Shown here one piece after another: positions 1 through 64,000 of a stretch of 64,000 nt of DNA. Within the stretch, counting starts at the first letter, position 1, and each line of letters opens with the position of its first letter. This stretch comes from Pseudorhizobium banfieldiae (lineage in GTDB: Bacteria > Pseudomonadota > Alphaproteobacteria > Rhizobiales > Rhizobiaceae), in assembly GCF_000967425.1 (NCBI RefSeq), contig NZ_FO082820.1, forward strand, positions 310,001 through 374,000, read 5' to 3'. Made by a program: the position numbers and the translations under genes. Below the pieces are notes generated by a model that did no database searches, was not told the DNA's origin, and saw only the letters and a list, made by a program, of their open reading frames with translations.

Positions 1-22
1 GCGAAGGCTGAAGGAGGCAGCA

Positions 23-247
23 ATGACGATCACAAGGGAAGAGATCAGGCAGGTCCTAGGCCCGGTCGAGGACGGTTTTGCGGCCGAGATCGTTGCAACC
101 GGCGCAAGCTTCCAGGACCTGATGGAAGCATGGACCTGGCTCAACAGTGACGAGGCGCTGATCAACGAAGGGCATCATCTGCCAAGCCCTCGCGTAGCCG
201 AGCTTGTCGCCATGCTGGAGCCGGAGCAGGACGAAGACCACGGTTGA
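23..247 (+). CDS. Small conserved hypothetical protein (74 aa)
   Basis: A short acidic protein preceded by a good ribosome-binding site (AAGGAGG, 7 bases before ATG). It has no signal peptide, membrane segment or motif that I recognise. The C-terminus is very acidic (EPEQDEDHG). Codon use matches the flanking genes, with G/C in third positions, which supports real coding. It is the first gene in the window, so its operon context to the left is unknown. About 200 bases without a clear gene separate it from the YrbL-family gene. Function unknown. Confidence 0.6.
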   Translation: MTITREEIRQVLGPVEDGFAAEIVATGASFQDLMEAWTWLNSDEALINEGHHLPSPRVAELVAMLEPEQDEDHG

Positions 248-450
248 GGTGGAGGCTGCCGCATCCGTCCCTCTGACGTGGCGCGCCAGAATCTTTGGCA
301 ACTGAGCGACGCCTACAGGTGACATAAGTTTGCTGCGGCTTGAACTTCGTCACCAAACCGTCGCATAAGGTGCAAGTTGCGCACTGTTGAAGCCGATCGG
401 CACGACCAGGCTCAGCGCAACGTCACGACCGTAGTGTCCCGGAGCCTTGC

Positions 451-1107
451 ATGATCCACTTAGGAGATAGCGCACCTGTTGCTTGGGGCAATAACTCGGC
501 CGTGCATCGCCACCCGAATGACCCTTCTATGCTTGTAAAGGTCGTGCGACCTGAAGCGATCAGGCGTCAGAAGGACAGCTGGGGATTTCTCCGTGGTCGC
601 CGTCGCCGCTTCTTTCATCTCAAGAATTTCATGCGGGTGCTGGAGGAGCAGGTGGCTTTCTATGCCGCCGAGGGCCATGCCTCGCAGCATCTGGAAGAGG
701 TCATCGGCTTGGTCGATACCGACATCGGTCCCGGGCTTGCGGTTCGATGCGAGACCTTTCGGAGCGACATCGCGCCCACCGTCGCGAGCCTGATGAAGTC
801 CCGCCGGCTGGACAGGAGCATATTGCTGCTGCTGGAGGAGTTCTTTGACTGGCTCGAGCGCAGTCCGATCATAGTCAACGAGCTTGGAATTAACAATCTC
901 GTGCTTTCCGACCGTCTGACGGGGCGGTCCCGGATCGTTCTGATCGATGGTTATGGGGAAAACGCCGCAGTTCCATTGAAAAGCTGGTCGCAGTCACTTA
1001 ATCGCTACGACAAGCGTCAGAAGGTTGACAAGCTCCGTGCGCGGTTGAACGCAGCGGCGCTGTCGTCCGACGGCGCTCTCGATCAATCACTGGCTGCGAC
1101 TAGGTAG
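451..1107 (+). CDS. YrbL-family protein (PhoP regulatory network family)
   Basis: 218 aa, close to the usual length of the YrbL family, a kinase-fold-like group named for the E. coli PhoP/PmrA-regulated protein. Family-like blocks are the N-terminal GNNSAVHRHPNDPSMLVKV stretch, which resembles a nucleotide-binding beta hairpin, and the C-terminal NELGINNLVL followed by IVLIDGYGE, the positions of the catalytic-loop and metal-binding motifs of aminoglycoside-kinase-like folds. No experimental function is established for most members. It lies just before a glycosyltransferase and an O-antigen ligase in the same direction, so a role tied to cell-surface polysaccharide is possible but inferred. 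Confidence 0.75.
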   Translation: MIHLGDSAPVAWGNNSAVHRHPNDPSMLVKVVRPEAIRRQKDSWGFLRGRRRRFFHLKNFMRVLEEQVAFYAAEGHASQHLEEVIGLVDTDIGPGLAVRCETFRSDIAPTVASLMKSRRLDRSILLLLEEFFDWLERSPIIVNELGINNLVLSDRLTGRSRIVLIDGYGENAAVPLKSWSQSLNRYDKRQKVDKLRARLNAAALSSDGALDQSLAATR

Positions 1108-1162
1108 TCGCTTTGCTAGGCTTTGCGAAAATGCTGCGTTCAACCCATTCCGACGAGTCCTG

Positions 1163-1918
1163 ATGTCCACCGCCGAAGACTTCCAGGCTATCATTTACGC
1201 GATCAACCTCGACCGCTCCCGCGAGCGCTGGGAAGAACTCTCTCGCGAGGCTGCTGATCTGGGCCTGGCTATCCATAGGGTCGCGGCAGTCGATGGCAGT
1301 TTGTTCGAAGCAGGAGATTGGGCGGACGTGAACCAAGCTGCCTTCATGCGCAATAACGGGCGCCATATGATCCCGGGCGAGTATGGGTGCTATCGCAGCC
1401 ACATGAAGGCGCTCTCGACCTTTCTTGAGGCCGGGCTGCCACACGCAATCATCGTTGAAGACGACATCAGGCTTTCATCGGATCTGCCTGAGCGTGCGGC
1501 GGCGGCACTCGCTGCGGTTCCGGGAGCGGATGTGATCAAACTGTTCAATCACCGAATGGTCGGGTTCAGGAGCTATGCAACGACCGCTCATGGCGACCGG
1601 ATCGGTCGTGCTATTCACGGTCCTATGGGGTCGGCGGCCTGCTACGCGGTCACGCGCCCCGGCGCGGCGAAACTGGTGGAGCGGATGAAGGTGATGGAGT
1701 ACCCGTTCGACATTGCCCTCGAGCGGGGCTGGGCGATAGGCGCGGAAGTCTTGACCGTGGACGAGGATGTCGTCATCTCCAAGCGGTCGGCCAGCACCAT
1801 CGCCAGCCGAAGCGGCTACAAAGAGAGAAAGTTCGTCTGGTGGAAGCGCCTCCCGACACATTGGCAGCGGGCGAAGGACTATCTCCAACGGATACTATAT
1901 GCGCTCAAGGGGGTCTGA
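1163..1918 (+). CDS. Glycosyltransferase family 25 (LPS biosynthesis type)
   Basis: 251 aa. The opening YAINLDRSRERWEELSREA and the following VDG, GEYGCYRSHMKAL and IIVEDDI blocks are the hallmark of GT25 enzymes of the Lex2B/LpsA type, which transfer a hexose from a nucleotide sugar to lipooligosaccharide or other surface glycans in the cytoplasm. EDD is the DxD-like metal/nucleotide-sugar motif near residue 100. The C-terminus is basic (KRSASTIASRSGYKERK) and may contact membrane. The stop is only 4 bases before the O-antigen ligase start, so the two genes are very likely cotranscribed and work on the same surface polysaccharide. Confidence 0.85.
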   Translation: MSTAEDFQAIIYAINLDRSRERWEELSREAADLGLAIHRVAAVDGSLFEAGDWADVNQAAFMRNNGRHMIPGEYGCYRSHMKALSTFLEAGLPHAIIVEDDIRLSSDLPERAAAALAAVPGADVIKLFNHRMVGFRSYATTAHGDRIGRAIHGPMGSAACYAVTRPGAAKLVERMKVMEYPFDIALERGWAIGAEVLTVDEDVVISKRSASTIASRSGYKERKFVWWKRLPTHWQRAKDYLQRILYALKGV

Positions 1919-1922
1919 ACTG

Positions 1923-3236
1923 ATGCCGGCCGTTGCGGTCTCTCGGTCTGCTCCCTTTCTTATTCCCCTGTTGTGGGTGTTGATGGCGTCGGCGATGCTG
2001 GTGGAGAGCGACGCCTACCGCTATGCGACGTTGGCGCTCGTCGCCCTTTCCATGATCCGTTTTCGGGACTACGTTCGCCTCGTCTCGCGTGACTGGCTTG
2101 CCTGGTTCTGTTGGCTCTGGGCTGCCTACGCTGCTATCCGCTTCGTGATCGGCATGACGGTTTATGATGCGCGCGGCACCTCCGAATGGCTGTACATATT
2201 CCCGCTCTTCTTTCCGGCACTTGGGGTGACGCTGTACAAGACACGTCAGTACGTTTTTCCAGCCGTGATGGTTTTAATCGCCGCCGGAGTTGTAGGATTG
2301 CTGGCTAGCATCGACTGGGCCGCCCTGAGGAGCGGCGAGCGCGTATTCCCTCTTTTTCACAATAATCCCATCCATGCGGCGATCGGATGCGGTATGCTTC
2401 TGGTTACAAGCATTTGCTTGATGCTCTACGTCGTGGAAACGCGGCGCTATGACGGGTGGCGTCTCGGCGTGATCCTCGGAATGGGGTTCCTGACGGTGTT
2501 GTTGAGCGGGGTCGGGATTCTGGGCGCCCAGTCGAAAGGGGTATGGCTCGCCCTCGGCCCCGTGGCGGGCTTCATGTCCCTGGCGGTCCTCGCGTTCTAC
2601 GGTAAACGTCTGGCATTGGCCGTCCTTGCAGTGCTGCTGGTCGCAATGATGGGCATCATCGTTGCGCAGGAGGATGCCAGACGCGTGGCTGGTCCGACAA
2701 TAGAAGCCACCGGCGCGTTGTTCAGCTTTGGAATGGAACATGTCGATCCCCGAGACGCCATGCGCCGCGCCGTAGAGAATCCCGACACTCCCCAATCCAT
2801 GCGGGACCGTCTGATGTTGTGGACCAACGCACTGGATACGGTAGAGTCATCTCCGTGGTTCGGCTGGGGGAATCTCTGGCAGGATCGATGGCGGCAGGGT
2901 ACCTATCAAGATAACAACCACCAGTTGCTCCACAACGGCTATCTCGAGATCCTGGTGCGGCACGGCCTTCTTGGGGCATTGGTACTCGCTACCTTCATCC
3001 TGGTGTCCGCGTATAGGATATACGAAGCAAGGCGGCAGGGGGTCATTTCAGCCAGCCTGATGCTCTATCTCTACAGCCTGAGCCTGTTTTTCTTCATCAC
3101 CATCGCAACGAACTCGAACAACCGCCTGGCGCTGGGCGAGAGCTACTTCCTGCTTGCGGGGGCTGCCGTCTTTGCGATCTCGCTCGCGATGAGGATCAGC
3201 CAGGCGAAGCCTGCCGATGTCGCGCAAGCTGATTAG
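1923..3236 (+). CDS. O-antigen ligase / Wzy_C-family membrane protein
   Basis: About 437 aa with roughly ten to twelve hydrophobic segments. The Wzy_C region is recognisable: RLMLWTNALDTVESSPWF, then GWGNLWQD, and the HNGYLEILVRHGLLG block whose His is typical of WaaL/O-antigen polymerase-ligase proteins. Such proteins join or polymerise undecaprenyl-linked glycans at the periplasmic face of the inner membrane. I place the start at the ATG at 1923 because a longer frame would overlap the end of the glycosyltransferase in an out-of-frame, poor-quality stretch. Ligase versus polymerase cannot be decided from sequence. Confidence 0.8.
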   Translation: MPAVAVSRSAPFLIPLLWVLMASAMLVESDAYRYATLALVALSMIRFRDYVRLVSRDWLAWFCWLWAAYAAIRFVIGMTVYDARGTSEWLYIFPLFFPALGVTLYKTRQYVFPAVMVLIAAGVVGLLASIDWAALRSGERVFPLFHNNPIHAAIGCGMLLVTSICLMLYVVETRRYDGWRLGVILGMGFLTVLLSGVGILGAQSKGVWLALGPVAGFMSLAVLAFYGKRLALAVLAVLLVAMMGIIVAQEDARRVAGPTIEATGALFSFGMEHVDPRDAMRRAVENPDTPQSMRDRLMLWTNALDTVESSPWFGWGNLWQDRWRQGTYQDNNHQLLHNGYLEILVRHGLLGALVLATFILVSAYRIYEARRQGVISASLMLYLYSLSLFFFITIATNSNNRLALGESYFLLAGAAVFAISLAMRISQAKPADVAQAD

Positions 3237-3311
3237 TCGCGTTTCGCCGAACTCGTTGCCTGATTTTCGTCCTGTTCAACGCCCTGAACTCTCTGCTGAG
3301 CCTTAAGAGTC

Positions 3312-3986
3312 TCAGGATTGCTTCGCCACAGGTTGTGTCACATAGGCGATGACCGCATCCGAAATCATCCGTTTATGTCGATCATAGAGGGCGGGCTCCG
3401 ATAGGTCCCGGTGAAAGATCGTGCCGAAGGTGTAGCGGTTGGACACGCGGAAGAAGCAGAAGGCGCTGATCAGCATGTGCAGGTCCACCGCATCGACATC
3501 GCGATGGAAGACGCCTTCTCTGCGCCCCCTCTCCAGGATTTCGCCGATCGTCCTGACGATCGAGAGGTTGAGTTCGCCGATCTCGGACGATCGCTTCATG
3601 TGGTTCGCGTGGTGGATATTCTCGATACTGACCAACCGGACGAAGTCGGGATTGTTCTCGTCATGGTCGAAGGTGCTGGCAACCAGGGTCCGCAGCGCCT
3701 CGACCGGAGGCATGTCGGCAAGTTCAAGATCGGCTTCGAGCGAGCGGATCTTGCGGTAGGCCTTTTCGAGCACCGCGAGGTAGAGACCCTCCTTGCTGCC
3801 GAAATAGTAGTAGATCATGCGTTTCGAGGTGCGGGTCTTTTCGGCGATCGCGTCGACGCGGCCGCCGGATAGGCCGTAGGCCGAAAACTCCTCCGTCGCG
3901 ACGTTCAGGATGTCGTCCCGTGTTTTTTCCGGATCGTTCTTCCGGCTCTCTCGCTCAGCAGGCCTGCGCACGTCCACTTCCGTCAC
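3312..3986 (-). CDS. TetR-family regulator of the quinate/shikimate unit
   Basis: 224 aa. An N-terminal helix-turn-helix lies at about residues 20-70 (TRDDILNVATEEFSAYG, then TSKRMIYYYFGSKEGLYLAVL), the standard TetR DNA-binding domain. A variable ligand domain follows, with IENIHHANHMKRSSEIGELN suggesting a TetR_C-type pocket. It is divergent from the dehydrogenase-quiC pair, with 170 bases between the starts. That position, and the two operator-like sequences in the promoters at 4066 and 7007, suggest it represses both transcription units until a pathway ligand binds. The ligand is not known. Confidence 0.88.
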   Translation of the reverse strand: MTEVDVRRPAERESRKNDPEKTRDDILNVATEEFSAYGLSGGRVDAIAEKTRTSKRMIYYYFGSKEGLYLAVLEKAYRKIRSLEADLELADMPPVEALRTLVASTFDHDENNPDFVRLVSIENIHHANHMKRSSEIGELNLSIVRTIGEILERGRREGVFHRDVDAVDLHMLISAFCFFRVSNRYTFGTIFHRDLSEPALYDRHKRMISDAVIAYVTQPVAKQS

Positions 3987-4059
3987 TTCCTCCGGGCATC
4001 CTCCGGCCCTCCGCGACGACTCATATTGGCCTTGTAGTCAGGTTTCAATGGAGGATCGA

Positions 4060-4088
4060 TTGACACGAACTAGTTAGTACACTATGGC
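4060..4088 (+). promoter_or_regulatory. Promoter with operator-like spacer, upstream of dehydrogenase-quiC
   Basis: A -35 box TTGACA (4060-4065) and a -10-like TATGGC (4083-4088) are separated by exactly 17 bases. The spacer holds CGAACTAGTTAGTACA (4066-4081), with the palindromic core AACTAGTT. A 12-of-16 match occurs in the spacer of a second promoter at 7007-7022, ahead of the TRAP genes. The repeat of the same motif in the same promoter position is consistent with repression by the divergent TetR protein. Promoter elements are seen; the regulator assignment is inferred. Confidence 0.55.
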
Positions 4089-4156
4089 ATTGACCAAGAA
4101 CAGCGTTTTGGGAGGAGCGCCGTCGGCCCGGCTGATCCTAATCATCCATCGCCGCG

Positions 4157-5068
4157 GTGAATGCAGAAATGGCAGCCGTCGAGCATTCCTCATTTCGTGC
4201 CGGGCTTATCGGCAAGGGCATCCAGGCTTCCCTGACGCCTGCGATGCACATGGAAGAGGGCCGCGCGCAGGGCCTGGATTATCACTACGTTCTGCTCGAT
4301 CTGGACCGGATCGATGGCGGCGACAAGCACCTGCCGAACCTCATCTTGGATGCGGAAGCGAAAGGCTTCGGTGGCCTGAACATTACCCACCCCTGCAAGC
4401 AGGATGTCATCCCCTTCCTTGATACCCTCTCCGATGAGGCCGTGGCGCTTGGCGCCGTCAACACGGTCGTCCTCCGCGATGGCCGGCGGCACGGGCACAA
4501 CACCGACTGGTGGGGGTTCGCCGAGAGCTTCCGGCGAGGTCTGCCTGGAGCGAATCTCCGGTCGGTCGTGCAGTTGGGGGCCGGAGGTGCGGGCGCCGCA
4601 ACGGCCTTTGCCATCCTTCGATCAGGTGCCGAGAGGCTGACGATCTTCGATCAGGATGCGGCCCGCTCCTCGGCTCTCGCCGAAAGCATGAAGCAGCATT
4701 TTCCAGACAGGGCAGTCGTAGCAGGCCGCGACCTCTCCCGGGAGATGGCATCGGCGACGGGCCTGATCCATGCAACGCCGACCGGCATGGCGAAGTATCC
4801 GGGCCTGCCGCTGCCGGCCGATCTGCTGGGCCCATCTTTGTGGGTGGCGGAAATCGTCTACTTCCCCTTGAGGACGGAGTTGCTGATCGAGGCGGAAAAG
4901 GTTGGATGCCGCATCCTGGATGGCGGCGGCATGGCAGTCTTTCAGGCAGTTGGCGCATTCAAACTCTTTACCGGCCTGGAACCGGATGCGGACCGCATGC
5001 TCCGACACTTCGCTGAGATGACGCGGGGGCCGCTCCAGCCCGTCCGCGCAGCGGGAGGCGGCCGATGA
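4157..5068 (+). CDS. Shikimate/quinate dehydrogenase (AroE family, catabolic)
   Basis: 303 aa. N-terminal substrate domain: GLIGKGIQASLTPAMH (the usual SxS pair of AroE appears as ASLTP), GGLNITHPCKQ with the catalytic Lys at residue 81, and GHNTDWWGF with the catalytic Asp at 117. C-terminal Rossmann domain: QLGAGGAGAATAFA (GxGGxG). It oxidises shikimate and/or quinate to the 3-dehydro product with NAD(P)+. The neighbouring QuiC, AroQ and TRAP genes point to catabolism rather than aromatic amino acid synthesis. Its stop overlaps the quiC start (ATGA), so the two are translationally coupled. An in-frame ATG at 4169 is an alternative start. Confidence 0.87.
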   Translation: MNAEMAAVEHSSFRAGLIGKGIQASLTPAMHMEEGRAQGLDYHYVLLDLDRIDGGDKHLPNLILDAEAKGFGGLNITHPCKQDVIPFLDTLSDEAVALGAVNTVVLRDGRRHGHNTDWWGFAESFRRGLPGANLRSVVQLGAGGAGAATAFAILRSGAERLTIFDQDAARSSALAESMKQHFPDRAVVAGRDLSREMASATGLIHATPTGMAKYPGLPLPADLLGPSLWVAEIVYFPLRTELLIEAEKVGCRILDGGGMAVFQAVGAFKLFTGLEPDADRMLRHFAEMTRGPLQPVRAAGGGR

Positions 5069-6954
5069 AGACATCGATCGCAACGGTATCGATCAGCGGT
5101 GAACTCCCGGAAAAGCTGGAGGCGATTGCCAAGGCAGGTTTTCACGGAGTCGAGATCTTCGAGAACGACTTTCTCGCCTTCGACGGCAGCCCACGCGATG
5201 TAGGCCGAATGGTCCGGGACGCCGGGCTGGAGATCACGCTTTTCCAGCCATTCCGCGATTTCGAGGGGATGCCCGAGCCGCACCGCACACGGACCTTCGA
5301 CCGTGCCGAACGCAAGTTCGATGTCATGCAGGAACTGGGGACAGATCTCGTCCTGGTCTGCTCGAACGTCTCGCCGGTCTCGCTCGGTGGGATTGATCGC
5401 GCCGCAGCGGACTTCAGCGAACTGGGCGAAAGAGCAGCGAAGCGGGGTCTGCGGGTCGGTTATGAAGCCCTCGCATGGGGTCGCCATATCTCCGATCATC
5501 GTGACGCATGGGAAATCGTCCGCCGCGCCGATCATCCCAATGTCGGGCTTATCCTCGACAGTTTCCATTCACTGGCGCGCAAGATCGACATCGGTTCGAT
5601 CCGATCTGTCCCGAAGGACAAGATCTTCATCGTTCAGCTCGCGGACGCGCCGCTCATCGACATGGACCTTCTCTACTGGAGTAGGCATTTCCGCAACATG
5701 CCGGGCGAGGGGGATTTGCCAGTCACCGACTTCGTCGCCGCAATCGCGGAAACCGGCTACGACGGCTATTTCTCGCTTGAGATCTTCAATGATCAGTTTC
5801 GTGGCGGCTCGCCCAAGGCGATCGCGGCCGATGGTCATCGATCGCTGATCTATCTCGGTGATCAGGTGCGGAGAAGATCGGGGGCGGCCACGCTTTCGGT
5901 TGCGCCGATGCCCGAGCGCGCCGTGGTGAAGGGCGTGGCTTTCGTCGAGTTCTCTGTCGGCGAGGCGGATGCCGGCCAGTTGATCGCGATGCTGCATGCG
6001 CTCGGTTTCCGCAAGACCGCCGTTCACAGGACGAAGAAGGTCAGCGTCTATCAGCAGGGACAGATCCGCATCCTCGTCAATCGAGAATCCGTCGGCTTTG
6101 CCAGCGCGGCCTATGCCGTTCACGGAACATCAGCCTATGCCATGGCCCTGGAAGTAGAGGATGCATCTGCAGCGTTGGCGCGCGCGGTAGCGTTGGGCGC
6201 GGAACCGTTTCACCAGCCGGTGGGACCCGGTGAACTGGAGATCCCGGCGATCCGCGGGGTCGGAGGCGGGTTGGTCTATCTGATCGATGGCACGAGCAGC
6301 CTAGGCAAAATATGGGAGGTGGACTTCGTCCCCACATCCGATGAGGGCCAGCCGTTCCCGGCGAACCTGATTGCCGTAGACCACGTGGCGCAGACAGTAG
6401 CCTATGAAGAGATGCTGACCTGGCTTCTCTTCTATACCTCCATCTTCGAGGCCGCCAAGTCGCCCATGGTGGACATCATCGATCCGGCGGGGGTGGTGCG
6501 GAGCCAGGTCGTTGAAAATCGCGACGGTTTCTTGCGGATCACGATGAACGGAGCCGAGAACCGGAGAACACTGGCGGGCCACTTCATAGCAGAGAAATTC
6601 GGCTCCGGTATCCAGCATCTTGCCTTCAGAAGCACCGATATCTTCAAGACCGCCGAGGCGTTGCGGGCAAACGGCTTCCATACCTTGCCGATCTCGCCAA
6701 ACTACTACGACGACGTCGAAGCACGTTTCGGTCTTGAGCCGCAATTGACCGAGCGCATGAAGGCCGAGAACATCCTCTACGATCGGGATGAGCACGGGGA
6801 ATATTTCCAGCTCTACAGTGGGACCTTCAGCGAAGGCTTTTTCTTCGAAATCGTCGAAAGGCGAGGCTATCGAGGTTATGGGGCACCGAACGCGATATTC
6901 CGTATAGCGGCGTTGAGGAAACAGATCCGGCCTGAAGGAGTGCCGGCGGCATGA
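5065..6954 (+). CDS. quiC: 3-dehydroshikimate dehydratase, QuiC type
   Basis: 629 aa, the length of the two-domain QuiC1 enzymes that convert 3-dehydroshikimate to protocatechuate. Residues 1-280 form a xylose-isomerase-like TIM barrel carrying the expected metal ligands in GYEALAWGRH, ILDSFHSLA, FIVQLADAP and FSLEIFND. Residues about 290-620 form a VOC/4-hydroxyphenylpyruvate dioxygenase-like module (AVDHVAQTV; GSGIQHLAFRSTDIF; FFFEIVERRGYRGYGAPN). The HPPD-like half is a known part of this family and need not be a dioxygenase. The gene is coupled to the upstream dehydrogenase. Protocatechuate would then enter the beta-ketoadipate pathway, which is not encoded in this window. Confidence 0.9.
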   Translation: MKTSIATVSISGELPEKLEAIAKAGFHGVEIFENDFLAFDGSPRDVGRMVRDAGLEITLFQPFRDFEGMPEPHRTRTFDRAERKFDVMQELGTDLVLVCSNVSPVSLGGIDRAAADFSELGERAAKRGLRVGYEALAWGRHISDHRDAWEIVRRADHPNVGLILDSFHSLARKIDIGSIRSVPKDKIFIVQLADAPLIDMDLLYWSRHFRNMPGEGDLPVTDFVAAIAETGYDGYFSLEIFNDQFRGGSPKAIAADGHRSLIYLGDQVRRRSGAATLSVAPMPERAVVKGVAFVEFSVGEADAGQLIAMLHALGFRKTAVHRTKKVSVYQQGQIRILVNRESVGFASAAYAVHGTSAYAMALEVEDASAALARAVALGAEPFHQPVGPGELEIPAIRGVGGGLVYLIDGTSSLGKIWEVDFVPTSDEGQPFPANLIAVDHVAQTVAYEEMLTWLLFYTSIFEAAKSPMVDIIDPAGVVRSQVVENRDGFLRITMNGAENRRTLAGHFIAEKFGSGIQHLAFRSTDIFKTAEALRANGFHTLPISPNYYDDVEARFGLEPQLTERMKAENILYDRDEHGEYFQLYSGTFSEGFFFEIVERRGYRGYGAPNAIFRIAALRKQIRPEGVPAA

Positions 6955-6997
6955 GGTCTGAAAAAAAGGACCTACAGATAGTGTTCGGGACCGATCA

Positions 6998-7044
6998 TTG
7001 ACTAAACGAACTGTTCCGTACATTCTGCCTGAGGGCAGGCAGAA
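6998..7044 (+). promoter_or_regulatory. Second promoter of the quinate unit with operator and inverted repeat
   Basis: TTGACT (6998-7003) and CATTCT (7021-7026) are 17 bases apart. The spacer contains CGAACTGTTCCGTACA (7007-7022), related to the sequence at 4066-4081 and containing GAAC-T-GTTC. Immediately after, a perfect 9-bp inverted repeat (TTCTGCCTG, AGGG loop, CAGGCAGAA; 7023-7044) overlaps the -10 box and expected start point. This would drive the TRAP transporter genes and aroQ from 7114 onward. The inverted repeat could be a second protein site or a 5' mRNA hairpin. Confidence 0.5.
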
Positions 7045-7113
7045 CAGCCAGTAGTCTGGAGGAGATCATCTGCAGCCAGCAGATGAACAGGAAATATAAC
7101 AGGAGGAGAAAAC

Positions 7114-8100
7114 ATGATGCTCAATATAACTCGTCGCCATCTGTTTGGCGCAACCATGCTGGCCGCCGCAGTGCTCGCCATTCCGGCGCTGGCTCAGGAC
7201 AAGCCGGTTCTCAAGTTTTCGGCTGTCTTCTCAGAGCAGGATATCCGCGCCGAGATGACCAAGAAGCTTGCCGAAGGGATCAGCGCTGACTTCAAGTTGG
7301 AGCCCTATTACGGCGGCAACCTCTTCAAGCAAGGCACCGAACTCGTCGCCATCCAGCGCGGCAACCTGCAGATGGGCAATATCGCGCCCCAGGACATTTC
7401 CAAGCAGATCCCGGAGTGGTCGGTTCTGACGTCCGCTTACCTTTTCCGTGACGCTGCGCATCTGTCGGCCTTCTTCAACAGCGAAACAGGTGCCGAGTTC
7501 AAGAAGATGGCCGAGGACAAGCTCGGTATCCACATTCTCGGCCCGACATATTTCGGCGCGCGCCAGGTGGGCCTGAAGCCTGAGAAGAAGATCAACACGC
7601 CGGAAGACATGGCAGGCATCAAGCTGCGCATGCCGGGTGGGGACGCCTGGCAGTTCCTCGGCGAGGCCCTAGGCGCCAACCCGGTTCCTGTTGCCTATGC
7701 AGAAGTCTATACCGCACTGCAGACAGGTGCGATCGATGGTCAGGACAACCCGCTCCCGAACGTGAAGAACATGAAGTTCTATGAGGTCATGTCGCAGATC
7801 GTGCTGACCTCGCACCTGATCGGTTACGACCTGCTGGTCATTTCCAACGAAGTTTGGGACAAGATGACGCCTGAGCAGCAGCAGTCCTTCCAGGCGGCGG
7901 CCGACGAAGCCATGAAATGGAGCGAGGAACAGCACGTCGCCCAGGAAAAGGCGCTGCTGGAAGAGTTCAAGGCTGCCGGCCTTGAGATCTACGAACCAGA
8001 TCAGGAGGCATTCCGCAAGTTCGCGCAAGAGAAGTATCTCGCTTCCGACCTGGCAAAGTCCTGGCCCGATGGCGTCCTGGAAAAAGTTGCCGGGATGTAA
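7114..8100 (+). CDS. dctP: TRAP transporter periplasmic binding protein (DctP family)
   Basis: 328 aa with a strong AGGAGG-type ribosome-binding site. The leader (about residues 1-27) ends in AIPALAQ and contains TRRHLFG, close to a Tat motif, so export could be by Tat or Sec. The mature part shows DctP features: TELVAIQRGNLQMGNIAPQ, the KLRMPGGDAW segment with the carboxylate-binding Arg, NPVPVAYAEVYTALQTGAIDGQDNPL, and SNEVWDKMTPEQQ. It should bind an organic acid in the periplasm and deliver it to the DctQM membrane complex. Sitting between quiC and aroQ, its likely ligand is quinate, shikimate or a similar acid (inference). Confidence 0.92.
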   Translation: MMLNITRRHLFGATMLAAAVLAIPALAQDKPVLKFSAVFSEQDIRAEMTKKLAEGISADFKLEPYYGGNLFKQGTELVAIQRGNLQMGNIAPQDISKQIPEWSVLTSAYLFRDAAHLSAFFNSETGAEFKKMAEDKLGIHILGPTYFGARQVGLKPEKKINTPEDMAGIKLRMPGGDAWQFLGEALGANPVPVAYAEVYTALQTGAIDGQDNPLPNVKNMKFYEVMSQIVLTSHLIGYDLLVISNEVWDKMTPEQQQSFQAAADEAMKWSEEQHVAQEKALLEEFKAAGLEIYEPDQEAFRKFAQEKYLASDLAKSWPDGVLEKVAGM

Positions 8101-8181
8101 GGTCGAGCTGAAGCTCAAGGTGTAACAATCAGGGAGGCGGGCCGCTCGGGCGGTGCGCCTCCTCCTGGGAGGAAGAATGCG

Positions 8182-8700
8182 ATGAATTCGAGTCTGCCGG
8201 CCATCGGCGGGTGGTTGAGACGGCGCGCGGAAAACATACTGTGCCTGATGCTGCTGACGATGTTCGTCGTCTTCATCCTGCAGATCATCTTCCGGTATGT
8301 GCTCAATCTCTCCATCGGCTGGACCCACGAGGTCAGTGTGGCGCTCTGGATCTGGATCGTTCTCTTCGGATCCGCCTTCGTGGTTCGTGAGGTCGACGAA
8401 ATCCGCTTCGACCTGATCTGGGGTGGTGCCAGCGACCAGTCACGACGCATCATGCAGATCATCTGTGCAGCGGCACTGATCTTCCTCTTTGGCATTTCGC
8501 TTCCGGCCATCGTCGACTACGTGACCTTCATGAAGGTGGAGAGCACCGCCTATCTCAAGATCCGCTTCGACTATCTCTATTCCATCTATGTCGTCTTCGC
8601 GATCGCGATGATCGTCCGCTATATGTGGCTGGGCTTCCGCGCTGTACGCGGTACCGCACCGGATGCCTTCGATCCGACCAAGGCGGGCTCAGGCGTATGA
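8182..8700 (+). CDS. dctQ: TRAP transporter small permease (DctQ family)
   Basis: 172 aa with four hydrophobic segments, the normal DctQ plan. The conserved pattern IIFRYVLNLSIGWTHEVSVALWIWIVLFGSAF is visible between helices one and two. It forms the membrane complex with DctM. A GGGAGGAAG ribosome-binding site precedes the ATG. The stop overlaps the dctM start by ATGA, so the two subunits are translationally coupled. Confidence 0.92.
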   Translation: MNSSLPAIGGWLRRRAENILCLMLLTMFVVFILQIIFRYVLNLSIGWTHEVSVALWIWIVLFGSAFVVREVDEIRFDLIWGGASDQSRRIMQIICAAALIFLFGISLPAIVDYVTFMKVESTAYLKIRFDYLYSIYVVFAIAMIVRYMWLGFRAVRGTAPDAFDPTKAGSGV

Positions 8701-9998
8701 GCTTCGCTAGTCCCTTCTCGGTCACCCTCTTCGTGATCACGGCGCTTGCCTTCATGGGGCTGCCGATCGGCCTCTCGATGATCAGCGGATCGATCCTCTA
8801 TCTCTGGCTTGCCGACGCGGATATGGGGATCGCCGCCGAGCAGTTCCTGAATGGCATGTATTCGAACTACGTCATTCTCGCCGTGCCGCTCTTCATCCTG
8901 GCGGCGGAGTTCATGAACGTTGGCTCCATGACCGAGCGGCTCCTGAACTTCTGCAACGTATTGGTCGGGCGGTTCCGGGGCGGTCTTGCCCAGGTTAACA
9001 TCGTCCAGAGCATCATCTTTGCCGGCATGTCCGGTTCGGCGATCGCCGACGCCGCGGGCAGCGGCAAGATGATGCAGAACATGATGACACGCGAGGGCCG
9101 CTATACCCCCAGCTTCGCGGCCGCCCTGACGGCGGTGACTGCCGTGGTCGGTCCGATCATCCCTCCGTCCATCCCGATGATCATCTACTCGCTCGTGTCG
9201 GATGCCTCGATCGGTTACCTGTTCCTTGCAGGCATGGTGCCGGGGCTCCTCATGTCCGGGCTGCAGATGATGCAGGTATCAATCACCGCCCGGCGCCGGA
9301 ATTTTCCGGTCGAGGAGCCGGTCCCGCTTCGCGAAATTCCGCGCATAACAATCCGCGCCTTCCCGGCATTGATGATGCCCGTCGTGCTGCTCGGCTGCAT
9401 CTATTCCGGCATCACCACGCCAACAGAGGCGGCCGCGATTGCCGCGGCCTACGCATTGCTGATTTCAGTCGTGCTCTACCGGAGCATCAGCCTGCGCGAC
9501 TTCTACGGCTCGCTTGCGACGAGCGCCAAATCGACGGCATCGATCGGGATGTTGATCGCGGGTGCGCTCGTCTTCAACTACGTCGTCACGATCGAGAACA
9601 TTCCCGACAGTATACGGGTGATGCTGACCGGTTGGGATCTCAGCCCCACGGGTTTCCTGATCCTGGTCAATGTGATCCTCCTGATCCTCGGCTGCCTTCT
9701 TGAGGGTACCGCGATCCTGCTGATCATCGTGCCGGTCTTCATTCCGACCGCTCAGGCGCTCGGCATCGACCTCGTCCATTTCGGCGTCGTCGTCGTCGTC
9801 AACATCATGCTCGGACTGGTGACACCGCCCTATGGGCTGCTGCTTTTCATCGTCGCGAAGATCTCCGGTGCACCGATCAAGGACATCATCCTGGATGCGG
9901 CTCCCTTCCTCTTCTGGATGGTCGTTTCGCTCGTATTCATCACCTTCGTCCCCGACAGCGTTCTCTGGCTGCCGCGGCTGCTGGGCTATCAAGGCTGA
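8697..9998 (+). CDS. dctM: TRAP transporter large permease (DctM family)
   Basis: 433 aa with about twelve membrane segments. Family motifs are FAGMSGSAIADAAGSGKMM, VVGPIIPPSIPMIIYSLVS, GITTPTEAAAIAAAYAL and GLVTPPYGLLLFIVAKISG. It is the Na+-driven translocation subunit working with DctQ and the periplasmic DctP. The start at 8697 is chosen because it gives the usual ATGA overlap with dctQ and a standard DctM N-terminus (FSVTLFVITALAFMGLPIG). aroQ begins 10 bases after its stop, so transport and the dehydratase are one transcript. Confidence 0.93.
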   Translation: MSFASPFSVTLFVITALAFMGLPIGLSMISGSILYLWLADADMGIAAEQFLNGMYSNYVILAVPLFILAAEFMNVGSMTERLLNFCNVLVGRFRGGLAQVNIVQSIIFAGMSGSAIADAAGSGKMMQNMMTREGRYTPSFAAALTAVTAVVGPIIPPSIPMIIYSLVSDASIGYLFLAGMVPGLLMSGLQMMQVSITARRRNFPVEEPVPLREIPRITIRAFPALMMPVVLLGCIYSGITTPTEAAAIAAAYALLISVVLYRSISLRDFYGSLATSAKSTASIGMLIAGALVFNYVVTIENIPDSIRVMLTGWDLSPTGFLILVNVILLILGCLLEGTAILLIIVPVFIPTAQALGIDLVHFGVVVVVNIMLGLVTPPYGLLLFIVAKISGAPIKDIILDAAPFLFWMVVSLVFITFVPDSVLWLPRLLGYQG

Positions 9999-10007
9999 GG
10001 TATCATC

Positions 10008-10448
10008 ATGAAGCCGATCTACATCCTGAACGGCCCGAACCTGAACCGGTTGGGAAAGCGGGAGCCGGAGATCTACGGCACCACGACCTTGGCAGAAGTC
10101 GAGGCCATGTGCCGCGAGGCGGCGGGTGACCGTCCGGTTGAGTTCCGCCAGACCAATAGCGAAGAGCGGCTGATCGAATGGGTGCATGAGGCGATCGACG
10201 AGGGGGATGGCATCGTCATCAATCCTGCAGCCTTCACCTTCACCTCCCTCGCGCTCCTCGACGCGCTGAAGATGTTCAAGGGACCCATCATCGAGTTCCA
10301 CATCAGCAACGTCCATCGCCGGGAGTCGATCTACCACCGCTCCTATGTCTCGATGACGGCGACCACGGTCATGGCCGGGCTGGGGGCGGAAGGGTATTCC
10401 GTCGCCGTTCGTGCCCTGGAAACGTTGATCGCTAAGAAGGCACGATAA
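10008..10448 (+). CDS. aroQ: Type II 3-dehydroquinate dehydratase (AroQ), divergent active site
   Basis: 146 aa, the standard length. NGPNLNRLGKREPEIYG carries the Arg/Tyr of the flexible lid (Tyr23), and EFHISN has the conserved acid-base His98. It interconverts 3-dehydroquinate and 3-dehydroshikimate, linking quinate oxidation to QuiC. Two positions differ from well-known enzymes: the usual THTS motif is TFTS (Phe78 instead of His), and the second Arg after NVHxRE is Tyr109. These lie around the substrate carboxylate/hydroxyl pocket. The enzyme may be tuned to catabolic flux or a related substrate. It is last in the TRAP transcript. Confidence 0.88.
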   Translation: MKPIYILNGPNLNRLGKREPEIYGTTTLAEVEAMCREAAGDRPVEFRQTNSEERLIEWVHEAIDEGDGIVINPAAFTFTSLALLDALKMFKGPIIEFHISNVHRRESIYHRSYVSMTATTVMAGLGAEGYSVAVRALETLIAKKAR

Positions 10449-10631
10449 GCACGGCACTCGAGCCCCGCCCAACCCCAACAATGCATCACGTCGGAAAGAT
10501 CCGGCGCCGCCGCGCAAGCTGCGTTCTGGCCACGATGTGAATCATCGACGACCATTCTTTGCTTTGTGATAAAGGGCTGAAGTTGGAGATGATCCGTGGG
10601 CAGGTGCTCCACGGCGCTGGAGAGCAGTTCG

Positions 10632-12536
10632 ATGTCTGGGTATTCGGCGGCCGAGAAGCTGAAGATCGCGCTTCTGGCGGTGGCCCTCGGTGGCCTCTTT
10701 GGCGGCCTCCTGCTGGCTTACGGGATTGGCAGACCGGAGCTCACCTCCACCGTATGGGCCCTGGGCGTCGGCCCCGTCCTCGCCGCGCTCCTGATCGAGA
10801 TCCTGCACAGCCTGCGCCGGGGCGAGGTCGGGCTCGATATCGTGGCGGCGCTTTCCATGTCGGCCGCGCTCCTTTTTGGCGAAACTCTCGCAGCCGCCGT
10901 TGTTGCGGTCATGTATTCCGGTGGTACCTTTCTTGAAAGCTTCGCCGAAGGCCGTGCGCGTCGCGAGATGCGCGACCTGCTCGCGCGCGTGCCTAGGACG
11001 GCCACGCGGCACATCAATGGCGCACTGGAAGACGTGCCGCTCGATGCCGTCGCACCCGGCGACCGGCTGCTGATCCGGCAGGGGGACGTCGTCCCGGTCG
11101 ATGGTACCGTCGGATCCTCCGTTGCCTTTCTGGACACCTCTGCACTGACGGGAGAATCACTGCCGGTCCGGGTGCAGGAGGGCGGCGAGGCAATGAGCGG
11201 TTCCACCAATGCTGGCGAGGCATTCGACCTCCTTGCGACCCGACCGGCAAGCGACAGTACCTATGCCGGCATCGTCCGTCTCGTCGAACAGGCTCAGGCT
11301 TCGAAGGCGCCAATGTCGCGGCTCGCCGACAGATGGTCGCTTGCCTTCCTGCTCGTCACTGTCGCAATCGCCTTCTCGGCGTGGTGGGTAACGGGGGACC
11401 CCATCCGCGCTGTTGCCGTATTGGTGGTGGCAACGCCGTGCCCGCTGATCCTGGCTGTGCCCGTGGCGTTGGTGGCTGGCCTTTCCCGCGCCGCTCACCA
11501 CGGAGTGCTGATCAAGGGTGCCGGACCCCTTGAAGCGATGGCGCGCGCGCGCACGCTGATTCTCGACAAGACGGGGACGCTGACCGATGGGCGGCCGAAG
11601 ATCGTATCGGCCAGCACATATGGCGGCATGGCAACGGAAGACGTGCTGAGGCTGGCGGCGGCGCTCGAACAGGCAACCAAGCATCCGGTTGCCCAGGCGA
11701 TCGTCCAGGAGGCGCGCGAACGAGGGCTGGCACTGCCAGTTCCGACGGAGGTGGCCGAGACCCCGGGGGAGGGGCTTGTCGGTCGCGTCGACAACCGCTC
11801 CGTGGTCGTGGGCGGTCATCGCTTCGTATCCCAACACCTCGGTCGAACGGCGATGGGGCATCCAGCGCTCGGTGCTGGATCGGTCCTTGTTGCTGTCGGC
11901 ATCGACGGTGGTTTCGCGGGCCATTTCGTCTTGGCTGACCTTCTGCGCGATGACAGCCTCGGAATGCTTTCTGGCCTGCGTCGGCAGGGGATCGAGCGCA
12001 TCCTGCTCGCAACGGGAGACCGCCGTGACGTCGCCAAGCGCATAACAGAGGGACTTGGCCTCGATGGCATCAGAGCCGACCTCAGCCCCAACGAGAAAGT
12101 GCTGCTGGTGCTCACCGAGCGGAAGCATGGTCCCGTGATGATGGTCGGAGATGGCGTCAATGATGCACCCGCCTTGGCTGCGGCTGATATCGGCGTCGCC
12201 ATGGGCGCACGTGGCGCGGCCGCGTCGGCAGAGGCCGCGGACGTCGTCCTGCTTGTCGACAGCGTGGACCGGCTGCGGGCAGGCGTGGAAATTGCCCGTG
12301 GTGCGCGACGAATTGCCCTGCAAAGCGTGGTGGTCGGGATCGGGCTCTCCGTCATCGGCATGATCGCGGCAGCCCTTGGCTACCTCTCCCCCGTCCAGGG
12401 TGCCTTGATTCAGGAGGCAATCGACGTGGCAGTCATTCTCAACGCGTTGCGCGCCCTCCGCATCGAGCCGGCCCCGGCCGAGCTCGACCATCAGAGTTTG
12501 CGCAGCAGCAAAGACGGCATGGGAAGGTTCGGGTAG
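10632..12536 (+). CDS. P1B-type heavy-metal ATPase with TPCP metal site
   Basis: About 634 aa. Visible elements are TGES in the actuator domain, TPCP at residues 268-271 in the metal-binding membrane helix, the phosphorylation motif DKTGT with Asp312, HP (TKHPVAQAI) in the nucleotide-binding domain, and GDGVNDAP at 506-513. It pumps metal ions out across the inner membrane using ATP. There is no N-terminal metal-binding domain. TPC rather than CPC argues against a copper or zinc pump; TPCP resembles the P1B-5 group (nickel/iron in Sinorhizobium Nia), but the C-terminal hemerythrin of that group is absent. I prefer the ATG at 10632 (GGAGAG upstream) over the in-frame GTG at 10596. Confidence 0.87.
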   Translation: MSGYSAAEKLKIALLAVALGGLFGGLLLAYGIGRPELTSTVWALGVGPVLAALLIEILHSLRRGEVGLDIVAALSMSAALLFGETLAAAVVAVMYSGGTFLESFAEGRARREMRDLLARVPRTATRHINGALEDVPLDAVAPGDRLLIRQGDVVPVDGTVGSSVAFLDTSALTGESLPVRVQEGGEAMSGSTNAGEAFDLLATRPASDSTYAGIVRLVEQAQASKAPMSRLADRWSLAFLLVTVAIAFSAWWVTGDPIRAVAVLVVATPCPLILAVPVALVAGLSRAAHHGVLIKGAGPLEAMARARTLILDKTGTLTDGRPKIVSASTYGGMATEDVLRLAAALEQATKHPVAQAIVQEARERGLALPVPTEVAETPGEGLVGRVDNRSVVVGGHRFVSQHLGRTAMGHPALGAGSVLVAVGIDGGFAGHFVLADLLRDDSLGMLSGLRRQGIERILLATGDRRDVAKRITEGLGLDGIRADLSPNEKVLLVLTERKHGPVMMVGDGVNDAPALAAADIGVAMGARGAAASAEAADVVLLVDSVDRLRAGVEIARGARRIALQSVVVGIGLSVIGMIAAALGYLSPVQGALIQEAIDVAVILNALRALRIEPAPAELDHQSLRSSKDGMGRFG

Positions 12537-12602
12537 CCCAATTGCGGCCGGACATCATGTTCGGCAGTTCGGCATGAGGCCGGCGTCGTTCGGAGCCTCC
12601 TC

Positions 12603-14771
12603 ATGCGTTTTTCTGATGTATCCCTCACAAAACGAATTCTGGTCTGCGCGGCTCTGCCGGCGGTTGTGGCAGTCTGGCTCGCCTACGGCCGTATCGCCGA
12701 CGGGATCGTTTCCTATCGCGAGGCCACACATGTCGTATCGGTGAGTGTCGACCTGGCCGCCCTCGCGGACGTGATCCATGCGGTACAGAGAGAGCGAGGC
12801 CAAACTGCCGGCGCCCTTGCAGCCAGCGATCAGGCGCAGTTCGACCGCCTCGACGAAGCCCGCCAATCGACTGATCGTTTAGCCAGGCGGCTGGAGGAAC
12901 TGTCGTCAGACACGGCATCCGTGCCACCCGGTTCATCGTCCGCGTCGCTGGATGGCCTTCGGGAACTGCGGCAGCGGGTCGATCTCCGGGAGCTTTCAGC
13001 CGCCACCGCGACCCTGCGCTACAGCGATGTCGTCGCTGGCTTGCTTGCATTGTCGAAGACCCTCGGAGACCAAGGCTCCGATAGCCCGATCGCCGATGAA
13101 ATTGCAGCCTACAACCTCTTCTCTCAGGTGAAGGAACTGGCGGGCCAGGAAAGGGCAACCGGCAATGGCGTGATCACGGCAGGGGTCGTCGATAAGTCAG
13201 CCTTGACGCGATTGTCGGTCCTTCATGGGTCGCAGGCAGCGCTGCTGGAGGAGTTCGCAGCACGTATGCCTGCCTTCGCGGATGCTGCAAGGTCGATCGG
13301 AGTTGCAGGCGAGGGACCGCTTGCGGCCATGCGATCGCGCCTGCTGCTCGCCGGCGCAGAGGGCGATGTGTCCGGACTCGATGCCGCAACCTGGTATCGC
13401 CTCACCACAGAACGGATCGACACGATGCGTGCCCTTGAGCAACGTCTTCTCGAGCAGGTCAGAGAAGACGCAGCCGGAGCAGCGGCGGGCGAAGAACGCG
13501 CACTGGTCGTCCTGGGCGTGTCGCTGGCTGGCGCGCTTGCTGGTTCCTTGTTGCTTTCGCTTGCGATCGGCCTAGGCGTGGTGCGGCCGATCAAGCGCCT
13601 CACCGCAGCCATAGAACAGCTCGCCGAAGGTGACGCCACGGTCAGCGTCGGCGACACCTCCGCCAGGGACGAGGTCGGCGCCATGTCGCGGGCAGTTGCT
13701 CGTGCGCTCGAGGAGGCGCGGCGGCAGGCCGAGCACCAGAGGCAGGAAGAGATGGCCCGCGACGCTGACGCGCGGCGCATCGCCCAAGCGGCCGAGCGCG
13801 AGCGCGCGGTACGTAGCCAGGCGGTCGAATATGCTCTCGACCAGCGTGTAACGGGTCTGGACGCGCTTTCGGCCGGTGACTTGCGCTACCGGATTGATGC
13901 AGTCCTGGATGCCGACTTCGACGGGCTCCGCCTTGTCTTCAACCGATCCGTCGAGACCCTGGAGCAGCTGGTTGCCACTGCTGGCGGCAATGCCAGTGTC
14001 ATCGATGCGGGGTGTGCCGATCTGCGCGGTGCCGCTGACGAGCTTGCCCGCCGGACGGCGGGCCAGGCGGCCGCGCTTGAAGAGGCCGCAGCGGCACTGG
14101 AGCAAGTGGCGAGCGCAGTCAAAATGTCCTCGGGTGCGGCAGACGACGCGCAGAAGTCATCCACCCGAGCAAGCGACGACACATCCCAGGCGACGATCAT
14201 CGTGAGCCAGACAGTCGAGGCGATGCAGGACATTGCTCACTCGTCCTCGCGGATCGGTCACATCATCAACGTCATCGATGAAATTGCCTTCCAGACCAAC
14301 CTGCTGGCGCTCAATGCCGGCGTCGAGGCGGCGCGGGCCGGTGAGGCAGGGAAGGGCTTCGCCGTCGTCGCTCAAGAGGTCCGCGAACTGGCACAACGCT
14401 CGGCCTCGGCTGCCAGGGAGATCAAGTCTCTGGTGGAGCAGGCATCCAAAGACGTCTCCAACGGTGTCTCGCTGGTCGATCGTACTGGCGAGGCTCTCCG
14501 CGGGATCGAGCAGCAGGTGAGAACGGTCAACGGGCAGATGCTCGCGATAGCGCAATCCGCAAAGGAACAGTCGGTGGCGCTGGCGGAGATCAGCGGTTCG
14601 ATCGCGCATCTGGACCAGATCACTCAGCAGAACGCCAGCATGGTGGAAGAGACCAACGCAGCATCGGTAACGCTGGCGGTTGAAGCGTCAAAGCTGCGGG
14701 ACCAGTTGGCCGCTTTCCGGACAAGGGAGCAACAGTCGGCCGAGGTGCAAACTTGTCCAGCCGCTGCCTAA
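12603..14771 (+). CDS. Methyl-accepting chemotaxis protein with NIT-type sensor domain
   Basis: 722 aa. The first membrane helix is near residues 10-28. A periplasmic helical sensor follows, beginning HAVQRERGQTAGALAAS, the signature of the NIT (nitrate/nitrite-sensing) domain. A second helix lies at about 300-322, then HAMP (VVRPIKRLTAAIEQLAEGD) and a cytoplasmic coiled-coil. The conserved hairpin tip reads IDEIAFQTNLLALNAGVEAARAGEAGKGF. It should signal through CheA/CheW. The C-terminus has no CheR-docking pentapeptide. NIT domains do not always bind nitrate, so the ligand is uncertain. It is a stand-alone gene with an AGCCTCCTC-type upstream region. Confidence 0.92.
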   Translation: MRFSDVSLTKRILVCAALPAVVAVWLAYGRIADGIVSYREATHVVSVSVDLAALADVIHAVQRERGQTAGALAASDQAQFDRLDEARQSTDRLARRLEELSSDTASVPPGSSSASLDGLRELRQRVDLRELSAATATLRYSDVVAGLLALSKTLGDQGSDSPIADEIAAYNLFSQVKELAGQERATGNGVITAGVVDKSALTRLSVLHGSQAALLEEFAARMPAFADAARSIGVAGEGPLAAMRSRLLLAGAEGDVSGLDAATWYRLTTERIDTMRALEQRLLEQVREDAAGAAAGEERALVVLGVSLAGALAGSLLLSLAIGLGVVRPIKRLTAAIEQLAEGDATVSVGDTSARDEVGAMSRAVARALEEARRQAEHQRQEEMARDADARRIAQAAERERAVRSQAVEYALDQRVTGLDALSAGDLRYRIDAVLDADFDGLRLVFNRSVETLEQLVATAGGNASVIDAGCADLRGAADELARRTAGQAAALEEAAAALEQVASAVKMSSGAADDAQKSSTRASDDTSQATIIVSQTVEAMQDIAHSSSRIGHIINVIDEIAFQTNLLALNAGVEAARAGEAGKGFAVVAQEVRELAQRSASAAREIKSLVEQASKDVSNGVSLVDRTGEALRGIEQQVRTVNGQMLAIAQSAKEQSVALAEISGSIAHLDQITQQNASMVEETNAASVTLAVEASKLRDQLAAFRTREQQSAEVQTCPAAA

Positions 14772-14879
14772 AGGAAGTGCCTTCGGAAGCGCCTACCTCC
14801 GAGGGACCTGCATGCTAGTACGGTTGACACGACCATCGGCAGGATCTTCGTCCGGAACTGCCGGGGTCACCGAAGAGCA

Positions 14880-15839
14880 CTAGAGGATGGAAACGCGATC
14901 GCGGCCTGTCCGTTTCGAGTGATACAGTCCTTCATCGGCGCGCCTCAGAATATCATCGGTCGACTTGTCCGAGAACCGGAAGTCGCTGACACCGCCGCTG
15001 ATCGTCGACTCATGGCGCAGGCAATCCCGGAGCGCAGCTGGAACGTGCTTGCGAAGCCGCTCCGCAATCTCCAGCGCGTTGCCGCTCTCGGTTCCTGGCA
15101 TGACGATCACGAACTCGTCCCCGCCGAAGCGTGCGATCACGTCGCTCTGGCGCAGATGCTGACGACAGAGCCGCGCAATCTCTATGAGCGCTGCGTCGCC
15201 CATGTGGTGCCCCATCTCGTCATTGATGCGTTTGAAGTTGTCGAGATCAAAGACCAGAAGCGACGTCTGGGATTTTTCGCTTTCGAAGGCCGCCAGCCGA
15301 TCATCGAGGGTCGCGATGAGCTTCCGCCGGTTGTAAAGGCCGGTCAGGGCATCCGTTTCGCTCAGCTGACGCAGTTTTTGCTGCGTCTCGTTCTTCTCGG
15401 TGATGTTGCTCGCTACCCAGACGACGGCGGGCTCACCATCAACAGGAAATTCGAGTGACTGGACGCGACCTTCGAACCATATCGCGTGCGCGGGGCCGTC
15501 GCCGGCTCCCTTCACGTCACTGCCGCTGAGTTGGTACTCGACAATATGGAGAACGCCGCTCGACAGCGCCTTTTCGATTTCTGCAGCGAACCACTGAGCC
15601 TTTTCCTGTTTCAGCACCTCGAACATGCTGCGCCCGACGAGGCCGCTGCCGTCATGATAGTGCCTGATGTCCTTGCCTCCGAAGATCGCCGCGTAGCGAC
15701 CGCTGCGGGTGAGGATGAAGGCGGGATCGGGAAGGGAGGATAGTATCGAGATCAATTGCTGATGCGTGAACAAGGAAGACCTACCGGACGCTCCGAGAAA
15801 GACCGATGACCACCGTCGAGCGACGCCTTGCGCTTGCAT
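14880..15839 (-). CDS. PAS-GGDEF diguanylate cyclase
   Basis: 319 aa. Residues about 25-150 form a PAS-like sensor domain (SSLPDPAFILTRSGRYAAIFGG). The rest is a GGDEF domain: TDALTGLYNRRKL, FDLDNFKRINDEMGH, and RFGGDEF with GGDEF at residues 239-243. RQSD sits five residues before GGDEF, the correct place for the product-inhibition I-site (RxxD). The intact GGDEF predicts active synthesis of cyclic di-GMP from two GTP. No transmembrane segment is seen, so it is probably soluble. It is convergent with the chemoreceptor. A TTG at the LFTHQQ position is an alternative start that would remove a non-conserved 21-residue N-terminus. Confidence 0.9.
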   Translation of the reverse strand: MQAQGVARRWSSVFLGASGRSSLFTHQQLISILSSLPDPAFILTRSGRYAAIFGGKDIRHYHDGSGLVGRSMFEVLKQEKAQWFAAEIEKALSSGVLHIVEYQLSGSDVKGAGDGPAHAIWFEGRVQSLEFPVDGEPAVVWVASNITEKNETQQKLRQLSETDALTGLYNRRKLIATLDDRLAAFESEKSQTSLLVFDLDNFKRINDEMGHHMGDAALIEIARLCRQHLRQSDVIARFGGDEFVIVMPGTESGNALEIAERLRKHVPAALRDCLRHESTISGGVSDFRFSDKSTDDILRRADEGLYHSKRTGRDRVSIL

Positions 15840-16098
15840 CCGACTTGGTCAGCGGCGGGAAGCCAATAGTTGTCATACAAGTGCTGCCATTCTCTAAATG
15901 CCCGCTCGCTGGTGCCGGCTGGCCGCCACGTTCGTTTCCATTCCGCCAGAGATGGTCGTGGGCTTCCTCATCAGAGACAAATTCCTCGCCAATGACCAAT
16001 CCGGCTCTAAAGGTTGAGATGTCTGCCGCGTCTAAGTTCGTTTCATCGCAATACGGAGCTTGGCCCACGGGAACGCCAAATTGCGTCTTGCCGAGAAC
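15840..16098. other. Gene-free stretch between cyclase and ABC ATPase genes
   Basis: About 260 bases with no confident gene. On the minus strand, two frames give short protein-like runs (for example ERAFREWQHLYDNYWL near 15890), but stops and frame changes prevent any assignment. It may hold a decayed gene. I see no clear terminator for either flanking gene. Confidence 0.35.
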
Positions 16099-17868
16099 TT
16101 ATCTTGCCACCAGATGGCCGCCGCCGATGTCGACGAGTCCCACGCGATTCGGCCCTTCCCCCACCTTCCACACCGGGCTCGGGATCTCGCCGGACAACCG
16201 TGCGCTCGGCTGACGCTCGCGGCGAGGATCGGGCACAGGCACTGCGGCGAGGAGCCGCCTGGTGTAGGTGTGCTGCGGATTGCCGAATAGCTGCGCGCGC
16301 GTTCCCATCTCGACAATCTGGCCGAGATACATGACGGCGACCCGGTCGGAGATGTTCTCGACTACCGCCATGTCATGGCTGATGAAGAGATAGGTGACAC
16401 CGCTTTCCTTCTGCAGGTCGCGCAGGAGGTCCAGGACCTTGGCCTGGATCGAGACGTCGAGAGCTGCCACGCTCTCGTCGCAGATGATCAGCTTCGGCTT
16501 CAGGGCAAGCGCGCGTGCAATGCAGATGCGCTGCCGCTGGCCGCCGGAGAACTGGTGCGGGTAACGATTGTAAACGGTGCGCGATAGCTCCACGCGCTCA
16601 AGCAGTTCGTGCACACGTGCCTTCTGTTCGGCAGGGGTTCCGATGCCGTGGATGACCAGCGGCTCGCGGATCAGTTCGCCGACCGTCATCCGTGCGTCCA
16701 GCGCCGCCATCGGGTCCTGGAAAACGATCTGGAGATCGCGAGGGATCGCCTTGCGGCCGGCATTGTTCAGGTCGCCCAGTGCCTTGCCGTTGATTTCGAT
16801 GCGACCGGAATGCGGAACGAGGCCTACCAGCGCCTTTGCCATGGTCGACTTACCACAACCGGATTCGCCCACCAGGGAAAGCGTTTCGCCGCGGAAGATC
16901 TCCAGAGAAACGTGTTCGACAGCATGGACGCGGGCCGCGACACGGCCCAGCAGCCCCTGCCGTATCGGAAAGTTCACCGACACGTCGTCGTAGCGAACGA
17001 GCAGCTCGCGCATCTCGGGTTCGGGCCGCGATGCACCTGTGCCGATGCGCGGCACGGCGGCCAGCAGGTCGCGCGTATATTCCTCCTGAGGTGCGTCGAA
17101 GAGGTCGACGGTCGACGCCGCCTCCACCATCTTGCCCTTGCGCATGACGATGACACGGTCTGCCATTTCGGCGACCACGCCCATGTCATGGGTGATCAGG
17201 ATGACGGCGGTGCCGAGGTCCTTCTGCAGGTCGCGCAGGAGGTCGAGCACCTCGCGCTGCACTGTCACGTCCAACGCGGTTGTCGGCTCGTCGGCAATGA
17301 GGACGGCCGGCCGCAAAGCGATCGCCATGGCGATCATCACGCGCTGTCGCATGCCCCCCGATAATTCGTGCGGATACTGCTCCAGCCGCTTCTCCGGCTG
17401 CGACAGGCGAACGGCCTTCACCGCTTCCAGTGCCCGCGCACGCGCCCGCGAGATCGACAGCGGCTCATGCGCCCGGATAGCCTCGACCAGTTGCCGGCCG
17501 ATGCTCATGACCGGATTGAGCGCGGTCATCGGCTCCTGGAAGATCATCGCTATGCGCGCGCCGCGCATTGCCTGCATCTTCTTTTCGGGCAGTGTCGTCA
17601 GTTCCTCATCGCCAAAGCGGATGGAGCCTCCCGTGACCCGCACGGCGGGTGCCGGTAAAAGCCCCATGCAGGCAAGTGAGGTAATTGACTTGCCCGAGCC
17701 GCTTTCCCCCGCGATCGCCAGGGTCTCGCCCCGGTGGAGATCGAAACTCAACCCTTCGACCAACGGCACCAGCCCATGGTCGGAACGGGCAGAGACCTTG
17801 AGGTCGCGCACCGACAGGACGACGTCGGTTGCCGTATCGACGACGGGAGAAAGCACGGCTGCGGTCAT
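16099..17868 (-). CDS. ABC transporter ATP-binding protein, fused DppD-DppF type
   Basis: 589 aa with two complete ATPase domains. Domain 1: GESGSGKS Walker A, LSGGMRQRV signature, LIADEPTTALD Walker B. Domain 2 (from about residue 300): GESGCGKST, FSGGQRQRI and LIICDESVAALD, where Ser replaces the usual Pro after the catalytic Glu. Oligopeptide_C-like ends follow each domain. It powers the Dpp-like permease encoded upstream on the same strand. The start overlaps the amidase stop by ATGA. It is the last gene of the amide operon. The single-chain fusion replaces the separate DppD and DppF of most dipeptide systems. Confidence 0.92.
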   Translation of the reverse strand: MTAAVLSPVVDTATDVVLSVRDLKVSARSDHGLVPLVEGLSFDLHRGETLAIAGESGSGKSITSLACMGLLPAPAVRVTGGSIRFGDEELTTLPEKKMQAMRGARIAMIFQEPMTALNPVMSIGRQLVEAIRAHEPLSISRARARALEAVKAVRLSQPEKRLEQYPHELSGGMRQRVMIAMAIALRPAVLIADEPTTALDVTVQREVLDLLRDLQKDLGTAVILITHDMGVVAEMADRVIVMRKGKMVEAASTVDLFDAPQEEYTRDLLAAVPRIGTGASRPEPEMRELLVRYDDVSVNFPIRQGLLGRVAARVHAVEHVSLEIFRGETLSLVGESGCGKSTMAKALVGLVPHSGRIEINGKALGDLNNAGRKAIPRDLQIVFQDPMAALDARMTVGELIREPLVIHGIGTPAEQKARVHELLERVELSRTVYNRYPHQFSGGQRQRICIARALALKPKLIICDESVAALDVSIQAKVLDLLRDLQKESGVTYLFISHDMAVVENISDRVAVMYLGQIVEMGTRAQLFGNPQHTYTRRLLAAVPVPDPRRERQPSARLSGEIPSPVWKVGEGPNRVGLVDIGGGHLVAR

Positions 17869-18824
17869 TCGAAGACGGCCCTCGGGAAGTAGAAGCTCAC
17901 CACGACGTTCGGCATGTCGACAATCTCGGAAATGCGAAGATCGCCACAGGTCGAGACGAGCATGTACGCATCCACCGGATCCATCTTCTGCGTCGTCGCA
18001 AGGAGATCGACCATGTTGGCGACGGCGTCCTTAGCCGCGGTCCACAGATCGGGACCGATGCCGGTCGTGACCTCGTAGCCCTTGGCGTCGAGATGGCGCG
18101 TGACCGGGCCAGGCGTCGTGAAGCGCGGTGTCTTCAGCGGCTGGTCCTTGATGAGGTCGAGCGTGAGTACGACGTCGAAGGGGCTCTCGATCGCCGTCCC
18201 GCAGACCTCGCCGTCACCCTGGGCGGCATGCGTGTCTCCGACCGAAAATAGCGCGCCGTCGACCTCGACCGGCAGGTAGAGCGTCGTGCCGGCGGCTAGA
18301 TCGCGGATGTCGAGGTTGCCGCCGACCCGGCGCGGCGGGACGACCGTATGGTGGCCTTTCTCAGCCAGCGCATTGCCGATGGTGCCCGCGAACGGCTTCA
18401 GCGGAACGCGACCATTCTTGCCGAACAGCGCGGGTTCCATGCTTGACGCGTCGAACTTCCAGACATTGAGAGCCGGTTCGGTGAACTGGTCAGCGAGCAG
18501 GCCGAAGCCTGGAATGTTGGCTGTCCATCCGAAGCCCGCACCGTCGCGAAGCTGTGGCGTAAAGCTCTCGATGGTTACCTTCAGAACATCCCCCGGCTTG
18601 GCGCCATCGATATAGATCGGGCCGGAGACCGGGTTGATCTTGGCAAAATCCAGCGCCTTCACGTCCTCGACGGTGGACTGGGGGCCGAGTTGGCCCCCAG
18701 AACTGTCAAGGCACTGGAACAGGATCGTCTCGCCTGGTGCAACTGTCAGGGCAGGAGCAAAGGAATTGTCCCAGCCGTAGTGGTGCTGATGGGCGTGGAT
18801 CGTGTGGTTGCAGTGCTTGCACAT
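17865..18824 (-). CDS. Formamidase/acetamidase family protein (FmdA/AmdA)
   Basis: 319 aa. Family blocks include HHYGWDNSFAPALTVAPG, the acidic VSGPIYIDGAKPGDVLKV, GDTHAAQGDGEVCGTAIE and the C-terminal VSTCGDLRISEIVDMPN. Members hydrolyse short amides (formamide, acetamide) to the acid and ammonia in the cytoplasm. An unusual Cys/His-rich start (MCKHCNHTIHAHQHH) could bind metal. The gene is in one operon with an AmiC-like sensor, AmiR-like antiterminator and an uptake system, which fits scavenging of nitrogen or carbon from amides. The exact substrate is not known. Confidence 0.9.
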   Translation of the reverse strand: MCKHCNHTIHAHQHHYGWDNSFAPALTVAPGETILFQCLDSSGGQLGPQSTVEDVKALDFAKINPVSGPIYIDGAKPGDVLKVTIESFTPQLRDGAGFGWTANIPGFGLLADQFTEPALNVWKFDASSMEPALFGKNGRVPLKPFAGTIGNALAEKGHHTVVPPRRVGGNLDIRDLAAGTTLYLPVEVDGALFSVGDTHAAQGDGEVCGTAIESPFDVVLTLDLIKDQPLKTPRFTTPGPVTRHLDAKGYEVTTGIGPDLWTAAKDAVANMVDLLATTQKMDPVDAYMLVSTCGDLRISEIVDMPNVVVSFYFPRAVFE

Positions 18825-18832
18825 TGCCAGCC

Positions 18833-20458
18833 TTACTCCTTGATGAAGACGTAGTCGTAGTTGACCGGGATCGAAACCGGATCGACATAGAGCGCGTCGT
18901 CACCGCCCATGCGAGCGGACTTCAGCGTGAAGCGCTGTTCGTTGAAGACCGGTGCCCAAGGCGCATCTTCCATGACCTTCATGTAGATCTCGGACCACTT
19001 GGCCATACGCTCGTCCACCTTTGCCGGATCGACGATGGAGTCTGCATCGGCTGCCAGCTTGTCGAGATCGGCATTGCAGTATTTCGACCAGTTCCAGCCA
19101 CCTTCGACCGCACCGCCGCAGCCGAGGATCGGACCGTAGAAGTTTGCCGGATCCGGGAAGTCTGCGATCCATGCCATGCCACCCGACCAGATCATCGGCG
19201 CGGTGCCTGCGCCACCGGCCTCGATCACGTTAGCCTGGGCCAGCGACTTGATCGACGCATTGATGCCGATTGCCTTCAGGTCCTGCTGGATCGCCTGGGC
19301 GATACGCGGGTTCGGGTCGGTGTTCATGACGAAGAGTTCGGTGTCGAAGCCGTCCGCATAGCCAGCGTCCGCAAGCAGCTTTTTCGCCCCTTCCGGATCG
19401 TACTTGTAGCCCTCGTAGCCTTCCGTGTAGCCCGGCATGGAGGGCGGCAGCGGCTGAGTTGCCGGAACGGCGCGGCCGTTGATGACCTGGACGATGCGGT
19501 CCTTGTTGATCGCCATGTTGACGGCACGCCGCACCTCGACCTTGTCGAAGGGAGCCTGCGTCACGTTCATGGTGATGTAGCCCGTGTGCAACTGGCCGCC
19601 TTCGACCACGAGGCTCGCCTGCGCCTCGTCCTTCATGACCTCGACGAACTTTGCGGGCGGAATGCCGTCGCCCGGGATGTCGACTTCGCCGTTCTGCGCC
19701 CGCAGAAGGGCGACTACAGGCTCCTGGCCCACTTCAACCGTGAAGCTGTCCAGATAGGGAACGCCCGAGATCCAGTAATCCTCGTTCTTCTCGAATACGA
19801 GCCGCTGGCCAAGCGTCCACTCGGTCAGCTTGAACGCGCCGGTGCCAACAGGCTTCTTGCCGAAGTCGGCGCCGGCTTCCTCGACGGCTTCCTTGGGCAC
19901 GATGAAGGAGAAGTTCAGCGCCATGATGTGAAGGAAGGTTGCGTCGGGACGCGACAGCTTGAAGACGACCGTGGTCGCATCGGGAGCAGAAACGCCCGAT
20001 ACCGTCTCGGCCTTGCCTTCGGCGGCTTCGTCGTAGCCTTCGATCATGGAGAAGAAGCCTTGGCCGGGCGACTGGGTGGCCGGATTGATGACGCGGTTGA
20101 TGGAATAGACCACGTCGTCGGCGACCAGTTCGCGGCCGTTGTGGAACTTGACGCCCGGACGCAGCTTGAAGGTGTAGGTCAGGCCATCCTCGGAAATGTC
20201 GTGGCTTTCAGCGAGGCCGGGGCGAAGGTTGGTGGTGCCGGGCTCATAGTCCATCAGGCCATCGAAGACGGACTTGATCATCGACCAGTTCTGCCAGTCA
20301 TAGCCGATGGCAGGATCGAGCGTGGCGACGTCGTCCTTGTAGGTCACGATCATGTTTCCGCCGTGGTTGGCCTCCTGGGCTTGCGCCGGGGCAAGTGCAG
20401 GCAGCGCCATCAGCGTTGCCAGTGCGGTGGAAAGGATAAGCTTCTTCATAGGCTTCAC
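18833..20458 (-). CDS. ABC transporter periplasmic binding protein (SBP family 5)
   Basis: 541 aa with a Sec signal peptide (about residues 1-27, LMALPALAPAQAQ). The SBP_bac_5 signature region is visible as FDGLMDYEPGTTNLRPGLAESHDISEDGLTY split over the early mature region, then FKLRPGVKFHNG. Family members bind peptides, nickel complexes, opines or other small solutes. Here the partner permease genes are upstream and the amidase downstream, so an amide-containing solute is likely. A CAGGAG ribosome-binding site precedes the ATG. Confidence 0.92.
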   Translation of the reverse strand: MKPMKKLILSTALATLMALPALAPAQAQEANHGGNMIVTYKDDVATLDPAIGYDWQNWSMIKSVFDGLMDYEPGTTNLRPGLAESHDISEDGLTYTFKLRPGVKFHNGRELVADDVVYSINRVINPATQSPGQGFFSMIEGYDEAAEGKAETVSGVSAPDATTVVFKLSRPDATFLHIMALNFSFIVPKEAVEEAGADFGKKPVGTGAFKLTEWTLGQRLVFEKNEDYWISGVPYLDSFTVEVGQEPVVALLRAQNGEVDIPGDGIPPAKFVEVMKDEAQASLVVEGGQLHTGYITMNVTQAPFDKVEVRRAVNMAINKDRIVQVINGRAVPATQPLPPSMPGYTEGYEGYKYDPEGAKKLLADAGYADGFDTELFVMNTDPNPRIAQAIQQDLKAIGINASIKSLAQANVIEAGGAGTAPMIWSGGMAWIADFPDPANFYGPILGCGGAVEGGWNWSKYCNADLDKLAADADSIVDPAKVDERMAKWSEIYMKVMEDAPWAPVFNEQRFTLKSARMGGDDALYVDPVSIPVNYDYVFIKE

Positions 20459-20475
20459 TCCTGTGGGTTGGCGGT

Positions 20476-21396
20476 TCAGCGCAGCTTGATGCGCGGATCA
20501 ATGAGCGGCGAAATCAGGTCGGCGATGAGATTGCCGAGGACAATGCCGCAGGCTGAGACGAGCGTGACGCCCATGATGATCGGGATGTCGACGCGCTGGA
20601 TGGCCTGCCATGCGAGCTGGCCGATACCTGGCCAGCCGAAGACGCTCTCCACGACGACGATGCCCGACATGAAGATTCCGATGTCGATGCCGATCATCGC
20701 TATGATCGGCAGGATGGCGTTGGGCAGCGCATGGCCGAGGATAACCTTGCTGCGGCCGAGGCCCTTGGCGCGTGCCGTGCGGATGAAGTCGGCGCGCAGC
20801 ACATCCACCATGGAAGACCGCATGATGCGCGAATACCAGCCGGAGCCGAGTATGCCGAGCGTGAGCGCCGGCAGGACGATATGCGAGAAAGTCCCATAGC
20901 CGCCGATGGGGAACCAGCCGAGCTTCACGGCAAAGACGAAGAGCAGCAGCAGCGCCACAACGAACTGGGGAGCAGAGACCGTCAGGAAGCTGGTCAGCAT
21001 CAGACCGTTGTCCAATGCCTTTCCGCGGTTGAGCGCCGCGATAATGCCGAGCGGCAGGCCGATCAGAAGTTCGCAGGTTATGGCGGCCACCAGCAGCAGC
21101 AGCGTGGCCGGCAGGCGCGACGCGATAAGCTGCGCCACCTCGGTCTTCTGCAGGTAGGATCGGCCGAAGTCGCCCTGCACGAGGTTGAGGAGGTAATTGC
21201 CGTACTGGATGAGGAACGGCTGGTCGAGGCCGAGCTGCTGGCGGATGCTTTCGACGGTCGCGGCCGTTGCCGAACGGCCGGCGATCTGGCGGACGGGGTC
21301 CGCCGGCAAGACGTAGAGCAGCACGAAGGTGATGAACGAGACGCCGAGCAGGATTAGCGCGGACTGGATGAGGCGTCTGAGGATATAGGCGGCCAT
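20476..21396 (-). CDS. ABC transporter permease, DppB type
   Basis: 306 aa with six membrane helices. It opens with MAAYILRRLIQSALILLGVS and carries the conserved periplasmic loop (YVLPADPVRQIAGRSA) and the EAA motif region FIRTARAKGLGRSKVILGHALPNA that contacts the ATPase. Length and order match DppB/OppB. Its start overlaps the stop of the dppC-like gene (21396). It forms the translocation pore with that subunit. Confidence 0.92.
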   Translation of the reverse strand: MAAYILRRLIQSALILLGVSFITFVLLYVLPADPVRQIAGRSATAATVESIRQQLGLDQPFLIQYGNYLLNLVQGDFGRSYLQKTEVAQLIASRLPATLLLLVAAITCELLIGLPLGIIAALNRGKALDNGLMLTSFLTVSAPQFVVALLLLFVFAVKLGWFPIGGYGTFSHIVLPALTLGILGSGWYSRIMRSSMVDVLRADFIRTARAKGLGRSKVILGHALPNAILPIIAMIGIDIGIFMSGIVVVESVFGWPGIGQLAWQAIQRVDIPIIMGVTLVSACGIVLGNLIADLISPLIDPRIKLR

Positions 21397-22295
21397 CAGT
21401 CACGCCCCTGCTGTGTCGGGTCGAGGATATCGCGCAGTGCGTCCCCCACCAGGTTGAAGGCCAGCGCGAGCAGCAGGATCGCTGCACCCGGGATGAAGAC
21501 GAGCCAGGGCGCGGATTGGAAGTAGGTCTGGTTTTCGAAGATAATATTGCCCCATGACGGGATCGGCGGCTGAACGCCGATGCCGAGGAAGGAAAGCGTG
21601 GCCTCCAGCAGGACGGTCGTGGATATCCCGAGCGTGCCCCACACGATCAGGGTTGGGATGAGATGCGGCAGGATGTGCTTGAACAGGATGCGGCCGTGGC
21701 CGGCGCCAAGCGTCTTCTCGGCTGCTATGTAATCCCGTTCGGCGAGCGACGATGTCTGGGTGAAGATCACGCGTGCGGTCTGTACCCAATTCACGAAGGC
21801 GATCACCATCGCGACGATCCACAGCGACGGCGAGAAGATGGCGGCAAGGCAGATCGCCAGCAGCAGCGCAGGAAACGCCATCATCAGGTCGGTGAAGCGC
21901 ATCAGCACCGCGCCGATGAAGCCCCGGAAGTAGCCGGCCGTCACGCCGACGAGCGTGCCGATAAAAAGCGCCGCGCCGTTGGCTACAAGCCCGATGATCA
22001 GCGAGGTCTGTGCGCCATAGAGAACACGGGAGAACAGGTCGCGACCGAGGAGATCAGTCCCGAACCAGAACGTCTCGTTTGGCGGTAGCGGCGCACCTTC
22101 CAGCGTCAGGCCGTCGAAGAACTGCTCATAGGGATCGTGCGGGGCAAGCCAGTCGGCAAAGAGTGCGCCGCCGACGCAAACGAGCACGATCAGCAATCCC
22201 AGGAGCGCAAGCTTGCGGCTCATCAGCCTGCGCAGGATCGAAGGTCCGTCTGCCGGCGCCACCAAGGGTTCAGGCGAGGTCGATGCGTCTGCCAT
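21396..22295 (-). CDS. ABC transporter permease, DppC type
   Basis: 299 aa with six membrane helices and an N-terminal OppC_N segment (RRLMSRKLALLGLLIVLV). Conserved blocks are HWFGTD-like FWFGTDLLGRDLFSRVLYGAQ and the EAA loop YIAAEKTLGAGHGRILFKHILPH. It is the second pore subunit. Its 5' end overlaps the 3' end of the amiR-like gene by 26 bases, so transporter translation is tied to the regulator genes. Confidence 0.92.
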   Translation of the reverse strand: MADASTSPEPLVAPADGPSILRRLMSRKLALLGLLIVLVCVGGALFADWLAPHDPYEQFFDGLTLEGAPLPPNETFWFGTDLLGRDLFSRVLYGAQTSLIIGLVANGAALFIGTLVGVTAGYFRGFIGAVLMRFTDLMMAFPALLLAICLAAIFSPSLWIVAMVIAFVNWVQTARVIFTQTSSLAERDYIAAEKTLGAGHGRILFKHILPHLIPTLIVWGTLGISTTVLLEATLSFLGIGVQPPIPSWGNIIFENQTYFQSAPWLVFIPGAAILLLALAFNLVGDALRDILDPTQQGRD

Positions 22296-22881
22296 CGTCG
22301 GTGCCCCTCTCGTTCGAATGATTGGCCACCAGCCGCTCCGCGGCGGTTTCGATAGTCACGCGCCAGGTCATCGCGGTCTGGCGCAAAAGGTCATAGGCCT
22401 CCGCCTCGGTCTTTCCTTGCATCACGAAAATCATCACCGCACGCACGATCGTCTGTCGCGCCGACAGGCGGTTCTGCAGATCGGTGATCAGCGCTTCCGA
22501 TGCCTTGGCGCGATCGAAATTGCTGCGTGCGACGAGGAGGGCGGCGTAGACGCCCTTGTCGCTCATGGGTTTGAGCAGCTGCGCATGCGCGCCCATCTCC
22601 ATGGCCCAGCGAAGACGCCCCGGCGCTTCCGACCCGATCAGGGCGATCATCGGCATCGGGGATTGTCCTGGCGACCAGGGGAACTGCTCGTCGTGCCCCA
22701 TGTCTGCATCATAGAAGATGAAGTCCGCCGCAATTGCCTCGGCGGACAATTCGGGCCAGGCCTCGCGAGCCTCCAGGCCGATGACACCGAGCTGCCGGAT
22801 CAGGCCCTGCACCGACGGGTGGGGCCGGTGCAGGATCCAGGCTGTCGCTCCGCCAAGGTTCTCGGTCCTGATGCGCGTCAT
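22270..22881 (-). CDS. amiR: ANTAR-domain antiterminator, AmiR-like
   Basis: 203 aa. The N-terminal 120 residues resemble a degenerate response-regulator receiver (FIFYDADMG, LKPMSDKGVYAALL), as in AmiR, without a clear phosphorylation site. The C-terminal ANTAR domain (about 125-190) reads LQNRLSARQTIVRAVMIFVMQG and TEAEAYDLLRQTAM. ANTAR proteins bind leader RNA hairpins and stop terminator formation. The gene overlaps the AmiC-like gene by ATGA, as in the Pseudomonas amidase system, where AmiC sequesters AmiR until amide is bound. The expected target RNA is the leader terminator at 23969-24015. Confidence 0.88.
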   Translation of the reverse strand: MTRIRTENLGGATAWILHRPHPSVQGLIRQLGVIGLEAREAWPELSAEAIAADFIFYDADMGHDEQFPWSPGQSPMPMIALIGSEAPGRLRWAMEMGAHAQLLKPMSDKGVYAALLVARSNFDRAKASEALITDLQNRLSARQTIVRAVMIFVMQGKTEAEAYDLLRQTAMTWRVTIETAAERLVANHSNERGTDDGRRIDLA

Positions 22882-23954
22882 GGCACCACTTTCAGCCAGG
22901 GGCCGCCCTGGAGGGAATGCGAGCGGGCGGTGAGATAGGGATCTGCGCGCAGTGTCGGCAGGCGCTTGATCTCGCGAAAGCGGCCGTTCTCCAGCCGCGC
23001 GATGATGGTTGGCTGGCGCGCGTGATGATGTTCAGGATCAAGTCTCGGCTTATGGCCGGAGCTGATCGCGGAGCGCAGAAGTTCCGGCAGTGGAAGCACT
23101 TCTGCGCGAGGGCGGCCGTGCAACAAGCTGGCCAGTTCGTGCACGGACTGACGGGCCATCTCGTGGAATGATCCGCCGGAGCCGCCGTTTGGCTCGAACC
23201 ACGGCCCTGCCGACACCAGTCCTTCGGCCGCTTCACCTGCGGATGTGATCTCGCATTCGGTGAAGTTGCAGGAGAGGACCGTGGGGCCCTTGTCGAATTC
23301 CGCTTCCTGCTTCAGCTCCGCCAGTCGCGCAAGGAAGGCGTAGGAACTGTCTCCCACCAGCGAGTTCAGGATGAAGTCCGGCTTCAGGACCCGTATTTCC
23401 TGGATGATGTGATCAAGGTCGGTGTCGCCCACGGGCAGATAGCGATCGCCCAGCACCTCGCCAGCTGCCGCCATAACCCGTTCGCGGGCAATTCGGGCCA
23501 TTTCCCAGCCCCAGATGTAATTGGAGCCGACGAGGTAGGCCCGCTTGCCGAGCGACGGCAGCGCCCACTCCAGAAGCGGCAGCAGATGCTGGTTCGGGCA
23601 GGCATGCATATAGGCAACGTGTTCGGACGCCTCGAAACCCTCGTAGGGCACCGGATACCAGAGGACCCCATCAAAGCGCTCGAGCTCGGGAATAACCTCC
23701 TTGCGGCTCGCCGAGGTGATGCAGCCGAAGATGTGCCGGGCCCCGGACTCCCTCAGGATTTCCCGGCAGAGCGGCGCATAGCGGTCGAGCCGCCCTTCGG
23801 GATCCCGCTCGACGACGCGAAAGGAGACATCGAGCCGGGGATCGGCATTCACCTCGTCGACGCCCCTCAGCACCCCCGCACGGCTCGCGCCCGCAAGCGC
23901 CGCATACATGCCGCTGCCGGAGAGAAGAAGGCCTATGTCTACGACTCGCTTCAT
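22878..23954 (-). CDS. amiC: AmiC-like amide sensor (periplasmic-binding-protein fold, cytoplasmic)
   Basis: About 358 aa, type I periplasmic-binding fold of the Leu/amide family (DIGLLLSGSGMYAALAGASRAGVLRG; LVGSNYIWGWEMARIARERV; DFILNSLVGDSSYAFLARL). No signal peptide is present, so it should act in the cytoplasm, as AmiC does. It probably binds the amide inducer and releases AmiR. The start is the ATG at 23954; the TTG one codon earlier is less likely. It is the first gene of a seven-gene operon, directly behind an intrinsic terminator. Confidence 0.88.
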   Translation of the reverse strand: MKRVVDIGLLLSGSGMYAALAGASRAGVLRGVDEVNADPRLDVSFRVVERDPEGRLDRYAPLCREILRESGARHIFGCITSASRKEVIPELERFDGVLWYPVPYEGFEASEHVAYMHACPNQHLLPLLEWALPSLGKRAYLVGSNYIWGWEMARIARERVMAAAGEVLGDRYLPVGDTDLDHIIQEIRVLKPDFILNSLVGDSSYAFLARLAELKQEAEFDKGPTVLSCNFTECEITSAGEAAEGLVSAGPWFEPNGGSGGSFHEMARQSVHELASLLHGRPRAEVLPLPELLRSAISSGHKPRLDPEHHHARQPTIIARLENGRFREIKRLPTLRADPYLTARSHSLQGGPWLKVVP

Positions 23955-23968
23955 CAAAGCCCCAATAC

Positions 23969-24015
23969 AAAAAGCCCCGGGCGATGCGCGCCGGAAGCGC
24001 GATCGATACGGGGCT
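23969..24015 (-). terminator. Leader terminator (attenuator) before amiC
   Basis: Read on the minus strand, a long GC-rich hairpin has outer stem AGCCCCG/CGGGGCT and inner stems CGAT/ATCG and CGCGC/GCGCG around a TTCCG loop. UUUUU (23973-23969) follows at once. It ends 14 bases before the amiC ATG, so it must be read through for any operon expression. This is the position expected for an ANTAR-controlled attenuator. Confidence 0.8.
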
Positions 24016-24333
24016 CGAATGCCGATTATTTAATATCAGTCTAGCGCTGCGGATTCCAGATTGGAAGCTTAATTGCGAAATCGGTCGCTGAATTTGCACA
24101 ATAGCATCTCGTGGAGGCTCCCCTGCGCAACAAATGGGCAGTTGCCCTTTTTCTGTGATCCGCATGGGCTGAGGAGGCCTTCGCGAGGCGCAGCAGTCAT
24201 GTGCTGACGCCACAGAGCAAGGCGCGAAGCATGACCCGGCACCTACAGTTCCGGGCATCAGGTCGCGAATGACCCAAAACGGGATCCAGCGAGACTGGAA
24301 AATCAAGGAAAAGTAAGGGCTTTTTAGAGAGAT
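24016..24333 (-). promoter_or_regulatory. 5' leader and promoter region of the amide operon
   Basis: Gene-free sequence between the attenuator and the left edge of the integrated element. On the minus strand it holds a hairpin with stem GCGA/UCGC and a six-base loop CCGAUU (24088-24075), plus weaker inverted repeats (TTCCAATCTGGAA near 24063). ANTAR targets are paired hexaloop hairpins, usually with A1 and G4 in the loop; these bases are not matched here, so the exact target is unsettled. I could not fix a promoter. The element insertion at 24334 caps the space available for one. Confidence 0.4.
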
Positions 24334-24350
24334 TGGCTGGGGAACCTGGA
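24334..24350. repeat. Left attachment core (17-bp direct repeat)
   Basis: TGGCTGGGGAACCTGGA, identical to 36152-36168. Its reverse complement ends in CCCCAGCCA and looks like the acceptor/T-stem end of a tRNA (similar to tRNA-Gln 3' ends), but no full tRNA gene is present here. Confidence 0.75.
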
Positions 24351-24424
24351 CCCTACACTATCCAGATTGCGCAGCCGTAAACTCAACGAAATCAATGCCT
24401 CACTACTGAAATTGCTCTAAGAAA

Positions 24425-24444
24425 TGTAGCAATTCATTGTAGCA
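24425..24444 (+). repeat. Paired TGTAGCA arm-type repeats, left end
   Basis: TGTAGCA at 24425-24431 and 24438-24444 with spacer ATTCAT. The right end of the element has the same pair with the same 6-base spacer (36067-36086), and both pairs lie roughly 65-95 bases inside the core repeat. This symmetry fits arm-type binding sites for the tyrosine integrase. Confidence 0.6.
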
Positions 24445-24461
24445 CAGTTCGGGGCCGTTCC

Positions 24462-24956
24462 CTAAAGGCAGTCATCGGAAAACCTCGAGAACGCGACCTC
24501 TGCGCCCTCGCCGGTTTTCGGCGAAAGGAACTCGTAACTGCGATTAGGCGTGGTGATTGTCCAATCCCTGGCGACCTCTTCACCGAGAGCCTGTGTCCCG
24601 TCGAGCACGATCACTTTGGCGTGCATGGCGAAGAAATCGGCGAAATCCCTTTCTTCCATGGTTTTGGAGGCGACAACGCGAGTTTCGCTTTCCTTTGTTT
24701 TGATTGTGACAGGTCCCGAGTAATCTCTAGTAAGGATAGTCATTGTTGGAGATTTGTAATCACAACTGAATGCCAGGCATGCGTTGGAGGACCCATTTAG
24801 TTCGGGTTCGAATTCCCAGTCCAGGTTATCGCAGGAGTATAGCACTCTGCTCTCGGCAACGTAGTGCCAATAATCCTGAGGGCGACTTTGAGCGCTCGAT
24901 TGGATAGCTGACAGCGTTAACACGAGGGCTGCAATTCGGTATCTGCGGTGTTTCAT
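24462..24956 (-). CDS. Secreted hypothetical protein (164 aa)
   Basis: A basic start and hydrophobic core (MKHRRYRIAALVLTLSAIQ) followed by SSAQS give a good Sec signal peptide, with cleavage near residue 23. The mature part has several cysteines (YSCDNLDW, NACLAFSCDY, SDDCL) that could form disulfides in the periplasm, and a beta-rich character (TMTILTRDYSGPVTIKT). I do not recognise a family. It is the leftmost gene of the element and reads toward the attachment site. Its link to the other cargo genes is unknown. Confidence 0.65.
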   Translation of the reverse strand: MKHRRYRIAALVLTLSAIQSSAQSRPQDYWHYVAESRVLYSCDNLDWEFEPELNGSSNACLAFSCDYKSPTMTILTRDYSGPVTIKTKESETRVVASKTMEERDFADFFAMHAKVIVLDGTQALGEEVARDWTITTPNRSYEFLSPKTGEGAEVAFSRFSDDCL

Positions 24957-25046
24957 TGGCGCTCTCCATCCTTGGGGTATTCTTCTGTTCTGCGGTTGAC
25001 ATCAAGTGTCTTAGAAGATTCGCCTAAGGCGTAGCTTCTGAAAAGG

Positions 25047-26168
25047 TCAAGGCCCAACCAGGAGCCAGCGGCTTGCCGGAATGCCCTTGACGAAAGCCCG
25101 CCCGGTTAACGACGTACCGTCGGCCAAACGGGCGTCAATGCGATATTCGATCAGGAAGTCTCCCTCGAAATAGACGTCATAGGCTTCTACCAAACGCGCC
25201 TGGCCTGCGGGAACAGGACCAAGGCGTTTGTTTCCAAGCGTCGTTTCGGTCAGTTCGCCGCCGAGGAAGGTTGAACCACGGCTAGTTACGCTGGCGGCGA
25301 CAAAGTCGCTTCCGCTGCTATTGGCGAGGTAGAGCGGGATGTTGCCGTGGACCCATTGCTTGCCGAAATGCAGGGCAACCGGGAAAGGACAGGCGGAAAG
25401 CGCGATCAGGTCCGGCCATTCATAGGCTTTGCGATAGCCCACCTCATAGGAAACATAGGTGAAATCCGGCTGGAATTCCTCGCCATCTCCGATGGCGTCT
25501 GTGGTGCCGATGAAGAGAAGCGCCTTGTGCTGGCGACATAATTCCAGAGCCTTCGCCAATTGCGGGCGCTCCGTCGAACCTACCGTTTCCTGCTCCATGA
25601 ACTCGGCCAGAACATTGTCGGAAATGTTTGCTTTCTGGATTCCGTCCCGCTGCTTTGCCAGAAGAGTGTCTGCCTCCGGTCCCTGCGGCCCGGCGCGAAG
25701 GTAGAACACGACGGGCGTTCTTCCTGACGCGGTCTCGCGAAGTTGGTCGGCCAGTTTCGGGGCTGGCAGGGTAATGACCTCGACCCCATCCTGCGAAGCG
25801 GGGGAAAACTCCTGTCCGGCGACGGCTTCGCTCGTGGTGACCAGAAGTACGGCCCGTTCATGAATTGCCGCTTTGCGGGCAGCGCCATAGGCAGGGCGTC
25901 GGGGTGAACCAATCTCGATCTCGGTGAACGTTGCCGCGACGACGCCGCGCCGGGCTGCCAGCCAAGGGTTGACGGCTTCGATCTGTGACAGGATTTCCGG
26001 GGGAAACGTGTCCGCTTGGCCGGTGTCGAACGCACTGAACAGGGGAGCGGGAATTCCGTTCTCGTCTTCGGCCCAATGCGTCGTCACGGGATAATCTTTG
26101 GCGGCAGTTCCGCCGTTCTGCCGAAAATAGACGATGACGTTCATGGGGCCCGCTTCGTGATTTCTCAT
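25047..26168 (-). CDS. Hypothetical protein with a catalytically dead serine-recombinase-like domain
   Basis: 373 aa. Around residues 150-225 the sequence VVFYLRAGPQGPEADTLL, then DNVLAEFMEQETVGSTERPQ and LAKALELCRQHKALLFIG follows the serine recombinase (resolvase) N-terminal fold: the beta-strand with YxR, the LExQ helix, the D/E-rich turn and the ALxxAK helix. The catalytic Ser (RxS) is Gly here (RAG), and the later DR pair is absent. The flanking 150-residue regions are not recognised. There is no DNA-binding C-terminus. It may use the fold for dimerisation or regulation. The start could be the ATG at 26144 instead. Confidence 0.6.
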   Translation of the reverse strand: MRNHEAGPMNVIVYFRQNGGTAAKDYPVTTHWAEDENGIPAPLFSAFDTGQADTFPPEILSQIEAVNPWLAARRGVVAATFTEIEIGSPRRPAYGAARKAAIHERAVLLVTTSEAVAGQEFSPASQDGVEVITLPAPKLADQLRETASGRTPVVFYLRAGPQGPEADTLLAKQRDGIQKANISDNVLAEFMEQETVGSTERPQLAKALELCRQHKALLFIGTTDAIGDGEEFQPDFTYVSYEVGYRKAYEWPDLIALSACPFPVALHFGKQWVHGNIPLYLANSSGSDFVAASVTSRGSTFLGGELTETTLGNKRLGPVPAGQARLVEAYDVYFEGDFLIEYRIDARLADGTSLTGRAFVKGIPASRWLLVGP

Positions 26169-26218
26169 GATGCGGCCCCCTTGGGTGGCGAACCGCCCTC
26201 TATATTCAGTTCAGCCAC

Positions 26219-26794
26219 TTACAAATTGCGGCTTTCCGCGAAGAAATCACTCCTGTTACCGGGATTGCCACAGACTGGCGCGTCGGTTGCCGATGGCGCG
26301 AACCCGCCCGCCAAGCTGGATTTCCAGCTTTTCAAGGTGCTTTTTTCACGCGGATTGTCACGCTGGGCCTTGGCGAAGCCGAAAATGAGAAGGTGTAGTT
26401 TGGTGTCGATGACGGGGCGAGTGCCGTTCCCCGCAATCTGGCGAATGGCCTGATGAACCGCGGGCGCATCACCGCCGCGAACCAGCTTCTTCATCGCATT
26501 GATGCGAACGAGGGCGCTGGCGACCTCGACATAGCCTTCCTTCAATGCGTTGGCGTACCGCGTCAACGCTCTCTCGTAGTCCTTGATCTGGCCGATGACG
26601 GTAGGCAAGCCATCTCCGTTGGCTCGTAATGCGATATTGGTGAAGTGCTTGGCCTCGCAGAAAACGACCTCCGGCCCGGTCTTAGTGTTCCGGATGACGG
26701 CTGCGTCAAGTCGGTCCTGCTGCTGCGTGGCCGCTTTTTTTGTCCCCGTCCGGGTCAGCGCGATCTCCACGTCGATAATTGTCGGATCGCCCAC
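26219..26794 (-). pseudogene. Decayed nuclease-like gene (5' truncated, probably frameshifted)
   Basis: 191 codons from a GTG. DAAVIRNTKTGPEVVFCEAKHF gives D-(x)n-E-x-K, the PD-(D/E)XK pattern, with QIKDYERALTRY after it; a nuclease catalytic half is likely. The usual N-terminal half is missing. At an A6 tract (26341-26346, plus strand T6) the C-terminus turns into unlikely sequence (APSATDAPVCGNPGN), while another frame continues as HLEKLEIQLGGRVRAIGN. One extra A would join them. So both ends look broken. A sequencing error in the homopolymer cannot be ruled out for the frameshift. Confidence 0.55.
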
Positions 26795-26981
26795 AAGGAG
26801 CGGATGAAGCCCAGACTTTTCAGCCCCGGCGAAGGGCGTTGCCGCTGCCCGTCGATCAGCGGCACATAAGGGTGGGAGCGATGAAGAGGTGTACCTGTTC
26901 CTTTGTGCCTACGATGCTGCAGTGAGGTAGATTAACGCCCAGGTTGTAGTTATGTTCTGTCTCGGTGGGAGAGGAAACTTG

Positions 26982-29900
26982 ATGGCACCCCAACTTGAAA
27001 CACACGACGACATTGAGCGCGGCTTCCAGGACATCCCCGGCAACAAGAAAACGGAAGCGGAACAGACAGCGTTTCTCATGGATTTGGGGTGGCACAAGGG
27101 CTCAAATTGGGATGACCTTCTAAAATCGAAACGCATCCTCATCATCTCCGAAGCTGGTGCTGGCAAAACCTATGAGTGCCGAGCGCAGCAGCGGGCCCTG
27201 TGGGCATCAGGTGAGCCTGCTTTTTATGTTGAGTTGGCCGACCTTGCACGTAGCAATCTGCGAGATCTTCTCTCGCATGAAGAGGAAGTCCGCTTCAACG
27301 CCTGGCATGCTTCGCAATCTGACGTCGCAACGTTTTTTCTTGATTCCATCGATGAATTGAAACTCAGCCTCGGTTCCTTCGAGCAGGCGCTGAAACGCTT
27401 GGCGAAGGCTGTTGAGGGACAGCTCGGGCGGATCCGGGTGGTTATCACATCTCGCCCTGTTCCCATCGACGAACAGTTATTCCGACAGCTCTTGCCAGTG
27501 CCCGATGAGTCTGAGGAGGCTCCGACCGAGAAGGATTTCGCCGATATCGCCATGGCGCGTCGAGCACAGAAGTCGTCCGAAGAGAGGCTTGAGCGAGATT
27601 GGCGGAATGTTGCATTGCTGCCCCTGTCCAATGCCCAGATTGTACAGATGGCACTCAAAGAAGGCGTAGATGAACCTGATGCCCTGCTCGCCGATATCCG
27701 GCAGCGAAATGCCGAGGAATTCGTGCGCCGCCCGCAAGACCTGATTGAGCTATGTGCCGATTGGCGAGTTCATCGCCGCATTCGTTCACATCTTGATCAA
27801 GTGGCGAGCAACATCGCCGTGAAATTGAAGCCAAGGAGTGATCGGAAGGAGCGAGCGGCTTTGTCTGCGGACAGGGCATTGCAAGGTGCCTGCCGATTGG
27901 CTCTAGCTGCCACTCTCAGTCGAAAGCTGACCTTGCGCCATAGTGCCGAAGCTGACCGCGAAGGCGATCCGGCAGAAGCGCCGCTTGATCCTGAGCTGAT
28001 TTTACATGATTGGACCTCAGACGAACGCACGACGCTTCTGGAGCGCCCACTTTTTGGCTTTGCGTCCTATGGCCGTGTGCGCTTCCACCACCGCTCGGTG
28101 ATAGAGTATCTCGCTTCTGAGCATCTTCTCGCGCTAAGGGAGCGAGGGGTGTCTTCCCGATCGATCAAGCGCATCCTTTTTACGACCACTGCACAAGGTG
28201 GCACTGTGCTTAAGCCATCGCTCCGGCCTGTCTCCGCTTGGATGGCGCTACGAGATGATGCGATTTTCGAAGAAGTGCTAAAGCGAGAACCAGACGTTCT
28301 GTTGAATTTCGGCGACCCTGAGACGCTTTCTCCTTTGAAGCGCCAGCGCGCCCTCCGCGCCTATGTCGAGCGCCACGGTAAGGGCGGTTGGCGAGGACTG
28401 CGCGTGCCGGCTATACAGCTTCATCGCTTCGCAGACGCCTCCCTAGATTCTGAGGTCAAGCGGCTTTGGAACCTCGGGGTCGAAAATCCGGAGATCCGCG
28501 AAGTGCTACTGGACCTGATCGGTCTGGGGAAGATGAACGAATGTGCCGACATTGCCCATAGCGTCGCAATGGATGGTACTGCGCCTGATAACGAGCGGAT
28601 CGATGCATTGGAGGCGCTGATAAGTTTGCCTGATCCGCGTCTTACCAAAGTCGGCGATAGCTTGGTCAGCGACCCGTCACTTTGGTCCGACCGCCTAGCA
28701 CGCGCTGCGCTCATGCGCCTGTTTCCCGCCCATCTCTCTATAGAACAACTCGGCGAGGTACTTGCGCGGATTTCGGAGAAAAAACGTTCTGTAGGTGATA
28801 TCTCGTGGCAGTTCCCGCGCCTTATCGAGCATGTGAGCCTACCGCCATATGAACTCGGCGCCCTGCGTGAAAGAGTGACCGAACTGGCACTTGAAGGCGT
28901 CGTCTGGGACCAAAAGAAATGGCCAAATCTCGCCAGCAAACGGCAGTATCTCTTGCCGGCACTAGCCTCAATCTGTCTGCGTCAGCTACGGAACGATGTC
29001 ACGACACCGGAGCTATTCAGATCCATCGCGGTTGCATTACGACTCGCAGAACGTGAGTATGATCACACTGAGCCCGCTAAGCAGTTAGCAGCCGCAATTG
29101 CCTCTGCCCCGCCGGCCATCCGGCGCTCCATTTTCGAGGCAGACGACAAGCTTCTGCAAGCTTATGATTCAAGAAGTGATCCTTTCGACCGGTATGCCCG
29201 CTTGGCGCTTTATGGTGCAGTTGTCGTTCTAGGTGCTGCAGATGCGGAGTGGGTCCTCGAAGCCCTCGCGGACCGCACTCGCTCTGCCGACGATCGCGCG
29301 ATGATGCTTGAGGCGGCTATCGGTACCCGCAACGACAACGTTGAATGGGCCGACCATCTTTCAGCTCTGAAGCTTCACGTTTCGGATCGTCCGGAGCTAA
29401 TTGAGCGTCTTGAGAAACTTTCTAACCCGAGCCTCGCAAGCCAAAAAAATAGACGGTGGGAACGCGAGCAGGCTAAGCGGCGGGAGCATGACGAGCGCCG
29501 AGATATGAAAGCCCATGCCAGTTGGGTGATGTTTTGGAGAGAGATCGTCAATAATCCTGACGAGGTCTTCGCGTCCGATCGTTCCGATAACACCGCCTGG
29601 GGTCTCTGGCGGGCAATGGAACAGAGCGGCAATGAAAGTCGAGCCTCTGGGTGGAACCGACGGTTCATCGAAAGGCATTTCAACAAGACAGTGGCTGACC
29701 GGCTGCGCCTTGCTGTGATGGCATTCTGGCGTAAGGATCGCCCAACATTACGGAGCGAACGGCCGGAGCAAGAGAAGGATACCTTTCTGATTCGATGGCA
29801 GCTGGGTTTGGCGGGAATTACCGCAGAAGCCGAAGATCCTAATTGGGCCGAAAACCTTAGTCAGGATGACGCCGAGTTGGCGCTAAGATACGTGCCCATT

Positions 29901-31373
29901 GAGCTAAACGGTTTTCCAACTTGGCTCGAAGGTTTCGCCGCTGTGCATCCGGCGGCCGTCGATGCCGTACTTGGAACGGAGTTGACGATCGAGCTTAGCG
30001 ATCCGGCTACCGCCCATTCCGGTATGTTGCAAGGTATCCGGCATGCGCCTTTGTCCGTCGCACAACTGTTCGTGCCGCGTCTGCTTGCTTGGCTGGATCA
30101 AGGGGAATGGCGCGTAGGGCAAGCAGCTTCCGAGTCGGTTCGTGCGAACCGGCTTGAGCAAGTGCTAAGAATTCTGGTTCAGCATGGCGACGCTGATATC
30201 ATTGCTCACATCCATGCACTTGCGAAGGGCGAAATAGCAAGTGGTGCGCATGATAGCGTGGACGGTATCTGGTTGCCGGTTCTTATGCGTCTAAGCCCGG
30301 CAGACGGGATCGATGCGCTTGCTAAAATCATCGAGGCTCAGTCGCCGGCGAAGTTCGGCCCAGCAATAGAGTGGTTCGGATCACTCTTTGGCAATCCACA
30401 TGGTGATCGTGAGACCTATCTGTCCGCATCCACCTTCACCCCAGAATTGCTACTACGGCTCGCACGTCTTGCTTATCAGTATGTCCGCCCGTCTGACGAT
30501 CTAAAACGAGAAGGCAGTTTCACGCCCAATGCGCGTGATCACGCGGAACGCGGCCGAAGTAATATTGTCAACGCGCTCTTGTCGACGACAGGGCCTGACA
30601 GCTGGGCAATGAAACTCCGATTGGCTAACGATCCACTCTTCGCCGGCTTCAAGGAGCGGGCACTAGCAATGGCCCGCGAGCGTGCTGCAGAGGAGGCGGA
30701 TGCCGCTGCCTTCACCGAGACCGACATAGTGGCACTGGACCGTTATGGCGAACTGCCGCCACTGACGCGCGACGAAATGTTTATCCTGATGGTCGATCGG
30801 CTGGACGACATCGACGATACTCTGTTGCGCGACGATTCTCCCCGAGCAGCTTGGGCGCTCATCAAAGATGAGAAAATCATGCGCCAGCAGATCGCTCGCG
30901 AACTGCGCTCTGGTGCCAAAGGTGCCTACACAGTTGACCAGGAAGCGGTGACGGCGGACGAAAAAGAAACCGATATCCGCTTGCGCTCTACTGGCTCGGA
31001 ACATGAGGCTATCATCGAACTGAAGATCGGCGAAAAAGGCCGCTCAGCAGCCGACCTCAAGGCAACGATAAAAGGCCAGCTTGTTGCGAAGTACATGGCG
31101 GCGGAGAACAGCCGTGCCGGCTGTTTGCTCATCACCGTGAATTCCGCTCGAACCTGGCAGCACCCCGATAATGGTACGGCACTGAGTTTGGCTGGTCTTG
31201 TTGACATGTTGAATGCCGAGGCTGTTCGGATCGAGGAGGAAATGGGCGGCAGCCTGCGATTGCTTGTGCGAGGCCTGGATCTCCAGCCGCGCTTGTCGAC
31301 GGAACGTGCAAAGTCACGGAACCGTCAATGTAAGGATGCTTCAAAAGAGCCGCAAGAAGCGCTTGCTAAGTGA
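26982..31373 (+). CDS. Giant STAND (NACHT-like) NTPase with C-terminal PD-(D/E)XK-like nuclease
   Basis: 1463 aa. The start at 26982 is fixed by GGGAGAGG 7-8 bases upstream. The N-terminal NTPase has Walker A SEAGAGKT (56-63), Walker B FFLDSIDEL (118-126) and VVITSRP (sensor strand, about 160), as in NACHT/STAND proteins. About 1000 residues of helical, HEAT-like sequence follow and may sense a target. Near the C-terminus, D1331 and E1346-L-K1348 (ETDIRLRS...IIELKIGEK) with a following QLVAKYM helix fit a PD-(D/E)XK nuclease. I infer a signal-activated DNA-cutting defence protein that oligomerises on sensing phage. Known Avs proteins place the effector at the N-terminus; here it is at the C-terminus. 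It lies alone on the plus strand inside the element. Confidence 0.75.
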   Translation: MAPQLETHDDIERGFQDIPGNKKTEAEQTAFLMDLGWHKGSNWDDLLKSKRILIISEAGAGKTYECRAQQRALWASGEPAFYVELADLARSNLRDLLSHEEEVRFNAWHASQSDVATFFLDSIDELKLSLGSFEQALKRLAKAVEGQLGRIRVVITSRPVPIDEQLFRQLLPVPDESEEAPTEKDFADIAMARRAQKSSEERLERDWRNVALLPLSNAQIVQMALKEGVDEPDALLADIRQRNAEEFVRRPQDLIELCADWRVHRRIRSHLDQVASNIAVKLKPRSDRKERAALSADRALQGACRLALAATLSRKLTLRHSAEADREGDPAEAPLDPELILHDWTSDERTTLLERPLFGFASYGRVRFHHRSVIEYLASEHLLALRERGVSSRSIKRILFTTTAQGGTVLKPSLRPVSAWMALRDDAIFEEVLKREPDVLLNFGDPETLSPLKRQRALRAYVERHGKGGWRGLRVPAIQLHRFADASLDSEVKRLWNLGVENPEIREVLLDLIGLGKMNECADIAHSVAMDGTAPDNERIDALEALISLPDPRLTKVGDSLVSDPSLWSDRLARAALMRLFPAHLSIEQLGEVLARISEKKRSVGDISWQFPRLIEHVSLPPYELGALRERVTELALEGVVWDQKKWPNLASKRQYLLPALASICLRQLRNDVTTPELFRSIAVALRLAEREYDHTEPAKQLAAAIASAPPAIRRSIFEADDKLLQAYDSRSDPFDRYARLALYGAVVVLGAADAEWVLEALADRTRSADDRAMMLEAAIGTRNDNVEWADHLSALKLHVSDRPELIERLEKLSNPSLASQKNRRWEREQAKRREHDERRDMKAHASWVMFWREIVNNPDEVFASDRSDNTAWGLWRAMEQSGNESRASGWNRRFIERHFNKTVADRLRLAVMAFWRKDRPTLRSERPEQEKDTFLIRWQLGLAGITAEAEDPNWAENLSQDDAELALRYVPIELNGFPTWLEGFAAVHPAAVDAVLGTELTIELSDPATAHSGMLQGIRHAPLSVAQLFVPRLLAWLDQGEWRVGQAASESVRANRLEQVLRILVQHGDADIIAHIHALAKGEIASGAHDSVDGIWLPVLMRLSPADGIDALAKIIEAQSPAKFGPAIEWFGSLFGNPHGDRETYLSASTFTPELLLRLARLAYQYVRPSDDLKREGSFTPNARDHAERGRSNIVNALLSTTGPDSWAMKLRLANDPLFAGFKERALAMARERAAEEADAAAFTETDIVALDRYGELPPLTRDEMFILMVDRLDDIDDTLLRDDSPRAAWALIKDEKIMRQQIARELRSGAKGAYTVDQEAVTADEKETDIRLRSTGSEHEAIIELKIGEKGRSAADLKATIKGQLVAKYMAAENSRAGCLLITVNSARTWQHPDNGTALSLAGLVDMLNAEAVRIEEEMGGSLRLLVRGLDLQPRLSTERAKSRNRQCKDASKEPQEALAK

Positions 31374-31491
31374 AGGAAGTAGCCGAACTGCGATTGCAGC
31401 CCCCGTCCCAGCTGCTTTCGCAAGGGAGCCAGAAATGATGGAAATCAAGGAATATTGGAAGCGGAAGCCTCCTATTTTGCAACCGCGGAAG

Positions 31492-31527
31492 CCATATCGT
31501 AAGCCTATACAATGACTTACGATATGG
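31492..31527. repeat. Perfect 12-bp inverted repeat between convergent genes
   Basis: CCATATCGTAAG and CTTACGATATGG are separated by 12 bases. They lie between the convergent 3' ends of the NTPase-nuclease gene and the PGN_0703-type gene. There is no T tract, so this is not a classic intrinsic terminator. It could be an RNA hairpin protecting 3' ends or a protein site. Confidence 0.6.
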
Positions 31528-31552
31528 AACATGTACTGCGCGGTAGAGGGGC

Positions 31553-32668
31553 CTAAGCGGCGGATCCCATCTCCCCGGCCGGCGTAACTGCCGGTCTTGC
31601 GAAACCATCATCATCGCAACCGGAGGCGTCTTCCAGATTTAGTTCGCCGTCGATCAGCCACCAGTCGCAATAGCGGCGATGAAGCGCCCGCGCATGGCCC
31701 GTCGTGCCGACATCCGCGAGGATTTCGATGAACCTTTCGAGCGTCACGGCCATGAACGGCAATCTGCCTTCCTGCGGTGATGCGAGGTGCCGGACGAAGC
31801 TGGTCGCGGCGTGCTGCGCAGGTGTGTTGAGGGCGGGAGCGATGAAGAGGTGCAGGCCCTCGTCATGCAGCCCGGTTTCGATCATCGTATGGGCGAGGCA
31901 CATCTGCCGGAAAAGCTGCTGTACCGGATTTGTCCGGAGGGTGGGGCTCGTGGCGTCGATGAAGAGGCCGGAGCCGGGAGCGATGTCGTCATAACGACCG
32001 GAGAAGCGCGGCAGGGCCTCTTGCCCGCTCTCGCTGTATTTCACTTCGATGGCGATGAAGCGCCGCTGCCCGGTCGGGCCAAATCCCCGAACGAGAATAT
32101 CGAAGGCCGTGCCGTCGCCGCTGAAACGAAGATCGCCACGACCGGGCGAGTGCTCGAACAGGATTTCGCTGATTTCCGTCATGAAGCCCGGCGCGAGTGC
32201 GTCGAAGACGGCGGTCGCCGTGGCGAGGTCGAGTTTCAGGGGGCCGAAGAGATTGAAGACCAGCGGCTGGGACGAAAGTAGGTTGGTCAGGAGGCGAACG
32301 TCGTCATAGGCCGCGCCTGCCTCGCGATAGATCATTTCGCGTTTGGCGAGCCGGGCGATAGCGGGATGAATGAAGTTCGCCCCGGTCATGCCTGCCGAGA
32401 CGGCGATGGAGGAGCCGAGGCGGCGGGTTTTGCCTTCCCTGCCGGGATGAACACCGATGGGCAGGTTGCGATCTTCGCGCCAGAGGGCTTGCAGAAGTCG
32501 GGCGGCGGCGCGGAAGCGATTATCGGTCGAAATGAAGGCCCGGTGCTGGCGCAGGATCGTTTCCGGGACGATGGGCAAAGCAGGGACGGAGCCCAGCCCG
32601 GAAGGGTCGAGGGTGGAGCCCGGCGAGGTGCGGGCGTCGGCGATGGGGGAATGTGCTGTCGATGTCAT
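31553..32668 (-). CDS. PGN_0703-type putative restriction endonuclease
   Basis: About 371 aa from the ATG at 32668 (an in-frame ATG at 32692 is possible). The conserved LTNLLSSQPLVFNLFGPL block, then TAFDILVRGF and FIAIEVKYSE, give the D-(x)n-ExK core of this PD-(D/E)XK family, with catalytic residues near 190-215. The family is annotated as a putative restriction endonuclease but has no adjacent methylase here, so its target and protection mechanism are unknown. The C-terminus (EDASGCDDDGFARPA) is acidic and probably disordered. It is convergent with the NTPase-nuclease gene. Confidence 0.78.
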   Translation of the reverse strand: MTSTAHSPIADARTSPGSTLDPSGLGSVPALPIVPETILRQHRAFISTDNRFRAAARLLQALWREDRNLPIGVHPGREGKTRRLGSSIAVSAGMTGANFIHPAIARLAKREMIYREAGAAYDDVRLLTNLLSSQPLVFNLFGPLKLDLATATAVFDALAPGFMTEISEILFEHSPGRGDLRFSGDGTAFDILVRGFGPTGQRRFIAIEVKYSESGQEALPRFSGRYDDIAPGSGLFIDATSPTLRTNPVQQLFRQMCLAHTMIETGLHDEGLHLFIAPALNTPAQHAATSFVRHLASPQEGRLPFMAVTLERFIEILADVGTTGHARALHRRYCDWWLIDGELNLEDASGCDDDGFARPAVTPAGEMGSAA

Positions 32669-32692
32669 CCAAGTGTTCCGGTTGGCGACCAC

Positions 32693-33204
32693 CGAAGTGC
32701 GGTCCCGGAGAGCTTCCCGGATGAGTGGGAGAAGTTAACAGAGCGGGAGGGGCGAAGTGAAGAGGCTGTGAGTGCGGATTGAAGAGAGAAGGGAAAGGGG
32801 GAAGAGGGAGGGGGGAAGAGGGAAGGGGGAAGGGGAAGAGGGAAGAGGGAAGAGGGAAGAGGGAAGAGGAGTGCAGGAGCGCACTCCGGGAGTTCTATCC
32901 CTATTTCCGGAGGGGGTTATAAGTGAATATCGCTGGCCGAACAGCATGTTCACAGGGGATCGAACGGCATCTGGCATAGCGTTTCAATTTGCGAGGGGGT
33001 GCGTAGGAGATTCGTCCCGGTAGCCGGAAGTCCGGAAATCTCTCCTGGAACGTCGGTCTTTTGAGGTGGTGCGCCCCGGCAACAGTGTCACATTCTTGGC
33101 TGCACTCGTGCATGAAATGCCGCCTGAAAACTATATCTGCAAGCAATCGCTTGCAGCGAAAACGCCCCAAGTGTGATTGCGATCAACATGGAGATATATG
33201 TCCG
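32693..33204. other. Long intergenic region with polypurine tract and hairpins
   Basis: About 510 bases between the divergent nuclease and Rep-like genes. It contains the polypurine run at 32778-32872 and a cluster of short palindromes at 33005-33050 (CCGGTAGCCGG, TCCGGAAGTCCGGA, with flanking AGGAGATT/AATCTCTCCT). The hairpins just before a Rep-like gene are a candidate replication origin. Sequence just before 33205 is more AT-rich and may hold the promoter. Confidence 0.45.
32778..32872 (+). repeat. Polypurine GGGAAGA-type repeat tract
   Basis: About 95 bases almost without pyrimidines on the plus strand, built from repeats of GGGAAGA and GGGGGAAG. The right part is a regular 7-base GGGAAGA tandem. 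Such mirror-like purine runs can form triplex (H-DNA) and are prone to slippage. No coding function is likely. Confidence 0.85.
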
Positions 33205-34155
33205 ATGGCATATCAAGATCGCTTGCAGGACTTCCCATCAGTTTCAAGTGCAGATTATGGCTCCGTTGTCGAGGTGGACTTCGATTCCTTCGAGCCGGGT
33301 TTCGCGATGGAACTCTATTGCAGCATGCCGGTCGCGACGGGGAAGCATGCCCGGCATCGTTGGACGTTGCTCGTGGACGAGCCGCGACGGCTCTACAACG
33401 CCATGTCCTTTCTGACTTGGCAGACCGGCCTTTATTTCAATGTGCATGTGACGCTAACCGCGTCCAGCCTCGGTTTTGCCGATTGCAAGGAGTTCCTGAC
33501 ACTTATGCCGCATTGGCATAAGGAATTGAACCGATGCCTCTTCGATGGTTCTCGCAAGGCAGCCCGGCCAGACCGGCAAGGCGGGCGAGCACACCGCGTC
33601 AGCCGCTGTGATTTGGTGAGGGTAGACCATCCGCATTATTGGATGGGGGTAGTGGAGTATGCCCGCGATCACGGGGTCCACATGCATGTCCTCTGCGTTG
33701 TCCCGAAATATGCGGTGAAGGCATTTGAGGAGAAGACCTGGTCATGGTGGCGATTGAAGTCGCCCGGTATCGCTCAAGCGAATGGAATTGCATTCCGAAC
33801 GAGGCATCCTTCGAGTGCCGAACGACGCTATGATCGGCAGGTCGAACTGTTCCGGTACATTATCAAAACTACAGGCGAAAACGTAGTTATGCGTGGTCAG
33901 AAAGACCCGATATATACGGCACGTGAGATTTTTAAGCCCTATCCCAATGACTGCACCCCAGTAAGAATCGAAGCCGGTCAACTCTGCGGGATCACGCATC
34001 GTCTCAACGAAGCTGAGCAGAAACGTGCCGGCTTTGTGTCCCGGTATGACGATGGCCGTTTCGAGGAAATCTATAGCGGTTGGGAGGTCGGAGAGTGCGA
34101 GCGGCGGGAGGCGCGGAAGCGACGAGACATGCTGCTGGAAACGCTCCAGATCTGA
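33205..34155 (+). CDS. HUH-type Rep/relaxase-like protein
   Basis: About 316 aa from the ATG at 33205; the longer frame from 33061 has an unlikely Cys-rich N-terminus. GVHMHVLCVVP contains the H-hydrophobic-H metal motif (H159, H161) flanked by hydrophobic residues, and RYIIKTT holds a Tyr-x-x-Lys pair (Y218, K221) at the spacing of single-Tyr rolling-circle Rep proteins. These enzymes nick DNA at an origin and join to the 5' end. An upstream helical part contains many Trp/His (LMPHWHKELNR). In this setting it may replicate an excised circular form of the element. A C-terminal basic helix (ERREARKRRDMLLETLQ) ends the protein. Confidence 0.55.
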   Translation: MAYQDRLQDFPSVSSADYGSVVEVDFDSFEPGFAMELYCSMPVATGKHARHRWTLLVDEPRRLYNAMSFLTWQTGLYFNVHVTLTASSLGFADCKEFLTLMPHWHKELNRCLFDGSRKAARPDRQGGRAHRVSRCDLVRVDHPHYWMGVVEYARDHGVHMHVLCVVPKYAVKAFEEKTWSWWRLKSPGIAQANGIAFRTRHPSSAERRYDRQVELFRYIIKTTGENVVMRGQKDPIYTAREIFKPYPNDCTPVRIEAGQLCGITHRLNEAEQKRAGFVSRYDDGRFEEIYSGWEVGECERREARKRRDMLLETLQI

Positions 34156-34315
34156 TTTTGGAACGTCACGGCAAGAAGAGTGAACGGGCATCCCAGAAAC
34201 AGTGAATTAACTTAATCGGTTAGATCTCCGCTTGGACTCTGGATTTTAGGAGGGGGCGCAACCCCGTAACCGGACATGGAAATTCGGTTTCGACGTCAAA
34301 TGAAGCTCTGACCCG

Positions 34316-36035
34316 CTAGCGATGCAGATGGTGCAAATCCAGCGGTGGCCGTATCGTCTCGACGGACGCCGCCAACTGGCTCAAGGCCGATCCCTTCGTA
34401 TAGCGGGCGGTTTCGCCGGTCGTGCTGTGGCCGGTCAGGTGGTCGATAACCATCGTATTCACATCCGCTTGATGCATACACGTCGTCGCCGTGTGCCGGA
34501 GCGAATGGAAATCGAGATTCTTTCGGTAGACGCCGATCTGCTGGCGATAGCGGGTGAACCATTTCGAGAACGCGTGACCGAACTTGTTATCTGCGCCGCC
34601 CGGCTTGAGTTGCGGGAACAGCGCGTAAGAGCGCTTCCCGAAGCTCTCGGCATAACTGAGGAAACCCAGCCGGATCAATTCGGAGTGGATCGGCACCTTT
34701 CGCACCGCGTTTTTGTTCTTCAGTTGGCGGGGCGGGCGGTCGTTCAGGTCGAAATAGGCGATACCGTCTTCCTCGCGAATGTCATCGGTCTGGAGCTGGC
34801 AGATTTCTTCGAGCCGCATTCCGCTGAACAGGGTGATGAGCGGAACCCAGAACTTTTCGTCTTTGAACAATTGATCGCCTTTCATGCTGCGCTGGCGTTC
34901 GTTTGCGCAGCCGGTCCAGATGGGCGAGGAAAACAGGGCTTTGAGCTCGTCCGCATCCCACATATCGCGCTCGTCGCTGGCCCGCTTCGTATTCGTGAAC
35001 TTGAAGCCGGAGAAGATGTTGGTGGTCACTTCGCCGCCGGAAATCGCTTCCGACCAGAGCTTCGACAATGCCGAGAAATGCCGCTTGATCGTCTTTTGCG
35101 TCAGCAGGGGTGAGCGCTTTTCCTGCGGCAAGGCTTCGTATCGTGCAATGATCTCGGCGGGGCCAAGATCACGATAGATCGCCGCCTTGCCGTAGTCGAA
35201 TGGCATCTTTTCTGCTGTCTTGCGGAACGTCAGGGCATCCGCGCGGCTGTAGTCGGATAGAGGGCGGTCGCCACAGATGGCCATGAATAGTCGATAGGTG
35301 GCGTCCGCCTGACTGGCCATTTGCTGACGCCAGTCGCCACGCGCCACCTGCGTTTGAGCGAAATCTGGATAGACCTTCGAAAACATGGGCCCGGATTTCG
35401 TTGCTGATTCAGCTTTTGGCGATGGTGATACCGATGCAGGCGAAGCGGCGGCATCTTCGCGAAGGGCGCGGATCAGCAGCTTGTCTTTCGGCTCGAAATT
35501 GAAGTCGCCTTCGTACCGTGCCGCCAAGGCGTTCGCGAGCTCGATACCGGCGCGATGAACCGCCTCGGCGCATTGATGCCTTTCCTCGGTGTCGAGGTCA
35601 GCCCATTTCAAGCCTTGGAGCCTTGCGGCTTCGATGGCGGTCCAGCTTCCATCATGCAGCGCGTTCGCACCGAGCGCCTTGCGAACCTTGTCAGCGATTA
35701 TGCGCCAATATTCGGCCCGCGCGCCACGTTGTTTCTTCGGAGACAAATCGGCCGTTGGCTCGGTGGGACTTTTCCTTCTGGAGCACAAGGGCATAGAAAT
35801 GCTGCACGAGGTGGGCAAGTTGATCGTCTGAGAGCATCGGGTTTCGGCGAGCCAGTTCAAAGAGTTGTTCTGATTCCCGGTATAGCTGATCTGAAAGCAG
35901 CCGGGCAGTCTTCGCGTTGCAGGCTCCGAGACTGCGGACCAGTTCGCGTCTGCCGATGCGCTCTCGAAGCTCGACCGGCACGGCTCGCCGGAAATGATAG
36001 GTACCGCCACGGCGGACGACGTTCGATATTGCCAA
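34316..36035 (-). pseudogene. Tyrosine site-specific integrase, frameshifted
   Basis: The N-terminus (MAISNVVRRGGTYHFRRAVP) typical of DUF6538-type integrases runs in one frame from 36035, and the rest runs in another. The switch is at about 35765-35775, in KEKS/PTEPTADL; loss of one C in a short C run would explain it. The second frame has all catalytic residues: Arg in FSGMRLEEICQL, HSLRHT, GHS and the Tyr nucleophile in TARYTK near the end. Full length would be about 573 aa. It should recombine the 17-bp att repeats. A sequencing error or recoding is possible, but as read the gene is broken. Confidence 0.8.
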
Positions 36036-36066
36036 TGGTTCCGCCAGCCACCGAGACGGTGGTTTT

Positions 36067-36086
36067 TGTAGCAGCGGATTGTAGCA
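36067..36086 (+). repeat. Paired TGTAGCA arm-type repeats, right end
   Basis: TGTAGCA at 36067-36073 and 36080-36086 with spacer GCGGAT, the same layout as at the left end (24425-24444). They sit between the integrase start and the att core. Confidence 0.6.
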
Positions 36087-36149
36087 AAATGCCGTTTTCC
36101 GCCGACGTGGGCGTGAGGCATTCGAACGATTTCAGCGAGTTAAAAGGAA

Positions 36150-36290
36150 GATGGCTGGGGAACCTGGATTCTCACATGATTTCAATAGCTTATAAAAATA
36201 GCCATTGATTTCCCTATATTTTCCTGCCGCGGGCGACCATGGATGCCACCTTAGTGCCCCGGGTTTGGGCATCAGTCAACAGGGCTAACG
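36150..36290. repeat. Att-flanking sequence, copy 1 of 2
   Basis: About 140 bases starting in the att core and running right, roughly 80-85% similar by eye to 57711-57843. Shared blocks include ATTCTCACAT, ATTTCAA, GCGACC, and TTTGGGCATCAGTCAAC. On the minus strand a short frame (DAQTRGTKVASMVARGRK) has a counterpart in the other copy. Origin unknown; it may be the end of an older element or a duplicated target. Confidence 0.65.
36152..36168. repeat. Right attachment core (17-bp direct repeat)
   Basis: TGGCTGGGGAACCTGGA, identical to 24334-24350. At this end the next bases are TTC, extending the tRNA-like end (reverse complement GAATCCAGG then TTCCCCAGCCA). Confidence 0.75.
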
Positions 36291-36411
36291 ATCGGCAATA
36301 ATTTCCAATCCAGGGGCTCAGGGCTGAGGCTGGATCTCCGCGACCTTGGCTGCTGCTCTTGCTGACTGAAGTGATGACCATTAACGATGGCGACCCTGTG
36401 GGTGCGATGAG

Positions 36412-37440
36412 ATGTCCAGGCAAGACCAGAAACGGAACAAGGTAACGCTGCTTGATGTCGCCAAACACGCCGATGTTTCGCGTGCGACAGCGTCACTCGT
36501 TGTTCGAAAAAGCCCGCTGGTGGGGGCTGAGACGCGAGAGCGCGTCGAAGCCGCGATGCGTGAACTCGGCTATGTCTACAACATGGGTGCCGCGAGGCTA
36601 CGCGCCGAACGAAGCCACACTATCGGTGTCGTTGTGCCCAACCTCACCAATCCGTTCTTTGCGGAGCTGCTGGGTGGAATGGAGGCCTCGGTCGACGCGG
36701 CCGGATTGGTAATGATCATTGCCAACAGTGGAGACGGGCCACCTCGGCAGGCGGCGGTCCTGCAGCGCTTGCGCGAGCATGGCGTCGACGGGATCATTCT
36801 CTGTCCTGCGGCAGGTACGCCGGACGATCTCGCAAGCAAGGTCAGCGACTGGAAGCTTCCGGTCGTCCAGGCACTGCGACATGTGACGGATGACATTGAT
36901 TATGCCGGGGTGGACTACGCAGCGGGTATGGAAGAAGCGGTGGAGTATCTCGTCTCCCTTGGCCACCAAGCTATCTGCTTTGCAGTTCATGGCCCGGTTC
37001 ACTCGGCCTACCATGAACGCGTCCAGGGCTTCCGGGAGTCGATGAAGCGATTTAGTCTGAAGCCTGATCTTGTCATTCGTGTTCCTGACCGCGTGGACCA
37101 GATCGCTAAGGAAGCCGATGCGCTATTTGCGCAGGGCAGGGTGCCAAGCGCGGTGATCTGCTTCAACGACCTCGTCGCGCATGGACTGGCCGCCGGCTTC
37201 TATGATCGCGGTTTGAGGATCGGTCGCGACATCTCGCTAATCGGCTTTGACGATGTAGCCGACGCTGAAGCCATGCGGCCCCGTCTCACTTCCGTCTCGA
37301 CCTCGCCAAGCGAGATCGGCCACAACGCTGTCGCCTTGCTTTTGGAACGTATCGCGCAGCCTTCTTTGCCGCCGCGTTGCTGGATCAGCGCGACGAAGCT
37401 CCACATCCGCGATTCCTGCAGTCCGCTGTCATCTTCGTGA
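36412..37440 (+). CDS. LacI-family transcriptional regulator
   Basis: 342 aa. The helix-turn-helix (VTLLDVAKHADVSRATASLVVRKSPLVGAETRERV) spans residues 11-45, followed by the hinge helix (NMGAARLRAERSHTIGVVVPNLTNPFF) and a periplasmic-binding-like sensor domain (AVICFNDLVAHGLAAGFYDRG; ISLIGFDDVADAE). It is transcribed toward an ABC transporter operon. The perfect palindrome TTTAGATCGATCTAAA over the -10 of that operon is its probable operator. It likely represses uptake and catabolism genes until a sugar- or acid-like inducer binds. Confidence 0.92.
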   Translation: MSRQDQKRNKVTLLDVAKHADVSRATASLVVRKSPLVGAETRERVEAAMRELGYVYNMGAARLRAERSHTIGVVVPNLTNPFFAELLGGMEASVDAAGLVMIIANSGDGPPRQAAVLQRLREHGVDGIILCPAAGTPDDLASKVSDWKLPVVQALRHVTDDIDYAGVDYAAGMEEAVEYLVSLGHQAICFAVHGPVHSAYHERVQGFRESMKRFSLKPDLVIRVPDRVDQIAKEADALFAQGRVPSAVICFNDLVAHGLAAGFYDRGLRIGRDISLIGFDDVADAEAMRPRLTSVSTSPSEIGHNAVALLLERIAQPSLPPRCWISATKLHIRDSCSPLSSS

Positions 37441-37461
37441 AACCGGTGGGCCAATTGGCGG

Positions 37462-37498
37462 TTGACTCACTTACGACAGAAATTTAGATCGATCTAAA
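37462..37498 (+). promoter_or_regulatory. Promoter and LacI-type operator of the amino acid ABC operon
   Basis: TTGACT (37462-37467), 17 bases, then TAGATC (37485-37490). The perfect 16-bp palindrome TTTAGATCGATCTAAA (37483-37498) covers the -10 box. A central CG in an even palindrome is typical of LacI-family operators, and the LacI gene ends 42 bases upstream. Confidence 0.7.
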
Positions 37499-37534
37499 GG
37501 CGCGATGAGGAGCGCCGGGCTCGGGAGGCGCTAC

Positions 37535-38203
37535 GTGTACGATTTCAATTTCGCGCCAGTATTCGCTTCGTTCGACCAGTTGCTTGTGGGGGCCTGGCTG
37601 ACGATCCGTTTGTCCTGCGCAGCCATGCTTCTCGGTCTGATCGTCTCGATCGTCTGTGCCTGGGGAAAGACGTCCGGCCCGTCGCTGATCCGGTTCGTCA
37701 TCAATGCGTACATTGAGATTATCCGCAACACGCCATTCCTGGTGCAGATCTTCTTCATCTTCTTCGGTCTTCCATCGCTCGGTCTACGCCTTTCCCCGAA
37801 TAGTGCGGCTCTGCTAGCGCTCGTCGTCAACTTCGGCGCCTACGGCACTGAGATCATCCGCGCCGGCATCGAATCCATTCAGAAGGGGCAGGTGGAGGCG
37901 GGGACAGCCCTTGGTTTGTCGAGACTGCAGGTCTTCCGCTACATCATCATGAAACCAGCCCTGCGCACGGTCTATCCGTCTCTGACGAGCCAGTTCATCT
38001 ACCTGATGCTGACGTCGAGCGTGGTTTCGGTGATCTCTGCGGACGACCTCGCGGCTGCGGGCAATGACCTGCAGTCGGCCACCTTCGCGAGCTTTGAGGT
38101 CTATATCGTCATCACGCTGATGTACCTGGCCCTATCGATCGGCTTCTCGGCAATCTTCGCTGCGATCGAGAAGATGGCGTTCAAGTACCCGCTGAGCCGA
38201 TAG
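37535..38203 (+). CDS. Polar amino acid-type ABC permease (HisM/GlnP family)
   Basis: About 222 aa from the GTG at 37535, which has GGGAGG six bases upstream; an ATG at 37505 is in frame but less well placed. It has five membrane helices and the EAA loop VEAGTALGLSRLQVFRYIIMKPALRTVYPS. IEIIRNTPFLVQIFFIFFGLP is the family signature. It pairs with the next permease to form a heterodimeric pore. Confidence 0.92.
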   Translation: MYDFNFAPVFASFDQLLVGAWLTIRLSCAAMLLGLIVSIVCAWGKTSGPSLIRFVINAYIEIIRNTPFLVQIFFIFFGLPSLGLRLSPNSAALLALVVNFGAYGTEIIRAGIESIQKGQVEAGTALGLSRLQVFRYIIMKPALRTVYPSLTSQFIYLMLTSSVVSVISADDLAAAGNDLQSATFASFEVYIVITLMYLALSIGFSAIFAAIEKMAFKYPLSR

Positions 38204-38213
38204 GAGCGCAAGG

Positions 38214-38870
38214 ATGATCAGACCCTTTGGCTGGAACGAGTTCCTCATCATCGTCATGGCAGCGCAGTGGACGATCGCGCTCTCGGCGATCGCCTTTGCC
38301 GGCGGAGGGATCGGCGGTTTGCTGATCGCGCTTGCCCGCGTCTCCGATGTCCGGCCTCTGCGACTGGTGGCTCTAGGTTTCATTCGCGTCTTCCAGGGGA
38401 CGCCGCTTCTGATGCAGCTCTTTCTGGTGTTCTTTGGGATGAACATCTTTGGCATGGCGATCAACCCATGGATTGCCGCGACGATTGCACTGACGCTGCA
38501 CGCGAGCGCATTCCTGGGAGAAATCTGGCGGGGCTGCATTGAAGCGGTTCCCTCGGGCCAGCGTGAGGCGGCGACGGCGCTTGGGCTCAAGTACTATAAC
38601 CGGATGCGCTACATCGTGCTCCCTCAGGCGGCGCGGATTGCTGTGGCGCCGACCGTCGGGTTCCTCGTCCAGCTCATCAAGGGCACCTCGCTTGCCGCCA
38701 TCATCGGATTCACCGAGCTCACACGGCAGGGGCAGATCATCAACAACGCCACCTTCAGCCCGTTCATGGTCTTCGGAACGGTGGCCGCCATTTATTTCAT
38801 CTTGTGTTGGCCGCTTTCGCTATTGGCGCGGCGCATGGAAGTCAGGTTTTCTCGGGCAACACAACGTTGA
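38214..38870 (+). CDS. Polar amino acid-type ABC permease, second subunit
   Basis: 218 aa, same family as the gene before it. It has RVFQGTPLLMQLFLVFFGMN and the EAA loop EAATALGLKYYNRMRYIVLPQAARIAVAP. It starts 10 bases after the first permease stop. It is the partner pore subunit. A GC-rich stem-loop separates it from the binding-protein gene. Confidence 0.92.
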   Translation: MIRPFGWNEFLIIVMAAQWTIALSAIAFAGGGIGGLLIALARVSDVRPLRLVALGFIRVFQGTPLLMQLFLVFFGMNIFGMAINPWIAATIALTLHASAFLGEIWRGCIEAVPSGQREAATALGLKYYNRMRYIVLPQAARIAVAPTVGFLVQLIKGTSLAAIIGFTELTRQGQIINNATFSPFMVFGTVAAIYFILCWPLSLLARRMEVRFSRATQR

Positions 38871-38879
38871 CGAGACCCC

Positions 38880-38897
38880 GCCGGCGGGAGGGCCGGC
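38880..38897 (+). other. Intercistronic stem-loop before binding-protein gene
   Basis: GCCGGC-GGGAGG-GCCGGC, 6-bp stem and 6-base loop, no T tract. Such hairpins between permease and binding-protein genes often stabilise the downstream mRNA so that more binding protein is made. Function here is inferred. Confidence 0.4.
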
Positions 38898-38919
38898 AGA
38901 TCAAGAAAGGGTAGGAAAC

Positions 38920-39720
38920 ATGAACATTACCAGACGCGCAGCAGTCGCTATCATGGGCGCAGGATTGATGGCTGCGGCGACCTCTCTCCCCGCAGCGGCG
39001 CAGACTGTCGAGAACATCAAGTCCGCCGGAAGCGTCAAGATCGGGATGTTGGTGGACTTCCCGCCATTCGGCATCATGAATGAAAACAATCAGCCTGATG
39101 GCTACGACGCGGATGTGGCAAAGCTTCTTGCCAAGGAGTGGGGTGTCGAGGCGGAGATCGTTCCGGTCACCGGTCCCAACCGCATTCCCTACCTCCAGAG
39201 CAATCAGGTGGACCTGCTCGTCGCATCCTTGGGTATCACCGAGGAGCGTGCCAAGAGTGTCGACTTTTCTGAACCCTATGCAGGCATCTCCATCGGCGTC
39301 TTTGGTGCCGAGGATGCGGAAGTCACCAAGGCGGAGGATCTTTCCGGAAAGACCATTGGTGTGGCCCGCGCTAGTACGCAGGACACTGCAGTCACGAAGA
39401 TCGCTCCCCAGGATGCGACTATTCAGCGCTTCGATGATGATGCGAGCGCCGTTCAGGCCCTGCTGTCCGGTCAGGTTGAGTTGATCGGAGTCTCGAACGT
39501 CGTGGCCGCCCAGATCGAACAGGCAGCGCCCGGCCGCTTCAACCAGAAGCTTGAGCTGAGCCAGCAGGTCCAGGGTATCGCTGTACGGAAGGGTTCGAGT
39601 GAACTTCTGGAAGCCGTCAATGCCTTCCTCGAGAAGGTCAAGGCAGACGGCCAGCTCAGCGCGATCCACGAAAAGTGGCTCGGCACGCCGCTGCCGAACT
39701 TCGTCGCCGAAGGCAAGTAA
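38920..39720 (+). CDS. Periplasmic amino acid-type binding protein (SBP family 3)
   Basis: 266 aa from the ATG at 38920. The signal peptide [20 protein letters not shown] ends at LPAAAQ. The mature part starts [30 protein letters not shown], the SBP_bac_3 signature, and contains [16 protein letters not shown] and [16 protein letters not shown]. The start inside the longer frame is chosen because of this leader and the AGGAAA site just before it. It binds a polar amino acid or similar acid in the periplasm. Confidence 0.93.
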
Positions 39721-39742
39721 GAGAAAACAAGGAGTTCCTCGC

Positions 39743-40522
39743 ATGGCTGATACTCATGCTCACACATCGAAGGCAGACGTGCGGGGAGCTTCTGGTCCGG
39801 CGGTGACGATGGAGGGCGTCAACAAGTGGTACGCTGAATTCCACGCACTGAAGGACATCAACCTGTCGGTGGATCCCGGGGAGCGCATTGTCATCTGCGG
39901 TCCCTCCGGTTCCGGCAAGTCAACCCTGATCCGCTGCATCAACCAGTTGGAGATGATCCAGAAGGGACGGATCGTGGTGGACGGCCACGACCTGACGGCG
40001 GGCGGCAAGAATGTCGATATCGTGCGGCAGGAGACGGGCATGGTCTTCCAGAGCTTCAATCTCTTCCCCCACATGACCGTGTTGGAGAACTGCACGCTCG
40101 CACCAATCAAGGTGCGCGGAATAGCCAAGGCGGAGGCTGAAGCAACGGCCATGCAATTCCTGGAGCGGGTGCGCATCCCTGAGCAGGCTCAAAAGTACCC
40201 GGCCCAGCTTTCGGGCGGTCAGCAGCAGCGCGTTGCGATCGCCCGTGCGCTGTGCATGAACCCGAAGATCATGCTGTTCGACGAACCGACCTCGGCCCTC
40301 GACCCTGAAATGGTCAAGGAAGTCCTCGACACGATGATCGATCTTGCCAACGAAGGCATGACCATGCTGTGCGTGACGCATGAAATGGGGTTTGCCCGCC
40401 AGGTCGCCGACCGCGTGATCTTCATGGACCGGGGCGAGATCGTTGAAGTCGGTGCGCCCGAAGACTTTTTCAACAGTCCCCAGCATGAGCGGACTCGCAA
40501 CTTCCTCGGCCAGATCTCCTGA
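39743..40522 (+). CDS. Amino acid ABC transporter ATPase (GlnQ/HisP type)
   Basis: 259 aa from the ATG at 39743 (AAGGAG upstream). Walker [11 protein letters not shown]-loop region [16 protein letters not shown], signature [15 protein letters not shown], Walker [15 protein letters not shown], and switch His in [13 protein letters not shown]. It drives the two permeases upstream. It is the fourth gene of the LacI-controlled operon, followed by a dehydrogenase that may act on the imported solute. Confidence 0.94.
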
Positions 40523-40552
40523 GCGACCAGGCTTAGGGACGGAGTATCCAAG

Positions 40553-41491
40553 ATGAAACCGGAAATCCTGCTGATCGAGCCAATGCTCGATGTCATCGAG
40601 GCTCGCCTCGACGAGGCTTATGTTGTCCATCGACACTATGCTGCCACTGAGCAAGAGGCCATCGCAAAAGCCCTGCCGTCAATCTGTGCTGTCGTGACGG
40701 GCGGGGGTACCGGACTTTCGAACGACCAGATCGATAGTCTGCCGGCGCTGGGCATCATTGCCATCAACGGCGTGGGTACCGACAAGGTCGATCTTGTGAG
40801 GGCCCGAGGCCGAAACATCGACGTTACTACGACGCCAGGCGTGCTGACGGATGACGTCGCCGATACCGGGATAGCGCTGATGCTCGCGGTTCTCCGTCAC
40901 ATTGCGAAAGGCGATCGCTTTGTTCGCGAGGGGCGCTGGGCAAGGGGCGGGGCCTTTCCTTTGGGAACGAGTCCGAAAGGCAAACGCCTGGGCATCCTCG
41001 GACTAGGTCAGATCGGGCGTGCTCTTGGCCGCCGCGCGGAAGCCTTCGGGATGACCATCGGGTATTGGAATCGTTCACCCCAGACCGATACCGGCTGGAC
41101 AGCACATGCCACGCCTACAGAACTTGCCGCGTCCAGTGACGTGCTGGCGGTTTGCGTTGCGGCCAATGCCGCAACGCAAGACCTCGTCAATGCCGAGGTG
41201 CTGGAGGCTCTCGGGCCGAAAGCCATTGTCATCAACGTCGCGAGAGGCAGCGTCGTTGACGAGGATGCATTGCTTCAGGCTCTCTGGAATGGCACGCTCG
41301 CCGGAGCAGGTCTTGACGTGTTCGTCGGCGAACCGCGAATCCGCGAGGAGTTTTTCACAGCACCCAACACCGTTCTGATGCCGCATCAAGGTAGCGCAAC
41401 GCGCGAGACGCGGATTGCGATGGGTGAGATTGTCCTCGCTAACCTCCAGGCATTCTTCAACGGCGAAAAGCCGCCCACCACCGGCAACTGA
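40553..41491 (+). CDS. D-2-hydroxyacid dehydrogenase (NAD-dependent)
   Basis: 312 aa. Nucleotide-binding GLGQIGRALGRRAEAFGM; catalytic Arg in NVARGSVVDEDAL, Glu in the following FVGEPRIREEFF region and His in MPHQGSATRETR (the usual PHxxSxT). It oxidises a D-2-hydroxy acid or reduces the 2-keto acid, with glyoxylate/hydroxypyruvate reductases as close relatives. Its place behind an acid/amino acid transporter suggests the transported compound, or a product of it, is a hydroxy or keto acid. Confidence 0.88.
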   Translation: MKPEILLIEPMLDVIEARLDEAYVVHRHYAATEQEAIAKALPSICAVVTGGGTGLSNDQIDSLPALGIIAINGVGTDKVDLVRARGRNIDVTTTPGVLTDDVADTGIALMLAVLRHIAKGDRFVREGRWARGGAFPLGTSPKGKRLGILGLGQIGRALGRRAEAFGMTIGYWNRSPQTDTGWTAHATPTELAASSDVLAVCVAANAATQDLVNAEVLEALGPKAIVINVARGSVVDEDALLQALWNGTLAGAGLDVFVGEPRIREEFFTAPNTVLMPHQGSATRETRIAMGEIVLANLQAFFNGEKPPTTGN

Positions 41492-41503
41492 ATCGGACGT
41501 GAC

Positions 41504-41824
41504 ATGATCATTCGCCAAGCACTCTTCGAAGGTCGCATCCACGAAGGTAAGGAAGCCGCCTTCAAGGCATATGTGGCAGATAAATTGATGCCGATGTGGC
41601 TGGAGTTCCCCCGCGTTTGCGAAGTCCGCGTGCTCTATGCCATTGACCAGGACGAGGGCGCTCCCGCTTATCCCATGGTGCTGTCGACTATGTACGAGAG
41701 CCGCGAGGGACTGGATGAGGCACTGAACTCCCCGATCCGGTACGCAAGCCGGGATATGACCAAGGGCTTGCTCGCCATGTTCGACGGCGTCATCCACCAC
41801 CATGTTTTTGAGCTAGAAGCTTGA
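41504..41824 (+). CDS. Small dimeric alpha/beta-barrel-like protein
   Basis: 106 aa, starting 12 bases after the dehydrogenase. The pattern of a beta-strand (IIRQALFEGRI), helix (GKEAAFKAYVADKLMPMWLEFP), strand (EVRVLYAID), helix and a final HHHVFELEA strand resembles EthD/ABM-type barrels. These often assist catabolic steps as small isomerases, monooxygenases or decyclases. No catalytic residue can be assigned. It is probably the last gene of the LacI-controlled operon. Confidence 0.6.
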   Translation: MIIRQALFEGRIHEGKEAAFKAYVADKLMPMWLEFPRVCEVRVLYAIDQDEGAPAYPMVLSTMYESREGLDEALNSPIRYASRDMTKGLLAMFDGVIHHHVFELEA

Positions 41825-41942
41825 TTCTGCGCGACGACGGCGTTGCCGCCGCCTGAAATGTGGGGCGACGGGGTAGGAACAGTCAATCGTCTCCGCTCCT
41901 CATGCTTCTGCATGCTCTATGGCGCGGGAGGCCGTCTACCCT

Positions 41943-43406
41943 TCAGGCCACACCGCCGAGGCAGACGTACTTGAGTTCCAGAAACTCCTCGATCCCGTAG
42001 CTTGATCCTTCGCGACCCAGGCCGGAGAGCTTAACACCCCCGAAGGGAGCTTCGGCGGTCGAGATAAGCCCGGTGTTGACGCCCACCATACCGTACTCAA
42101 GAGCTTCCGCGACCCTGAACACCCGGGCCATGTCTTTCGCGTAGAAATAGGATGCAAGGCCGAATTCCGTATCATTGGCCTGCCGAATGACGTCTGCCTC
42201 GTCCTTGAACTTGAACAGAGGCGCGACGGGACCGAAAGTTTCTTCCCGAGCGACGGCCATCTCGGCCGTGACGTCGGCAAGTACGGTAGGTTCGTAGAAT
42301 GTGTTGCCGATCGAAAGGCGCTTGCCTCCGGTGACGGTTCTGGCTCCCTTGCCCAAGGCGTCAGCCACGTGTTCTTCTACCTTTTCCAGCGCTGCCCGGT
42401 CGATCAATGGTCCGAGGATCACGCCCTCGTCAAAGCCGTTGCCCGTGACGAGCTTGCCCACAGCACCGGCCAGCTTTTCGGCGAACGCATCATAGACGCC
42501 GTCCTGCACGTAGATGCGATTTGCACAGACGCAGGTTTGGCCGTTGTTGCGGAACTTGGCGATGATCGCCCCCTCAACTGCCGCATCCAGATCTGCATCG
42601 TCGAACACGATGAAAGGAGCATTGCCGCCAAGTTCAAGGCCGAGCTTCTTGATGGTCGGCGCCGATTGCCTGTAGAGTTCCGCACCGACTTCCGTAGAAC
42701 CCGTGAAGGTAAGCTTCCGGACAGTTGGGTTCGCTGTCATCTCGCCACCGATTTCTCGCGCCGACCCGGTGATGACGCTGAATAGTCCCTTCGGAATGCC
42801 AGCCCGCTCGGCTAGAATTGCAATGGCGATAGCCGAAAACGGCGTCTGCGACGCTGGCTTCAATACCATTGCACACCCAGCCGCAAACGCCGGCCCAGCT
42901 TTGCGAGTGATCATGGCGTTCGGGAAGTTCCATGGCGTGATCGCGGCAACCACCCCAATGGGCTGCTTCATGACCATGATCCGCTTGTCGGGCTGGTGGC
43001 CGGGAATGATATCCCCATTGATACGGCGACCTTCTTCTGCGAACCACTCGATGAAACTTGCACCATAGGTGATCTCTCCCATGGCCTCAGCAAGTGGCTT
43101 GCCCTGTTCGAGCGTCAGGATCTTTCCAAGGTCCTCCTTGTTCTCCATCATCAATTCGAACCACTTGCGCAGCACGACACCGCGCTCCTTTGCAGTGCGT
43201 GCGGCCCAGTCTTTCTGCGCAATGCGAGCTGATTCAATTGCGGCGCGGGTTTCGGCCGCGCCAAGCTTCGGCACGTGTCCGATGATCTCACCGGTCGCCG
43301 GATTGTCGACCGCAATATGGTGGTCCGCGTTTGCCTGAACCCATTCACCGCTAACCAAAGCCGCTTCACGGAAGAGAGATTGATCCTTGAGCTTCATTTC
43401 TTCCAA
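41943..43406 (-). CDS. Succinate-semialdehyde dehydrogenase family enzyme
   Basis: 487 aa. ITPWNFPNAMITRKAGPAFAAGC, GSTEVGAELYRQSAPTIKKL, catalytic Glu in LGLELGGNAPFIVF and catalytic Cys in NNGQTCVCANRIYVQ, with GVNTGLISTAEAPFGGVKLSGLGREGS at the end. This is the GabD branch of aldehyde dehydrogenases (succinate or glutarate semialdehyde to the diacid, NAD(P)+). It is the final gene of the 12-gene minus-strand run and could finish the oxidation of an aldehyde made by the GMC or ADH enzymes. Confidence 0.9.
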   Translation of the reverse strand: MEEMKLKDQSLFREAALVSGEWVQANADHHIAVDNPATGEIIGHVPKLGAAETRAAIESARIAQKDWAARTAKERGVVLRKWFELMMENKEDLGKILTLEQGKPLAEAMGEITYGASFIEWFAEEGRRINGDIIPGHQPDKRIMVMKQPIGVVAAITPWNFPNAMITRKAGPAFAAGCAMVLKPASQTPFSAIAIAILAERAGIPKGLFSVITGSAREIGGEMTANPTVRKLTFTGSTEVGAELYRQSAPTIKKLGLELGGNAPFIVFDDADLDAAVEGAIIAKFRNNGQTCVCANRIYVQDGVYDAFAEKLAGAVGKLVTGNGFDEGVILGPLIDRAALEKVEEHVADALGKGARTVTGGKRLSIGNTFYEPTVLADVTAEMAVAREETFGPVAPLFKFKDEADVIRQANDTEFGLASYFYAKDMARVFRVAEALEYGMVGVNTGLISTAEAPFGGVKLSGLGREGSSYGIEEFLELKYVCLGGVA

Positions 43407-43433
43407 CTCCTGTTGTCCCGGTGCATCGTACTC

Positions 43434-45041
43434 TTAGCGGGCCTCTTCGAGGATCAGGTCCGCAGCCTTTTCCGCAATCATGAAGACAGCGGCCTGCGTG
43501 TTCCCAGAAACCATCGTGGGCATGATCGAGGCGTCGGCAATGCGAAGTCCTTCGATCCCATGAACCTTCAGCGCAGGATCGGTAACGGCACCTTCGTCCA
43601 CTCCCATCCGGCAGGTTCCGCAGATATGATAGATCGTCTGGCCGTCGCGTCGGGCGAAATCGAGCCAGTCTTCATCGGTCCTGCATTCAGGACCGGGGCT
43701 CATCTCCCTATCTCGGAAAGCGTCCAAGGGAGCCTCCTCGACGATCCTTCGAGCGACCTTCATTCCGTCGACGATAGCTCGACGGTCCTCCTCCGTTGCC
43801 AGAAAATTTGGTCGTATGGCTGGTGGCGCAAAGGGGTCGGGAGATTTGGAATGTATGGTTCCCCGCGACTCCGGCCGAAGCTGAGTGACGCCGATGGTCA
43901 TTCCAGGAAGCCGATCAAGCTTACGCTCCGCTGCATTGGCGTAACTCGCATGCATGAAGAAGTACTGGACGTCGGGCCCATCTAGGCCCGGTCGTGTCCG
44001 GACGAAGCCATGGACGAGCCCGGTACCGAGCGTCAAGATGCCACTCCGCGTCGCGAAGTAGCGTGTAACCGCGAGTCCAAGCTTTAGGCCGCGCGTCTGC
44101 TCGTTGAGGGTGACCGGCAGCTTCACACGCCAATTCATCCGGGTGCAGAAATGGTCGATATAATTTGCCCCCACGCCCGGCAGAAAGTGCCGGACCTCAA
44201 TCCCTAACGGCTGCAATATCCGTGGGTCGCCTATGCCAGACAGCTCCAACAACTGCGGCGTCTGGGCAGCACCTGCGGTCAGGATGACTTCGCGTCGAGC
44301 GTGGACCTCGACGGAGCTGCTGCCCAGGCGCAGTTCGACGCCCGTCGCCCGGCCGTTCTCCAGAAGAATACGCGTTACGTGCGCATTGGTTCTGACCTCA
44401 AGGTTGGGTCTGCTCAAGGCTGGCTGAAGATAGGCAGCAGCCGCGCTCACCCGACGGCCACGTCGTTGGTTCACCTGATAGTAGCCGAAGCCGTCCTGAC
44501 GATCTCCGTTATAGTCGGCACTGCGTTCGTAGCCCGCGTTCTCCGCCGCAGAGATGAACGCTTCGGCGATTAGCGGGCGTTCCTTGACTTCAGTGACTGG
44601 CAGTGGACCACCTCGCGCACGCAAAGACGAAGCGGGGCCGTCGTAGTCTTCAAGTTTTCGAAAATAAGGGAGCACTTCCTCGAAGCTCCACCCCCGGCAG
44701 CCCTGTTGCGCCCAACCGTCATAGTCCTGCGGCTGCCCGCGTACGTAGATCATCCCATTGATCAAGGTGGAGCCACCGAGCCCCTTGCCACGGGGAACCG
44801 AAATGACCCTGTTGCCGGTGGCCTCCTCCGGCTCGGTTTGAAAGCGCCAGTTGAAGTCCGGATTGGTAAGCAGCTTACTGAAGCCTGCGGGAATCTCGAC
44901 CCAGAGGCTTCGCGCGGCCTTGCCCGCTTCCAGCAGCAGGACTGTGTACTTCCCAGATGCCGTCAAACGGTTTGCAAGAACGCAGCCGGCCGTACCACCG
45001 CCGACGATGATGTAGTCAAACGACTCGCGATCCTGCTGCAT
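43434..45041 (-). CDS. GMC-family FAD oxidoreductase (choline dehydrogenase-like)
   Basis: 535 aa from the ATG at 45041, which overlaps the preceding stop (TAATG). FAD-binding DYIIVGGGTAGCVLANRLT, GLGGSTLINGMIYVRGQ (GMC signature 1), AGAAQTPQLLELSGIG (signature 2) and the C-terminal YHICGTCRMG with SGNTQAAVFMIAEKAAD. It oxidises an alcohol to the aldehyde or ketone, passing electrons to a quinone or dye. Substrate is not predictable from these motifs. Translational coupling to the FAD-linked oxidase suggests linked steps. Confidence 0.9.
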   Translation of the reverse strand: MQQDRESFDYIIVGGGTAGCVLANRLTASGKYTVLLLEAGKAARSLWVEIPAGFSKLLTNPDFNWRFQTEPEEATGNRVISVPRGKGLGGSTLINGMIYVRGQPQDYDGWAQQGCRGWSFEEVLPYFRKLEDYDGPASSLRARGGPLPVTEVKERPLIAEAFISAAENAGYERSADYNGDRQDGFGYYQVNQRRGRRVSAAAAYLQPALSRPNLEVRTNAHVTRILLENGRATGVELRLGSSSVEVHARREVILTAGAAQTPQLLELSGIGDPRILQPLGIEVRHFLPGVGANYIDHFCTRMNWRVKLPVTLNEQTRGLKLGLAVTRYFATRSGILTLGTGLVHGFVRTRPGLDGPDVQYFFMHASYANAAERKLDRLPGMTIGVTQLRPESRGTIHSKSPDPFAPPAIRPNFLATEEDRRAIVDGMKVARRIVEEAPLDAFRDREMSPGPECRTDEDWLDFARRDGQTIYHICGTCRMGVDEGAVTDPALKVHGIEGLRIADASIMPTMVSGNTQAAVFMIAEKAADLILEEAR

Positions 45042-46465
45042 TAGTTCACCCCCCTGATCGCTTTGGTGTGTAGGAGCGAGAAAGGAAGGATCTTGCCAGG
45101 ATTGAGCAGGCCACTTGGGTCGAGCGCAGTCTTTAATGTGGAAGCGAGACGCAGGTCGCTTTCGGGGGCAAGCCGCAGCCATTCATCCACCCGATATTGC
45201 CCCAATCCATGTTCCGCAGAGATGGAGCCCCCGTGCTTGATGACGGCATCGTGTACTATGCGGTTGATTGCCTTTTGATCGTGATCCGGTCGGAACAGGA
45301 CATTGTAATGGAGATTGCCGTCGCCCAAGTGGCCGAAGATATTGAGCCCCGCTCCGGGAGCTGCATCTACCAGAGCGGCCTCGGCATCATCCAGGAATTC
45401 GCGCAAGTGCGTGAGTGATACGGATATGTCGTGCTTCAGGCTAGGACCGTCCCGCGCTTCTGCTTCGGTGACGTGCTCGCGCAGAGCCCAGAGCTGCCGA
45501 GCTTGCGCCTCCGATTCCGCAACAACGCCATCGATAACCCAGCCACTCTCGAACCCGCCCGCCAACACACCTTCGGCTGCGTCGCGCAGTCCGGAAAGAC
45601 TGGAGGCTCCTTCAAGAAGAATGAACCAGTCACCAGCGGTGATAGGGGGCTTTAGATGCGCATGCCGGCTGACGAGATCCAGAGAGTTGGCAGAGATAAG
45701 TTCGAAAGCTGAAAGTGCTTCTCCGATCTCCTGCTGGGCGTGGCCGAACAGCGAAATGGCGGCTTCAAGACTGCTAACGCTGAGGAGGGCTGTGACGGAG
45801 TAACGAGGAACGCTCACGAGCCGCAGAACTGCGGCGGTGACGATGCCCAAAGTGCCCTCGGAACCGATAAACCACTGCTTCCAGTCGTAGCCGGCATTGT
45901 CCTTGCGCAGATGGCGCAAGCCGTTTGATACACTACCATCAGCAAGAACGACCTCAAGCCCGAGCGTAATATCGCGCGTCATCCCATAGCGAAGAACATT
46001 CAATCCGCCGGCGTTCGTGGCTATCACGCCCCCGACAGTAGCGGAGCCTTCTGCTGCGATGGCGATCGGAAGCATCCGGTCCATAGAAGCCGCCTTCTCG
46101 CGAACGGTCTGGAGGATCGCACCCGCTTCTACTTCCACGGTCATGCCGATCGGATCGAGCGAGCGGATCGTCTGCATACGGTTCAGGGAAAGGACGACCT
46201 GGCTCCCAGTGGTGTCCGGGATGGCGCCGGCGGCAAGGCCGGTGTTGCCGCCTTGGGGCACGATGCTGATGCCAGAGTCGCCGCAAAGTCGGACGATGGC
46301 CGCCACCTGGGCTGTTGAGGCAGGGCGTACCACGCATGCTGGCACCCCCGTGGTGCTTCGCTTCCAGTCCGTCGCATAAGGTGCGGTGTCTTCTGCTGTG
46401 GTCAGGACGTATCGCTCGCCCACGATGCCAGAGAGCGCCGAGAGAAGATCGGTTCGGCTCGTCAT
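45041..46465 (-). CDS. FAD-linked oxidase, GlcD / D-lactate dehydrogenase type
   Basis: 474 aa from the ATG at 46465, overlapping the AroE-like stop by ATGA. FAD-binding_4 domain: VRPASTAQVAAIVRLCG, IVPQGGNTGLAAGAIPD, GGVIATNAGGLNVLRYGMTRD, GSEGTLGIVTAAVLRL. C-terminal FAD-oxidase domain ends HGGSISAEHGLGQYRVDEW. It oxidises a D-2-hydroxy acid to a 2-keto acid. The keto acid could be the substrate of the ThDP-dependent enzyme in the same operon (inference). Confidence 0.9.
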   Translation of the reverse strand: MTSRTDLLSALSGIVGERYVLTTAEDTAPYATDWKRSTTGVPACVVRPASTAQVAAIVRLCGDSGISIVPQGGNTGLAAGAIPDTTGSQVVLSLNRMQTIRSLDPIGMTVEVEAGAILQTVREKAASMDRMLPIAIAAEGSATVGGVIATNAGGLNVLRYGMTRDITLGLEVVLADGSVSNGLRHLRKDNAGYDWKQWFIGSEGTLGIVTAAVLRLVSVPRYSVTALLSVSSLEAAISLFGHAQQEIGEALSAFELISANSLDLVSRHAHLKPPITAGDWFILLEGASSLSGLRDAAEGVLAGGFESGWVIDGVVAESEAQARQLWALREHVTEAEARDGPSLKHDISVSLTHLREFLDDAEAALVDAAPGAGLNIFGHLGDGNLHYNVLFRPDHDQKAINRIVHDAVIKHGGSISAEHGLGQYRVDEWLRLAPESDLRLASTLKTALDPSGLLNPGKILPFSLLHTKAIRGVN

Positions 46466-47307
46466 GCCAGTGCACCCATGTGCTGCGCCATCAGCACGAT
46501 CTGGGACTCGAGCATCGGTTTGCCGGGAAAGATCTTGCACCCTTTCGCCTTCGCCGCCTCAAGAAGTGGTGTCATGGCGGGTTCCATGATGGCATCCGCG
46601 ACAAGCTGATCCCGATGAAGCTGTGAGAGGTCTAAGGGTGGCTCATCGCCGGAACGCATTCCCAGCGACGTCCCGTTGACGACCAATTCATGGTCCGCAA
46701 CCCGCTGAGCATTGGTTGCAACCGTAAGAGCCGGATATGCAGCTTTAAGACGTTCGGTAAGGCTCACCGCACGCATCACGGTCCGATTTGCGATAGTGAT
46801 GTGGGTCACTCCTGCCTCGGCGAGGGCGAATGCGATGGCGCTGGAAGCTCCCCCCGCGCCCGCAACATAGGCCCTCATCCCCGCCGGATCCGCGCCTCCA
46901 ACACGCAAGGCTTCAACAAAGCCAATACCGTCAAGCATGGCCCCGACCATGCGACCGTCAGGCTCGCGGCGAACGCAATTGACGGCGCCGATGTTGTGCG
47001 CAGCTTCCGTGACCTCGTCACACAGCGCGAGCATGTCCGTCTTGTGCGGCACCGTCGCGATGAAGCCCCCGAAGTTCTCCATACGCCGCAGACCATCAAC
47101 AAGCCCCTTCAAGCCATCCGGTTTGACATGGAATGGCACGAGCACCGCATCCACGTCCTTCGACTTCAGCAGGGCGTTCATCACTTCCGGCGTCTTCACA
47201 TGATAGATGGGATCGGCGAGAATCCCGTAGATGCGGGTGCGTCCGGTGACTGGCGGCAAGAAGCTCCGGTAGAGCTCATTGTGATCCGCGGCGATCGGAG
47301 AGGTCAT
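46462..47307 (-). CDS. Shikimate dehydrogenase-like protein (AroE family)
   Basis: 281 aa. YGILADPIYHVKTPEVMN, GGFIATVPHKTDM with catalytic Lys, NIGAVNCVRREPDG, and the Rossmann motif YVAGAGGASSAIAFAL. The usual NTDG is MLDG (catalytic Asp kept, Asn/Thr lost), and the usual SLSP near the start is HVKTP. These changes place it away from biosynthetic AroE and from the 4157 enzyme. It probably acts on a related cyclic or hydroxy acid in the operon's pathway. Confidence 0.82.
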   Translation of the reverse strand: MTSPIAADHNELYRSFLPPVTGRTRIYGILADPIYHVKTPEVMNALLKSKDVDAVLVPFHVKPDGLKGLVDGLRRMENFGGFIATVPHKTDMLALCDEVTEAAHNIGAVNCVRREPDGRMVGAMLDGIGFVEALRVGGADPAGMRAYVAGAGGASSAIAFALAEAGVTHITIANRTVMRAVSLTERLKAAYPALTVATNAQRVADHELVVNGTSLGMRSGDEPPLDLSQLHRDQLVADAIMEPAMTPLLEAAKAKGCKIFPGKPMLESQIVLMAQHMGALA

Positions 47308-47351
47308 GAGAGGATCCTATGCATTGCCTTGTTCGACACGTCTGGCGTGCC

Positions 47352-48161
47352 TCAGGTCATGTACAGGCCACCGGCAACGTCGATGGTCTGGCCAGTCACA
47401 AAGCTTGCTTCTGGCGAGGTAAGGTAGAGGGCAAGATCGGCAACTTCCTCGGGGGCGCCCAATCGCCCCATCGGCGTCATTCGCACCTGTTCCTCGTTGA
47501 CTTCGCCGGCGACGGCGCGAACCATAGGGGTTTCGATGCGGCCCGGCGCTATGGCATTGACCCTGACTCCGAAGGGTCCGAGTTCTGCGGCAAGATGCTT
47601 CGTAAAGCCGATCAGGGCAGATTTCGTTGCGGCATAGTGGCAAGCTACGATGGGCGAGTATGTCTTGCCTGCAACCGAAGACATGTTGACGATCCAGCCG
47701 GCATTCGCCTCCCGCATGCTGGGGGAGAGCGCACGAATAGTGTTGAAGCAGCCGGAAAGATTGACGGCGACGACCCGGTTCCACTCCGCTGGATCCATCT
47801 CCCAGATCTTATGTGCGATGCCTTCATGCTTCGGCGAAATCCCGGCGTTGTTCACGACAGTGTCGAAGGGGCCGCCGATCCGGCCTGCCGCATCCCTGAG
47901 TGCCTTCTCTACGGACGGATAATCCGCGACATCCAGCACCAAGGGGATGGCACCGCCCTTGCCGTCAGCTTCGATCAGCCGGACGGTTTCATTGATGTCG
48001 GCTTCGTTCATGTCAGCAACGCCGACCATAGCGCCACGTGCTGCGAATCGCTGCGCAATGGCCCGACCGATGCCGCGCCCTGCGCCAGTCACCAGAACGC
48101 GGCGTCCAGCATGGCTCGGCCTGTAGGCGATTTCTTCCGGATTGATTTCTCGATGAGACAT
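47352..48161 (-). CDS. Short-chain dehydrogenase/reductase (SDR)
   Basis: 269 aa from the ATG at 48161. Nucleotide motif VTGAGRGIGRAIAQRF, NNAGISP, IVNMSSVAG with catalytic Ser, and YAATKSAL with the YxxxK pair. C-terminal GAPEEVADLALYLTSPEASFVTGQTIDVAGG is classical SDR. It is an NAD(P)-dependent alcohol/ketone oxidoreductase. The start is only 2 bases after the stop of the LivF gene, so they are cotranscribed. Confidence 0.92.
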   Translation of the reverse strand: MSHREINPEEIAYRPSHAGRRVLVTGAGRGIGRAIAQRFAARGAMVGVADMNEADINETVRLIEADGKGGAIPLVLDVADYPSVEKALRDAAGRIGGPFDTVVNNAGISPKHEGIAHKIWEMDPAEWNRVVAVNLSGCFNTIRALSPSMREANAGWIVNMSSVAGKTYSPIVACHYAATKSALIGFTKHLAAELGPFGVRVNAIAPGRIETPMVRAVAGEVNEEQVRMTPMGRLGAPEEVADLALYLTSPEASFVTGQTIDVAGGLYMT

Positions 48162-48162
48162 T

Positions 48163-48867
48163 TCAGATTCCCAGATATGCTTGACGGACATGGTCGTTGT
48201 GGAGCAGCGCATCGGACGTGTCGGCAAGGACGATCTCGCCGTTCTCGAGCACGTAGCCCCTGTCAGCCGCCTTCAGTGTGTGGAAGACGTTCTGCTCGAC
48301 GATCAGGACGGTTGCCCCTGTCTTCACAATCGTCTCGATAACGTCGAACACCTGCGTGACGATGATCGGCGCAAGGCCGAGAGAAGGCTCGTCGAACATC
48401 AAGAGTTTGGGCCGAGCCATCATGCCACGGGCGATTGCGACCATCTGCTGTTCGCCGCCTGACAATGATCCGGCTTTCTGGGAAAGACGCTCGCGCACTC
48501 GCGGGAACAGCGACAGGACCTCCTCCAGAGCAGCGTCCTTGTGCTGCCGTGCCGCCTTACGATAAGCGCCCATCAAAAGGTTTTCCTGAACCGTCATGTC
48601 CGGGAAAAGCTGACGCCCTTCCGGGATCAAGGTGATGCCTCGATCGACCATCTCGTGCGAGGAAAGCCGGGTGACGTCCTCACCTTCGAAGGTAATCTTG
48701 CCTGTGGTAGGGCGGATCAGTCCGGCAATGGTACGAAGAGTGGTGGTCTTGCCAGCGCCATTTGCGCCCACAATGGTGACGACTTCCCCGGCCTCCACGG
48801 CCAGTGAGATATCGTGAAGAATGGTTGTCGGGCCGTAGCCGGCGTGAATGTTCTCAAGCCTGAGCAT
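48163..48867 (-). CDS. livF: Branched-chain amino acid-type ABC ATPase (LivF)
   Basis: About 234 aa from the ATG at 48867 (GGAAAGG upstream; a TTG six codons earlier is in frame). GANGAGKTTTLRTIAGL, LSGGEQQMVAIARGMMA, LLMFDEPSLGLAP and VEQNVFHTLKAADRGYVLENG are LivF motifs. It is the second ATPase of the Liv-type transporter. Its 5' end overlaps the LivM-LivG fusion gene by 14 bases. Confidence 0.92.
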   Translation of the reverse strand: MLRLENIHAGYGPTTILHDISLAVEAGEVVTIVGANGAGKTTTLRTIAGLIRPTTGKITFEGEDVTRLSSHEMVDRGITLIPEGRQLFPDMTVQENLLMGAYRKAARQHKDAALEEVLSLFPRVRERLSQKAGSLSGGEQQMVAIARGMMARPKLLMFDEPSLGLAPIIVTQVFDVIETIVKTGATVLIVEQNVFHTLKAADRGYVLENGEIVLADTSDALLHNDHVRQAYLGI

Positions 48868-50665
48868 CGATGAATTCCTTTCCAAGATAGGCCTCGACGA
48901 CCACGGGATCCTTGACCACCTCGCGAGGCTCGCCCTGGGCGATGATCTTGCCGGAATTTAGAACGATCACGCGATCCGAGAGGGACATTACCGCCTGCAT
49001 GACGTGCTCGATGGCAACGATGCTGACGCCGCTGTCGCGGATCGACTTCATCAGGTCGATCGCCCGGCGAACATCCGTCTGGTTGATCCCCGCCATCACT
49101 TCGTCGAGCAAGAGGATGCGTGGCTTCATCGCCATGACACGAGCGACTTCCAGCCGCTTCAGGCCGCCTATGGTCAACCCGCGTGCCTCGGCATGGAGCC
49201 AAGGCCCAAGCCCCATCCGCTCGGCCGTCTCACGCGCAACTTCGCGGGCTTCTTCGACATCGGAATATCGATGGAACGCGCCGACCATGATGTTCTCTTC
49301 AACGGTCATTGCGGCGAATGGCTGAACGATCTGGAAGGTGCGACCGACGCCAATCGTTGCGAAATCGCCAGGAGTAGCAGGACTTTGCCAGCTACCGTCG
49401 GCGGCGCGAACCGTTACCGATCCGCTATCCGGTTTCAGAAAGCCGGAAATCATGTTGAAGACGGTTGTCTTGCCTGCACCATTCGGCCCGATCAACCCGA
49501 GGATTTCTCCTTCCCTGAGCGTGAATCCGACGTCGTTGGTGACGTGAAGGCCGCCGAAATGCTTCTGCAGGTGCTCCACACGCATGACGTCGGAACCGAT
49601 CGGTGCCCTCTGGCTTGCGTCGGACGTAGCCGCGCTTGCGGCAATCGTGCCTGCTGACACGCCCCGCTCACGCCTCTGCTTCGTGAAGCGAGAGATCAGC
49701 CCCATCAGGCCGTTGGGCATGAACAGAACGACCAGCATCAAGACAACGCCATAGACGAAGCCGTGGAGGCCCAGCGCATGCGCCCCAAGCCAACCACGCG
49801 CCAGTTCGCTGATGGGTACGAGAAGAACAGCGCCGAGGAGGGGACCGAACACGGTCCCCAAGCCGCCGATCAGGGCAAACATCGCGATCTGGATCGACAT
49901 TTGCAGTGAGAACATCGCAGCGGGCTCAATGAATGTCAGATACATGGCATGAAATGTACCGACAAAGGCCGTGAGTGCGGCAGATACCGCAACGGCTGCG
50001 AGCCGCACCCGTACCGTTCCAACGCCAGCGGCCAGTGCTGCCGATTCCCGCTCGCGAGTCGCCACGAGGTAGAAGCCCATCCTGTGCGAGCGGATCCACC
50101 AAGCGACCGCCAAGGTCAGCAGAAGCAGGCCGAACGCGATGAGCAATTGGGGGAGCCGGTCACGAAAGACCATCCATTCCCAACCAATCTGCAAAGGGAT
50201 CATCAACCCAGTTGCGCCGCCAGTGAGTTCACGCCAATGAAGGGCGAGAACCCGGAACACTTCCAGAAAAGCAATGGTAGCAAGAGCGAAGAAAGGACCG
50301 TGCAGGCGGAAGCAGGGATAGCTGATGATCACTGCGGCCACGACGGCTATCGCAGCGCCGGCGAACATCCCGATCCACGGACTGATCCCCATGTTCATCA
50401 GGATGACACCGGTGTAGGCGCCAATCCCGTAGAAGATGGCATGGCCCAACGAAAGCTGGCCGGCAAAGCCACCCACGATGTTCCAGGCTGTTGAAAGGGC
50501 AGCGAAGATGCAGATCGTGATGAAGATATGGTAGACGAACTGGTTGCCGACCATGACGGGGATGAGGAGCAGTGATGCAAGGATAACCGCAAGTGGGATA
50601 GCCTTCAGCATCCAGCCATTGGAGGCTGCCTGCGGTCTGGGGGAAGTGGAGGAAATATCTGTCAT
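48854..50665 (-). CDS. LivM-LivG fusion: permease plus ATPase in one chain
   Basis: 603 aa. Residues 1 to about 335 are a LivM permease (GGFAGQLSLGHAIFYGIGAYTGVI; GIPLQIG-like region; GGLGTVFGPLLGAVLLV). Residues about 360-600 are a LivG ATPase: GPNGAGKTTVFNMISGF, signature TIGGLKRLEVARVMAM, Walker B ILLLDEVMAGINQ, IEHVMQAVMSL. The linker (RERGVSAGTIAASAATSDAS) is low-complexity. Such fusions are known but less common than separate proteins. The start overlaps the LivH stop by ATGA. Confidence 0.93.
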   Translation of the reverse strand: MTDISSTSPRPQAASNGWMLKAIPLAVILASLLLIPVMVGNQFVYHIFITICIFAALSTAWNIVGGFAGQLSLGHAIFYGIGAYTGVILMNMGISPWIGMFAGAAIAVVAAVIISYPCFRLHGPFFALATIAFLEVFRVLALHWRELTGGATGLMIPLQIGWEWMVFRDRLPQLLIAFGLLLLTLAVAWWIRSHRMGFYLVATRERESAALAAGVGTVRVRLAAVAVSAALTAFVGTFHAMYLTFIEPAAMFSLQMSIQIAMFALIGGLGTVFGPLLGAVLLVPISELARGWLGAHALGLHGFVYGVVLMLVVLFMPNGLMGLISRFTKQRRERGVSAGTIAASAATSDASQRAPIGSDVMRVEHLQKHFGGLHVTNDVGFTLREGEILGLIGPNGAGKTTVFNMISGFLKPDSGSVTVRAADGSWQSPATPGDFATIGVGRTFQIVQPFAAMTVEENIMVGAFHRYSDVEEAREVARETAERMGLGPWLHAEARGLTIGGLKRLEVARVMAMKPRILLLDEVMAGINQTDVRRAIDLMKSIRDSGVSIVAIEHVMQAVMSLSDRVIVLNSGKIIAQGEPREVVKDPVVVEAYLGKEFIDAQA

Positions 50666-51549
50666 GGCGACACGTGCGATAGGTTGAGACGCGAGCTGAA
50701 CAGGCCCGACGGCTTCAGGATGAGGATCAAGAGGAACACGCCAAAGACGGCGACCTCACGAAGGTCGGAGCCGATGTAAAATCCCGCAAAGCTGTCGATC
50801 AGGCCGATGATCATGGCGCCGGCAAAGGCCCCTCCGATCGATCCAAGACCTCCCAGAACGACGACGACGAACGCGGTCAGGACGAAGTATGTGCCGATAC
50901 CAGACGAGGTTGGATAGAGCGGGGCGATGAGGACCGAGGCGACTCCCACACAGGCGGCGCCGATGCCAAAGGTCAGGATGTAGATCCAATTGACATTGAT
51001 ACCCATCAGCTGAGCAGCCGCGCGGTTTTGGGCGACGGCGCGGATGGCACGCCCGGTCTGGGTGCGCGAAAGGAAAAACTGGAGAACCACGACAACTGCA
51101 ATGGAAGCAACTAGGATGGCAACCTGGCCCGAGAGCAGGCGTACAGGACCAAGTTGCAGAGGAGTTCGGAGTCCACTTGCCGGCGTGCTAGCGATGTCGG
51201 CACCGAAGACCAACAGCGCCAGGTTGATAAGCGCGGTCGAAAGTCCAACAGTAGCGAAGATCTGTATGTGATCGTCGTCGGCAGACATCAGGGGCTGTAT
51301 CAGGAACCGCTGTGTCACGGCGCCCAGAAGAAAGAGGGCCGGTGCAACGAGAATAACCGTCGCAAATGGGTGGATCCCCATCCAGGTCGTCAGGACGTAA
51401 GTCAGATACATGCCCACCATGAGGAATTCCCCGTGGGCGAAGTTGACGACTTTGACGATGCCGAAGATCAAGGTCAGGCCCACGGCGACGATGGCGAATA
51501 GACTGCCGAGCATGATCCCGTTGGTGAGAACTTGTAAGAAAGTGTTCAT
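50662..51549 (-). CDS. livH: Branched-chain amino acid-type ABC permease (LivH)
   Basis: 295 aa, about eight hydrophobic segments. GIMLGSLFAIVAVGLTLIFG and VVNFAHGEFLMVGMYLTYVL are the family start, RAIRAVAQNRAAAQLMGINV is the EAA-like loop and VLGGLGSIGGAFAGAMIIGL the C-terminal signature. It forms the pore with the LivM half of the fusion protein. Confidence 0.93.
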   Translation of the reverse strand: MNTFLQVLTNGIMLGSLFAIVAVGLTLIFGIVKVVNFAHGEFLMVGMYLTYVLTTWMGIHPFATVILVAPALFLLGAVTQRFLIQPLMSADDDHIQIFATVGLSTALINLALLVFGADIASTPASGLRTPLQLGPVRLLSGQVAILVASIAVVVVLQFFLSRTQTGRAIRAVAQNRAAAQLMGINVNWIYILTFGIGAACVGVASVLIAPLYPTSSGIGTYFVLTAFVVVVLGGLGSIGGAFAGAMIIGLIDSFAGFYIGSDLREVAVFGVFLLILILKPSGLFSSRLNLSHVSP

Positions 51550-51606
51550 TGGCCTCTCCAGGACAGAAAGGTGCCGGGCGGTGACCGCCCGGCACGTCAG
51601 AAGGGC

Positions 51607-52809
51607 TTACTCACCCAGCTTGATTGGCGTCATGGCAGCGGAATCCGGGAACACGGTGACCAGCTTTCCGTCCTGCCACTGCATCCCCATCATTTCAGCG
51701 CGTTCGTTCTGATTGTCGTCGCCGAACTTGAAGCCATAACCAGCAGCGGTGACGCCAGCCTCGATGTCGATGGCCTTCACGGTGTCGACGATGGTATCCG
51801 GCTCAAGGTCGGAGGCTTTTCCAAGGGCTTCAAGAATGACTTTTGCGCCCACATAGTTGTTGAGGGAATGTCCCGAACGGGGAGCCGAGCCGTATTTCTT
51901 CTGATACGCCTCAACGAACTGTTCCAGGCCAGGCGTGTAGCTCGTGTTGACAGTGTATTGGGTGAAGTCGACGTCCAGTACGCCTTCGATCACGTCATGG
52001 CCGACTGCGTCCGCGGTAGGTTGCATCGAGTAGCCGCCGCCGCCGCCAATGATGGCGGAAGGCTTGTACCCCGCCTCGTTCGCCTGCTGCAGAAAGAGAA
52101 CTGAGTCGTTCTGGTAGGACGTCTGAAGAACGATATCGACCTCTCGGTTCTTCAGGTCGAGCACCAGGGACGACATGTCCACGATAGCCGCGGGATAGGC
52201 CTGGGTCGTCACGATGTTGAGACCGGCTTCTTTGGCGTAGGCGTTCTGCCGCTCGGCAACGGATGTACCGTAGCTGGAGTCTTCGTGGATGATCGCGATC
52301 TTCAAGTCAGCCGGCTCTTTGCCGATACCGGGTCCGACTTTCTCTACCACCATCTGAATGATCATCTTGGCCATGTCGTCAGCGGTGGGATTAGTACGGA
52401 AGAGGTATTTCATGCCGCGCCCGGTGACTTCCTCGGCCACAGCACCAAGCTCGAAGTAGGGAATACCAGCCAGCTCGGTCACCTGGCTGGCTGCAATCGA
52501 GCGTGCAGATGAATAGGTGCCAAAGATGGCTTTGACGCCTTCGAGCGAAGTCAGGCGCCGCGCCTCGCCGATCGCCTGGTTGTTGTCGACCGCATCACCT
52601 CGCACCAAGGTGATCTGTTCACCTTGAATGCCGCCGGCGGCATTGATTTCTTCTACGGCCAGTTCAAGACCACGCGCACTCTCTTCACCCAAAAGGGCGA
52701 GCTGTCCGCTGAACGGGTAAAGCGAGCCGAATTTGACTTCGGCTTGCGCCGCGGTTGCGGTCAACGCCAGAGCGATGGCAGTAGTCTTCATTAGGTACGA
52801 CAGTTTCAT
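51607..52809 (-). CDS. livK: Liv-type periplasmic binding protein
   Basis: 400 aa. Signal peptide KTTAIALALTATAAQA, then VKFGSLYPFSGQLALLGEESARGLELAVEEIN, typical of Peripla_BP_6. VVEKVGPGIGKEPADLKIAIIHEDSSYGTSVAE follows. Members bind branched-chain or aromatic amino acids, and in catabolic operons often aromatic acids or other carboxylates. Ligand unknown. It lies first in the transporter block, after the ThDP enzyme. Confidence 0.92.
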   Translation of the reverse strand: MKLSYLMKTTAIALALTATAAQAEVKFGSLYPFSGQLALLGEESARGLELAVEEINAAGGIQGEQITLVRGDAVDNNQAIGEARRLTSLEGVKAIFGTYSSARSIAASQVTELAGIPYFELGAVAEEVTGRGMKYLFRTNPTADDMAKMIIQMVVEKVGPGIGKEPADLKIAIIHEDSSYGTSVAERQNAYAKEAGLNIVTTQAYPAAIVDMSSLVLDLKNREVDIVLQTSYQNDSVLFLQQANEAGYKPSAIIGGGGGYSMQPTADAVGHDVIEGVLDVDFTQYTVNTSYTPGLEQFVEAYQKKYGSAPRSGHSLNNYVGAKVILEALGKASDLEPDTIVDTVKAIDIEAGVTAAGYGFKFGDDNQNERAEMMGMQWQDGKLVTVFPDSAAMTPIKLGE

Positions 52810-52851
52810 TGTTTCCTCCCGTGAAAACGTCGTTGCTGATGGGTCTGTAGG

Positions 52852-54597
52852 TTAGTAGTTCAGGGCTTCCTTGCCTTCGAAGCTGGTGATTGGCGGATAG
52901 GCCCGCTGGTCGGTGATGACGTCCAGTACCGTCGTCTGTCCGCTTGCTAGCGCATTCTTCAGCGCAGGCAGGAAGTCCGATGGCTTCTCAACACGGATGC
53001 CGTCGCAGCCAACGGCACGCGCGATTGCCGCGTGATCGACGGCTTCGAAGTCACATACGTCTGTAAAGTCGCCGAAGAGGCTAAGCTCTGCGTGTTTCTG
53101 ATATCCCAGAATCTGGTTGTTGAGCACGACCACCACGACTGGCAGCTTCATGCGCCGGGCGGTTTCCAGTTCCGACCAGACATGGCCGAAGCCGCCGTCG
53201 CCCGTAAGGCAGATCACGGGTGCATCCGGCCGGGCCGTCTTCGCACCGATTGCGTAGGGTAGCCCCCAACCGAGCCCTGCAATGCCTCGCGGCGTGAGAA
53301 AGCGCTGCCCGGCCTTTTGGGCCGTAAGGAAGTTTGCGATCCAGATCGACGAGTAGCTTGCATCGGCAACCGTGATGGTCTCCGGGGTCAGAACAGCGTC
53401 GATGTCGGCAAGAATACGCTCCGGGCGAAGAGGAGCCGCATCCATGTCGACGAGACGCTTCATGTCTTCGTCGTGGGCCGTGCGTCCGCTGGCGATAGTG
53501 GCTTCTATCCTCGGGCGTCTCGACGCAACGGCCGAGAGGTCCCGCTTCCTCAGCTCGGCTTCCAACGCAGCAAGCGTCAGCTTGGCATCCCCGACCAGGC
53601 GGAGAGCCTCATAGTTTCGACCAACTTCGCTGCTCTCGATGTCAATATGGATATAGGTGGCGTTCTTCGGGTAGAGCGACCAGCTATCCGTACCGTTCTG
53701 GTTCGTCCGGTTGCCAACGAGGATGACGACGTCGGCTTCAGTGACCAATGAGCGCAGGTGGGATGAGCGGCCCCGCGGCGCCATGAAGTAGCCTACGACG
53801 CCTACGGAAAGTGGGTTGCCCTCGGCCACCGCGCCTTTGCCCATGACCGTGGTCGCAACTGGAAGGCCGAGCGCTTGCAAGGCTTCCAGTTGCGCCCACG
53901 CCTGGGAGGAATGTACCCCGCCACCGGCGATGACGATCGGCGCCTTGGCAGCGGCAATCAGGTCGGCTGCGGCCGCTATCCGTTCCGGATCAGCGACAGT
54001 CCGGTCGAGCGGGAAGGCGCCGAGCGAGGCCGAACGTTGCGGCGCCGCAGGATCAAGATCAGGTCGCTCGTCCAGCACATCGAGTGGCACCAGCAGCACC
54101 GCAGGACCGGCGCGACCGCTGGCGGCTGCCGTAAACGCCATGTCGACATAGTCATCGATGCGTTGAGGATCGGCGACCCGGCGCACCCATTTCGCGACCC
54201 CGCCAAACAAGGCGAAATGATCGAGTTCCTGGAAGGCGTTCTTGTCGGTGAACCGGCGCGACACATCTTGTACGATTGCCACCATAGGAATTGATGCCTT
54301 GAATGCTTCAGCAAGGCCTGGAACGAGAAGCGTGGCCGCAGGCCCGTTTTGGGCAGTGACAACGGCAACCTTGCCAGAGGTGCGGGCATAGGCGTCCGCC
54401 ATGGCAGCGCCTGCATTCTCCGTGCGATAGCCGATCTGGCGGATCCCATAGTCCGGGGCCGCGAGAAACAGTGCGGAGGGAATGCTCTGACCGAAGATTT
54501 CCTTCACGCCATGCCTTTGAAGTGCAGCCGCCAGAAGATGGGCTCCGGTCATGTTGCTGCCGGCGGACTTGACCGGATGATTGGCGACCATGTTCAT
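52852..54597 (-). CDS. ThDP-dependent enzyme, acetolactate synthase-like
   Basis: 581 aa with the three-domain plan. The N-terminal Pyr domain has the catalytic Glu in RTENAGAAMADAYAR, the central domain has a FAD/NAD-fold (IVIAGGGVHSSQAW) and the C-terminal PP domain has GDGGFGHVWSELETARRMKLP...NNQ with the GDG-N ThDP/Mg motif. It decarboxylates a 2-keto acid, then gives an aldehyde or transfers the fragment. It is in the operon with a 2-hydroxyacid oxidase and aldehyde dehydrogenase, which fits 2-keto acid breakdown. True acetolactate synthase is unlikely because no small subunit is present. Confidence 0.85.
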   Translation of the reverse strand: MNMVANHPVKSAGSNMTGAHLLAAALQRHGVKEIFGQSIPSALFLAAPDYGIRQIGYRTENAGAAMADAYARTSGKVAVVTAQNGPAATLLVPGLAEAFKASIPMVAIVQDVSRRFTDKNAFQELDHFALFGGVAKWVRRVADPQRIDDYVDMAFTAAASGRAGPAVLLVPLDVLDERPDLDPAAPQRSASLGAFPLDRTVADPERIAAAADLIAAAKAPIVIAGGGVHSSQAWAQLEALQALGLPVATTVMGKGAVAEGNPLSVGVVGYFMAPRGRSSHLRSLVTEADVVILVGNRTNQNGTDSWSLYPKNATYIHIDIESSEVGRNYEALRLVGDAKLTLAALEAELRKRDLSAVASRRPRIEATIASGRTAHDEDMKRLVDMDAAPLRPERILADIDAVLTPETITVADASYSSIWIANFLTAQKAGQRFLTPRGIAGLGWGLPYAIGAKTARPDAPVICLTGDGGFGHVWSELETARRMKLPVVVVVLNNQILGYQKHAELSLFGDFTDVCDFEAVDHAAIARAVGCDGIRVEKPSDFLPALKNALASGQTTVLDVITDQRAYPPITSFEGKEALNY

Positions 54598-55622
54598 GCC
54601 TTTGCTCCCTGTTGTGGCGTGTCTTCGCCGTTCGGCATGGAAAGAACGATCTTCCCAATATGTGCTCCCGTATCCATGCGGGCATGTGCATTCCGGACGT
54701 CTTCGAAGGCGAAGACGGAATCGATTAGCGGCTTCACCTTGCCTGCCTGAATGAGTGGCAGGACCTTTTCGCGTAGCGCTTTGGCGAGCTTCGCTTTCAT
54801 TTCGATTGGACGAGCACGAAGCGTGGATCCGGTGAGGGTGACGCGCTTCATCAGCAGTGGCGTGAAGTCCACCTCCGCTTTCGCGCCTCCGAGGAAAGCG
54901 ATCTGCGCGATCCTGCCATCAACGGCAACCGCTTCCAGGTTGCGGGCGATATAGTCACCGCCAACCATGTCCAGGATGACATCCGGACCACGCCCATGGG
55001 TTAGACGTCGACTTTCGCTGACGAAGTCCTGCGTTCGGTAATTGATCGCCGCGTCCGCTCCCAGGTCGAGGCAGGCCTGGCATTTTTCGTCCGAGCCCGC
55101 CGTTGTGATCACTTGCGATCCTAACGCCTTCGCCAGCGATATAGCCGTAGTCCCGATCCCTGATGTGCCGCCGTGGATCAAGATCGTCTCACCCGCAGCC
55201 AGGCGAGCCCGTTCGAAGACATTGCTCCACACCGTAAAGAACGTTTCCGGGAATGCGGCAGCCTCAGTGAAGTCAAGGCTGTCTGGAATCGGTAGCGTGG
55301 CCCCCTCCTGAACGATCGCCCAATCTGCGTAGGCACCGCTATGAACGAGTGCCATCACTCGATCATCCTGCTTGAATTCACGGACGTCCGGGCCAACCGC
55401 TTCCACCGTACCGGCAAGCTCCAGTCCCAGAACGTCAGAAGCTCCGGGAGGTGGTGGGTAGTTGCCCTGCCGCTGCATGACATCGGGCCGATTGATGCCC
55501 GCAGCACGGACACGTACCAACATCTCTCCAACACCAGGATTGGGGCATGGACGGTTGACCAATTCTAGAACCTCCGGTCCACCCGGCTGTCTGGCAATTA
55601 CGGCTCGCAAAGTAGAGGTCAT
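54594..55622 (-). CDS. NAD(P)H:quinone oxidoreductase (MDR family, PIG3-like)
   Basis: 342 aa. GVGEMLVRVRAAGINRPDVMQRQG, PGASDVLGLELAGTVEAVG, GETILIHGGTSGIGTTAISLAKA (nucleotide loop), GRGPDVILDMVGGDY. There are no zinc-binding cysteines, as in zeta-crystallin/PIG3 reductases. It reduces quinones or enoyl/enone groups with NADPH. It overlaps both neighbours by 4 bases and is gene two of the long operon. Confidence 0.9.
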   Translation of the reverse strand: MTSTLRAVIARQPGGPEVLELVNRPCPNPGVGEMLVRVRAAGINRPDVMQRQGNYPPPPGASDVLGLELAGTVEAVGPDVREFKQDDRVMALVHSGAYADWAIVQEGATLPIPDSLDFTEAAAFPETFFTVWSNVFERARLAAGETILIHGGTSGIGTTAISLAKALGSQVITTAGSDEKCQACLDLGADAAINYRTQDFVSESRRLTHGRGPDVILDMVGGDYIARNLEAVAVDGRIAQIAFLGGAKAEVDFTPLLMKRVTLTGSTLRARPIEMKAKLAKALREKVLPLIQAGKVKPLIDSVFAFEDVRNAHARMDTGAHIGKIVLSMPNGEDTPQQGAKA

Positions 55623-56662
55623 ACGTGTTGTCCTTCAGGAATTAGGAGGACCTTGACGGCCTCTCGGCTGCGGGCGAGTTCGAACCCCTCGGCGGCTCGT
55701 GAAAGGGGGAGGCGGTGTGTCGCTAGAGTCGACAGAAGGTGTGTGTGTTCAGCCAAGAGAGAGATTGCCTCCAGGAGCGCCTCATTGGTCGTGTCATGAG
55801 CTGCTCGGAGTTGCTTCTTCTCACGCACAAACCGGGTGAGGTCGAGCTCCAGAGGACGCGAGTGAATGCCTGCTACGACGAAGATGCCGCTGGAACGAAG
55901 AATGGCGAGACCTTCCGCCACAGACGTGCTGATGCCAGTGGCTTCCAGGACGCGGTCAACCGGCCGACCGAAATGTCGTTGAACTGCTTCAGCGAGTGTT
56001 TCAGTTGCGAGATCTACGGTGCCAGCAATGCCAAGATCCCGCGCGTGTTGCAGGCGCACATCATCATTGAAACCAGCGATCAACACGTCGGCGCCGCGTT
56101 GGGATGCGACGAAAGCCATACCAAGTCCGATTGGACCAGGGCCTAGAACGACAACGCGGTCACCGTCCGAAATCTCCGCGAGATTCACGGCGTGAACTGA
56201 AACCGCAAGCGGTTCTGCCAATGCAGCGATGTCTAATGGAAGATTATCGGGCACCTTTCGGCAGTTGATCGCCGGGACGGTGACACGCCCCGCGAAGGCA
56301 CCATCAACGTGAAGGCCGATGATGCGCCGATCGGTGCAATCCTGAGGGCGTTCGGACGAACATGCGAGGCACTTGCCACAGGCGATCGTAGGCCAGCATA
56401 CCACTCTGTCACCTATCTCGATATCGAGGACGTCTGCACCGACACCCTCGACGACGCCAGAGAACTCGTGCCCCAGCGTCAGGGGCAGGCATGCTTCCAT
56501 GAACTCGTAGCCTGGCGTCCACTCATAGGCGTGAATGTCGCTGCCACAGATCCCGGCTGCCGCCACCGCGACAGTCGCCATGCCTGCTGCTGGCAAAGTG
56601 GGCTCGGGAATTGTAACGATATCGGCGCCGAAAGCCGGCGTCGTCTTACGAAAGGCAAGCAA
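55619..56662 (-). CDS. Zinc-dependent alcohol dehydrogenase (sorbitol/threonine dehydrogenase-like)
   Basis: 347 aa. Catalytic zinc Cys in AGICGSDIHAYEW, GHEFSGVVEGVG, structural zinc cysteines in CGKCLACSSERPQDC, and nucleotide loop VLGPGPIGLGMAFVA. It oxidises a secondary alcohol, polyol or hydroxy compound with NAD(P)+. It is the first gene of the 12-gene run and is divergent from the GntR regulator with a palindrome between them. Confidence 0.9.
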   Translation of the reverse strand: MLAFRKTTPAFGADIVTIPEPTLPAAGMATVAVAAAGICGSDIHAYEWTPGYEFMEACLPLTLGHEFSGVVEGVGADVLDIEIGDRVVCWPTIACGKCLACSSERPQDCTDRRIIGLHVDGAFAGRVTVPAINCRKVPDNLPLDIAALAEPLAVSVHAVNLAEISDGDRVVVLGPGPIGLGMAFVASQRGADVLIAGFNDDVRLQHARDLGIAGTVDLATETLAEAVQRHFGRPVDRVLEATGISTSVAEGLAILRSSGIFVVAGIHSRPLELDLTRFVREKKQLRAAHDTTNEALLEAISLLAEHTHLLSTLATHRLPLSRAAEGFELARSREAVKVLLIPEGQHV

Positions 56663-56758
56663 ATGTCACTCCTCCGACCGCACCTTGATTGGACCTCCCC
56701 GTCCAAGTTCATGCGAAAAACAGGCTTCGCTTGAACATCTTTGGTGCTATATGTAATT

Positions 56759-56768
56759 TGTTATAACA
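56759..56768. promoter_or_regulatory. Palindrome between ADH operon and GntR gene (probable operator)
   Basis: TGTTATAACA is a perfect 10-bp palindrome in an AT-rich 127-base divergent promoter region. Its form resembles FCD/FadR-type GntR operators (TnGTnnnACnA-like). It should let the GntR protein control both its own gene and the minus-strand operon. Confidence 0.55.
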
Positions 56769-56789
56769 CTTTTTCTTAAAGGATCTCTG

Positions 56790-57506
56790 GTGTCAAGACG
56801 GCTGGTGCAGAATTATGAGCAGACCGGGGAGGGGGAGGACTGGGCTCGCCCGCTCGTCAAGGAAAACCTGAGCGAAAGGGCTTACTCCGACCTCAAGAAC
56901 GCGCTCATGCACGGCAAGTTGAAGCCGGGCGAGCGATTAAGACTGCGTCCGATGTCGGCGCGTTTTGGGATCAGCGCGACCCCCATGCGCGAAGCCTTGC
57001 TGCGCCTCGTCAGCGAGAAGACGCTCACTTTGGACGCACGAGGCACCGTCGTCGTTCCCACCTTGAGCCTAGATGAGCTTGTCGAGATCCGCAGTATCCG
57101 CGTCGACTTGGAGGGACGGGCGGCTGCGGCGGCGGCCGAACGCGCCACGGAAGCCGAGATCAACACCTTAGAAGCGATTCATTCAGAAATATCGGAATGT
57201 CATCGCCTTCAACAATTCGAACGGGCAATCGTTCTGAACACGGAGTTCCACCTCGGGCTCTGCCGTTCGGGGCGAATGCCCATCACCTACGATATCGTGG
57301 AAGGCCTGTGGATGCGCTGTGGCCCGATCTTATCACACCTCTACGACGGTGGCTTGCCCGACTGGGAACCGCATCCGCACAAGAGGATCATCGCTGCACT
57401 TAAGGCCCGGGACTCCGCAGCAGCCGAGGAGGCCATCAAGGAAGACATCGTCCGAGGAGGACAAGGGCTTCTTGCGTATGTGAAGGCGGCGGACAAGACA
57501 GATTGA
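56790..57506 (+). CDS. GntR-family regulator, FCD type
   Basis: 238 aa from a GTG with AAAGGA six bases upstream. Winged helix-turn-helix at about residues 28-90: LSERAYSDLKNALMHGKLKPGERLRLRPM, then FGISATPMREALLRLVSEK. The FCD ligand domain follows (EIRSIRVDLEGRAAAAAAERA; LNTEFHLGLC with the metal-binding His; HKRIIAALKARDSAAAEEAIKED). It probably responds to a carboxylate and controls the divergent operon. Confidence 0.92.
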   Translation: MSRRLVQNYEQTGEGEDWARPLVKENLSERAYSDLKNALMHGKLKPGERLRLRPMSARFGISATPMREALLRLVSEKTLTLDARGTVVVPTLSLDELVEIRSIRVDLEGRAAAAAAERATEAEINTLEAIHSEISECHRLQQFERAIVLNTEFHLGLCRSGRMPITYDIVEGLWMRCGPILSHLYDGGLPDWEPHPHKRIIAALKARDSAAAEEAIKEDIVRGGQGLLAYVKAADKTD

Positions 57507-58415
57507 TGGAGGGACACCTGTTCGCTGAAGGCGAATTTCTGCGGGCATGACCAACGCGGTAGGGTCCCCAGCCAAGTCGTGAGGATACTCCATTATCCGC
57601 CGGAACCCATAGGACTCCCTCGACCAGATCACACAAGTTGCTACAAAAATGTCGCTTTTTCTGCTGGGGAATGGCGGCCACGGAACGGAGGGAGTGGGTC
57701 CAAAACGGCTTGCCTGGGGACCTCGGATTCTCACATCATTTCAAGGGCTTAGAAGAAAATCCTTGAAATTCCCTCTGTTTTCCCGCCGCGAGCGACCGTG
57801 GATACCACCTTTGTGCCCTGGCTTTGGGCATCAGTCAACGGGACGGGTACAGCGCCAATTGTTTACGATTTTCAGATCTCCCCTTGCGGTTCCGTAGCAA
57901 TTAAGTGTGCGGCAGCTATACCCCGCCATTTCGGTCACGGAAGCCACCTGTCCTCTCAACCCAACGCAGACATCGCTCACGGCTACCTCGCTTCGTCTGT
58001 GCCACAAGCACACACTAAGGTTGTTAAGCTTGTCCAGTCTCGCCGCGGGCAGGGGCAACGAGGAGACCCGACGGAGGTTTGTCGTCACCACGACAATCCC
58101 GGTCCGAGGCCACGTCTTCACCTCGGATAGCCATTCCACCGGAGATGCTGCCGTGGTGGCTTCTCATCAACAAAGGCGGCAGCCACAAGGAGGATGCCCT
58201 GGACGTCGTCACGTGGTGGGTGTCAAGAATAGCAGCGACTTCGTGATGGCTGCGGGAATAAGCGACGCCAGTTCGCGCACGGTCTCGCCAAAAAGATGTG
58301 CGTTGGTACCGCCGCCGAGTTAACTTGATTTAACGAAAAAATCCTTGCAACAAATCATAGCGCACGGTAGTTATTCGGTCGGGCCTGGCCCATGAGATCG
58401 CCTTTGCGGTCGCCC
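57507..58415. other. Gene-free region with a degenerate att-like segment
   Basis: About 910 bases with no credible gene; the open frames here lack ribosome-binding sites and family signals. It holds a weak stem (TTCGC/GCGAA, 57523-57537) after the GntR gene, one TGTAGCA-type site in reverse (TGCTACA, 57639-57645), and the second copy of the att-flanking sequence. The stretch from 57850 to 58330 may be a decayed gene; I could not assign it. Confidence 0.5.
57711..57843. repeat. Att-flanking sequence, copy 2 of 2
   Basis: Diverged copy of 36150-36290. The att core here reads TGCCTGGGGACCTCGGA, differing from the perfect cores at several positions, and the following 120 bases share ATTCTCACAT, GCGACC and TTTGGGCATCAGTCAAC. 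A TGCTACA site lies about 70 bases to its left, as an arm site would. It may mark the edge of an older element. Confidence 0.6.
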
Positions 58416-58447
58416 AAAAGCCTCCGTGGAAACATCGGAGGCTTTTT
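58416..58447. terminator. Bidirectional-looking intrinsic terminator
   Basis: AAAAGCCTCCG, 9-base loop, CGGAGGCTTTT, followed by T on the plus strand and preceded by A, so U tracts exist in both directions. It lies 6 bases after the stop of the minus-strand DUF3800 gene and should end that operon. Confidence 0.88.
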
Positions 58448-58452
58448 GAGTC

Positions 58453-59274
58453 TTAGACCTTCCGTTCGACATTCTCAAAGCAGCTATATTTGGATCCGAG
58501 CATCGGCCGCTCGTCTTCCCTGATAAGACAGTCGATTAGCTTTCCGTCCTGGGTCAGGCGCTGGTAAGGACGATTGTGGGCGTTATAGCCTCCCATGCAG
58601 ATCGGCCATAGATACAGATCCGCCAGTTGCGCCATCGGCGAAGTCTTCTGCTTGGTCTTGAACTCGTAAAGCGTCTGGCTTAATTGCTCAGTGGTCAATG
58701 GGCCGTACTTATGGGAATTGTCCTTAGCAAAGGGCATTCCTTCCGTTTTCAGAGCCTTGTAATAGCCCTCAAGGTTCGCATCTTCAGCCTTGTTGCAGCG
58801 CTCAGGGTGCACGCGCAGCTTCAAGCCCTGCGTGATCGCATATTTCGCGGCCCGTTCGACGACGACGGCGAATGCAGTTTTGCAGAGCATCCAAGGATTT
58901 TGCTTGTACTGCTCGAGATATCGACCGCAGTATCCGGGACGGTCGACGGTGCACGCGATACCGACTACGGGCGCCTCTCGCATCAGATTGTAAAGTTCCT
59001 CGTAGAACGCTTCTAGCTTGTCATTCTCCCAGCCCCGCAGGAAATCAAAGTTTTCGTTCTGCGACCTTATTTCCGAAGAATGCAAGGGGGCGGTGATTCC
59101 CCATTTCTGGCAGAACCTTACGTGAAGGTCTCGAGCGAGGTCCTCTTCGTCACTTCGAACTAGGATGCCACCAAGTGCGAACCAGTCGTACCCGTGCGCC
59201 GCTTTCTTCCCTACCTTGCGGGTTGGATGTCTAGTTCCAGAATCGTCGAGATAGAGGTTCAAAGTGACGGGCAA
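58453..59274 (-). CDS. DUF3800 domain protein
   Basis: 273 aa. The DUF3800 start (LNLYLDDSGTRHP, with the DDSG motif) and the later AQLADLYLWPICMGGYN (conserved Asp) are visible, consistent with an RNase H-like fold. LHSSEIRSQ is the third family block. The function of the family is poorly known; it is often found in mobile and defence regions. It overlaps the ParB-like gene by 16 bases and is the last gene of the operon. Confidence 0.8.
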   Translation of the reverse strand: MPVTLNLYLDDSGTRHPTRKVGKKAAHGYDWFALGGILVRSDEEDLARDLHVRFCQKWGITAPLHSSEIRSQNENFDFLRGWENDKLEAFYEELYNLMREAPVVGIACTVDRPGYCGRYLEQYKQNPWMLCKTAFAVVVERAAKYAITQGLKLRVHPERCNKAEDANLEGYYKALKTEGMPFAKDNSHKYGPLTTEQLSQTLYEFKTKQKTSPMAQLADLYLWPICMGGYNAHNRPYQRLTQDGKLIDCLIREDERPMLGSKYSCFENVERKV

Positions 59275-59741
59275 GGCATTCTCATGTGGCAGTCGACGAG
59301 TTTCGCGGTCGGCAGAAGGTCAAGTACAGCGGCCAGATCTTCGTTCAGCACCAAAAAGGGCATCCTGTCCGTCTGGTAGTAATGTGCGAGGTGATACCTG
59401 TGATTGCCGCCCTGCAGGCTGCCAACACGGTTGATCAGCGGAGGAGTAACAGGCAGTCCCTGAAGCCAACGAAAAGCGGTCCCCTCACTCCCAGGCTTAT
59501 ACTTCTTGTGCCAGGAACCCTTGTCGCGGCTAGAGTGGTGCGTCAACTTGCCATGGACATCGGCCACGTCGGCTTCGATTAATGTGAACTTGTCTCCCGG
59601 ATGCAAATCAGGGTCGTCACCATCGTAGGCTAGATAGAGGTGTGCGGGATCCAGATCCCACTGCGCCGTCAGATCAGCGGGAGGCGTAACGAGATCCTTG
59701 CTCCACTTGACCCGCTCCGCTAGTTCATCGGCTCGAGACAT
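59259..59741 (-). CDS. ParB/Srx-like small protein
   Basis: About 160 aa from the ATG at 59741 (an alternative ATG is 12 bases upstream). GLPVTPPLINRVGSLQGGNHRYHLAHYY resembles the ParB-N/sulfiredoxin nucleotide-binding motif (GNHR for the usual GxxR/GNHR), followed by a strand MPFLVL. No DNA-binding helix-turn-helix is visible. ParB-like nucleases/CTPases occur in several DNA-modification defence systems. Function not known. Confidence 0.5.
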   Translation of the reverse strand: MSRADELAERVKWSKDLVTPPADLTAQWDLDPAHLYLAYDGDDPDLHPGDKFTLIEADVADVHGKLTHHSSRDKGSWHKKYKPGSEGTAFRWLQGLPVTPPLINRVGSLQGGNHRYHLAHYYQTDRMPFLVLNEDLAAVLDLLPTAKLVDCHMRMPCPSL

Positions 59742-59994
59742 CGAATTCCTCACTTAATCTACCACCGATCATATCCATAGCGACGATGGTGATCAGCCCC
59801 TTTCGGATCAACCTATTAATTTCGTCTGCGGACATCGCTGTTCGTATCCAATAACTCCCAGGCGGCGCAAGCATTGCCTCGGCTTGAGCACTCTCTCGGT
59901 TGTAGCAAACGTCCTCCTCCTCACGTCGCCGGCCCCTTAGCGGATGATTTCCATTTTTGCGGCGTATCGGCCCATCTATCAGTCCCTCCGTCAC
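59725..59994 (-). CDS. Small hypothetical protein
   Basis: Up to 89 aa; a shorter version from the ATG at 59874 (49 aa, starting LAPPGSYWIRTAMSADEINR) looks more protein-like because the first 40 residues are Arg/Glu-rich and poorly structured. The stop overlaps the start of the ParB-like gene, which supports translation. No family recognised. Confidence 0.4.
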   Translation of the reverse strand: MTEGLIDGPIRRKNGNHPLRGRRREEEDVCYNRESAQAEAMLAPPGSYWIRTAMSADEINRLIRKGLITIVAMDMIGGRLSEEFDVSSR

Positions 59995-60055
59995 CCGACC
60001 TGATAATGAGCCTAATCACGATGGCTTTCCCGCCGAAGACGCGCATCTGTAGGCG

Positions 60056-62215
60056 TTACGAAGCAAAATGTTCGAGATCGTACTTTTGTAGCCATGGCAG
60101 CAGCGGCTGTATTGAGCTCGCGGGATATAATGAATTCCCCGCAAAATCGGCGACGCGATCTAGTTCATTTCGAAGAAAGTCCGCAGCAATTTTCTCATTG
60201 GGTACGGTCTCTTCCGGCAGCACAACAACGAAATCGTAAATTATAGCAACTTCTTTGCCCGGTGCGCGTCGAAGAATGCGGCCACGGCGCTGAATAAACT
60301 GGCGGGGATTACGGGAACTTGCGATCAAATAGGCAGTGCGGCAGGCAGGGACGTCGATGCCTTCATCAAGGCACCGGATCGCTACTAGGGCCTCAGTTTC
60401 GCCGTCCTTGAATTGCCGGAGGATCTCCCGTCGCTGAGCCCGATTCTCTTCAGACGTGAACGGCGAGACCCTCACGTTCCGTTTCATTAGCGCCTGCGCC
60501 ACCGCATGACGCTGTCTTACCTCCACAACGGATGCACCGAAATCATCCTCATCCTCATCATCCTCCTCGAGCGTGCGTCCGTCGCTGCAATAGAATAGCG
60601 AGTGCGGTCCGACCTTGTGGCGGTCTAGCAGGCGGTTGAGTTCTGTCATCTTGTTGCTAGCTGCGCCGATCAGCCGCGCTCGTCGCATGAGTAGGGACTT
60701 GAGCTTTTCTCCTAACGGTCCCCCGACATCGTTCCTGGCCGCGGCGAAAGCTCGCGCTATTTGATCGCTGAGGTTCAGGTAATCTTGGGCTTCGGCGACC
60801 GTGAGCCTCACTGGTACAGGGAAATACTCGTAAGGCGTGAGCACTCCATCACTGACCGCATCTGCAAGCGTATACTGATAGACCGAGCGGTTGTAGACAT
60901 CACGCAGCCGCTGATTGGCCGCTTCGTCGAGATAGTGGAAGGGAGTGGCCGAAAGGCCGATACGGAACTTAGCCCCTGGGAATAGCTTATTCAGATAGCC
61001 GCTGCTTCCGTGGTGGTGGCATTCGTCGCCAATGAAGAATAGGCGCCCTCTGTCGAGTCGCTCTGCGAAAGCCTGGAAGTGGTCTGTCTTCAGTGTCTTG
61101 TTGACGACAACGACAGCGATAAACTCCTTCTGCTGATCACTATTTCGCCGGAGATATGACTGAACGACTGGCTCCCAATCATTTCGATTGCCATAGCATC
61201 GGATCGCATGGATGTTGAAAAGCCTCAGTTCCTCGCACCACTGGTCTGCAAGGGCCTGATAAGGAACCGACACGATCAACGCTATGCCTTCGTTCGCCTG
61301 CGAAGTCTTCGTTGCCGCATAAATGGCTGTTATCGTCTTGCCAGAACCGGTGGCTAACTCAAGGATACCGTTGTAGCCGTTGCTGCTCCATGCGCGTAGT
61401 GCTTCCAGCTGGTGATCACGCATTCCAAAGGGAATGCCATGTAGAGTCGCCGGAACTCTTGGCATACTGCTACCGGTAGACGCGCCAATTCGAACGAAGT
61501 CGCTGATACGGCTGGCCTCTTCCTCTGGCGTAGGCGCCTCGGAGAATTGCTCCATGACAAACTTGAGACCCTGCTCAATAGCCTCCGGGAGACCACATAT
61601 GATCGTAGAGCTGCCAGTATCTCCTGACCACAGCCGCGCAAAGTTCGTTGCATGGTTCTCCACATACTCCTTCTGCCCTGAGTTCCAGGAACGGAATACG
61701 GTTATCTCTTCGGAATTGAAGCGGGGATCCAAGGCGCTCATTGTCTCGTTCATCGATCCGCTGAACGAAATGATATCTCCGTGCCTATCCCGCAGGAGGC
61801 CAATTTTTTGATGGAACATACCATTCGGCCGCACAGCGACTTTTATCTCAAGACTGCCCTTGGAGAATAGCCAAGCCAAAATCCGAATCCGGTACTCTAG
61901 CAGACTGCCCGCGTTGTCCTTAATCAGCCGTGCAAAGTCTGGGAAATCGCTCTCCGACCATGGCGTGGCAGAGCCTGCTTTGATTGCCTCGAAGTCCTCG
62001 GGGGCGACCAGCTTGCTAAATATCAGCTCTATGCGCCCTCCGTTCGACACTAACGTTGACATGGCCGCAGGCGCGTTAAGCAACACACCGAGAGAAAAGA
62101 AGCCAACTGCACGCTGATATTGCACAGCTTCGCGAAGAGAGGGCAGGAAAAAGTCGGAGTAGATGTTGTCGAACTCTGACGTATAGTTAGTTTTTAGCTC
62201 GAGTGCGCGGAGCAT
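60056..62215 (-). CDS. PLD-like domain fused to DEAD/DEAH helicase
   Basis: 719 aa. The N-terminal 200 residues hold a phospholipase D-like nuclease half: FHQKIGLL near residue 135 and SGSMNET about 15 residues later (HxK...GSxN). The helicase core has Walker A ATGSGKT (about 290), DECH box GDECHHHG (about 395) and motif VI QFIQRRGRILRR (about 640). Fusions of this type occur as restriction components of DNA phosphorothioation (dnd) systems and other defence loci. One HKD motif means it would act as a dimer. It overlaps the upstream gene by TAATG. Confidence 0.82.
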   Translation of the reverse strand: MLRALELKTNYTSEFDNIYSDFFLPSLREAVQYQRAVGFFSLGVLLNAPAAMSTLVSNGGRIELIFSKLVAPEDFEAIKAGSATPWSESDFPDFARLIKDNAGSLLEYRIRILAWLFSKGSLEIKVAVRPNGMFHQKIGLLRDRHGDIISFSGSMNETMSALDPRFNSEEITVFRSWNSGQKEYVENHATNFARLWSGDTGSSTIICGLPEAIEQGLKFVMEQFSEAPTPEEEASRISDFVRIGASTGSSMPRVPATLHGIPFGMRDHQLEALRAWSSNGYNGILELATGSGKTITAIYAATKTSQANEGIALIVSVPYQALADQWCEELRLFNIHAIRCYGNRNDWEPVVQSYLRRNSDQQKEFIAVVVVNKTLKTDHFQAFAERLDRGRLFFIGDECHHHGSSGYLNKLFPGAKFRIGLSATPFHYLDEAANQRLRDVYNRSVYQYTLADAVSDGVLTPYEYFPVPVRLTVAEAQDYLNLSDQIARAFAAARNDVGGPLGEKLKSLLMRRARLIGAASNKMTELNRLLDRHKVGPHSLFYCSDGRTLEEDDEDEDDFGASVVEVRQRHAVAQALMKRNVRVSPFTSEENRAQRREILRQFKDGETEALVAIRCLDEGIDVPACRTAYLIASSRNPRQFIQRRGRILRRAPGKEVAIIYDFVVVLPEETVPNEKIAADFLRNELDRVADFAGNSLYPASSIQPLLPWLQKYDLEHFAS

Positions 62216-62685
62216 TAGAAAGTTGGTTCCACCACGTCCACCGCAGGGTTTGAGGACTTAGGTGGCTTAACGCCTATTGTGTTCAAGCCGCGCCAGACCG
62301 CATCTTCAACGCTGTTATCTGAATAGCGGTCAATCCAGCTTTGAACGAGTTCGAGGCCGCCGTTGGCGTACTCCTCATAGATCTGTACGCAGTCCTTCTC
62401 TTGCTCCGGTCGCAGAATGTCCGAATTCTTTGTATCCGCCAACGCTAGTGCGAAGATGATATCGACCGCCTCATTGAGCTGGAACTGGGCGCCAGCGATA
62501 TCCTCTGTTCCTGCATTCGGATCTAGCGGCTTCTTGCGCCGCTCCTTGTAGCCGAGTATCGCAGAGAAACTCATGGCCTCTCGCAGAGTAGGAAAAAGCT
62601 TAGCATCCTTGCCGCCAAGTGCCTGCAGTGTGCTCTCGAAAGCCTTGCTGCGTCTAACCGGGGAGTGGATAAGGCGCATGATCAA
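62215..62685 (-). CDS. Small dnd-associated-like protein (156 aa)
   Basis: RRSKAFESTLQALGG, then LFPTLREAMSFSAILGYKERRKKPLD and IIFALALADTKNSDILRPE recall the small protein encoded next to dndD-like genes and annotated as dnd system-associated protein 4. That match is from memory, not a search. It is all-alpha and soluble. It overlaps both neighbours by 1-4 bases and so is made together with the ATPase and helicase, probably as a complex partner. Confidence 0.5.
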   Translation of the reverse strand: MIMRLIHSPVRRSKAFESTLQALGGKDAKLFPTLREAMSFSAILGYKERRKKPLDPNAGTEDIAGAQFQLNEAVDIIFALALADTKNSDILRPEQEKDCVQIYEEYANGGLELVQSWIDRYSDNSVEDAVWRGLNTIGVKPPKSSNPAVDVVEPTF

Positions 62686-64000
62686 ACAACCTCAGTTATG
62701 CGGGTGCCGTCGATCTGACTATTGTAAGTAGTGAGGTCATAGGTGGTCCCGCCAATGGTGATCACCTCTGGCTGCTTCTCTGCCCCGTCGTCGCGGTTGT
62801 GGCGGGTCAGGAGGTACTGCTGCCCCACCTTCTCTGCCAGCGTTGTCATTACGACGTCCGATGCTTGCGACGTGGAGACTAGCAGGATTACTTGCGAAGC
62901 AAGATTCGGCAGAAACTCAGCCACGCCTCGGCGGTAAAGTGGGTCAAGGTGACCAAATGGCGAATCTACCACGAGAGGGGCGACGGTGCCTGGCAGTAGA
63001 ATATCATCGTCATCATCCTCTCGGGTCTTCGCGAATTTGGCAATCGCGCCGGTAAATGCGAGGCCGAGCAGTTGGTTCTCGCCGGTGCTCTTTGCGACCT
63101 CCACTCCGTGCTCGTCGTAAAGTCGTAGCTGATAATCCTTATCCAGCTTCACCTTGGCTGGCTTCCGCATAAATCGTTGGACGATAAGATCAATATCCCC
63201 CTCGATTGTCGATCTGGCAGCCTCTTCTTCTGCCGAGAGTCTTGACTCGAGCCTAGCCATAAGTGCCGCCGATAGCTGCGCTCGTTTGACGTAGCGCTTG
63301 GCCGCATCAGACTTCCGGATCAACTCATCACGCTTGCGGACAAGATCAGCCGTGTCACGTTGTAGATTAGTGATCGTGGCCCGTAGCCCGGCCTTCCTGT
63401 CAATGGCTTGGTCCCGTTGCCGTTTAGCACGCTCGCGAGCCGCTTCCTTTTCAGCAATATCAGTGATTGGATTAGCTGCGAGCTCCTTGGATATGTCGGT
63501 CAACTCCGCGTCCAGGCGTTGGATCTCGCTCTCTACCCTACGTAGATCCTCGTTGTTCCGCTCAAACTCGCTCCAAGCGCGTTCCGCCCGCTGCTCAAAG
63601 CGGCCGAGTGCCTCACGCGTGGACATCACTCTCGACATCACTGCTTGATCACCAGCGGAATCGAGGAGGGTCTTGATATGCTCGTGTTCTACGCTGCCCT
63701 CAGTGACAGGGCGGCCACAGATGCACAGATTGTCCTCGAGAATCTCGTTGACGAGCTTCTTGTCGTACGGCGAAGGAAGTTTACGTCGGGTTTCCTCGGC
63801 CTGTATAACATCAGCCGCCTCGCTCATCAGTTCCTCGGCGAGGATAGCGGTAACGAAATTCTGCATCCAAGAGCTTGAGCGGGTGGCTGCTTTGGTTTTT
63901 TCGGTCTCTTTCGCCGCCAGCTGATTCTCAATGCGGTTGCGCCGAGCTTGTGCTTCCTTGGCCGGTTTCGTCCCAGCGAGCTCTTGGCCCAATCGATCCA
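62682..64000 (-). CDS. DndD-like Rad50/SMC ATPase (5' part beyond the window)
   Basis: Partial; at least 436 aa up to the right edge. CICGRPV (CxxC-like zinc-hook region) lies between coiled coils rich in Arg/Glu. The C-terminal ATPase lobe has TGENQLLGLAFTGAIAKFA (ABC signature region) and APLVVDSPFGHLDPLYR (Walker B/D-loop), then VILLVSTSQASD. DndD uses such ATPase activity in DNA sulfur modification. The N-terminal Walker A is outside the window, so identity as DndD is unproven; other Rad50-like defence ATPases remain possible. Confidence 0.65.
   Translation of the reverse strand, partial: DRLGQELAGTKPAKEAQARRNRIENQLAAKETEKTKAATRSSSWMQNFVTAILAEELMSEAADVIQAEETRRKLPSPYDKKLVNEILEDNLCICGRPVTEGSVEHEHIKTLLDSAGDQAVMSRVMSTREALGRFEQRAERAWSEFERNNEDLRRVESEIQRLDAELTDISKELAANPITDIAEKEAARERAKRQRDQAIDRKAGLRATITNLQRDTADLVRKRDELIRKSDAAKRYVKRAQLSAALMARLESRLSAEEEAARSTIEGDIDLIVQRFMRKPAKVKLDKDYQLRLYDEHGVEVAKSTGENQLLGLAFTGAIAKFAKTREDDDDDILLPGTVAPLVVDSPFGHLDPLYRRGVAEFLPNLASQVILLVSTSQASDVVMTTLAEKVGQQYLLTRHNRDDGAEKQPEVITIGGTTYDLTTYNSQIDGTRITEVV

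Follow-up and report, generated by a model that had tools for sequence, protein, structure and literature searches.

Bacterial STAND proteins are described, in the relevant passages of PMC12169576, as having the effector at the N terminus and the sensor at the C terminus. N-terminal effectors also appear in those parts of PMC13092281 and PMC10952713 that concern domain layout. bNACHT25 and bNACHT32 combine a NACHT domain with a PD-(D/E)XK DNase that is likewise N-terminal; MS2 infection leads to DNA degradation, which is abolished by D48A (PMC12169576, in the passages on these two proteins).

We analyzed a 64,000-nucleotide stretch of the Pseudorhizobium banfieldiae genome (the window), in which a gene at 26982..31373 (+ strand) encodes a protein of 1463 amino acids plus a stop codon, coordinates and length being those of the initial annotation. 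This protein matches the NCBIfam equivalog NF058534 (antiphage_HyoA; full name ‘NACHT domain-containing antiphage protein HyoA’) with 1665 bits against a curated cut-off of 1200, along its whole length (model positions 1-1430 of 1430) and with no difference found. A second match, NF058535 (antiphage_EruA), reaches 143 bits and falls far below its cut-off of 1000; it covers residues 210-1385 of a 1473-residue version of the open reading frame. Both models come from NCBIfam release 20.0 (June 2026). The protein had initially been put forward as an undescribed defence protein. That reading is ruled out because NCBIfam already names the family, and by its sequence the protein is a new member of HyoA.

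The 1473-residue version arises from a mechanical ORF call that begins at ATG 26952. We prefer the start at ATG 26982, because a ribosome-site-like stretch, GGGAGAGG, read by eye, ends 7 bases 5' of it and because the closest database copies, among the matches listed, are 1457-1476 residues long. Neither Pfam (E up to 0.1) nor PADLOC-DB 2.0.0 (E up to 0.01) returned any match to the window protein; Avs is among the systems modelled in PADLOC-DB 2.0.0. A search of 5.8 billion proteins (E up to 0.001), in which the 7990 candidates sharing the most common words were scored, yielded at least 1172 relatives. The 120 matches listed, the query itself aside, are 51-80% identical to the window protein.

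Our literature search found no paper that uses the name HyoA. The EruA treated in the pertinent part of PMC12839154 is an unrelated Escherichia coli regulator rather than antiphage EruA, and the corresponding part of PMC12724215 describes a different ATPase. DefensePredictor systems, which could include a HyoA relative, are designated DS-n in the passages of PMC13092281 that name them.

The N terminus of HyoA is predicted to be a NACHT NTPase with nothing in front of it. The NTPase and the region that follows occupy about residues 8-506 (27003..28499; this and all further features of the gene are on the + strand), with Walker A SEAGAGKT at residues 56-63 (27147..27170) and Walker B FFLDSIDE at residues 118-125 (27333..27356). 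We assessed conservation in a 76-row family alignment composed of the members longer than 1300 residues, window included, from a cluster of 83. Walker A residues G59, G61, and K62 are kept in 75 of the 76 rows, the remaining row being gapped there; Walker B D121 is kept in 75 (one gap), as are D124 and E125 (one row with another residue). AlphaFold2 models were built for residues 1-600 and 1140-1463 from an alignment of the window protein and 73 of 75 relatives (L081 and L084 were omitted as near copies of others). The model of residues 1-600 has a NACHT-type NTPase fold in which residues 51-55 form the Walker A strand. In structure comparison, NLRP3 and NOD2 are nearest to the modelled N terminus, with middling scores, and Foldseek places Avs4 first for the NTPase (8dgf, E 2.2e-7, query TM 0.27). 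Most matches to NLR structures start at residues 6-8, which leaves no domain before the NTPase. Searches of known structures by sequence gave zero matches with the N-terminal profile and only chance-level matches with whole HyoA and with the C-terminal profile.

The C terminus is a predicted PD-(D/E)XK nuclease with invariant active-site residues. The domain spans about residues 1297-1433 (30870..31280) in the AlphaFold2 model, which displays the superfamily hallmark D...(E/D)xK on adjacent strands of an alpha-beta core, and restriction-type nucleases rank first, with middling scores, when modelled residues 1140-1463 are compared with known structures. The motif runs from D1331 (30972-30974) to E1346-x-K1348 (31017-31025). 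These residues, together with E1321, Q1366, and Y1371, are invariant in all 76 family rows and in all 57 of a second alignment, whose rows were picked from the 120 relatives listed in the protein search. Read by eye, the motif alone is weak evidence, because the pattern D-x10-18-[ED]xK-x10-25-Q-x3-5-Y arises in 351 of 5000 shuffles of the window protein. The initial annotation had proposed a NACHT-like STAND NTPase with these Walker motifs at one end, preceded by nothing, and a PD-(D/E)XK nuclease built around D1331 and E1346-x-K1348 at the other; the motifs lie where it placed them, and both modelled folds and their order agree with it.

Between the two domains lie the longest poorly kept stretches of the protein, at about residues 551-1150 (28632..30431). 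In the column conservation profile, which spans residues 1-1450, mean conservation is 0.27-0.33 in residues 551-850 and 1001-1150, with a better-kept block between them (residues 851-1000, 0.44-0.51). For comparison, it is 0.57-0.68 in residues 51-150 and 351-400 and 0.62 in residues 1301-1350; other low stretches are residues 1-50 (0.31) and 151-200 (0.38). The conservation profile suggests that this long middle region is probably the sensor. It had been described as about 1000 residues of helical sequence, a claim that holds for about residues 426-600 and 1154-1310, within models that span residues 1-600 and 1140-1463.

HyoA thus shares a STAND NTPase fold with Avs4 and the pairing of NACHT with PD-(D/E)XK with bNACHT25 and bNACHT32. 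It differs from Avs in having no domain before the NTPase and the nuclease last, whereas STAND effectors are N-terminal in the account given in PMC12169576, and it differs from bNACHT25 and bNACHT32, as portrayed there, in that their DNase is N-terminal and the predicted nuclease of HyoA C-terminal. Filing the protein under Avs or bNACHT is therefore ruled out, since its putative effector is not N-terminal and PADLOC gave no match. We did find the HyoA order in an EruA-like protein from a genome of the same genus (L107, G017:C22:32000-39000, ORF 1474-5427), which scores 979 bits, just below the EruA cut-off of 1000. This protein has an N-terminal NTPase followed by a C-terminal D/ExK motif, and its E, D, ExK, and Q align with E1321, D1331, E1346-x-K1348, and Q1366 of HyoA; Y1371 is not kept. 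Judged from this one EruA-like protein, the alignment of its C terminus with HyoA makes it likely that the two families share one domain order. Together, HyoA and EruA may represent ‘reversed’ STAND immune receptors, a class with a nuclease effector behind the sensor instead of before the NTPase; we regard this as evenly balanced.

HyoA is scattered among bacteria. A genome scan confirmed 113 loci, 80 of which were kept; by record title, these come from Alpha-, Beta-, and Gammaproteobacteria, Desulfobacterales, Myxococcus, Luteolibacter, and a Chlorobiaceae bin, and many come from metagenome bins. Relatives also occur in 66 plasmid records, and in 17 of them a single place covers at least 80% of the query; many of the records are near-identical to each other. 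On the Pseudomonas aeruginosa plasmid pWTJH36 (L105), a 41% relative is split, in the annotation, into two overlapping ORFs; HEPN and Fic genes lie nearby. Two phage records have a match (26.8%), both from Acinetobacter phage MD-2021a, and among viral contigs three stretches fit a pattern, none of which codes for a HyoA relative.

The gene neighborhoods point to a system without fixed partners. HyoA aside, no neighbor family was present within the flanks of more than 9 of 81 loci (the window included), and by mechanical ORF call a same-strand neighbor lies within 100 bp upstream in 10 and downstream in 8 of the 67 loci with both neighbors. Because no conserved partner emerged and close same-strand neighbors are few, HyoA is most likely a one-gene system, which fits what had been proposed at the outset. 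Some near neighbors are metabolic genes. Individual neighbors belong to defence families, including a type I specificity subunit, IetA, a 2TM effector, Cap15, and AbiU2; the same is true of far neighbors. A random 144 of 288 near and 130 of 227 far neighbors, scanned against PADLOC models, matched 297 and 185 models, respectively. These figures count models, which overlap, and not the neighbors with any match, and the far set is no clean control. For these reasons we do not claim enrichment in defence islands.

In the window, the HyoA gene is cargo of an 11.8-kb integrase-bearing element between repeats of a tRNA-Gln 3' end. The left att-like repeat (24334..24350, + strand) is identical to 17 bases of the tRNA-Gln(CTG) 3' end, and the right one, also of 17 bases, lies at 36152..36168 (+). 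A third genomic copy (G000:C1:394190-394206) is the tRNA-Gln(CTG) 3' end itself, which lies 48 kb rightward of the 36152 copy. All three have the same orientation, and no further copy with at most one mismatch was found across the 4.58-Mb genome. The sequence at the left repeat shares 82% identity with that at the intact tRNA end (104 of 127 columns, repeat counted in). The GC content of the element is 57%, that of its flanks 63% (left) and 59% (right).

The element encodes a 601-residue tyrosine recombinase, its integrase (34316..36121, - strand; PF00589, E 1.7e-17; phrog_1, E 1.3e-29), and a 379-residue PDDEXK_13 nuclease (31553..32692, -; PF20796, E 2.4e-100) convergent with the HyoA gene; the placement of HyoA on an integrated element beside a nuclease gene in the initial annotation agrees with both. 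A 191-residue ORF with a CEAK stretch (26219..26794, -) has no family match in Pfam, PADLOC, NCBIfam, or PHROG searches and is possibly a nuclease or nuclease remnant. A 23-bp segment immediately upstream (26869-26891) is identical in 22 of 23 positions to 31830-31852 inside the PDDEXK_13 gene. Further cargo includes a 364-residue ORF (33061..34155, +) with a weak replication-protein match (PF23343, E 0.018, below cut-off), a 164-residue ORF (24462..24956, -) with no convincing family (only phrog_7984, E 0.098; Pfam, PADLOC, and NCBIfam without match), and a 373-residue ORF (25047..26168, -) with a partial resolvase-like match (PF00239, E 2.5e-4, 21.6 bits, below the cut-off of 23.3). The resolvase-like stretch is confined to residues 154-217, and the ORF is not a normal recombinase.

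A collinear element is present in Rhizobium cremeum (L005), with protein identities of 64% for the integrase, 83% for PDDEXK_13, 80% for HyoA, 34% over 263 residues for the 364-residue ORF, and 27% over 119 residues for the 373-residue ORF, and with DNA related to the 191-residue ORF. Its repeats lie at 7810 and 18764, and the second of these falls within an intact tRNA-Gln(CTG). Among the 80 loci, L005 alone has two repeat copies, and Rhizobium oryziradicis (L042) has one. A tRNA search in 14 of the 80 yielded tRNA-Gln for L005 alone and tRNA-Met for L010 and L020; the remaining 11 had none. The window element has no tRNA at its right end, where an intergenic repeat known also from R. oryziradicis starts instead. 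This repeat, of about 150 bp, occurs at 36152-36306 and 57702-57847, and its first bases resemble the att core. It is found twice in L042 (4241-4402 and 16079-16234), with the HyoA relative between the copies. Because the intact tRNA-Gln lies 48 kb beyond the right end of the element, the 60 kb in question may form an island that is composite or has been rearranged. We sought the element-flanking genes in 36 genomes (the window's own included) and found no empty site; the best foreign copies are 46% (left) and 68% (right) identical and, though both in one genome (G005), lie on different contigs.

Taken together, we hold with good confidence that the window protein is an antiphage STAND protein that works as a one-gene system and travels as cargo of a tRNA-Gln-type integrative element. 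In the resting state, the NACHT domain would hold ADP and the protein would be silent. A phage product would bind the poorly conserved middle, at about residues 551-1150, after which ATP binding and assembly would follow. Next, the C-terminal nucleases would be drawn together or freed and would cut DNA, which would halt the phage and probably the cell too. Both the role of the nuclease as effector and the abortive-infection outcome are suggested by fold, conservation, and analogy. A DNase effector is plausible because bNACHT25 and bNACHT32, in the passages of PMC12169576 devoted to them, respond to MS2 infection with DNA degradation that depends on D48 of the DNase.

An NTPase with a C-terminal nuclease could also act in NTP-dependent restriction like McrBC, recognizing and cutting incoming DNA with no protein trigger and no cell killing. 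We consider this unlikely: the NTPase looks above all like the NACHT domains of NLRs, the Pfam search revealed no DNA-recognition domain (the models span residues 1-600 and 1140-1463), and neither a methylase nor any other conserved partner emerged among the 81 loci. HyoA might instead protect its mobile element against competing plasmids, phages, and satellites rather than the host generally, as its position on an integrative element and the plasmid-borne relatives would suggest. The NCBI family name says antiphage, however, and no family of mobile-element genes accompanies the relatives at more than 9 of 81 loci; we judge this reading improbable to a similar degree, and it and host defence do not exclude each other.

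The metabolic genes beside some relatives would suit a housekeeping STAND regulator in which the nuclease fold is merely structural. Such a regulator is very hard to reconcile with the patchy presence of HyoA, which exceeds the cut-off, the window's own genome aside, in none of 59 relatives and in 8 of 384 genomes from its class, or with nuclease residues invariant in 76 of 76 rows and a mobile location, and we give it almost no weight.

For the preferred reading, a one-gene antiphage STAND protein, the discovery is modest because NCBI already calls the family antiphage. Its interest lies in the layout. If the reversed order is real, a signal would have to leave the NTPase ring and cross the entire sensor region before it reached the nuclease at the C terminus; in the portions of the accounts that deal with Avs and bNACHT, no such route is described. 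HyoA is thus a natural test case for a STAND receptor that activates an effector placed after the sensor, in contrast to the effector-first layout in the relevant passages of PMC12169576 and PMC10952713, and the family comparison points out residues for mutation. In Rhizobium-like bacteria, the gene can move on a small tRNA-Gln element.
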